A DNA stretch of 35,949 nucleotides, from positions 1 through 35,949 of IMG/VR virus record IMGVR_UViG_3300030116_005896, one strand, 5' to 3'. The notes below the pieces were generated by a model, which did not search any database, had not been told where the DNA came from, and saw only the letters and a list, made by a program, of their open reading frames with translations. Made by a program: the position numbers and the translations under genes. Positions 1 through 35,949 of the stretch are shown in pieces (the first letter of the stretch is position 1; each line of letters begins with the position of its first letter). Source of the stretch: a virus.

Positions 1-77
1 ATGTCGTTCTTGAATCCAACACTAAGGTTGGTCAAGGGGGCGTCTACATGGACATCTGTACTATTAGGCTGTGGCAT
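1..77 (-). CDS. Major capsid protein, N-terminal fragment (cut by window edge)
   Basis: Twenty-five codons of a minus-strand gene that continues beyond the left edge. It starts at an ATG at 75-77, with a strong AAGGAGG-type ribosome binding site at about 83-91. The peptide begins MPQPNSTDVHVDAPLTNLSV. The VHVDAPLTNLSV pattern is what I know from the N-terminus of one family of siphovirus major capsid proteins, and the place just downstream of a decoration protein and a scaffold fits. The gene is seen directly; its identity is an inference from a short stretch and its neighbours. Confidence 0.6.
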   Translation of the reverse strand, partial: MPQPNSTDVHVDAPLTNLSVGFKND

Positions 78-93
78 CGCTCAGTCCTCCTTA

Positions 94-513
94 TCACTCG
101 TAAGTCATTGATGGGTTCAGGCAGTTGATACCTGCTGTGATTAACTCACCTGCACCACCTGCTGCTGTATAGGCTACACCAATGCATAGAGTTGCATCAT
201 GTGTTTCATCGGCTGCATGCGCTGCATCCATGCTAATGGTAGTTACCTGACCATCAGCTGAAGTTTTCAACATTACACCTTCATTGATCGCAGCATCAGC
301 ACTTACTTTACTAACACCACAAACAAGAACACTCGCTGTGCCTCCAGATGCAGGTGCATTCTGAAGAACCCCTACTGGGATATCAGTTGTAGCCGCAACA
401 ATTACTACTTTGCCGTTAGCATCAAGCTTTACCAGCTTGTACTGAGAGCTAGAGAGATCACCTGCTGCTTCAAAAGAAACAATAGTTGACCCTGCTGAAA
501 GTTTGTAAGCCAT
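94..513 (-). CDS. DUF2190-like capsid decoration/stabilising protein
   Basis: A 139-residue protein of small residues and beta-strand pattern. It has the layout of the DUF2190 capsid-stabilising family: an N-terminal segment with strand repeats (YKLVKLDANGKVVIVAATTD), then IPVGVLQNAP, then a glycine/alanine-rich stretch with VLVCGVSKVSADAAIN and a C-terminal IGVAYTAAGGAGELITAGIN. Such proteins sit on the outside of the capsid and cement capsomers. The start at 513 has a GAGGAG site 8 bases upstream. It lies between the scaffold gene (15 bases away) and the major capsid gene (16 bases away), the usual place for a decoration gene. Confidence 0.8.
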   Translation of the reverse strand: MAYKLSAGSTIVSFEAAGDLSSSQYKLVKLDANGKVVIVAATTDIPVGVLQNAPASGGTASVLVCGVSKVSADAAINEGVMLKTSADGQVTTISMDAAHAADETHDATLCIGVAYTAAGGAGELITAGINCLNPSMTYE

Positions 514-528
514 CTTAAAATCTCCTCG

Positions 529-1386
529 TTAGTTACCCTGAACGTATTCAGTGTAGAGTTTTCGACCTTCATCAGACTTCATCACAACGTCGTATGCTTT
601 CGCATAAGATACGCCAGGGTTCTCTGAGCAGTGCTTCTGCGCCAGAGCATCAAGCTGATTAAGAGGATCTTTGCCGCCTTGATCTTGAGCAGTCACGCCA
701 GCTTCAACGAAGAGTTCACTCTTCGAGATAACCTGACTAACAGTCTTGAGAAGACCTTCGATCTTCTGAGCTGCTTCCGCGTCATGGCTATGAAGCGACT
801 TGACCATAAGACCAAGCTCGTCTGCTGTATGGCCAGGGATGTTCCCGTAGCTCTTAGCAGCTTTCTCAATAAACTCTTTGGTGAGACGCTCGTCGCGCTC
901 AGCCTTGAGAACCTCTTCGAGTTCCGCTGCTTTCTTTACAGCTTCCTCGTTTGCCTTCCAAAGATTCTCAACTTGAGCGCGTACCTCATCAGGGATGTCA
1001 TTCATATTGATTGAATCTTCAGAAGACTTTTCCATTGCGACATCTTCTTGTGCCATAGGAGTCTCCTGTACTTCTTCCGGTTTTTCGAAATCGAGAAGCG
1101 TAGCCAAAGCGACCAACGCATCCTTCATCCCTGTTTCATCCTTGTACGCCTGAACAATTCTCATCGCTCCGATGAGTCCGTGTCGTGCGTCGTCGGTCAG
1201 TTCTTTACTCACCAGAGCTTCAACCACCTCAGTCTCTTGCTCCAGTGGGACATCGATAATGTCTTTAATAATGTCGTTCATTTGTTCTGCTTTCCTAATA
1301 GCAAACACACGCTGATTAGCGCCCTTATCCACGAGGGACACTTCTACAGTATCTAGATCGATCAGCGTATTGACGGTATCTTCCAT
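529..1386 (-). CDS. Probable prohead scaffold protein
   Basis: A 285-residue, highly charged, mostly helical protein. Residues 1-40 (LDTVEVSLVDKGANQRVFAI) match the short N-terminal tag often seen at the start of XkdF-linked head proteins. Residues about 125-175 form a Glu/Lys/Ala coiled coil, and the C-terminal 60 residues are another helical region. A helical charged protein between the protease and the capsid gene is the classic scaffold position, and the adjacent XkdF-type protease would remove it during head maturation. It is preceded by a 163-base gap carrying two promoter candidates, so it probably heads a highly expressed scaffold-decoration-capsid transcript. The scaffold role is inferred from position and composition. 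Confidence 0.65.
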   Translation of the reverse strand: MEDTVNTLIDLDTVEVSLVDKGANQRVFAIRKAEQMNDIIKDIIDVPLEQETEVVEALVSKELTDDARHGLIGAMRIVQAYKDETGMKDALVALATLLDFEKPEEVQETPMAQEDVAMEKSSEDSINMNDIPDEVRAQVENLWKANEEAVKKAAELEEVLKAERDERLTKEFIEKAAKSYGNIPGHTADELGLMVKSLHSHDAEAAQKIEGLLKTVSQVISKSELFVEAGVTAQDQGGKDPLNQLDALAQKHCSENPGVSYAKAYDVVMKSDEGRKLYTEYVQGN

Positions 1387-1413
1387 AAACCCGCAGTCCT
1401 TTGCGAATGAACA

Positions 1414-1438
1414 TAAATATACTGGTGCTTTGAATCAG
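1414..1438 (-). promoter_or_regulatory. Late-promoter-like element upstream of scaffold gene
   Basis: Read on the minus strand: CTGATTCAAA, a 7-base spacer, then TATATTTA. The same two-part arrangement with the same spacer lies before terL (6631-6655), and with an 11-base spacer before terS (7127-7155). A related CTGATTTAAA without a TATA part lies at 1451-1460. The resemblance of TATAAATA to T4-type late promoters is noted, but no late sigma factor is seen in this window. Confidence 0.5.
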
Positions 1439-1494
1439 CTAAGGTGGGACTTTAAATCAGTCTATGTGTGAGCAATTAAATCTACTCAAATAGA

Positions 1495-1523
1495 ATTGTA
1501 AAGAAATCTTTAGTTTTCGTCAA
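1495..1523 (-). promoter_or_regulatory. Sigma70-like promoter for scaffold-capsid transcript
   Basis: On the minus strand TTGACG (1518-1523) and TACAAT (1495-1500) are separated by exactly 17 bases, which is close to the sigma70 consensus. The sequence is in the AT-rich gap between the protease and scaffold genes and points at the scaffold, decoration and capsid genes. It would allow the abundant head proteins to be made in excess over terminase, portal and protease. Confidence 0.6.
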
Positions 1524-1549
1524 GTTAGTAAAGACTTCTTTGTTTTTGA

Positions 1550-3799
1550 CTAGCTTCTTGTTGGGGGTGCAAATGAGTTACCCCCCTCTGGACCCCTATT
1601 ATAAGGTGTATCTACTGTGGCCGTAGGCTCCCCTTCTAACCTATCCGCTAGTGATGGTGGCCGGGGGGCTTGCATTGTGTGGTATGTAATATTCGGTAGC
1701 TCGGATTTCTTTCGCTCGATACGATGGCCATAGCCACCAATACTGAACCCAGTAATAGAGCCGTCCATAACAGCCTTATATTCCTCGTCGCCAAGTCTGA
1801 CTCCCATCACCCAGGTACCTGAAGTGATGTAGTCGTCACCAAAGGGAATCCTGTATGAATTATGGTCTTCCCCGGCTAGAGCCTTCCGATAATCCTCATC
1901 GGAAGGATAATGAACTACATATGATTCTACCACCTTAGCGTTTGCTAAGGATGTATGCTGCCTGCCTACCGTTCTGCTCTTCTCCAGATATTTGTGAGCC
2001 GTGTCTTCAATCTCACCAACCGGAACCATATCCCCATGAGCGTCCTCTTCGTCTGGAGATAGAACAGCAGAATAGACAATTCTCTTCGAGTCATCACTCT
2101 TGGTGATCGAGACTTCAAAGTCTTCACTCTGTTTGTCCTCCACATATTTAAACATCGACTTAACTTTGCGACCCACTTCACCAGAGTCTCCGTGGCGACG
2201 CAGTGCGGCAGGATGAGGGAGAGTGAAATCTGCTTTCTCCCCCAGATATTCCTTAGCCACTCTACCCAATGCTACAGTAAGGGTATGTTCATTTGACTTC
2301 TCAGGGTACATATCCGCATATTGTTCTATATCTAAGATATCTACATCTGATTTAACTACACCCATAGGGTCTAGATAACTGTTCTTAAATACAGCTCCGT
2401 CTGGGCCCACCAGAAACTCACGCCTTGCTTTCTCAAGAGGTGTTGGTTCTGCAACTACAAACAGAATATCAGACTTTCCTACGAGCCTAGCCATTTGGTC
2501 TCCCCCACTTATTGGCAGCTTACGTCGAACCATTTCGCGCAATATTAAACGCGCTGCCTTTAACATTCCTAGACGCTTCTCGCCTTTAGTATTTCCCATC
2601 CCATACCACTGCTTCAGACGCTTCCACATCATTCGCAAATCGTGGTCCTCCATATTACGAACTACGTTTGTAGTAATATCGTAGAGACGGATTTGAGGTC
2701 CGCCCCGTTTGCTCCCCGCAGCTTTCTTCGCCTCTTCGCGACGGACAACTGACTCAGACCAACGCTTGCCTGCGTCTCCTCCCCAGAGAAGCCAAGCGAT
2801 GAAACCAGTGGTTGGCTTTGAGTCGCTACCCCATCTGCGCCCTTGAGAGTCAGGCCCCGTCTTCTTGTCGCCCCTGTGTCGGCTGAAGTAAGCTTTCATT
2901 CTCTTAACGGTAGAGTATGAAACTTTCCCTCGCACCAAGTCACGAGCCCTAGCAATACCAGAGCCGATACCCTGCTTGCCCGCTTCCTGTGGAGTTAGAC
3001 CCCCGCGTCCAAACTTCTCACGAAGTCGGAGACCTCTGCGAGCAGCCGACCGGACATCTTGAGGAACCGTAAAAGACTCCTCCTTCTGCATATGCGTTTC
3101 GATTAGCTCGACTTCCAAAACCTCAGTGGCTTTGTCATGAGGCACAAAACCATCAGGCGGGTTAGCCATGAGCTTCACACCGTCTATGTCATACACCATC
3201 CAGTGATGACCTTCGGGCGCGGGCACCTTAACGGTCTTAGCTTTCTCTAGCTCAATCTCAAGACTCTTCTTCGTAGACCTGGGGTGCCCTTTGGGGAGCA
3301 GGTCATTGTCCGTCACATACTTTGGATTCTTGGGCTTACCCGTAGCCAGCAGTCTTAGGAATGCGTTTACACGTGCTACGGCCCACTGGGTTCGACTCGT
3401 TACGCTAGGTCTATGAGATGTTGAGTACGCCCCAGCACCCCGCCGAAACACAGCTTTGAGTTGACCAAGTGTGGCTCTCTTTGACGGGGTGTCACCGTAC
3501 TTCTTGTTGTGCTCGGCTACTTTATTCTCAAGCGTTTTGATGTTGGCAGGACTGAGAGTAATCTTACCTGATGCTGAACCTGCTGAACCCGGCTTGTTCC
3601 TGCTGCTACCCCGACGACGTTCGCTCGGTTTAGCGGGAGTCTTCGGGTCATCCTTAACTTTGTAGGATGGGCGCTTCTTCAAACGGTTATACTCTGCCTC
3701 TGTTTTGCAGGGATAGAACATACCGTCTTTTCTGTGAACACCTTCACATCCAATGTTACGAGCAACTGCACTAGCTTGTTCAGGAGTCTTGTAAGGCAT
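1550..3799 (-). CDS. Multidomain head protein with C-terminal XkdF-type prohead protease
   Basis: A 749-residue protein. The start at 3799 (MPYKTPEQASAV) is chosen because it has a GAGGAGGAG ribosome site just upstream, and it overlaps the end of the portal gene by 20 bases. Visible parts: residues about 1-40, a short domain seen in phage head proteins; about 80-180, a basic helical domain (KRATLGQLKAVFRRGAGAYS ... ARVNAFLRLL); about 250-350, a domain with RMKAYFSRH and GFIAWLLWGGDAG that also occurs in phage head proteases; about 430-560, unrecognised; about 570-710, the XkdF putative serine protease domain (VYSAVLSPDEEDAHGDMV, YVVHYPSDEDYRKA, SGTWVMGVRLGDEEYKAVMDGSITGFSIGGYG). By family role it would cleave the scaffold and mature the prohead. 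The pile-up of several head domains in one chain is unusual. Confidence 0.78.
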   Translation of the reverse strand: MPYKTPEQASAVARNIGCEGVHRKDGMFYPCKTEAEYNRLKKRPSYKVKDDPKTPAKPSERRRGSSRNKPGSAGSASGKITLSPANIKTLENKVAEHNKKYGDTPSKRATLGQLKAVFRRGAGAYSTSHRPSVTSRTQWAVARVNAFLRLLATGKPKNPKYVTDNDLLPKGHPRSTKKSLEIELEKAKTVKVPAPEGHHWMVYDIDGVKLMANPPDGFVPHDKATEVLEVELIETHMQKEESFTVPQDVRSAARRGLRLREKFGRGGLTPQEAGKQGIGSGIARARDLVRGKVSYSTVKRMKAYFSRHRGDKKTGPDSQGRRWGSDSKPTTGFIAWLLWGGDAGKRWSESVVRREEAKKAAGSKRGGPQIRLYDITTNVVRNMEDHDLRMMWKRLKQWYGMGNTKGEKRLGMLKAARLILREMVRRKLPISGGDQMARLVGKSDILFVVAEPTPLEKARREFLVGPDGAVFKNSYLDPMGVVKSDVDILDIEQYADMYPEKSNEHTLTVALGRVAKEYLGEKADFTLPHPAALRRHGDSGEVGRKVKSMFKYVEDKQSEDFEVSITKSDDSKRIVYSAVLSPDEEDAHGDMVPVGEIEDTAHKYLEKSRTVGRQHTSLANAKVVESYVVHYPSDEDYRKALAGEDHNSYRIPFGDDYITSGTWVMGVRLGDEEYKAVMDGSITGFSIGGYGHRIERKKSELPNITYHTMQAPRPPSLADRLEGEPTATVDTPYNRGPEGGNSFAPPTRS

Positions 3800-5144
3800 C
3801 AGGCTCCTCCTCCTCATCAGGTTCTGTCTGTTCCAAGTCACCCATCAGCCCCGCCGCACGAATATCAGGGTCAGCTTTTGGTAGCCGACTCATCGCACGC
3901 AGATGGTCTTCGATCTTCTTATCAGGAGTAATGAGTCCAGCCATAACCATCCGGTTAAGGAAGTTGGACATCTCTTCGAGCTGAGGAGTATCAATCGGAG
4001 ATGTATCAATCCTAGGCCAATCCTCTTGATTGAACTCTGGGTTGAGCATGAACAGTTTGTTTACCGCGAACCGATTGAACACACTCTTAACATTATCGAC
4101 AAGACTACCCAGAGACATCTGGAACATCTTCATCTTATTACCGACCAGGGAACTACTACTCCCGCCATCGGCACCCAGAGTTACGAACTCTGTAAACGTG
4201 GACATAGCGATACGTGATTCATACCGCTTCACCACTTCGTCTGTAGCTATCTGCCGACTACCGCCTGTAGTCAAAAGTGAAAGCTTGTATCCTGTGGGCC
4301 TACCCTCTGGGTCTGTCTCCGATGGCATCAAGATACCAGCCCGCTCGTCCCGTCGAATCTGCTGGACCAGGTTCTCTAGGTCCGCACGTAGAGTCGCGTC
4401 CCCAGAATCTGCATCAGTAGACAGGATGCGTGGCGGCACCTGCATCACAGGCAAACCAGCTAAGTCACGCTCGATTCCAATTGCTTCAATCTCTTGGATG
4501 CGGCGTAGGAAGTACCAACTACGGTAGGCATTACGTAAGATGCTTCTACCCTGTGGATTATTTCTCGTAGTTCGTGTACGAAATAGAAGCGCTTTTTCCA
4601 TAGGAACATAGCGCTGAGTGTAGTCAGGAAGGCCAGATTGGTGCATACCCAAGATGCCCCCATCACTATCTATCTCCCACCGATCTAGCGTTTCCTGACC
4701 ACGAGGCGCAAACATGCGCCAACCTACTCGATTATCTTTATACCGACTGTTGAAGTTGGGGTTCTTGTTGTGCCCACGTCTAATCTTGTACAGCACTTCA
4801 AAGTAACTGAAGCCGTACGGCAACATCGTCATCACTTCTGAGATGAAGTCACCCCAGGTATTAGACATGTCATCTAAACATTGCTCTAAAAACTCTGCCG
4901 CTTCCTGAGCTTCGTCGCTATCGTTAGCAGGTTTCACATGCCAATCGAGCCCGCGAATCAAAGACTCAATGCCGTGAAGCATCGCCCCAACGATAGGATC
5001 GTTGTCACGCATCTCAGAGTAGACCTTGTACTCCCGCTCCCAGGTCGAGAGTTTGGCATGCCACTCTTCATCGATATACCCATCGTAGTGCTTGAGACCT
5101 GTAGTCCCGTAGATTCTCAAGTCGGCTTTCTTTTTCCTAGGCAT
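3780..5144 (-). CDS. Portal protein, DUF935-like
   Basis: A 454-residue portal protein of the DUF935 (Mu gp29-like) type. Typical segments are visible: MRDNDPIVGAMLHGIESLIRG near residue 45, LPYGFSYFEVLYKIRRG near 108-125, GRSILRNAYRSWYFLRRIQEIEAIGIERDLAGLPV near 200, and the helical C-terminal region. The C-terminal 30 residues are acidic (EQTEPDEEEEPDALQ). It would form the dodecameric ring at the head vertex through which DNA is packaged and to which terminase docks. Its start is 4 bases beyond the terL stop, and its ribosome site lies inside the terL 3' end, so the two are probably translationally coupled. Confidence 0.87.
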   Translation of the reverse strand: MPRKKKADLRIYGTTGLKHYDGYIDEEWHAKLSTWEREYKVYSEMRDNDPIVGAMLHGIESLIRGLDWHVKPANDSDEAQEAAEFLEQCLDDMSNTWGDFISEVMTMLPYGFSYFEVLYKIRRGHNKNPNFNSRYKDNRVGWRMFAPRGQETLDRWEIDSDGGILGMHQSGLPDYTQRYVPMEKALLFRTRTTRNNPQGRSILRNAYRSWYFLRRIQEIEAIGIERDLAGLPVMQVPPRILSTDADSGDATLRADLENLVQQIRRDERAGILMPSETDPEGRPTGYKLSLLTTGGSRQIATDEVVKRYESRIAMSTFTEFVTLGADGGSSSSLVGNKMKMFQMSLGSLVDNVKSVFNRFAVNKLFMLNPEFNQEDWPRIDTSPIDTPQLEEMSNFLNRMVMAGLITPDKKIEDHLRAMSRLPKADPDIRAAGLMGDLEQTEPDEEEEPDALQDS

Positions 5145-5148
5145 CTAA

Positions 5149-6627
5149 TCAAACCCCCCAAGGGCTAGTTCTCAAACCAGCGTTTGAAACCACTAGGTCC
5201 GTAATAAACTCTCTATGGCTTTTAAAAGCCAGGGCTAATGCGTCCGCACGGTCAGGGGACAGTATTCCCCGTCTACGCATCTCGTCTTTCGACTCAATCT
5301 TAATCTTGCCCTTTGAATCAATCGTGTACTGAAGCTCGGATAGCTGGACTGCCATGTCCTCATCACGAGGATCGATGTCCATATCACCCTTCTCAAAGCG
5401 CTCACGTAAGTTCCAGTACAACTCAGCACGCTCGTTGAGGAACCTATTCTTGTCCGTTGCACTACGAGATACGTTTACATCTACGATAGCTCGCTTGAAT
5501 TCAGACTCTTTCAGGCGGTCGATAACGCCACCACCTACACCACAGCCGTCCACGAAGATGGATTCAGGTCCGTTCTGTCGGGCAAGTTCTATGATTTTGC
5601 CTACAGAATTCATCGTATTACTGTCATTCCATGCACCAATAACACGCGCTTTAGATCCTTTACGCATCACAACTATCGTTTCATTGCTCCCAAACCGTGC
5701 GATATCCACACCAAATGTACAGATACCGTCCTCATGTAGCGTTCTATTTTTCGCTTCGTCTACCCAGGCCATCGGAATCAACGCATTGTCCTGATTGTCT
5801 GGGAACTGACCGAGCACTCGCGCTTGCCAAATAGGGGAGCTGTCCCCATACTTTTCATACTGAGCGCGTGCCCAGTGAGGCGTTACCAGAGTCGGGTAAG
5901 GAAGGGGGGAGTGGATTTTGTTCTCCCACCTGTTCGTCGAAACATCTTCTGGAGTAATACCGAACGTCGTGAAATTAGGTGTATCAAAACAAGACACAGC
6001 AAAATTGCTACAAGCAGGGTTTTTAAACGCACGCCCAAACGGAGTGTTCTCATTGGTGGGGTTACCTATTCGCAACAATCTACTGTGAGAACTACTCAGG
6101 ATAGATTCGATACCTTGATCTATGGCATCCGTGATGCCACAAGCTTCATCAACCACAACAAGGCAGTGCTCAGCATGGAATCCCTGAAACTTATCAGGAT
6201 CGTAATCGTTCGCCGTAAACCCCATCGCCATCCAGTCAGAAGAAATATTCAACTGCTGTTTGAGCATCTTGCCACCCAGGGGAATCTTGCTCTTAGCGTG
6301 GGCTGTGCGAATCTCCTTCCAGAGAATCCCTCTAACCTGACGGTCAGTAGGAGCAGTCGTGATGACTAGAGAGGAAGGGAAGTTGTATAGGAACCACATG
6401 ACTGCGCGAGATGCCAGCCAGGACTTACCAATGCCGTGGCCAGAACGAACATTCGTCTCGCGGTGGTCTGCTACTGATTGGAGAACTTGAGATTGTACAG
6501 GCCAAGGTCTCTCTCCCAACACCTGACGTATCCACCAAGTAGGGTTAGACCTAGACTTCGCAAGCAGGGAGTGCTTGTTCTTATATGCACCGATAGGTGC
6601 TCCTGAACTTTCAGCAGCGTCTGCCAT
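5149..6627 (-). CDS. terL: Terminase large subunit
   Basis: A 492-residue packaging motor with both expected domains. ATPase part: Walker A GHGIGKS at residues 63-69, Walker B LVVVDEA at 156-162, coupling-type motif GNPTNENTPFG near 188. Nuclease part (RNase H fold): acidic residues in FGVDIARFG (Asp308), VDGCGVGGG (Asp360) and DRADALALA near the C-terminus. It would translocate phage DNA into the prohead using ATP and cut concatemers. The ATG at 6627 has no Shine-Dalgarno sequence; a TATAAATA motif ends only a few bases before it, so the message may be leaderless or very short-leadered if transcribed from there. Confidence 0.95.
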   Translation of the reverse strand: MADAAESSGAPIGAYKNKHSLLAKSRSNPTWWIRQVLGERPWPVQSQVLQSVADHRETNVRSGHGIGKSWLASRAVMWFLYNFPSSLVITTAPTDRQVRGILWKEIRTAHAKSKIPLGGKMLKQQLNISSDWMAMGFTANDYDPDKFQGFHAEHCLVVVDEACGITDAIDQGIESILSSSHSRLLRIGNPTNENTPFGRAFKNPACSNFAVSCFDTPNFTTFGITPEDVSTNRWENKIHSPLPYPTLVTPHWARAQYEKYGDSSPIWQARVLGQFPDNQDNALIPMAWVDEAKNRTLHEDGICTFGVDIARFGSNETIVVMRKGSKARVIGAWNDSNTMNSVGKIIELARQNGPESIFVDGCGVGGGVIDRLKESEFKRAIVDVNVSRSATDKNRFLNERAELYWNLRERFEKGDMDIDPRDEDMAVQLSELQYTIDSKGKIKIESKDEMRRRGILSPDRADALALAFKSHREFITDLVVSNAGLRTSPWGV

Positions 6628-6630
6628 TTT

Positions 6631-6655
6631 TATTTATAGTCCGCATTTGAATCAG
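6631..6655 (-). promoter_or_regulatory. Late-promoter-like element upstream of terL
   Basis: On the minus strand: CTGATTCAAA (6646-6655), a 7-base spacer, then TATAAATA (6631-6638), directly before the terL start at 6627. No ribosome binding site fits between this element and the ATG. Confidence 0.5.
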
Positions 6656-6672
6656 CGGGGTTACGAGTCGTA

Positions 6673-7125
6673 TCAATCTGACTCTATTACGACCTCGTTT
6701 GAATCAGAGGTCTTCTCATCGTTCATAACAAACTCTGCCCAGTTGGCAATATTAATAGCGCCGCCATTCGGACCAGATAGCTCATGCCGAACCGGCGCAT
6801 CCAAACCAATCAACTTGGAGCGACGCTCCATGATTCGGAGCACAGAGTTTACTGCCTTGTCGTTGCCGCCCATCGCATCTGGCCACACCGCGTTGGTTAG
6901 GTGGTCCAGTCTCTCTAGTTCAAGATATACCATCTCTTCTAGGTCCAGGTTAGATTCTACGTTCTTCACCAAGTTGCTCATGCGGCTGCGAACCCGACCC
7001 AACGGGACATCCAGAGTCTTAGAGATTTGTGCGTAGGTCTTACCCTGGATACGCAGAGCCAATACCTGAGCTGTCTCTTTGTCCAGCTTGAATGGCTTCT
7101 TCTCTAAGTTCTGTAGAGCAGTCAT
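6673..7125 (-). CDS. terS: Terminase small subunit
   Basis: A 150-residue protein with an N-terminal helix-turn-helix (ALRIQGKTYAQISKTLDVPLGR, residues 23-44), a helical middle, and the segment NSVLRIMERRSKLIGLDAP that is characteristic of one group of phage small terminases. It would recognise the packaging site and load TerL. It lies 45 bases upstream of terL. I place the start at the ATG at 7125; an in-frame GTG at 7179 would add 18 residues, but those codons are part of the CTGATTCAAA/TATAAATA element, and neither start has a ribosome binding site. The missing Shine-Dalgarno is shared with terL. Confidence 0.85.
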   Translation of the reverse strand: MTALQNLEKKPFKLDKETAQVLALRIQGKTYAQISKTLDVPLGRVRSRMSNLVKNVESNLDLEEMVYLELERLDHLTNAVWPDAMGGNDKAVNSVLRIMERRSKLIGLDAPVRHELSGPNGGAINIANWAEFVMNDEKTSDSNEVVIESD

Positions 7126-7126
7126 G

Positions 7127-7155
7127 TATTTATAATAGCTTATGTTTTGAATCAG
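7127..7155 (-). promoter_or_regulatory. Late-promoter-like element upstream of terS
   Basis: On the minus strand: CTGATTCAAA (7146-7155), an 11-base spacer, then TATAAATA (7127-7134), one base before the terS ATG. It is the third copy of the motif found at 1414-1438 and 6631-6655. The longer spacer means the two halves may be separate signals. Confidence 0.45.
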
Positions 7156-7168
7156 AACAAGTAGTGAG

Positions 7169-7220
7169 AATCGAGGCACGTGGAAGCGTTAGTCGGGAGA
7201 TACTTCCACGGCACTCGATT
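7169..7220. repeat. Imperfect 18-bp inverted repeat beside terS
   Basis: The left arm 7169-7186 and right arm 7203-7220 pair at 15 of 18 positions, with a perfect inner 8 bp (CGTGGAAG / CTTCCACG) and a perfect outer 7 bp (AATCGAG / CTCGATT), around a 16-base loop. No T-tract follows on either strand, so it is not a typical terminator. Its place just upstream of terS makes it a candidate terminase recognition (pac/cos) or regulatory site. Confidence 0.6.
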
Positions 7221-7226
7221 GAAGGA

Positions 7227-7262
7227 GGTGGGTACATCCATCGTGCGCGTGAAGCACCCACC
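7227..7262. repeat. Second stem-loop beside terS
   Basis: GGTGGGT (7227-7233) pairs perfectly with ACCCACC (7256-7262), and an inner GTGC/GCAC pair extends the stem. It is 6 bases from the previous inverted repeat, so the two form a tandem structured block. Confidence 0.45.
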
Positions 7263-7321
7263 CCAAAAAGCACTCGTAAAAATAGTATTAGGTGTCGGAG
7301 TTTAGAGCAAGTTTTTAGCTA

Positions 7322-7336
7322 TGACGCAGTGCGTTA
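7322..7336. promoter_or_regulatory. 15-bp palindromic site 1 (operator or iteron candidate)
   Basis: TGACGCAGTGCGTTA, a near-palindrome about a central base. The consensus of the four copies is TGACGCRRTGCGTYA. Confidence 0.55.
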
Positions 7337-7395
7337 ATAGTTGGAAAATTACAAAAATTTTGTGTGAGGTTACTCGCCCGGCTGCGCTGCGCGTG

Positions 7396-7410
7396 TGACG
7401 CGGTGCGTCA
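7396..7410. promoter_or_regulatory. 15-bp palindromic site 2
   Basis: TGACGCGGTGCGTCA. The outer six bases on each side are fully symmetric. Confidence 0.55.
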
Positions 7411-7428
7411 GGAGGTCTGGCGGGTCAA

Positions 7429-7443
7429 TGACGCAATGCGTCA
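7429..7443. promoter_or_regulatory. 15-bp palindromic site 3 (perfect)
   Basis: TGACGCAATGCGTCA, a perfect odd-length palindrome. It begins 33 bases after the start of site 2, about three helical turns, so proteins bound at both would lie on the same face of the DNA. Confidence 0.6.
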
Positions 7444-7559
7444 AACGTACGTCTGACTCAAAAGTAGATAAATTATACCGAACGGTTAGCAGGAAAAAAC
7501 GCTGTAAGTCATTGATATTATTGAAGAAAAAAAAAGATGAAGGGATAAACAAATATCTA

Positions 7560-7588
7560 TTGACTGTAGATATCGTAGGGTGTATCCT
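7560..7588 (+). promoter_or_regulatory. Sigma70-like rightward early promoter
   Basis: TTGACT (7560-7565) and TATCCT (7583-7588) with a 17-base spacer. It faces the first rightward gene, which begins about 185 bases downstream. It lies between palindromic sites 3 and 4, so a protein binding them could regulate it. Confidence 0.45.
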
Positions 7589-7593
7589 AAGGG

Positions 7594-7610
7594 GGCCCCA
7601 GGGTGGGGCC
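7594..7610. repeat. Short GC-rich hairpin in early leader
   Basis: GGCCCC (7594-7599) and GGGGCC (7605-7610) pair perfectly around AGGGT. It lies just after the presumed transcription start of the early promoter, so it would sit at the 5' end of the early leader and might stabilise it. Confidence 0.4.
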
Positions 7611-7625
7611 GAAAAACACACACGG

Positions 7626-7640
7626 AGACGCAATGCGTTA
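7626..7640. promoter_or_regulatory. 15-bp palindromic site 4
   Basis: AGACGCAATGCGTTA matches the family except for the first base and one arm base. It lies about 40 bases downstream of the -10 of the early promoter. Confidence 0.5.
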
Positions 7641-7731
7641 AGGAAAAGTCGAAAAACCTAGTTCTAACACGACACGTGTACACTGCGAGGGGACTCGACG
7701 ACCAAGGCACTATTGCGCCCATTTTAAAACC

Positions 7732-7753
7732 AAATCGCAAAAATTTGCGATTA
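7732..7753 (+). repeat. Intercistronic hairpin copy 1 (C-G type)
   Basis: First member of the 22-bp hairpin family (arms TAATCG[C/T]AA and TT[G/A]CGATTA, 4-base loop). Here the first base is A instead of T, the stem pairs from position 2 to 10, and the variable pair 7/16 is C-G. It precedes the ribosome site AGGAGA of the first rightward gene and is the only copy before that gene. Confidence 0.75.
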
Positions 7754-7773
7754 CCGAAATCAGGAGATTTCAA

Positions 7774-8586
7774 ATGTCTAAAGAGCACAGCAAAGCAGAA
7801 CTCGCATTCGCGAGCCAGGTAAACACAGTCCTCAATGGCTTTTTCAAGCAGTGTTACCCGGAAGCCGCAAGAAAGCGCACCATTTACGGAATCCCTGGCG
7901 AAAAGGGAAATGGCAAGCGTAAGGGTAAGGACTGGACTGACGCGGTGTGTGTGGAACCCAACGACAACGACACGTGTAAGGCTTTCTTCAATCGTACCTA
8001 CACGATTGAAAAAATGGCGCTCCAGGTTCCCATGATTATGGTTCGATTCGGTATTGGTGTTGTCGTTCAGGACCCCAAGAAGGACCGAAAAATTTTCAAG
8101 CTTCCCACAGGGGCTGGTTCTGCAGGGGAAGTCAAGCGAGTCACTGCCAAATGGGAAGGGTCGAAGGCGCGTGAAAAATTTCTCTCGCTTACTTGGATTC
8201 CCTGCCCTACTCGCGGGGCTGAAAAGAAGTCTATGCCTAGTGGGGCTTGCACGCTCAACGGGGCTGCGGCTCGCGTACCATTCGCGGCCCTGGAGACTCA
8301 GCCGGCATTTATGGCGGCCCTGGACAAGGTTCGGGAGCTTGCTAACCAGGCGTCCGATGAGGTCACTCTGGAGCGTACATCGGTACCTGAGGGCGCAGCC
8401 GACCAGGATATTACATTTACCGTCTCAATGACCCCAGACCAGCTGCAAGCCATGTTGGTCAAGATTGTCGAGGTGGAGCAACACAACGCGATTCTAGAGG
8501 GTAAGACCAAGCAGGTAGCCCAAGCTATCGCTGACTCTGCTGACAAGGGGACCGGTGTAGTTACTGAGCTGGCAATTGCGTCTTAA
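7774..8586 (+). CDS. Unknown early protein, 270 residues
   Basis: First gene of the rightward arm, with an AGGAGA site before the ATG and the first hairpin copy just upstream. I recognise no domain. The N-terminal 70 residues are basic (ARKRTIYG, GEKGNGKRKGKDW). The middle contains a hydrophobic stretch MALQVPMIMVRFGIGVVVQ (about residues 79-97). The C-terminal quarter (about 205-262) is helical and acidic (TPDQLQAMLVKIVEVEQHNAILEGKTKQ). Its stop codon TAA is the first triplet of hairpin copy 2. Being first after the early promoter suggests it is made early and abundantly; an early takeover or DNA-binding role is possible but not shown. Confidence 0.8.
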   Translation: MSKEHSKAELAFASQVNTVLNGFFKQCYPEAARKRTIYGIPGEKGNGKRKGKDWTDAVCVEPNDNDTCKAFFNRTYTIEKMALQVPMIMVRFGIGVVVQDPKKDRKIFKLPTGAGSAGEVKRVTAKWEGSKAREKFLSLTWIPCPTRGAEKKSMPSGACTLNGAAARVPFAALETQPAFMAALDKVRELANQASDEVTLERTSVPEGAADQDITFTVSMTPDQLQAMLVKIVEVEQHNAILEGKTKQVAQAIADSADKGTGVVTELAIAS

Positions 8587-8605
8587 TCGCAAAAAATAGC
8601 GATTA
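8584..8605 (+). repeat. Intercistronic hairpin copy 2 (C-G type)
   Basis: The TAA stop of the upstream gene forms the first three bases. Variable pair 7/16 is C-G; position 8/15 is an A-A mismatch. Confidence 0.75.
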
Positions 8606-8647
8606 CACTTTAACCAGGGGGCGCAAGCCCCCGACTAGGGGAAGCAC

Positions 8648-8713
8648 ATGCTCGGATTTACTTGGATTGTAGTTTCAATTTTCGGTCTAACTTGTTGGGA
8701 GGCTGACTACTAA
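8648..8713 (+). CDS. Possible 21-residue hydrophobic peptide
   Basis: ATG at 8648 is preceded by AGGGGAAGCAC, a plausible ribosome site. The peptide MLGFTWIVVSIFGLTCWEAD would span a membrane once. It sits between hairpin copy 2 and the palindrome cluster. The good ribosome site and hydrophobic pattern support it, but at this length chance cannot be excluded. Confidence 0.4.
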   Translation: MLGFTWIVVSIFGLTCWEADY

Positions 8714-8724
8714 CCAGGGGCTTT

Positions 8725-8809
8725 GGTTGCACAGTTGCATGCAGCGTATACCCTATAGGGTATATGCGCTGCATTGCAAGGCACTGCATACTGCATGCAA
8801 CTTGCAACC
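8725..8809. repeat. Palindrome cluster, part A
   Basis: The core is a perfect 18-bp palindrome, TATACCCTATAGGGTATA (8747-8764), flanked by GCAGCG (8741-8746) and CGCTGC (8767-8772). The outer flanks GGTTGCA (8725-8731) and TGCAACC (8803-8809) also pair. The whole can fold as a long imperfect hairpin or cruciform. Four of the nine GTTGCA/TGCAAC hexamers of the cluster are here. Confidence 0.7.
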
Positions 8810-8820
8810 TACTGTAATTG

Positions 8821-8913
8821 TTAAAGATTCTCCAATGAGTTGCATAGCGTTGCACTATAATTGCATTGATTTTCTCGATTTTCGTGCAACGTGTAACTCG
8901 TTGGAATCTTTAA
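8821..8913. repeat. Palindrome cluster, part B
   Basis: The left arm 8821-8855 (starting TTAAAGATTC) and right arm 8884-8913 (ending AATCTTTAA) are inverted repeats with small gaps: TTAAAGATT/AATCTTTAA, CCAA/TTGG, GAGTT/AACTC and CGTTGCAC/GTGCAACG all pair in order. The loop 8856-8883 is AT-rich and begins with TATAAT. Confidence 0.7.
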
Positions 8914-8926
8914 CCTTTTCAGAAGC

Positions 8927-8954
8927 GGTTGCACGCTACCTTTTTCGTGCAACC
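8927..8954. repeat. Palindrome cluster, part C
   Basis: GGTTGCACG (8927-8935) and CGTGCAACC (8946-8954) are perfect inverted repeats around a 10-base pyrimidine-rich loop. This is the simplest of the three structures and again carries the GTTGCA hexamer in both arms. Confidence 0.7.
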
Positions 8955-8970
8955 AACTATAGGCAAAAGC

Positions 8971-8992
8971 TAATCGTAACTTTTTGCGATTA
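8971..8992 (+). repeat. Intercistronic hairpin copy 3 (T-G intermediate)
   Basis: The variable pair 7/16 is T-G, a G-U wobble in RNA, intermediate between the C-G and T-A types. It directly precedes the AGGAG site of the next gene. No gene ends at it. Confidence 0.75.
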
Positions 8993-9006
8993 CAGGAGAT
9001 TAGACG

Positions 9007-9234
9007 ATGAGACGGCTACCATTGGGAACGGTTGACCCCAAGCTTCACCTGAAGCGTGACCTACAGAAGTTGACGCTGGCCTGGGTGCTTTGGCTGGTGC
9101 TCGGATTCATGACAGTGCCTGCTGTTGTCCCCCTCATGCTGGTGTGGGTAGCAGGGTATCAAATCGCGAGCGAGTACATCGCTTATGACAACTTTGGACG
9201 GCTTCGTGCTCGACCGGAAAGGATTCGACGATGA
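9007..9234 (+). CDS. Small membrane protein, two predicted helices
   Basis: A 75-residue protein with basic ends (MRRLPLG ... RLRARPERIRR) and a hydrophobic centre from about residue 23 to 55 (LAWVLWLVLGFMTVPAVVPLMLVWVAG), long enough for a helical hairpin in the inner membrane with both ends in the cytoplasm. The ribosome site AGGAG is 8 bases upstream. It overlaps the next gene by 4 bases (ATGA). No family recognised. Confidence 0.75.
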   Translation: MRRLPLGTVDPKLHLKRDLQKLTLAWVLWLVLGFMTVPAVVPLMLVWVAGYQIASEYIAYDNFGRLRARPERIRR

Positions 9235-9596
9235 CTAAATCGCAAAAAATTAAGATTAAGGTTTCGACCTCAACCGTAAGCATGACGCCTACTCGGCTAG
9301 TAAATCCGAGTAACTATGACAAGCGTGTGAAGAACTCGCGAGCCATGGGTAAGGGTATGTGGGTTCGGCACGACGGTGTAGATTATGGGCTTGTCCCCAC
9401 TGGCACACGTCGAGGGTACTACACTTTTATCGCTACGGGTGATTGTCGGTTCTGGTTCACATTCTACTTCGATGGGCGGGAACAGTTGGACAGTGACATT
9501 GCAGCGGTGGAATCTTGGCGCAAGTTTTTGAAGCGGGTTGGTGCCCCTACCTCAAGTGTAGGTCGCCCATCATTCAACAGAAGGTTCAGAGGTTAA
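9231..9596 (+). CDS. Unknown protein, 121 residues
   Basis: Coupled to the preceding membrane-protein gene by an ATGA overlap. The protein is basic, with a lysine-rich start (MTKSQKIKIK) and a beta-rich centre containing GKGMWVRHDGVDYGLVPTG and YYTFIATGDCRFWFTFYFDGREQL. No family recognised. The codons for residues 2-9 resemble a decayed copy of the hairpin repeat (AAATCGCAAAAAATTAAGA). The stop codon TAA at 9594 begins hairpin copy 4. Confidence 0.75.
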   Translation: MTKSQKIKIKVSTSTVSMTPTRLVNPSNYDKRVKNSRAMGKGMWVRHDGVDYGLVPTGTRRGYYTFIATGDCRFWFTFYFDGREQLDSDIAAVESWRKFLKRVGAPTSSVGRPSFNRRFRG

Positions 9597-9615
9597 TCGC
9601 TAAAATTTGCGATTA
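9594..9615 (+). repeat. Intercistronic hairpin copy 4 (C-G type)
   Basis: Begins with the stop codon of the upstream gene. Pair 7/16 is C-G; position 8/15 is a T-T mismatch. Confidence 0.75.
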
Positions 9616-9631
9616 AACATAGGAGATAGAT

Positions 9632-10132
9632 ATGGATTGTTTCTACAAGATGACGATTAACAACGTTCAGGGTGAGAGTACTCCCCACCAGGTTTCAGAG
9701 ATTGATAAAGGTTTGGAGTGGGTTAACGCTCCCCGCGATGAGCATGGTGTTCTCGTCCCTGTCATGTCTTTGGTAGGGTTCAAGGTGAAGTACATTCTCA
9801 CCCAAGTCCATTACGGACCAGGGCAGGGCTCGCGAACCGACGACCCTTACGCTTTTTCACCTGGCCATGAGGAGCTGAGTGAAAGTGTATCCCTCGAAGA
9901 CTTGGATGGTGATGCCACCATGAGGGGCTTGCACGAGTACTTTAGAAAACACTTCAGCGACTCGGCTATCGAGGAGTATCAGGTTTGTAGGGATGAAAAG
10001 CCCTTTGGCTACGAGCCGGATGGGTTCATGGCTGCGATAACCTACAAGGGTGAACTGTTTGCCAAGATTATGGTCGTGGACTTCGGCGGGCATAATGGCG
10101 AGGCTGTCTACTACATTCCAGCTAATCGTTAA
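9632..10132 (+). CDS. Unknown acidic protein, 166 residues
   Basis: ATG with AGGAGA upstream, 16 bases after hairpin copy 4. The acidic protein has mixed helix and strand character. Recognisable landmarks but no known family: VSLEDLDGDATMRGLHEYFRKHF in the middle and ELFAKIMVVDFGGHNGEAVYYIP at the end. Its stop TAA at 10130 begins hairpin copy 5. Probably soluble and cytoplasmic. Confidence 0.75.
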   Translation: MDCFYKMTINNVQGESTPHQVSEIDKGLEWVNAPRDEHGVLVPVMSLVGFKVKYILTQVHYGPGQGSRTDDPYAFSPGHEELSESVSLEDLDGDATMRGLHEYFRKHFSDSAIEEYQVCRDEKPFGYEPDGFMAAITYKGELFAKIMVVDFGGHNGEAVYYIPANR

Positions 10133-10151
10133 TCGCAACTTTTTGCGATTA
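10130..10151 (+). repeat. Intercistronic hairpin copy 5 (C-G type)
   Basis: Begins with the stop codon of the upstream gene; pair 7/16 is C-G; the loop is CTTT. It is the last C-G-type copy going rightwards. The GAGGAG ribosome site follows 2-3 bases after the 3' arm. Confidence 0.8.
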
Positions 10152-10165
10152 GAGAGGAGATGATG

Positions 10166-10363
10166 ATGGGGCAACGAGAGCTAAACATACAAGCGTGCTT
10201 AGACAAGGCTGCTGAGTTGGAGATTGAGCACCTTAGCTGGTTGTGGGTGAGGGACCGGGAAGGTGCTGAAATCATTAAACTGGAGTGCAAGTGTAAAGCT
10301 GACCACGCAATTCAGTTGGCTTACTATTACCTTAACAAGGCTCTTGTACTTGAGAGAGGATAG
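10166..10363 (+). CDS. Unknown small protein, 65 residues
   Basis: Three consecutive ATG triplets (10160, 10163, 10166) follow GAGGAG; the third has the best spacing, so the protein is taken as MGQRELNIQACLDK. It is a small, mostly helical, slightly acidic protein (AELEIEHLSWLWVRDREGAEIIKLECKCKADHAIQLAYYYLNKAL). No family recognised. The next gene starts 3 bases after its stop. Confidence 0.7.
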   Translation: MGQRELNIQACLDKAAELEIEHLSWLWVRDREGAEIIKLECKCKADHAIQLAYYYLNKALVLERG

Positions 10364-10366
10364 AGA

Positions 10367-10534
10367 ATGTTGAATGTATTGTTAATTTGGTCGTGCATCC
10401 TGCTTTTTCTTAAAGGTTTGCTGCACGGATACTTGGGGGATGTTGGGGGTGCGCTTACACAATGTAGTGTGGCTTGGCTCTCATTCGTTTTGTTTAATTT
10501 ACTTTTTCACATGGAGAACACACACAATGGCTAA
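10367..10534 (+). CDS. Small membrane protein, 55 residues
   Basis: ATG at 10367 follows AGAGAGGATAGAGA, whose AGAGAGG serves as ribosome site within the end of the preceding gene. The peptide has two hydrophobic segments, residues about 2-20 (LNVLLIWSCILLFLKGLL) and 33-47 (CSVAWLSFVLFNLLF), separated by a glycine-rich turn, so it is likely a small inner-membrane hairpin. It ends by overlapping the start of the next gene by 8 bases. No family known; it could be any of the small membrane-active proteins phages make early. Confidence 0.6.
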   Translation: MLNVLLIWSCILLFLKGLLHGYLGDVGGALTQCSVAWLSFVLFNLLFHMENTHNG

Positions 10535-10775
10535 CAACACACAATCACCACGTTTGGACATGGCAAAGCTGGCTCTCGAATCTCTTACTAACCGAAGCCC
10601 TGAGCTAGAGGAGGAGTACCAGGAGTTCGTAGATGATATCCTTGAGGATGAGGATCTTTCTGCGGAGTTCAGCACTGCCATTGAAGTGGCTCAAGAGTTC
10701 TCCCGTAGTTACTCTTTCGCCCCTGGCTGCTCACGTACGGCTCCCGTACTTTGGGACCAGAACACTGAGTGGTAG
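10527..10775 (+). CDS. Unknown acidic protein, 82 residues
   Basis: The start at 10527 is set by GGAGAACACACACA directly upstream; an in-frame upstream extension is ignored because it has no ribosome site and overlaps the membrane-protein gene. The protein is acidic, with the helical stretch LEEEYQEFVDDILEDEDLSAEFSTAIEVAQEF (shown in parts: about residues 25-57). The C-terminus is SFAPGCSRTAPVLWDQNTEW. No family recognised; acidic early phage proteins are sometimes DNA mimics or inhibitors of host enzymes, which is only a possibility here. Confidence 0.7.
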   Translation: MANNTQSPRLDMAKLALESLTNRSPELEEEYQEFVDDILEDEDLSAEFSTAIEVAQEFSRSYSFAPGCSRTAPVLWDQNTEW

Positions 10776-10842
10776 GGTTGCTTTTTAATAAGTATATTTA
10801 TAGACTATGGGTATAAGCTAACAACTTACCGGGGGATAGAAT

Positions 10843-10944
10843 ATGAATGTTGTGGGTATCGTTGAGGTGGTGAATCAGGTTGCCTTGCCTGCGGGGCTTG
10901 GCTTTTTCGGACTATGGATGTCAGGAATTTTCAAACCGCACTGA
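10843..10944 (+). CDS. Possible 33-residue hydrophobic peptide
   Basis: ATG at 10843 follows GGGGGATAGA. The peptide is hydrophobic (MNVVGIVEVVNQVALPAGLG, then FFGLWMSGIFKPH) and could lie in the membrane. It is the only open frame with a ribosome site in the 304 bases between 10775 and 11080. The short length keeps confidence low. Confidence 0.4.
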   Translation: MNVVGIVEVVNQVALPAGLGFFGLWMSGIFKPH

Positions 10945-10994
10945 TGTTCACACCTGGGTCACGTGGGTAAACTGACCCCCAATCGATCGAGGCT

Positions 10995-11016
10995 TAATCG
11001 TAACTTTTTACGATTA
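10995..11016 (+). repeat. Intercistronic hairpin copy 6 (T-A type)
   Basis: First copy of the T-A type, with the same CTTT loop as copies 3 and 5. It is not fused to a stop codon; the nearest gene end is 50 bases upstream. Confidence 0.8.
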
Positions 11017-11079
11017 CCTCAAAAAACTTTGCCAGATGTTGCTCTGGCTGTCCCTCTACTAGGTAGGTAGGAGAAACAC
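11017..11079 (+). promoter_or_regulatory. Duplicated leader, copy 1
   Basis: After hairpin copy 6 comes AAAACTTTGCCAGAT, then CTACTAGGT, then AGGAGAAACACATG. The leader after hairpin copy 9 has AAAACTTTTGTCAGAT, CTACTAAGT and AGGAGACATACATG in the same order. A small perfect hairpin GCCAGA/TCTGGC (11031-11048) is present only in this copy. Confidence 0.5.
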
Positions 11080-11628
11080 ATGACGAATGAAGATGTTCAA
11101 AATCTCAAGAACCAACTGCGACGAGATCAGCACTTTGCAATCATTGAATTATACAAGGATTGCCAGATGCATGAAGATGAAGTCGTCAGGGTTATCGGGT
11201 GCTTCAATTTTGAAGACATCGGCCTGGCACTCAAGCATCTTGAGCGTGTCGAGAAGGAAGAGAATGGGGGCAGTATATACGACCGCTTCACGGTTGAGTT
11301 CCCAGACTTAAAAGCTCGCAGGACAGAGCTATACTTCGACCGTCATTGGGGTATCAGCCAGAACACTGAGGCTCTGAACCTTGAGTTTGTTTTCAATGGT
11401 TCTGACCATTGGATGAATGAAGACGACTTCAGGGATGACTTCATAGAATTCATCCGGTCCGAGGTATCGGACTACTATCAGAGTACACGTGGGCTGATGT
11501 CTGCGACTGTAGACTTCGAGTTTAAAGAGGGCACCACCTTTGGTGCTGTGGTGGTAACTCCACACAACAACATGGGCAAGCCTCACGGGCCCCACACAAA
11601 CGAGTTTATTCTGAATCCAAACTGGTAA
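11080..11628 (+). CDS. Unknown acidic protein, 182 residues
   Basis: The strong AGGAGA site and ACACATG leader support the start. The acidic protein has a helical N-terminal half (residues 1-65: LKNQLRRDQHFAIIELYKD, LALKHLERVEKEENGG) and a beta-rich C-terminal half with DRHWGISQNTEALNLEFVF and HWMNEDDFRDDFIEFIRSE. No family recognised. It ends in the TAA that opens hairpin copy 7. Confidence 0.75.
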   Translation: MTNEDVQNLKNQLRRDQHFAIIELYKDCQMHEDEVVRVIGCFNFEDIGLALKHLERVEKEENGGSIYDRFTVEFPDLKARRTELYFDRHWGISQNTEALNLEFVFNGSDHWMNEDDFRDDFIEFIRSEVSDYYQSTRGLMSATVDFEFKEGTTFGAVVVTPHNNMGKPHGPHTNEFILNPNW

Positions 11629-11647
11629 TCGTAATTATTTACGATTA
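11626..11647 (+). repeat. Intercistronic hairpin copy 7 (T-A type)
   Basis: Begins with the stop codon of the upstream gene; loop TTAT. The next gene has only a weak ribosome site (AGGG), so the hairpin does not always accompany a strong one. Confidence 0.8.
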
Positions 11648-11663
11648 GATATAGGGTATAGAC

Positions 11664-12125
11664 ATGAGAGATAGACTAAGATATGGCCGCGTGCGTGGCG
11701 AGGAAGAGCGCAACTTCAAGGACTCCGAGCTTGCGATGCTTGAGGAGATTGAAGAGCACGAGTGGTTCTTTGGTAAGTTGAAAACTGCGAAGGAGTTGGA
11801 GGAGGACGACGCTTGGGATCGTCACGATGACTTCCGCTCCTGGGAAGGGTGGGACGGACCCCGTTCTTACGACTGGTTCGATGACTGTTTCTACATTGAG
11901 GGGGAGCGTCACGAGTACCAGGAGGACGGGCCTGTTGAGTGCAGAGACCTGGCATTCGAAGCAATGGAGAGCAATCTCTCCAAGCTTGCCACGAAGATGG
12001 AGCGGGACTTTCAGGTAGAGGTCCAGCAGTACCAGCTTCGTGCTGATGAGATTCTAACTGACTGGGAAACTATGGAGCAGACCATGATGCGGGAGCATCT
12101 GGAGCGATTGGATAACGCCGCTTAA
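11664..12125 (+). CDS. Unknown very acidic protein, 153 residues
   Basis: A strongly acidic protein rich in Asp, Glu and Trp. Residues about 50-80 read DDAWDRHDDFRSWEGWDGP, and the motif AWD[R/Q]HD[D/E] recurs in the 49-residue protein at 12373, so the two may be related. The C-terminal 55 residues form a helix (LEEAME-type, ending HLERLDNAA). Such acidic early proteins can mimic DNA, but nothing specific is seen. It ends with the TAA of hairpin copy 8. Confidence 0.75.
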   Translation: MRDRLRYGRVRGEEERNFKDSELAMLEEIEEHEWFFGKLKTAKELEEDDAWDRHDDFRSWEGWDGPRSYDWFDDCFYIEGERHEYQEDGPVECRDLAFEAMESNLSKLATKMERDFQVEVQQYQLRADEILTDWETMEQTMMREHLERLDNAA

Positions 12126-12144
12126 TCGTAAAAATTTACGATTA
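12123..12144 (+). repeat. Intercistronic hairpin copy 8 (T-A type)
   Basis: Begins with the stop codon of the upstream gene. The ribosome site AGGAGA starts one base after the 3' arm. Confidence 0.8.
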
Positions 12145-12158
12145 AAGGAGAGACACAC

Positions 12159-12371
12159 ATGACTGAATCAGAAATGTACCGAAGACAAGCAGCGGACAAG
12201 CTTCGCATCGCTGACCTCTTGGACCAGAACAAGAAGTTGAAGCAGCACCTCGCACACCACAATCAACCAGAGGAGGAGCCGACTGTTACCTACAACTTCT
12301 TCGGCATCCTCGTGTTCATCGGTTTGTTGGGTGGTGGTGCGTACTACTACCTTTTTGAAGTGGGGTTCTAA
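12159..12371 (+). CDS. Single-span membrane protein with coiled N-terminus, 70 residues
   Basis: Residues 1-40 are a charged helix (MYRRQAADKLRIADLLDQNKKLKQHL). Residues about 47-66 are a hydrophobic, glycine-rich membrane span (FFGILVFIGLLGGGAYYYLF). The charged N-terminus is likely cytoplasmic. The start is supported by AGGAGAGACACACATG. The next gene begins 1 base after its stop, so the two are likely coupled. Family unknown. Confidence 0.75.
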   Translation: MTESEMYRRQAADKLRIADLLDQNKKLKQHLAHHNQPEEEPTVTYNFFGILVFIGLLGGGAYYYLFEVGF

Positions 12372-12372
12372 T

Positions 12373-12522
12373 ATGACGAAGGAAGAGCAGGAAAACCTGG
12401 CCTGGGACCAGCATGACGAGTGGGCTTGGGAACAGTGGGAATTTCTTAACTTTTTCAGAGATGAAGAAGAAGAGGCTTCTTACGAGCAACGGGCTAGAGA
12501 ACTAGCTCAGGAAAAAACCTAA
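12373..12522 (+). CDS. Unknown acidic protein, 49 residues
   Basis: The start is placed at 12373, immediately after the previous stop, because the in-frame upstream extension lies inside the previous gene. The very acidic peptide contains AWDQHDEWAWEQWEFLNFFRDEEEE. The segment AWDQHDE-WAWEQW resembles AWDRHDDFRSWEGW in the protein at 11664, suggesting a shared motif or duplication. Its TAA opens hairpin copy 9. Confidence 0.65.
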   Translation: MTKEEQENLAWDQHDEWAWEQWEFLNFFRDEEEEASYEQRARELAQEKT

Positions 12523-12541
12523 TCGTAATTTTTTACGATTA
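12520..12541 (+). repeat. Intercistronic hairpin copy 9 (T-A type)
   Basis: Begins with the stop codon of the upstream gene; T-rich loop. It is followed by the second copy of the duplicated leader. Confidence 0.8.
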
Positions 12542-12601
12542 GAGAAAAACTTTTGTCAGATTCGGGAGGGTCACCGAGTCCTACTAAGTGAGGAGACATA
12601 C
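12542..12601 (+). promoter_or_regulatory. Duplicated leader, copy 2
   Basis: Contains AAAACTTTTGTCAGAT, then CTACTAAGT, then AGGAGACATACATG, matching in order and spacing the leader at 11017-11079. Confidence 0.5.
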
Positions 12602-13600
12602 ATGATGATACTACCACAAAACTCTACATACGTAGTCAACACACTTCGGAACACCCGTGATGGGTTGGACAAATGCTTTGAAAACCGTGACCGTTTTATG
12701 GGTGTAGGTCTAAGCGCAGACATGTCCCCGTTCGCAGATGAGGGAGTGAAGCCAGGGCAAACCATTGAATTCTGGTGGCTTCTTCAGGATACGCGGAAGC
12801 TAGAGCTAATCCTTGACTACGGGCTGGTCAATGACCCAGACGCTGAGGTTCAAGAGGAGGAGCTTGAGCCTATGATTAGGAGAGCCTTTGAAATTTCTGA
12901 GGATTTTATTTCCACTGTCACTGAGGATGAGTGGGTAAACCTCTTCGATATTCTGGACCATGAGGATTTGAATAGGATACCCCACCAACACTGCAACGAG
13001 GAGGAGATAGAGGACTGGTTGCAAGGTAGATTCTACTACGGGTGTACCTACGACATGTTTGTAAAACACTTTCCAAAGGACTCGGTTGCACGGGAGCCAC
13101 TTCTGGAGAGGTTCAAGGCGAACATTGATAAGCTGGATAAAGCCCTCTGGGATGGTTCCGCTACCATGATCCTCACTCTAAGTGAGTGGGAGTCTTGGAG
13201 AGTCCACTGGTACGTAAATTTCGGTACAAAAGGGGGCTGTGCTTTTTTAGAGCAGGAGTCTGGGCGGGACCGCTACACGCAGTGGGATATTGTGACGCAG
13301 TATCTGTTCATGGGCCAGGTGTTCGACCAGCCAATACCTATGGCAGTCAAATTAGCGCAAGAGGTTTTCGGGGAACGAATAGTAGCAACAAGGTCACAGC
13401 TGTTTAACTTTGTCTTGGATGTCGAGGAGGCTATCGGCATTTTGGATAGAGGTGTTTGGGTTAACAGTCGTTTGCCAGCGGATGTTAGTTATAAGCTGAT
13501 GCAACTCTATGCTGAGAGTGAGTTAAAGCGTTTTGATAGGCAGTCAGAGGAAAAGAAAAAGGAACTGAGAGAACTGGCAGTAGCACAATACAAAAGCTAA
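12602..13600 (+). CDS. Unknown protein, 332 residues
   Basis: The largest gene of the small-gene cluster. ATG at 12602 (a second ATG follows directly) has GAGGAGA upstream. The acidic protein has many helices: EEELEPMIRRAFEISEDFISTV near 85-105, EDEWVNLFDILDHEDLNRI near 107-125, and a C-terminal helix SELKRFDRQSEEKKKELRELA. Trp- and Glu-rich, with no motif I can tie to a known enzyme. Its TAA is the start of hairpin copy 10. Size, acidity and position suggest an accessory or takeover protein, but no function can be assigned. Confidence 0.8.
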   Translation: MMILPQNSTYVVNTLRNTRDGLDKCFENRDRFMGVGLSADMSPFADEGVKPGQTIEFWWLLQDTRKLELILDYGLVNDPDAEVQEEELEPMIRRAFEISEDFISTVTEDEWVNLFDILDHEDLNRIPHQHCNEEEIEDWLQGRFYYGCTYDMFVKHFPKDSVAREPLLERFKANIDKLDKALWDGSATMILTLSEWESWRVHWYVNFGTKGGCAFLEQESGRDRYTQWDIVTQYLFMGQVFDQPIPMAVKLAQEVFGERIVATRSQLFNFVLDVEEAIGILDRGVWVNSRLPADVSYKLMQLYAESELKRFDRQSEEKKKELRELAVAQYKS

Positions 13601-13619
13601 TCGTAAATAGTTACGATTA
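13598..13619 (+). repeat. Intercistronic hairpin copy 10 (T-A type)
   Basis: Begins with the stop codon of the upstream gene; loop ATAG, identical over all 22 bases to copy 11. GGGGAGA follows directly. Confidence 0.8.
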
Positions 13620-13632
13620 GGGGAGAACACAC

Positions 13633-13893
13633 ATGACTAACCTACCCAAGATCATCAAGGACTTAGAGACATTTCTGATATGCGACTGCGGGCATGCTTA
13701 CGTGGGGGGCGAAGGTCTCCGAATCATGAACATGTTGCACGAACTCCGTACCCAACTCATCAAGATGCAGGAGGATGTGTCTGACATCTGTGTTGAAGAC
13801 TTAGGCATGGGTTACCGTGGCATAGACGGCGCACGCCTTGATTCACTAGACAACCGATTCGAGGAAATTCTCTACGAGGAGAAGAGCAAATGA
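13633..13893 (+). CDS. Unknown small protein, 86 residues
   Basis: GGGGAGAACACACATG start. The acidic helical protein has a small CDCGHAYVGGEG segment near residue 18-29 (two Cys and one His, too few for a clear zinc site) and a long helix LRIMNMLHELRTQLIKMQED. It overlaps the next gene by 4 bases (ATGA), implying coupled translation. No family recognised. Confidence 0.7.
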   Translation: MTNLPKIIKDLETFLICDCGHAYVGGEGLRIMNMLHELRTQLIKMQEDVSDICVEDLGMGYRGIDGARLDSLDNRFEEILYEEKSK

Positions 13894-14366
13894 CCCCGGC
13901 TGAAGAGATTGAAAAGCTATCCGCTCAGGTTAAACGCCAGAGAGCTGGGCATAAGAAAACGAACAAAGAACTCAAGGAGGAGAAGGCTCGCTACTCAGTG
14001 CTGGCATCTGAGTACAACCTAGTGCTGGAGGAGTTGAAATCTTTAAAGAATAGCAGACCTCTTGCACACATAGGGAGGCAGAAGTTAGAGATCGACTCCC
14101 TCAAGAAAGAGATGGACTCCCTCATAGAGCAGATTGACAATTTAAAAGATGCTCGTGAGATAGACCGCCAAGATAGAGAATACGCTGAGGCAGATTGGGC
14201 CCATAAAAACAAACTCCTGCAAGACAGGATAGATAAACTCACGGATAAACTGGGCCAAGAATTCGAACAAAACCGAAGCATAAAGAAGACAATTTTGAAG
14301 ACACACATCCCAGAAAACCTCCATGGTTTCTTGGAAGAACTATCAGGAGACTCATCATATGAGTGA
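13890..14366 (+). CDS. Coiled-coil protein, 158 residues
   Basis: Almost the whole chain (residues about 3-140) shows heptad-like helix with many Lys, Glu and Leu (EEIEKLSAQVKRQRAGH, LKKEMDSLIEQIDNLKDAR, LLQDRIDKLTDKLGQEFEQN), so it should form a long coiled coil, probably dimeric. It overlaps the genes on both sides (ATGA at the front, 8 bases at the end) and is part of a three-gene coupled set. Function unknown; a structural or scaffold-like partner for its neighbours is possible. Confidence 0.75.
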   Translation: MTPAEEIEKLSAQVKRQRAGHKKTNKELKEEKARYSVLASEYNLVLEELKSLKNSRPLAHIGRQKLEIDSLKKEMDSLIEQIDNLKDAREIDRQDREYAEADWAHKNKLLQDRIDKLTDKLGQEFEQNRSIKKTILKTHIPENLHGFLEELSGDSSYE

Positions 14367-14640
14367 AGCAAGCAAAGAAGAGATGGAACATCAGGTTACG
14401 ACCATGATTGAGATTTACAACAAAGCTTTGAAGTACTCAGAGGACAACGTGGCTACTCATCAAACGCCACCAGATATCCCTGCGTACTTGATGGCATGCC
14501 ACGGAATCGCAGAGTACCTTGAGATTAATGAATTCAGTCCTGAGTCTCTGAAGGATTTGGAGAATGCTTTCTCTGGCATTATCAACCGTTACCTTAATTC
14601 GAATCTAACTGAGATTCCTATCGACCCATCGCTAAACTAG
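14359..14640 (+). CDS. Unknown small protein, 93 residues
   Basis: The start at 14359 has AGGAGA upstream inside the preceding gene and overlaps its stop. Acidic and mainly helical (SKEEMEHQVTTMIEIYNKAL, LKDLENAFSGIINRYLN). No family recognised. It ends with TAG one base before hairpin copy 11, one of the few cases where the stop lies just outside the element. Confidence 0.7.
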   Translation: MSEASKEEMEHQVTTMIEIYNKALKYSEDNVATHQTPPDIPAYLMACHGIAEYLEINEFSPESLKDLENAFSGIINRYLNSNLTEIPIDPSLN

Positions 14641-14641
14641 T

Positions 14642-14663
14642 TAATCGTAAATAGTTACGATTA
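14642..14663 (+). repeat. Intercistronic hairpin copy 11 (T-A type)
   Basis: Identical to copy 10, including the ATAG loop. The upstream gene stops at TAG just before it, not within it. Confidence 0.8.
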
Positions 14664-14688
14664 AGACTTTTACTTAGGAGAAATACAC

Positions 14689-15126
14689 ATGACTACAAAG
14701 ACACCTAATGGCCTCCGTATTGCGCATGACGACCACGGTCTGTCTGCTGAACACCTCGCTGTGATTGACGCAGCATTCGAAGGAGAGACCGGTTTCGTCC
14801 TGAAGCTGGTGACTCTCCCCGAGGGAGCACCTGACCTGTCTTCGGCTCTGTATGGGCCAGCTGCGGGGGATGCCCCTCTTAGTGAGGATATGGTATTCTA
14901 CGAGGTGCGCAACGACCGGCCAGGTCCTAGCCGCCTGGTGCGTAAACCTCATCGGCCTTGCCGCAACATGGTTGTTGTTGGCCTGGCAGACCAGGGCATC
15001 GTGTTCACTGCGTACGGGACTCAGGCGGATGCCCCGTCTCCCCGTGAGTGGTGGGACACGAGCATGAAGCCGCATGAGGCAGTGGAGGCTTCGAAGTTCT
15101 GGAGCGCACACGCTCTGGCTGAGTGA
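14689..15126 (+). CDS. Conserved phage-type protein of unknown function, GC-rich gene
   Basis: A 145-residue protein. I recognise the pattern of a widespread but unnamed phage protein: LYGPAAGDAPLSEDMVFYEVR near 52-72, PSRLVRKPHRPCRNMVVV near 80-98, VFTAYGTQ and PSPREWW near 105-124, and an ending like FWSAHALAE. Function unknown. The gene is visibly richer in G and C than its neighbours, with many third-position C/G, which suggests a separate origin. AGGAGAAATACACATG supports the start. It is followed after 10 bases by a small Cys-rich protein gene. Confidence 0.75.
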   Translation: MTTKTPNGLRIAHDDHGLSAEHLAVIDAAFEGETGFVLKLVTLPEGAPDLSSALYGPAAGDAPLSEDMVFYEVRNDRPGPSRLVRKPHRPCRNMVVVGLADQGIVFTAYGTQADAPSPREWWDTSMKPHEAVEASKFWSAHALAE

Positions 15127-15136
15127 GGGGCACGTT

Positions 15137-15508
15137 ATGGAAAAGCAAGAGGATTGGGCTTCATTCAGATACCTGCCCACCCCTCTAACCATACAGGGTG
15201 CAAAGGGTACAGCTTCACAAGCTTACAGACATATCATTGAGCTTGAGAATACCCTTAGCGGGTGTGAGTGGTGCTGCGGTGGTGGAGATCAATTGCGAGG
15301 CATGTTGATAGATACCTTGGAGCACAACATCAAATGGCTGAAAAGCCAGGGTGTTGACTTCGTACCACAAGCACCTTGCACCGCATGCTTTCACTATGCA
15401 TCGGTGCCAGGTTCTAACCTGTGTGAGAAATGCAAACCCTTAACAAGTGAGGATGAGCACGACTCAGCTTCACCTGTAACAAGGTACATTAAACTGCGTG
15501 CAGAGTGA
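15137..15508 (+). CDS. Cys-rich, possible zinc-binding protein, 123 residues
   Basis: The start at 15137 follows GAGGGGCACGTT, 10 bases after the previous stop. Residues about 30-60 contain a helix and CEWCCGGGDQLRGML. The C-terminal part has CTACF (about residue 81) and CEKC (about 98), two CxxC pairs that could bind one zinc. No named family recognised. Zinc ribbons of this kind in phage early proteins often bind nucleic acid or a protein partner. Confidence 0.65.
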   Translation: MEKQEDWASFRYLPTPLTIQGAKGTASQAYRHIIELENTLSGCEWCCGGGDQLRGMLIDTLEHNIKWLKSQGVDFVPQAPCTACFHYASVPGSNLCEKCKPLTSEDEHDSASPVTRYIKLRAE

Positions 15509-15768
15509 TGTCTGCTAGCGGGGGAGTCTGGTACCCCGTGAAGAGAAGGGGTTAATCAACCACACAAACAGGACAATGGTCATCGGTAGGGCCATGAAAA
15601 AAGCGGGTGTCTGTAAAAAAGTGGGGGGTTGCTCCCCTGGCTGAGCTGTTCGGACTTCGAGTTAAACCGAAGGAGGCAATGAAGCAGCAGAGGACTTTCG
15701 AGTCGCCCGCATACCGACAATCGAAACACACATCTAATCGTAAGTTTTTACGATTAAGGAGAACACAC
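15509..15768. other. Gap with a strong in-frame upstream start
   Basis: About 260 bases with no separate gene that I trust. It contains an ATG at 15679 with a perfect AAGGAGG site, in frame with the gene at 15769, and hairpin copy 12 between the two starts. A GTG at 15607 is also in frame (SVKKWGVAPLAELFGL). Confidence 0.5.
15735..15756 (+). repeat. Intercistronic hairpin copy 12 (T-A type)
   Basis: Loop GTTT. AGGAGA follows with no gap. It lies between two in-frame starts, so it would be translated as NRKFLRL if the upstream start at 15679 is used. Confidence 0.8.
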
Positions 15769-16302
15769 ATGAATGCAGCTGAACATCTTGAAGAGTGTAA
15801 GTGGGAAAGACCGTCATCATACGGAGGTCACTCACCTGACGGGGACTATGTAATCTACAGTAGAACCAGGGACAGTAAGATTCTTGGAAACGTAAACTAC
15901 TACAGGATTCTAAAGTGTCTCGAAGTACACGCTAGTAGACTGGATGAGCCGAAGGTTGATGACCCGGAGTACACTTACGTCCGTCCCTGGGTCTACGACT
16001 TTCGCGCCAGTCACTGGGGATGCGGGTGGGTAGAGCACATCGTTATCCGCAAGGATGCGCCTGACTGCCTACTCAAACTTGCCGGTGAGATTTACTGCTG
16101 CATGCAGGAGTACCCGGTGTTCGATGATTCGGCTTATTCGGAGGCTTGCTACAATGCTATCTGCGAGCACTGGGAAGGGTGCAGTATTGATGAGCGTATC
16201 ACGTACTGCAAAGACTCTAAGGTTTCCATTCTGGCTTCACGGCGTGATGAGATACCTTGTGAAGTTTACAACCTGTTGGCCCAACAACCGGAGTTTATGT
16301 GA
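15769..16302 (+). CDS. Conserved phage-type protein of unknown function, 177 residues
   Basis: The start at 15769 has AGGAGAACACACATG. Upstream in-frame starts at 15679 (with an excellent AAGGAGG) and 15607 would add 30 or 54 residues by reading through hairpin copy 12. The protein has a pattern I know from other phage proteins without a known role: WVYDFRASHWGCGWVEHIVI (about residues 70-89), LAGEIYCCMQEYPVFDDSAYSEA (about 101-123), and SILASRRDEIPCEVYNLL near the end. It overlaps the next gene (TGATG). Probably soluble. Confidence 0.7.
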   Translation: MNAAEHLEECKWERPSSYGGHSPDGDYVIYSRTRDSKILGNVNYYRILKCLEVHASRLDEPKVDDPEYTYVRPWVYDFRASHWGCGWVEHIVIRKDAPDCLLKLAGEIYCCMQEYPVFDDSAYSEACYNAICEHWEGCSIDERITYCKDSKVSILASRRDEIPCEVYNLLAQQPEFM

Positions 16303-16493
16303 TGCCAGAAAACTTTGAACTTGAGGCGTTTAGGAAGAAGGTGCTCGAAGAACTGTTCGAAATAGGCAAGCGGGTCCGTGCTATCGAATCAGATGCAGAC
16401 AACTTAGCGTGGTCTATTTCAGAGCTTGAGGATGAGCTTGTAGAGTTCTTTGAGAAGTCAGAGGAAGAGGAAGAGGAAGAAGAGGAAGAGTAA
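16302..16493 (+). CDS. Small acidic protein with poly-Glu tail, 63 residues
   Basis: The start ATG at 16302 shares a base with the upstream stop. It is a helical protein (FELEAFRKKVLEELFEIGKR) ending in ten consecutive glutamates. The GAGGAAGAGGAAGA repeat that encodes the tail is also the ribosome binding region for the next gene, whose ATG overlaps the stop (TAATG). No family recognised. Confidence 0.7.
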   Translation: MPENFELEAFRKKVLEELFEIGKRVRAIESDADNLAWSISELEDELVEFFEKSEEEEEEEEEE

Positions 16494-16678
16494 TGCCGAA
16501 GTTTCAAATCACACTTATTGTAGATAGCAACACCGATGACTTCTCTCTATTTGAATCAGCCAATGACAGGTTAGATGATTATCTATCCTCCATAGCAAAT
16601 GACTTAGATTGCCGAGTCACTACTGATTACGATTCGGGTGAGAATGTTTGTGTCGAGGAGTTAACAGGAACAGAGTAA
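16493..16678 (+). CDS. Unknown acidic protein, 61 residues
   Basis: Coupled to the previous gene by the TAATG overlap. An acidic protein of beta-alpha character (KFQITLIVDSNTDDFSLFESA ... NDLDCRVTTDYDSGENVCVEEL). No family recognised. It ends with the TAA of hairpin copy 13. Confidence 0.7.
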   Translation: MPKFQITLIVDSNTDDFSLFESANDRLDDYLSSIANDLDCRVTTDYDSGENVCVEELTGTE

Positions 16679-16697
16679 TCGTAAAAAGTTACGATTA
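16676..16697 (+). repeat. Intercistronic hairpin copy 13 (T-A type)
   Basis: Begins with the stop codon of the upstream gene; loop AAAG. AGGAGA follows directly. Confidence 0.8.
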
Positions 16698-16710
16698 AGG
16701 AGAAACACAC

Positions 16711-17127
16711 ATGGGCGTTTATGTTTATCACTTAAACAAAAGTAAAACTTGGACTTTGCCAGGAGGCGAGAAGTTATACAACTTGAAGTACTCGCATCGT
16801 GCTTCGAGTGAGGACCTTAACAAGTGGCGTTGGGATGATCAGGAAGGCATACGTTATTCCAATCTGTGCCGCGCACGTAATCAAAGGTCTTTAGATAATA
16901 CCTTCCCTACTGAGTATGTGCTCTTCGCTATCGGCTTAGAGGACATGGAGGCAGGCGAGATTTTTAGAGTCTACAGAGGCAAGTCTGACAATCGTCACCT
17001 ACGTGTCTGGTACGATTGCAACGTCATCGAAGGAGAGTGGGTAGGTACCGTTGACGTTATCAGTCTCAAACCCCGTAGGAAAATACGCTACCTACCTAGG
17101 CCAGTGGAGAACACTTGTGAAAGTTAA
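16711..17127 (+). CDS. Unknown protein, 138 residues
   Basis: AGGAGAAACACACATG start. A basic protein rich in Arg and aromatic residues, with beta-strand character (VYVYHLNKSKTWTLPGGEKL, YVLFAIGLEDMEAGEIFRVYR, HLRVWYDCNVIEGEWVGTVDV). No family recognised. It overlaps the start of the next gene by 11 bases, inside which the next gene's GGAGAACAC ribosome site is placed. Confidence 0.7.
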   Translation: MGVYVYHLNKSKTWTLPGGEKLYNLKYSHRASSEDLNKWRWDDQEGIRYSNLCRARNQRSLDNTFPTEYVLFAIGLEDMEAGEIFRVYRGKSDNRHLRVWYDCNVIEGEWVGTVDVISLKPRRKIRYLPRPVENTCES

Positions 17128-17407
17128 AACAAACAACCAATGGAGAGACTTTCTACGGTGGTATGAAGTACCCGATAAGGTTTTGAAGTCTGACTTTGAT
17201 TGGCTTGATGACCCTGCTGGGTGGAGCTTCCTGAAATACAAAGGCAATTATTACACCCTTGGTGATTTCATGAGGTTTAGTTTTATGGACGGTGATTCTA
17301 ATCTCACAGGTTGGCATGCGTATCATCATGATTCTGCCTGGGGTGGGATTGTTATCGCCATATCAGATGACGGAGAGCAGTACCGTATTGGGAGGTACGC
17401 GGGATGA
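17117..17407 (+). CDS. Conserved phage-type protein of unknown function, GTG start, 96 residues
   Basis: The start is set at GTG 17117 because GGAGAACACTT precedes it with the same spacing as in neighbouring genes; the longer in-frame version overlaps the previous gene by 77 bases without a ribosome site. The N-terminus KVKTNNQWRDFLRWYEVPDKVL and the C-terminal YRIGRYAG match a pattern I recall from uncharacterised phage and plasmid proteins. Likely a small globular protein (KYKGNYYTLGDFM, GGIVIAISDDGEQYRI). It overlaps the next gene by 4 bases. Confidence 0.7.
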   Translation: MKVKTNNQWRDFLRWYEVPDKVLKSDFDWLDDPAGWSFLKYKGNYYTLGDFMRFSFMDGDSNLTGWHAYHHDSAWGGIVIAISDDGEQYRIGRYAG

Positions 17408-17643
17408 CCAGTGGAGAACTAACTGCACTATTCAGAGGATACTTGGAAGAGATGGGAGCCAACCAAGACCCTGAGATAGCAGCGCGTGCTTTCTATGAGG
17501 AGCTTGAGGCTGCCATACCCATACAAATAGAAACTTTCATCTGCGAAGAATGTAATGAGGAAAAACCATGGTCCGAGGGAAGCGATTCATCTCCTGAGTG
17601 TGATGACTGCTGGGCTAAGAAAGAGGAGAACACACATGGGTAA
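17404..17643 (+). CDS. Small zinc-ribbon-like protein, 79 residues
   Basis: ATGA overlap with the previous gene. The N-terminal 50 residues are acidic and helical. The C-terminal region has CEEC (about 54-57) and CDDC (about 69-72), two CxxC pairs 11 residues apart, as in a small zinc ribbon. It overlaps the next gene by 8 bases. Function unknown; such mini-proteins often act as adaptors. Confidence 0.7.
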   Translation: MTSGELTALFRGYLEEMGANQDPEIAARAFYEELEAAIPIQIETFICEECNEEKPWSEGSDSSPECDDCWAKKEENTHG

Positions 17644-17851
17644 CCACCCTAACAAGTCAATGTATGTAACTGTGAATACTAAACATGCTTACGCTAAGTG
17701 CATCAACGAGGGCACATTAATATCAAAGTGGGCATATGAAACAGAGGACCAGGCTCTAATGAGGAGATACCTCAGAGAAACCAGGGCAGTTACCCCTTAT
17801 ACAAGGGAAGTAACCGTGACCAAGAAGGAGAACACACATGTGGACGCATAG
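17636..17851 (+). CDS. Unknown basic protein, 71 residues
   Basis: The start at 17636 has GAGGAGAACACACATG; the longer in-frame reading lies inside the previous gene. A basic protein with a beta start (YVTVNTKHAYAKCINEG) and a helix ALMRRYLRETRAV. Its last codons (KKENTHVDA) are the ribosome site and leader of the next gene read in frame, so the C-terminal tail is a by-product of overlap. No family recognised. Confidence 0.65.
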   Translation: MGNHPNKSMYVTVNTKHAYAKCINEGTLISKWAYETEDQALMRRYLRETRAVTPYTREVTVTKKENTHVDA

Positions 17852-18086
17852 AACTGAAGACGGTTACAGCCTCTGCGCTTACTCAACCGGCTTTCTAGAC
17901 TGGGGTCTAGACATCGTATCACCAGGGGGCAGGGTTGTGTTTAGCAGCCCTTGCTACCTATCTATCGAATCGTGGGGTTTCAATGATCCAGAGGATTCAG
18001 ATGAGAGAATATCTTGGACAGACCAAGAGTGGGAGAAAGCTCTAGAGGAACAAGCTGACGCTTTGATTGAGGGGGTGCAAGAATGA
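17838..18086 (+). CDS. Unknown acidic protein, 82 residues
   Basis: AAGGAGAACACACATG start inside the end of the preceding gene. An acidic protein with Trp-rich beta strands (LDWGLDIVSPGGRVVFSS) and a C-terminal helix (TDQEWEKALEEQADALIEGV). No family recognised. The next gene's ATG overlaps its stop codon. Confidence 0.7.
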   Translation: MWTHRTEDGYSLCAYSTGFLDWGLDIVSPGGRVVFSSPCYLSIESWGFNDPEDSDERISWTDQEWEKALEEQADALIEGVQE

Positions 18087-18220
18087 AAATCAAGAAAGAG
18101 TTCTATACTCAGGCAGACGCTTGGGAGTGGGTAAAAAACCAGAAGCAGCCCAAACGCGGGGACTACTTCATCGAGAGAGATTTTATGACGGGCATGTTTG
18201 TTGTCTGGCTCATGGACTAA
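18083..18220 (+). CDS. Small protein, 45 residues
   Basis: ATG at 18083 overlaps the previous stop (ATGA), with GGGGGTGCAAGA upstream. The sequence MKIKKEFYTQADAWEWVKNQ then KQPKRGDYFIERDFMTGMFVVWLMD is a compact alpha-beta type with a hydrophobic last strand. No family recognised, but the reading is protein-like and tightly packed between its neighbours. Confidence 0.6.
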   Translation: MKIKKEFYTQADAWEWVKNQKQPKRGDYFIERDFMTGMFVVWLMD

Positions 18221-18230
18221 GGAGAGATAA

Positions 18231-18467
18231 ATGTATTCAATCGGTATTCATTGCGTAGATAAAATTGAGATTGTGGATGGTACACAATCAAGCGATTTTA
18301 ACGACAAAGGTTTTATCCACGTGAAGAAAATTAGAATCCTCACAACCGAGGGCGAAGTAGAGTTAACCTTGTTCAGCGATGACCTGGCCAGGGTATCCTA
18401 CTCCGATGAACGGGAGCACTCTGTTACGGACGGGGTACATGCAGCGGTAGCTGCGGGGGAGCGTTGA
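18231..18467 (+). CDS. Unknown protein, 78 residues
   Basis: AAGGAGAGATAA precedes the ATG. A beta-rich acidic protein (YSIGIHCVDKIEIVDG, VKKIRILTTEGEVELTLFSDDLARVSYSDE) that could be a small barrel or sandwich. No family recognised. The C-terminus is AAVAAGER. Confidence 0.7.
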   Translation: MYSIGIHCVDKIEIVDGTQSSDFNDKGFIHVKKIRILTTEGEVELTLFSDDLARVSYSDEREHSVTDGVHAAVAAGER

Positions 18468-18567
18468 TTTTATTTTCCCACGCCTATAGACATGAGGTAT
18501 TAGCTATGATAGACATAGAAATGCAGACATTACGGTCTGCGGTAACCAATCTCCTAGAGCTAGGGGT

Positions 18568-18589
18568 TAATCGTAAAAAGTTACGGTTA
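18568..18589 (+). repeat. Intercistronic hairpin copy 14 (T-A type, one T-G pair)
   Basis: The 3' arm reads TTACGGTTA, so pair 4/19 becomes T-G, a wobble in RNA. It lies 16 bases before the 18605 start but inside a longer open frame that begins at 18506 or 18464. Confidence 0.7.
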
Positions 18590-18604
18590 GAACTGGAGGA
18601 CACA

Positions 18605-18946
18605 ATGGACAGATGGGAAAGAAAATTGACAACACGAGGGCCTGTACAGAAGAATCTCCCAGGCTTCGGGGACTGTAGCCCGCCTGATGTAAAGTATTAT
18701 GACTTTGACCCTATCGCCATGGAGGGGGAGATAGGTGAATATCTAAGTGACCCTGAAAATTTGGGGGAGTTGCTAGCACTTTACACTGGTGAAAACTCAG
18801 CCACTGAAATGATGTGTAAGTATCTGTGGTCGTTCTACTGCGGTGTGTCAGATGAAACTACTGCCTTCTACCAGAAAAAGCTATTAGAATTACTACGTGA
18901 AACCTTCGAGAAAGAGATCGAGGGTTTGATAAACGACACTCTGTAG
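18605..18946 (+). CDS. Unknown acidic protein, 113 residues (start uncertain)
   Basis: I choose 18605 because GGAGG with the usual ACACA leader directly precedes it, 16 bases after a hairpin, the arrangement seen in most neighbours. In-frame ATG 18506 would give 146 residues and would place the hairpin inside the coding sequence as NRKKLRL; the added part (MIDIEMQTLRSAVTNLLELG) looks helical and could be real. The body is acidic, with helices (MEGEIGEYLSDPENLGELLALY, QKKLLELLRETFEKEIEGLIND). No family recognised. Confidence 0.65.
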   Translation: MDRWERKLTTRGPVQKNLPGFGDCSPPDVKYYDFDPIAMEGEIGEYLSDPENLGELLALYTGENSATEMMCKYLWSFYCGVSDETTAFYQKKLLELLRETFEKEIEGLINDTL

Positions 18947-18956
18947 GAGGGGTAAT

Positions 18957-19262
18957 ATGGCTAGCGTAAAAGTAGAGCAAGCTACACTCGTGTTTCAGGA
19001 ACTCGGAGAAAATAGGAGCCAGGCAGTAAGGGCTGCCCACCTGGCCGAGCAATGCTGGGCGCTGTGTATCAGAATGGACGATGTTAACCTAAGAAGCTAC
19101 TTACTCAACATGTCAGTGCGTGAGCTTGCAGCTATCTACGGGTCAGCTGCTGGGGAGGGTACGGCGTTTGATTTTCGAACAGACGGCGAGAAAGAAGAGG
19201 GTTCACCTGTTACTAGCACCAGGGTTGCTAACTTTGTGAGGGACCAGGGATGGAGGAAGTGA
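18957..19262 (+). CDS. Unknown protein, 101 residues
   Basis: GTAGGAGGGGTAAT precedes the ATG. A mostly helical protein (QATLVFQELGENRSQAVRAAH, RSYLLNMSVRELAAIYGSAAGE) with a glycine/serine-rich C-terminal third. No family recognised. It overlaps the next, membrane-protein gene by 13 bases. Confidence 0.7.
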   Translation: MASVKVEQATLVFQELGENRSQAVRAAHLAEQCWALCIRMDDVNLRSYLLNMSVRELAAIYGSAAGEGTAFDFRTDGEKEEGSPVTSTRVANFVRDQGWRK

Positions 19263-19483
19263 AGCCTCTGAGGGCGGGGTTGCTGCTGCTATGGGCAGCA
19301 ATCTCCTTATTCCTATCAGTATTCTTTGGGTTCTGTGTGGGGTTTTACTTTGACTACCACAACGTACTCAGCTGGAATAATTACATTTTATTTGTAGGGG
19401 GTGTACTAGGTCTAGTATTCTTTATCCTACTTCAAACAGCAGTTTTATTTAGATTGGAAAAATACCTAGATAGTTCAGATTGA
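19250..19483 (+). CDS. Small membrane protein with two helices, 77 residues
   Basis: Two clear membrane spans, about residues 9-31 (AGLLLLWAAISLFLSVFFGF) and 44-67 (YILFVGGVLGLVFFILLQTA), joined by an aromatic loop. Acidic and basic residues at the ends suggest both termini in the cytoplasm. The start lies inside the preceding gene. Family unknown; possibly acts in superinfection exclusion or membrane takeover, which cannot be tested from sequence. Confidence 0.7.
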   Translation: MEEVKPLRAGLLLLWAAISLFLSVFFGFCVGFYFDYHNVLSWNNYILFVGGVLGLVFFILLQTAVLFRLEKYLDSSD

Positions 19484-19535
19484 ACTTGACTTAGATAGCG
19501 CACAGCTATAACTTAATCATAGGAGAACACACACT

Positions 19536-20027
19536 ATGGAATTTTACGCACAGCCTTACGAGCCGGGTGGCAAGGGTTTCTACTTCTCAGACTTCGAGGA
19601 GTTCGAGAAGAAAGAGAAAGCATCTCGCCACGAGGAATTTGAAATTCAGTTCATTGATGGGACTGGTTTGGAGTCATTGATGTTCAATGCTCTTGAACCT
19701 GACCAGGTAGAGATTGAACGCTTCATTGAGTTTGCAGAGGGTAAGACAGCTGCCGAAGTGGCCGCTATCCGTTTCCTCACAGACTCAGGATGCGCGATCG
19801 ATGAAGTAAAAGAAAAGTTAGAGGACGTGTCAGTATACCCAGGGGATGCCGAGGAGTACGCATATGATTTTATTTCAGACTGCTACGACCTTGAAAAAAT
19901 GATGGGTAACCTGTCACACTACTTTGACTACGAGAGATTTACACGAGACCTCCAGTTAAATGGAGATATCTCAGAAGAGGAAGTGGACGGTGAGACGTTC
20001 ACCATTACAAATGCAAACTGCATTTAA
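19536..20027 (+). CDS. ardA: ArdA-type antirestriction protein
   Basis: A 163-residue, strongly acidic protein of about the normal ArdA length. It shows the family landmarks: MEFYAQPYEPGGKGFYFSDF at the start, EFEIQFIDG near residue 35-43, the three-part helical layout, and near the end EYAYDFISDCYDL followed by YFDYERFTRDLQLNGDISEE and ITNANCI. ArdA proteins mimic bent B-form DNA with surface acidic residues and block type I restriction enzymes. AGGAGAACACACACT precedes the ATG. The gene is followed after 12 bases by a DUF932 protein gene. Early position in the rightward arm fits a protein needed on entry. Confidence 0.88.
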   Translation: MEFYAQPYEPGGKGFYFSDFEEFEKKEKASRHEEFEIQFIDGTGLESLMFNALEPDQVEIERFIEFAEGKTAAEVAAIRFLTDSGCAIDEVKEKLEDVSVYPGDAEEYAYDFISDCYDLEKMMGNLSHYFDYERFTRDLQLNGDISEEEVDGETFTITNANCI

Positions 20028-20039
20028 GGAGAAATACAC

Positions 20040-20999
20040 ATGCCAGCAGCAGTAGAGACAATGATGTACGCCGGAGATGTACCTTGGCACGGAGAGGGGC
20101 AGTACGTGGGAGACCACGATGTCCTCAGTGCTCAAGCCATGAAGGCAGCGGGGTTGGGTTGGAATGTCAACAAGACAGATATCTACGCATCCTTAGATGA
20201 CGGAGATGTTTACATCCCTAACTCACGCGCCATGGTGCGAGATTCGGACCAGAAGGTTCTGGGTATCGTAGGCAAGAATTACCAACCCCTTCAAAACAGT
20301 GAAGCGTTCCAGCTGATGGACGAGCTTGTTCAGGATGGGGAGGTTCGTTACCACACAGCAGGTGCCTTGGATGGAGGCCGAAAGGTTTTTCTCCTGGCCA
20401 AGATTGGGGGGTATGAAGTTGTTCCCGGTGATTTGGTGGACAAGTTTATTCTGCTTTACAACAGTCATGACGGTACTGGGTCTGTGCGTTGGCTGCCTAC
20501 AGAGGTGCGGGTTGTATGCGCCAACACGGTAGCCTTGGCTTTGGGTAAAGGTCGTGGAGAGGGTTTGGCAGTTCGTCACACCCGCAACATGAAGACCCGT
20601 CTGGGTGAAGCGAGGCACATCTTCGGTATCGCTCAGCACGAGTTGAAGAAGCGAGAAGAGTTTAGCCGTATGCTGGCTAACACTCGTATGACTGACATGC
20701 AGTTCCGCGAGTTCTCCAACATTCTCATCCCTGACCCAGCGGAAGGGAAGAGTGTTACCCGTGCTCAGAACAACCGGGACAAGCTCCAGAACCTCTACCT
20801 GATGGGCCGGGGTGCGGAGATTCCTGGGGTACGTTTCACGGGCTGGGCTGCGTACAACGCAGTCACAGAGTACGTGAACTACAAGCGGTCTTCCAAGGGC
20901 GGGCAGAGCAACCGTTTCCAGTCAGCTCTCTTCGGTAGTGGAGAGAAGTTTATCCGCAAGGCGGAGGAAACACTGACTGACATGCTGTTGGCCGCATGA
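20040..20999 (+). CDS. DUF932 family protein
   Basis: A 319-residue member of the DUF932 (phage/plasmid-like TIGR03299) family. Landmarks: MMYAGDVPWHGEG at residues 8-20, VGKNYQPLQNSEAFQLMDELV near 77-97, GRKVFLLAKI near 112, a segment VVCANTVALALG near 158-169 and the helical C-terminal half. Family function is not established. AGGAGAAATACACATG start. The third-position GC is higher than in the small neighbouring genes, perhaps reflecting strong expression. It overlaps the next gene by 4 bases. Confidence 0.87.
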   Translation: MPAAVETMMYAGDVPWHGEGQYVGDHDVLSAQAMKAAGLGWNVNKTDIYASLDDGDVYIPNSRAMVRDSDQKVLGIVGKNYQPLQNSEAFQLMDELVQDGEVRYHTAGALDGGRKVFLLAKIGGYEVVPGDLVDKFILLYNSHDGTGSVRWLPTEVRVVCANTVALALGKGRGEGLAVRHTRNMKTRLGEARHIFGIAQHELKKREEFSRMLANTRMTDMQFREFSNILIPDPAEGKSVTRAQNNRDKLQNLYLMGRGAEIPGVRFTGWAAYNAVTEYVNYKRSSKGGQSNRFQSALFGSGEKFIRKAEETLTDMLLAA

Positions 21000-28833: not shown

Positions 28834-28871
28834 GGGGAGCAACCCGAAAAAGGTAGGGTGGGTCGCTCCCC
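28834..28871 (+). repeat. GC-rich stem-loop after RecA-like gene
   Basis: GGGGAGCAACCC (28834-28845) and GGGTCGCTCCCC (28860-28871) pair at 11 of 12 positions around a 14-base purine-rich loop. It begins right after the stop codon. No U-tract follows, so I read it as a stabilising or processing hairpin, not a terminator. Confidence 0.6.
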
Positions 28872-28930
28872 TGGAAAAACACACCCTCCCAGATTAAACA
28901 CTTTGACCTTGAACCACAAGGGAGATTTTT

Positions 28931-29383
28931 ATGAATCCAGAGGAACTCGATAGCGAGTGGACAATTGACCTTAGCGAAGCACAGACTTCTAACAAGAAGC
29001 CTGCAAATGATGACCCTAAACGATACTGCATTCCTGATGGGGAGTATGCCGTACGTGTTACCAACGTGAACAAGGAAGAATCCAAAGCGGGTAATCCTAT
29101 GTTCGTGTGGGACTTTGAGGTTTGTGATGGACCTCATACCGGACACTCTATGCGTGTCTGGACTGCCATGACGCCAGCAGCGTTGTGGAAACTGTCTGAG
29201 ACTGTTGAGTCCCTAGGGCTCGGCGAGAACGGACAAGCTGTGAAGTTCACCAAGCAGAAAGCCTTGGGGCGTCGTGCGTTGGCCCAGGTTGAAGCTGAGG
29301 AGTACAACAAGAAGTGGAACTCCAAGATCCAGAAGTTGTTCCCTCACCCTGATGGGCCAATCATGGATGATATCCCATTCTGA
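28931..29383 (+). CDS. DUF669 protein, probable single-strand DNA-binding partner
   Basis: A 150-residue DUF669-type protein: IPDGEYAVRVTNVNKEESKA near residue 37-56, FVWDFEVCDGPHTGHSM near 58-80, LWKLSETVESLGLG near 92-105, GRRALAQVEAEEY near 115-128. It ends with the acidic-aromatic tail MDDIPF, like the tails of bacterial SSB proteins that recruit partners. In phages this family sits with AAA_24 proteins and probably coats or handles single strands. AAGGGAGATTTTT precedes the ATG. Identity is clear; the SSB-like role is an inference. Confidence 0.8.
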   Translation: MNPEELDSEWTIDLSEAQTSNKKPANDDPKRYCIPDGEYAVRVTNVNKEESKAGNPMFVWDFEVCDGPHTGHSMRVWTAMTPAALWKLSETVESLGLGENGQAVKFTKQKALGRRALAQVEAEEYNKKWNSKIQKLFPHPDGPIMDDIPF

Positions 29384-29406
29384 AAACTGTATTGATCTAG
29401 CTGAGA

Positions 29407-29429
29407 GGGGTGGGGTTTATCCCCGCCCC
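29407..29429 (+). repeat. GC-rich hairpin before DNA polymerase gene
   Basis: GGGGTGGGG (29407-29415) and CCCCGCCCC (29421-29429) pair over 9 bp (one G-U type pair) around TTTAT. It ends 24 bases before the GTG start. Like the 28834 hairpin it has no T-run. Confidence 0.55.
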
Positions 29430-29452
29430 ACTTGGCGAAAGGAAAAACACAC

Positions 29453-31144
29453 GTGATCATAGATACAGATAACTTCAGTTGGGCTATCAACCAAATCAGC
29501 AAACACGATCTTGTATTCGTAGACCTGGAGACCACTGGGCTCGAACCGTTTAACGGGGATAAGATTTGTGGCGTTGCTGTAATGGTTGGGGAAAACTCCA
29601 TGTACTTCCCCTTCCGCCATACCGTTGGCGCAAATCTACCAGCGGATTATATGTCCAAACTTGGACCTTACTTATCTGACCCTCACAAAACTTACTGTGG
29701 GCACAACTACAAGTTTGACCTCAAGTTCCTACACTGCGCTGGAGTAAAACTACCTGAGAAGATTCTCGATACTATGATTGCAGCGCACCTGGTGTACGAG
29801 GAGGAGAAGTCTTTTGGCCTCAAGCAGCTAGGTGACAAGTACTTGGGCAAGGGGGCCAGTGATGAATCCAGCATACTTGACGATAAGCTAAACCTGTTTG
29901 GCTTCAAGAAGTCAGAGATGTACCGACTACCTGCATCAGACGTAGCGCTTTACGCTGAGCAGGATGTAAAGTTAACCGCTAGACTACTGTCTTTATTCCA
30001 AGATTTATTAAAGCAGGAGAAAAATATAGACCTGTTTAAAGAGGTCTGTAAGTTCGAACTGCTTATCACCAGGATGGAAATCCTTGGCATACATATCGAC
30101 ACAAACAGGGTTCGCCAATTCATGGCGGAAGCTAAGACCCAAATCAACAAAGTAGGTCTAAGCATTCGTCAAATGAGGGGGCGTAGTATCAACCCTGGTT
30201 CTCCCCAACAAGTAACCGACTGGCTAGGTACACCAGATTCAAAGAGCCGTACTCTTGAAAGGTTGAAAAGAAACCGCAAAGAGTGTGAAGCTATCTTGAA
30301 TTATCGTGCCTGGTCCAAAGTAAAGAACACCTATTACAGTCCCTTCATCCAACAGGTGGACCCTGATGGAAACATCCACCCAACATTTAGAATGACTGGG
30401 ACTGTATCTGGAAGACTATCCTGCTCTAAGCCCAACTTACATGCGGTTCCCCGCAAGTCTGACATATACAAAGTCAAGAACTGCATACGGGCTAGAGCAG
30501 GGTACGTCTTATCAGAGATAGATTATAGCCAGGCTGAGATTAGAGTTGGGTCTCACTACGCCAGAGAAAACAAGATGCTTGAGATGATTCGCTCAGGTGT
30601 AGACATCCACACTCAGACGGCTAAGGAAGTAGGCATAGACCGCTTCATAGCCAAGACCCTCAACTTCAGTATCATCTACGGTATCGGGCCAATGGCTTTG
30701 GCAGAGAACTTGGAGATATCTGAGGAAGAGGCTCGCACTTATCTCAACAAGTACAACAAGAAGTTCCCAGGCTTCCGAAGACTCTTATACAACGCACAGA
30801 CAGCAGCCGAGACCAGAGGCTACATCCAGATGTATACGGGACGCAGGAGGCATTTCAGGGGCGAAGACGCTCCTTACCACAAGGCCATCTCCTACCTTAT
30901 CCAGGGGTCAGCAGCCGAGATGCTACGCACTTCGATGTGTAGGATCTGGGATGAGTTAGACCGTGACGTTGTAAGGATGGTTCTTACAGTTCATGACAGT
31001 ATCCTCTTTGAGATTAAAGAGGGTTACGAGAAAGAAATCATTCCAGAGATTCTTCAGATCATGAACGACCAAAGGTGGTGCTCGTCACCTATCAAGAGTG
31101 ATGCAGACGTAGGGTTGTACTGGGGTGAAATGACAGCCTTCTAA
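29453..31144 (+). CDS. polA: Family A DNA polymerase with 3'-5' exonuclease
   Basis: A 563-residue replicative polymerase. The start is set at GTG 29453, preceded by AAAGGAAAAACACAC like its neighbours; an in-frame TTG 21 bases upstream would put this leader inside the protein. Exonuclease: DLET (Asp24, Glu26), NYKFDLKFLH, YAEQDVKLT. Polymerase: motif A DYSQAEIR (Asp357), motif B RFIAKTLNFSIIYG (Arg397, Lys401, Phe405, Tyr409), motif C VHDS (His514, Asp515). The residue matching E. coli Phe762 is Phe405. No 5'-3' exonuclease domain. It would copy the phage genome with the primase-helicase. Confidence 0.95.
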   Translation: MIIDTDNFSWAINQISKHDLVFVDLETTGLEPFNGDKICGVAVMVGENSMYFPFRHTVGANLPADYMSKLGPYLSDPHKTYCGHNYKFDLKFLHCAGVKLPEKILDTMIAAHLVYEEEKSFGLKQLGDKYLGKGASDESSILDDKLNLFGFKKSEMYRLPASDVALYAEQDVKLTARLLSLFQDLLKQEKNIDLFKEVCKFELLITRMEILGIHIDTNRVRQFMAEAKTQINKVGLSIRQMRGRSINPGSPQQVTDWLGTPDSKSRTLERLKRNRKECEAILNYRAWSKVKNTYYSPFIQQVDPDGNIHPTFRMTGTVSGRLSCSKPNLHAVPRKSDIYKVKNCIRARAGYVLSEIDYSQAEIRVGSHYARENKMLEMIRSGVDIHTQTAKEVGIDRFIAKTLNFSIIYGIGPMALAENLEISEEEARTYLNKYNKKFPGFRRLLYNAQTAAETRGYIQMYTGRRRHFRGEDAPYHKAISYLIQGSAAEMLRTSMCRIWDELDRDVVRMVLTVHDSILFEIKEGYEKEIIPEILQIMNDQRWCSSPIKSDADVGLYWGEMTAF

Positions 31145-31171
31145 GATAGTCTAATATTAAGGGGGAATAAT

Positions 31172-31378
31172 ATGACTAGACCTAAAACTACTTACTGTCA
31201 GAATTGCATAACTATTACGGATAAGCTATCTTTGGAAGATTACGGGGAAAGAAAATTTTGGATCTGCGCTAAGTGTAAGTTCCCGCTCCCGAAGAAAGCT
31301 TATGAGTTGGGTTACAAAGTTTCTGGAAAAGCTTGGGGTGAAGACTTGTACAGAAAAAAGGGAATCAGGAACAGCTAG
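31172..31378 (+). CDS. Small zinc-ribbon protein, 68 residues
   Basis: Two CxxC pairs, CQNC (about 9-12) and CAKC (about 32-35), 19 residues apart, make a probable zinc ribbon. The C-terminal half is basic (KKAYELGYKVSGKAWG). It follows the polymerase with AGGGGGAATAAT before the ATG. Possibly a DNA- or protein-binding accessory; no specific family recognised. Confidence 0.7.
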   Translation: MTRPKTTYCQNCITITDKLSLEDYGERKFWICAKCKFPLPKKAYELGYKVSGKAWGEDLYRKKGIRNS

Positions 31379-31386
31379 GAGGGGAT

Positions 31387-31818
31387 ATGTTCAAAACAAA
31401 GGGGCACGCACAGGGGTATGCAAAAGAAGATCTGAAACTTTTGCAAGAGTACATCAAGAATTTAGATACTGACATTAAGGACGTAGCTGCAAAAGCTTCT
31501 CAATATAAAAGATTAGAGTTGGAAGAAATGGAATCAAATGAGTACCTGGCAGAGGTACCTCCAAGAGATTTCTATGACATGTTCACTCAACTCATCAGGG
31601 ATTTGAAAGCATGTAAGAAAACTCTTCATGTCATGGAGAGAAAAGTAGATAGAGTTATGAGTCAGTCAAAACCTAAGTACAAGATTTTAGATTGGGTTTT
31701 ACTTATACCGCTATTTGAAAAATTTGGATGGGTGGACAATGGGCAAATATCAGCGGGAGAAGGGAGCACGGTTCGAGAGGGAAGTCGCCAACGTTCTGAA
31801 GTCCGTGTTCGGTGGTAG
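31387..31818 (+). CDS. Unknown coiled-coil protein, 143 residues
   Basis: AGGAGGGGATATG start. Residues about 12-100 are helical and charged (EDLKLLQEYIKNLDTDIKDV, FYDMFTQLIRDLKACKKTLHVMERKVDRV), followed by a hydrophobic KILDWVLLIPLFEKFGW that may touch the membrane or a partner. The last 25 residues overlap the next gene in another frame and look like frame noise (STVREGSRQRSEVRVRW). Confidence 0.65.
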   Translation: MFKTKGHAQGYAKEDLKLLQEYIKNLDTDIKDVAAKASQYKRLELEEMESNEYLAEVPPRDFYDMFTQLIRDLKACKKTLHVMERKVDRVMSQSKPKYKILDWVLLIPLFEKFGWVDNGQISAGEGSTVREGSRQRSEVRVRW

Positions 31819-32086
31819 AACAACTAGATCGTCAGGGCAATGCTTCTCTGGCGATACCAGGGCAGATGTGGACTGCCCTGAGATTTGGGTAGAGTGTAAA
31901 GTTGGGGCACGTCCCAACATCAAGGCTGCTCTTGAACAGGCAGAGGAAGCCAAGGCTTCTAGCGGCGCATCAAAGATGTGTGTCGCTGTATGCAAATGGG
32001 ATAGGCAGCCAGCAACAGCAACTATGAGACTCGATGACTTCGTGAAAGTTTTGAGTCTCGCATACGGAGATAAGTACAATGAATGA
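31739..32086 (+). CDS. PD-(D/E)XK endonuclease, Holliday-junction-resolvase-like
   Basis: A 115-residue protein of the archaeal-Hjc-like PDDEXK fold: KGARFEREVANVLKSVFGG (Glu near residue 13), RSSGQCFSGDTRADVDCPEIWVECKVG with Asp (about 48-50), Glu and Lys of the ECK motif (about 56-58), then a helix NIKAALEQAEEA. It would cut branched DNA before packaging or in recombination. The start at 31739 is chosen for length and family fit; it overlaps the previous gene by 80 bases and has only GGTGG as a weak ribosome site. Confidence 0.75.
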   Translation: MGKYQREKGARFEREVANVLKSVFGGRTTRSSGQCFSGDTRADVDCPEIWVECKVGARPNIKAALEQAEEAKASSGASKMCVAVCKWDRQPATATMRLDDFVKVLSLAYGDKYNE

Positions 32087-32273
32087 AGTTACTAAACCAA
32101 AGAGCGCCAGAGGTAGAGCTAAGGACAACCTTCGGGACACTATTGCAATCGCAGCGATGCAGGGGATTTTAGCAAGCTCCTCATCTATGAGATTTGGAAG
32201 TGAGAAGGCACTCGCTAAGCATGCTTATGAACTGGCGGAGGCGATGATTGAGTACAGGAACTCTAATATGTGA
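32079..32273 (+). CDS. Small phage protein, 64 residues
   Basis: Overlaps the nuclease gene by 8 bases, with GGAGATAAGTACA before the ATG. The sequence has the pattern of a very common unnamed phage protein: RDTIAIAAMQGILAS, then ALAKHAYELAEAMIEYRN. Helical; function unknown. Confidence 0.7.
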   Translation: MNEVTKPKSARGRAKDNLRDTIAIAAMQGILASSSSMRFGSEKALAKHAYELAEAMIEYRNSNM

Positions 32274-32296
32274 GTAACCGGGGGGAAAACACACAC

Positions 32297-33049
32297 ATGA
32301 AAATAAAACCTATCTTATATCTAGTCTGCGCAATGGCAGTAGTCTTGAAGTGTTGGTTAACCGTACGGTTCTGCTGGGAGTTGGACGGTAATAACGTTGA
32401 GGCTACAGTGCTTGGACTTATCAATGACCTGGCCCAGCTTGGGTTTGGTTTGATGGCAGTCTACTTCTACGGCGTCAGAAAGGTAGCTCTGTATGGTTTG
32501 TCAGCTGCTTGCACCGTAGTCTCTATCATAGCCAGCTTGGGGTTCTTTATCCAATCGGACAAAGTTTCCCAGGTCAAAGCTGTGGAGAGGACAGCAAATT
32601 ACCAGCAACTTCTGTCTAAAAAGGAGAGGCTTGTGGGGATGAATGCTTCTGACCTACAGGTTGCTCTAAGGTATGAGGGTTACAATAGAATCACAGATGC
32701 TAAGAATCTTAGAGCTGTGGTGGCTGATAGGGAAGATCAGATAAGCTATATAGCTCTGGAGATTGACAAGCTGGAGCAAGCCCCGCCAGAAGAGATAGGC
32801 TCTCCTATGTTTGCGGGACTTGCAACCATGACCGGATGGACTTCATCCAATATAAGAATGGTTTCATACATCTACTTGTCCATTCTTCTAGAGATCATAG
32901 CCTTGGTTAGCTTGGCCTTTACTGCACCAAAACCTGTTTCACGTGAAACTGTTATAGAGTCGGTGGCTCCTCTGGCTTACCTAACAGACGGGGGTCTGAG
33001 TAACCGTTTGGATACAACTGAAAACATTGCCAGCCCCAGGTATGCGTAA
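32297..33049 (+). CDS. Four-span membrane protein, 250 residues
   Basis: The start at 32297 is set by GGGGGAAAACACACACATG. Membrane spans near residues 5-25 (ILYLVCAMAVVLKCWL), 40-62 (LGLINDLAQLGFGLMAVYFY), 65-88 (VALYGLSAACTVVSIIASLG) and 195-215 (YIYLSILLEIIALVSLAFTA), with a charged helical loop between the third and fourth (about 90-170). No family recognised. It is the last rightward gene, and its 3' end overlaps the opposing gene by 98 bases. Confidence 0.7.
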   Translation: MKIKPILYLVCAMAVVLKCWLTVRFCWELDGNNVEATVLGLINDLAQLGFGLMAVYFYGVRKVALYGLSAACTVVSIIASLGFFIQSDKVSQVKAVERTANYQQLLSKKERLVGMNASDLQVALRYEGYNRITDAKNLRAVVADREDQISYIALEIDKLEQAPPEEIGSPMFAGLATMTGWTSSNIRMVSYIYLSILLEIIALVSLAFTAPKPVSRETVIESVAPLAYLTDGGLSNRLDTTENIASPRYA

Positions 33050-33266
33050 CATTGCTACTCAGTAGATAGGTACGGTTCTGGTAAGTAACTAACGGGAAAC
33101 CAGCGGCAATAGATTCCCCAGTGAGCTTACCTTCAACCCAACGGTCTGTACAAGGTTCAACGAACATAACGTCTACACCGATTTTAGCTGATTTCGGTGT
33201 AGGCGTGCAGTCCGCGCAGCTGATACTCAGGATTATCAAGGGCAACAAACCTTTTAGCTTACTCAT
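32952..33266 (-). CDS. Small exported protein, 104 residues
   Basis: Begins MSKLKGLLPLIILSISCADC, a signal-peptide-like start with Cys17 and Cys20; the lipobox is imperfect (SISC), so it may be secreted or lipid-anchored. The rest is beta-like with further cysteines (FVEPC, GWQCF). Start overlaps the previous stop (ATGA-type) after GGGGCGGG. It is the last gene of the leftward lysis arm and overlaps the rightward membrane-protein gene by 98 bases. It might be an outer spanin-like protein, but the sequence does not prove this. Confidence 0.55.
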   Translation of the reverse strand: MSKLKGLLPLIILSISCADCTPTPKSAKIGVDVMFVEPCTDRWVEGKLTGESIAAGFPLVTYQNRTYLLSSNVTHTWGWQCFQLYPNGYSDPRLLGKPEEPPTL

Positions 33267-33613
33267 TTACCCGCCCCTGGTTTCTTGTAGTTAATGCTTT
33301 CAACCGCCTGGTGTAGCAGTAGACCAAACACTTGGATTGATTTGTGCTCCATGTCAGCCTCGGAGAAGAAGTTGATTGCTTCCACAATCTCGTGCCAGAA
33401 AGTCTCCCAGGCTAAAGTGTTATTCATATTAGTATTGATAGCGATCACCAGATTAGACGGGTCAAAGTAGCCGTAACAATCATCCAGGTTTTCTCTAACC
33501 ACCTCGATGGTGTGGCCAGCGATGGTCACTTCAACAGGCAGCTTTTTGGACCGGCTCTTCTTTTTCTTAGAGCTGTTAGGTTTAGGGGGTATGCTCTTGT
33601 AGTATATTTTCAT
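33263..33613 (-). CDS. Phage metallopeptidase-like protein with degenerate HEXXH
   Basis: A 116-residue protein; the start at 33613 is chosen for the AAGGGGAG site and ATGA overlap with the previous gene. The N-terminal 30 residues are lysine-rich. The centre ETFWHEIVEAINFF matches the region that in related phage proteins contains HEXXH, but here it reads HEIVE, with Glu in place of the second His. The C-terminal QVFGLLLHQAVESINY fits the same family. It may bind metal poorly or be a non-catalytic relative. Confidence 0.6.
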   Translation of the reverse strand: MKIYYKSIPPKPNSSKKKKSRSKKLPVEVTIAGHTIEVVRENLDDCYGYFDPSNLVIAINTNMNNTLAWETFWHEIVEAINFFSEADMEHKSIQVFGLLLHQAVESINYKKPGAGK

Positions 33614-34350
33614 CTGATTAACTCCCCTTCTAAGATACAACTCTTGTTAACTATTGGTATTGATTGAAGAATAGGTGTGCCGTCCTTGTGGATATACCCC
33701 ACACCAAAGCCCGTCACCCACTCAGCAGCCATGGACGCTTGGTTGGCGTAGTCGATTTGACTTATATCCCCCAGCCACCCAAACATCGCAGCGGTTAGAA
33801 GCTGACCCTGGACATTGTTCCTGGTAATCGTTGCGCACCTATGAGTGTGGCCAATGATAACCGAGGACCCTAGCTTGGCTGCCGCAGTCCGGTGAGCACT
33901 TTGCCCTGATGACCCATAGTCATGAGATACAACTAGATTACCTAACTTCAATTGTTTTCTATATGGAATGTACTCCCAGTTATTTTCAGACAGTTCAAAT
34001 AGCTTATCTGTTTCCACCATGCCGAATAGCTCAGGTGCTTTCGACATTACATACCGCTCTAGTCGGTACTCATGGTTACCAGATAGATAGATTTTGCGTG
34101 GTACGTCTAAACGCTCAATCCTGGCCAGGCACTTGCGTACGGCCTTTACTTCATCTTGAAGTAGAGCCACCCGATTGGGTGATTTGTCGTGAGAGCTGAC
34201 AGAGTAGAAGTCAGCAAAGTCGCCAAGGATAACGAGAACATCAGGCTGGAATCGGTCAATGGCTTTTAGTGCAATCTTGAATGCAGATTGGTCATGATAC
34301 GGTACGTGTGTATCAGGGATGAAGAAAACTTTCTTTACTCCCCGAATCAT
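33610..34350 (-). CDS. Calcineurin-like metallophosphoesterase
   Basis: A 246-residue enzyme with the full set of metal ligands: DTH (Asp13, His15), GDF (Asp44), GNHE (Asn92, His93), SHD (His143) and GHTH (His168, His170). It would hydrolyse a phosphoester using two metals; its substrate in phages of this kind is not known. GGGGATAATA precedes the ATG. It overlaps the next gene by 4 bases and follows the endolysin-like gene by 23 bases. Confidence 0.9.
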   Translation of the reverse strand: MIRGVKKVFFIPDTHVPYHDQSAFKIALKAIDRFQPDVLVILGDFADFYSVSSHDKSPNRVALLQDEVKAVRKCLARIERLDVPRKIYLSGNHEYRLERYVMSKAPELFGMVETDKLFELSENNWEYIPYRKQLKLGNLVVSHDYGSSGQSAHRTAAAKLGSSVIIGHTHRCATITRNNVQGQLLTAAMFGWLGDISQIDYANQASMAAEWVTGFGVGYIHKDGTPILQSIPIVNKSCILEGELIR

Positions 34351-34373
34351 TATTATCCCCTATGTTAGTGTCA

Positions 34374-34964
34374 TTAGAACCTCAGATTATTCAGATCTCG
34401 TTTGTCGATCAGTGTGTACGTAAACTTGTCCCAACCCCTCAGAGCAATCTGAGTTCGGCACAACTTCATTAGTCTTTGAAAGTCAGCTTCTCTAGCAAAG
34501 ACTTGGCACCCCGCTGACCATCGGTCTACACGAGTAGATACTTTTCCAGCCTTATGTATATTGATGCCGTAGAAACCTTCAGCTACTTCATTTGAATTTA
34601 AATCCAGTATAGTGTCCCGGTTTGCATCTCGGTAAACCTTCACAGGTCCATTCCTTTGACACAGTGCGGTGTATTGTTTTCTATGTAGGTCTAAAGACCA
34701 TACGCCCCGATACTGCCCAGGGACCAGGATGGCTGTGCCTTTTACGTTCTGTGGATTTTCAAGATGATAGTGACCGGGATCGGTCGTCGCTGGCCAGTAC
34801 TCTACCTTCCAATGTCCGTCCTCTAGGTACGCGCAACCCAGTAGATCATCGAAAGCATTGTAATTTAGATTGCATCTAATGCCGAATATATTTAAATCAA
34901 AGTCACCGCTATCAAATACAGCGTGACCTAAATTCTTCATGTGCTCCAATATTAGCGGTAGCAT
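34374..34964 (-). CDS. Probable peptidoglycan enzyme (endolysin candidate), H...SAGC motif
   Basis: A 196-residue protein of a widespread phage family: FDLNIFGIR near 22-30, ATTDPGHYHLENP near 59-71, GTAILVPGQYRGVW near 76-89, GINIHKAG (His137) and WSAGCQVF (Ser150, Cys153). The His, 13 residues, Ser-x-Gly-Cys pattern resembles the active site of YkuD-type L,D-transpeptidases, with Ala instead of the second His. Its place between holin-like and late genes fits a lysis enzyme. GAGGGGACAAT precedes the ATG. Endolysin role is inferred; no signal peptide is seen. Confidence 0.7.
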   Translation of the reverse strand: MLPLILEHMKNLGHAVFDSGDFDLNIFGIRCNLNYNAFDDLLGCAYLEDGHWKVEYWPATTDPGHYHLENPQNVKGTAILVPGQYRGVWSLDLHRKQYTALCQRNGPVKVYRDANRDTILDLNSNEVAEGFYGINIHKAGKVSTRVDRWSAGCQVFAREADFQRLMKLCRTQIALRGWDKFTYTLIDKRDLNNLRF

Positions 34965-34973
34965 ATTGTCCCC

Positions 34974-35147
34974 TCACCATGTGACCCTCACCCCGGTTAA
35001 TGCTTCCCATTGCTTATTAGTATTAGCGCCAGCAGAGGCAAATAGAGAAACCGAGTCGCTAACTCGATGATCAAGACGAGCGTCAATCCTACCGACATCA
35101 TTATTAATACCGGCAATAAGATTAAACGCTCCCGAACCTTGGCCCAT
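34974..35147 (-). CDS. Small protein before endolysin, 57 residues (frame uncertain)
   Basis: The frame INNDVGRIDARLDHRVSDSV then SLFASAGANTNKQWEALTGV and a final VTW looks like real protein, and its stop lies just 9 bases before the endolysin start, as expected in this tight operon. The start at 35147 with AGGGGATCGAAAAG is my choice. The frame stays open further upstream (GIEERVNAALQGIEK), but without a standard start codon. A competing frame (34997-35173) encodes a two-span hydrophobic 58-residue peptide. Confidence 0.4.
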   Translation of the reverse strand: MGQGSGAFNLIAGINNDVGRIDARLDHRVSDSVSLFASAGANTNKQWEALTGVRVTW

Positions 35148-35185
35148 CTTTTCGATCCCCTGTAACGCCGCATTAACTCGTTCTT

Positions 35186-35434
35186 CTATTCCTCCGTCGA
35201 TGACGGCTCCTGCTTTTTTACAAGCTCTTTAGCTGCTCCAATCTGAGCAACTCCCTGCACCTCTTTACCCTTCACCATTGAACGGCCAGCAGCGTAAGAG
35301 CTGCCGCACACTGCGGAAAGAATACCACCAGCAATAGTGGTCCACTGGTTCTCGCCAACACTGGCCAGGATAAGACCGCCAACCATCCCTACTAAGTTCA
35401 ACCAGAATTCAGTTGATTTAAATCCGCTCTTCAC
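35186..35434 (-). CDS. Holin-like membrane protein, 82 residues
   Basis: It starts MKSGFKSTEFWLNLVGMVGG, continues with a second hydrophobic stretch TIAGGILSAVCGSSYAAGRS and ends in a charged tail KEVQGVAQIGAAKELVKKQEP. Two membrane spans, a short loop and a charged C-terminus are the layout of class II holins, and the KSTEFWL start is familiar from phage holins. It would form membrane holes that let the endolysin reach the wall. It overlaps the previous gene by 17 bases. Confidence 0.75.
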   Translation of the reverse strand: MKSGFKSTEFWLNLVGMVGGLILASVGENQWTTIAGGILSAVCGSSYAAGRSMVKGKEVQGVAQIGAAKELVKKQEPSSTEE

Positions 35435-35714
35435 GACGTGCCTCCCTTAATGCTTCTTCCCTAGCAGTCTGTTTAGTCCAGTTGATTCTTACCTCTTCCC
35501 TGAACTCACAGAACTCCCGATGAAAATCGGATGTCTTGTCTGTTAAATTTTCAACGTTGTCTTGAAGTTCTTTTACTTGCAGTTCAAGTAAACTAATACG
35601 AGTATAGACGGTCCCGCCATTCTTCTTGGCCATCTGTTTCTCGACCAATTTTATCAGAGCCATTACGACTCCAACCAGGGCTGCGGTGCCCGCAGGTTGT
35701 GTAAGCTCTTCCAT
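35418..35714 (-). CDS. Membrane-anchored coiled-coil protein, 98 residues
   Basis: An N-terminal span about residues 7-24 (AGTAALVGVVMALIKLVEK), then a long coiled coil (ISLLELQVKELQDNVENLTDKT ... REEALREARREE). This layout is seen in inner-membrane spanins and in holin-associated proteins. GGGGATGGGGG precedes the ATG. It overlaps the holin-like gene by 17 bases, supporting a joint lysis role. Confidence 0.65.
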   Translation of the reverse strand: MEELTQPAGTAALVGVVMALIKLVEKQMAKKNGGTVYTRISLLELQVKELQDNVENLTDKTSDFHREFCEFREEVRINWTKQTAREEALREARREERI

Positions 35715-35737
35715 CCCCCATCCCCTTTGTCCCCGTA

Positions 35738-35949
35738 TTATTCCTCCGACGACCAGCTGGCTACCAGTTCAGCAGCCTTTGATTGTGGCATCAAAGTAAA
35801 ACCCTCCGCTTGTAGCGCAGGTATCTCCACCTCAAAATCAAGTTGACTAAACTTCACGATTTGGTGCGTGTCGTTCTTTGCGCCGAGTCCTACCTGACGT
35901 GAGCGCGTGGCTTGTCGGTACGTCGGGTGGACGTGTGTCTCGTTATCGT
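35738..35949 (-). CDS. C-terminal part of an unknown protein (cut by window edge)
   Basis: A frame open from the right edge to a TAA at 35738-35740, giving about 69 residues: VHPTYRQATRSRQVGLGAKN, then QIVKFSQLDFEVEIPALQAE and a helical end (SKAAELVASWSSEE). It is in the same orientation as, and 23 bases upstream of, the membrane coiled-coil gene. Identity unknown; it may be the last gene of a virion module lying outside the window. Confidence 0.6.
   Translation of the reverse strand, partial: DNETHVHPTYRQATRSRQVGLGAKNDTHQIVKFSQLDFEVEIPALQAEGFTLMPQSKAAELVASWSSEE

Follow-up and report, generated by a model that had tools for sequence, protein, structure and literature searches.

To our knowledge, replication origins have been mapped for few phages that encode their own Prim-Pol/helicase. 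Phage P4 alpha, like SaPI/PICI Rep and SCCmec Cch2, is a self-loading initiator helicase with an iteron origin. Complementary repeats in phages can also act as RNA: P4 CI and P1 C4 are structured phage regulatory RNAs of the antisense-type immunity kind. For SaPI Rep and Cch2, the origin-binding domain is placed at the C-terminus (PMC7581432), and SaPI-type origins lie directly downstream of rep (PMC7581432, PMC6092414). For SPP1 oriR, PMC6316719 describes a location between genes and away from that of the initiator, with repeats and a part rich in A+T.

The window, that is the whole stretch of DNA analysed, is a virus record of 35 949 bases from IMG/VR and is part of the genome of an uncultivated tailed phage. 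Genes for terminase, portal and head protease, among others, run leftward; those running rightward include a SNF2-type helicase, a primase-helicase, a PD-(D/E)XK nuclease, a Sak4-like protein, an SSB-like protein and a family A polymerase. TerL relatives in IMG/VR include L009 and G001 (TerL 100% identical; 54 675 bases), which looks circularly permuted, because its two ends overlap in window coordinates, and near complete. Searches for the tyrosine integrase and serine resolvase families each matched neither of two records (window and G001). A short frame at 23124–23228 matches HTH_3 weakly, at 18.2 bits, which is under the curated cut-off, and G001 has no such match. The element described here belongs to the early region; about 1.6 kb, including one gene, separate it from terS. 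The features referred to below are the following.

7560–7588, plus strand: promoter-like site TTGACT-17-TATCCT ahead of the early genes, a consensus match only.
8584–8605, no strand: palindrome of the dispersed class, before the micro-ORF.
8648–8713, plus strand: micro-ORF of 21 codons (MLGFTWIVVSIFGLTCWEADY), directly upstream of the element.
8725–8809, no strand: part A, an imperfect hairpin or palindrome with nine TGCA cores, closed by GGTTGCA...TGCAACC; 8734–8773 are identical in G001.
8747–8764, no strand: TATACCCTATAGGGTATA, a perfect 18-bp palindrome at the tip of part A, invariant in G001 and with one change in L009.
8809–8925, no strand: part B, a long imperfect inverted repeat with four TGCA cores and TATAAT at 8856–8861; 8836–8866 are identical in G001.
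8927–8954, no strand: part C, a perfect 9-bp stem (GGTTGCACG/CGTGCAACC, 8927–8935/8946–8954) in which 18 bp separate the final two TGCA cores.
8971–8992, no strand: palindrome of the dispersed class that ends the cassette.
25349–27106, plus strand: primase-helicase (Prim-Pol, PriCT_1 and AAA_25; Pfam, PHROGs) with a predicted C-terminal winged helix at about residues 527–580 (model and fold match), 90% identical in G001.

An earlier note on this DNA had counted nine GTTGCA hexamers in 8725–8954, and this count was borne out: GTTGCA or its complement TGCAAC occurs at 8726, 8734, 8796(-), 8803(-), 8839, 8849, 8885(-), 8928 and 8948(-). Over the full window, the hexamer is not enriched (22 copies, with 19.7 ± 4.5 expected); nine of these 22 copies fall within 228 bp. 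When the window was resampled 200 times under a first-order Markov model, the best cluster of any 6-mer contained 7 copies, and none reached 9. The TGCA core occurs 15 times in the element compared to 0.81 expected per 250 bp, and such a TGCA cluster is found once per genome in the window and in G001. The perfect 18-bp palindrome inside a larger stem (stem A, about 8725–8809), the perfect 9-bp stem of part C and the TATAAT inside part B are likewise present as the note had described them. For part B, the note had given arms of 30–35 bases, a length that does not hold for ungapped pairing, where the longest arms have 22 nt (8809–8830/8904–8925, 82% complementary); a predicted stem with internal loops does span most of about 8812–8925. 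A sigma-70 scan found no promoter-like site at this TATAAT, nor elsewhere in or beside the element. Part B is moderately A+T-richer (0.57–0.70 in most 30-base frames), and TGCA sites flank on both sides its stretches 8809–8835 and 8863–8884, which have this moderate A+T content. A scan of viral contigs for TATACCCTATAGGGTATA returned 49 stretches and, besides L009 and the G001 record, none of these has a comparable GTTGCA cluster; thus, the palindrome alone is not diagnostic.

When window positions 7428–16732 were compared to G001 by blastn (word 7, E up to 1e-3), only 8728–8972, which includes a self-palindromic match, and one dispersed palindrome of 40 bases aligned. The element is 81% identical in G001 without net indels, and the G001 replication genes are 74–97% identical (primase-helicase 88–90%). 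Among the 226 columns of the element, 46 differ between the two genomes, and the changes affect 4 of 60 TGCA columns compared to 42 of 166 other columns. Furthermore, 13 of the 15 TGCA cores are intact in G001 at the same spacing, which was equalled by none of 20 000 random placements and by none of 225 rotations. In L009, 8582–8818 are 90% identical, up to the end of the contig.

A second lineage with about 77% TerL identity (L010, L016 and G003, the latter also L078) has a similarly designed stretch at the same place: after a hydrophobic micro-ORF of 21–24 codons and its stop come a short AACCA-N-GGG-like sequence, a hairpin centred on TATAG, further TGCA sites and, at the close, two sites spaced by 19 bp. 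Since the automatic alignment of all six stretches is poor, we base homology between the lineages on where the stretch lies and how it is built. Apart from gained and lost sites, the site spacing is constant inside each lineage; in part C, the spacing of 18 is kept in G001 and is near 19 in L010, L016 and G003. Changed TGCA columns in three second-lineage pairs number 0/48, 0/44 and 2/52. The lineages differ in the bases around the core. In the window, a T precedes TGCA in at least one reading direction at 11 of 15 sites, whereas most second-lineage sites read (A/G)TGCA(C/T) instead of TTGCA, with A or G before TGCA on both sides at 13/14 sites in L010, 12/12 in L016 and 9/11 in L078. More distantly, 17 TerL loci (L079–L095, partial genomes) contain no comparable TGCA cluster, with a maximum of 7 per 250 bp in L094; a TerL search of genome contigs gave no relative, a distant blastn of the element region against phages gave only matches with E about 5, and targeted literature searching found no description of the element. 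The earlier note had proposed a search for the hexamer array in relatives and had taken a lack of conservation as an argument against its reading; this argument fails, as five relatives carry either the element itself or a stretch built in the same way. We conclude that the element is almost certainly a conserved, functional cis element. The TGCA cores are better preserved than the remainder of the element, and therefore an array of protein-binding sites is favoured.

A hydrophobic micro-ORF of 19–24 codons with an RBS-like sequence stands just before it in all five relatives (L009, L017, L010, L016 and L078). The first early gene (window 7774–8586; L009 238–870(-); L017 7950–8903(-); L010 about 1000–1700(-)) is swapped among relatives; the window's gene has no match in G001, and that of L009 also differs. 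Replacement of first early genes is a pattern seen for counter-defence genes. Searches of viral contigs with the neighbouring genes 7774–8586 and 9231–9596, and of phages by tblastn with 7774–8586, returned nothing useful. The window, L009, L010 and L017 have a promoter-like site ahead of the first gene, while the same scan found none there in L016 or G003; early transcription thus likely passes through the element.

The palindromes of the dispersed class occur genome-wide and are exchanged between relatives. The window has fourteen near-identical copies (7733, 8585, 8972, 9595, 10131, 10996, 11627, 12124, 12521, 13599, 14643, 15736, 16677 and 21656), which read TAATCGTAA-N4-TTACGATTA or close variants and mostly lie between a stop codon and the RBS of the next early gene. 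G001 has 13 palindromes of an unrelated class (TGTCCA...TGGACA) and one of the window class near 20340; those of L010 and L016 read AATGGCCAA..TTGGCCATT, and those of G003 read GGGTGTAA..TTACACCC. They are reminiscent of phage stoperators (PMC6550527), although no integrase family was found here, and also of start-associated sequences (PMC3203893). The product of the first early gene was considered as their reader and rejected: by eye, the L009 product (TAATCG class) resembles that of L010, which has another palindrome class. A separate tandem array of GTTGCCATA/TATGGCAAC, with periods of about 10 and 15, lies upstream of the micro-ORF in G001 (L074 8191–8322), L010 (763–872) and L016 (about 1260–1400); none is present in the window, and none was seen in the examined part of G003. 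In G001, this second array holds 11 GGCAAC compared to 8 GTTGCA in the element, and the element is equalled in folding strength by a hairpin-rich stretch at 8041.

The earlier note had seen no gene in the element, and our comparison agrees: mismatches between the window and G001 are spread evenly over codon positions (17/15/14). An ORF at 8727–9035 with a TTG start was accordingly rejected as protein-coding; it is open by chance, and the G001 frame contains a stop. As RNA, 8720–8960 folds with -110.2 kcal/mol, a value that none of 200 shuffles reached, and the 240-nt frame at 8701(+) ranks first in folding among 1192 strand-frames in the window. The main rival to an array of DNA sites is a structured plus-strand RNA made from the early promoter, for example a regulatory leader, an antisense-type immunity RNA or a structured 3' part of the micro-ORF transcript, which we consider possible but rather unlikely. 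Folding is extreme and stronger on the plus than on the minus strand in the window (z -11.5 vs -8.2) and L010 (-6.2 vs -4.6), and slightly so in L017 (-6.7 vs -6.3), and the promoter-like site lies upstream of the element in four of six phages. With random substitutions that spare TGCA as the null, the pairs of the plus-strand fold are kept in all four second-lineage comparisons, which are not independent of each other (P 0.003, 0.0004, 0.0004 and 0.0002), whereas the same non-independent comparisons give P 0.40, 0.40, 0.04 and 0.74 for the minus-strand fold. Between the window and L017, however, the plus-strand pairs are not kept (P 0.57 and 0.96). RNAalifold energies are alike on both strands and, in the window lineage, lie between roughly one half and two thirds of what single sequences give. 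Moreover, no Rfam model matches the window at gathering score, a scan found no terminator-like site at the element, and pairing alone leaves unexplained why TGCA is retained while other stem positions drift. Against the same TGCA-sparing substitutions, plus-strand folding strength was equalled in 0/400 cases in both window/L017 directions, from L010 to L016 and from L010 to L078, with values of 0.005 from L016 to L078 and 0.07 from L016 to L010; the minus-strand test gave 0.0025 to 0.16. In most comparisons, folding strength is therefore retained more than chance would allow, and somewhat more so on the strand that is transcribed early. If early transcripts run through the element, this could aid its opening and account for the plus-strand bias with no RNA function in addition. 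It thus seems that the hairpins matter as well as the sites, the sites being what all comparisons have in common.

The same TGCA sites could be bound by an early-region transcription regulator or form a nucleoprotein switch that is no origin, which would agree with the location of the element in the early operon, after the promoter-like site. We find this unlikely, since the dispersed palindromes look more like regulator sites and switch class between the window and G001 while the element stays, and since the scan for promoters gave no hit within the element or next to it. A packaging start (pac/cos) recognised by the small terminase is very improbable. Conservation of the small terminase (95% in G001), a distance of 1.6 kb to its gene and the circular permutation of G001, which would suit headful packaging, speak for it; however, the element stands within the early operon with a gene between it and terS, and a noncoding block beside terS (window 7321–7430, 73% with L010 and L014) is a better candidate. 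This block may be a packaging site or a divergent promoter region. Host DnaA boxes (TTATNCACA, within one mismatch) were rejected, with none in the window and L017 elements and 3–4 in L010, L016 and L078; the packaging and host-DnaA readings both fit worse. Functionless chance or low-complexity sequence can practically be dismissed: GTTGCA is not enriched window-wide and motif counts from a single genome are weak, but the clustering, the folding and the selective conservation inside a replaced region already refute it.

The earlier note had left a choice between an origin, a site for an initiator or regulator and a structured RNA. What these options share, a conserved cis element, stands, and an origin is the best single guess. 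We tentatively read the element as an array of TGCA-cored protein sites in three hairpin-forming palindromes that most likely serves as a remote iteron-type replication origin for the phage primase-helicase. This protein is the proposed reader and initiator, being the best candidate among the replication proteins because of the winged helix expected of an initiator. Its C-terminal winged helix (encoded within 25349–27106) would bind the TTGCA sites, the hairpin-forming, A+T-richer middle (8809–8925) would open, perhaps aided by early transcription, and the helicase would then load, after which the Prim-Pol domain would prime. The conservation of the element between the window and G001 alongside the primase-helicase gene argues for an origin, and so do the C-terminal position of the predicted winged helix, which matches that of the origin-binding domain in SaPI Rep and Cch2, and the precedent of SPP1 oriR. 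Several observations argue against it: the gene starts at 25349, 16.4 kb from the element; the A+T-rich stretches are moderate; the element always follows the micro-ORF, which is dispensable for an origin; and in G001, L010 and L016 the further repeat array that lies before the micro-ORF could equally be an origin. The solved folds nearest to the winged helix are ordinary transcription repressors and do not point to an initiator; the winged-helix model itself has moderate confidence (pLDDT 73.7). A primase-helicase search of viral contigs found only G001 and one relative with 29% identity, and the second-lineage gene was not recovered. GC skew, which the note had suggested as a check for the origin, cannot decide, as it turns at 7003 in the window and at 5808 in G001, tracking gene direction and not the element.

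A site array that survives the replacement of the early region around it is a direct candidate origin, and the natural difference between TTGCA and RTGCAY lineages offers a handle on which protein reads the sites. If the element acts as RNA instead, these phages would share a conserved early RNA that goes together with a micropeptide. It is also conceivable, though distinctly improbable, that a micropeptide gene and a transcribed hairpin-iteron module form an undescribed unit, in which the TGCA palindromes double as primase-helicase DNA sites and early-RNA hairpins, the specificity is switched between TTGCA and RTGCAY, and cores and spacing are fixed per lineage while the early genes around them are replaced.

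When comparing the element to known systems, we find that it shares with P4 CI and P1 C4 the complementary repeats in an early transcribed, untranslated stretch; unlike in these RNAs, the specific pairs are not kept in the window lineage and no Rfam match exists. With the iteron origins of self-loading initiator helicases (SaPI/PICI Rep, SCCmec Cch2), it shares several copies of a short site (nine GTTGCA, 15 TGCA) in noncoding DNA and a phage primase-helicase with a predicted C-terminal DNA-binding fold, whose initiator role is putative. It differs from the SaPI/PICI origins in that the sites lie in three hairpin palindromes and in both orientations, after a micro-ORF and 16 kb from the putative initiator gene instead of adjacent to it. 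Like SPP1 oriR/oriL (PMC6316719), the element is intergenic and has repeats and an A+T-richer part away from the putative initiator gene. In contrast to SPP1, which uses direct repeats and a separate origin-binding protein, loader and DnaB-family helicase, the element combines TGCA palindromes with a fused primase-helicase.
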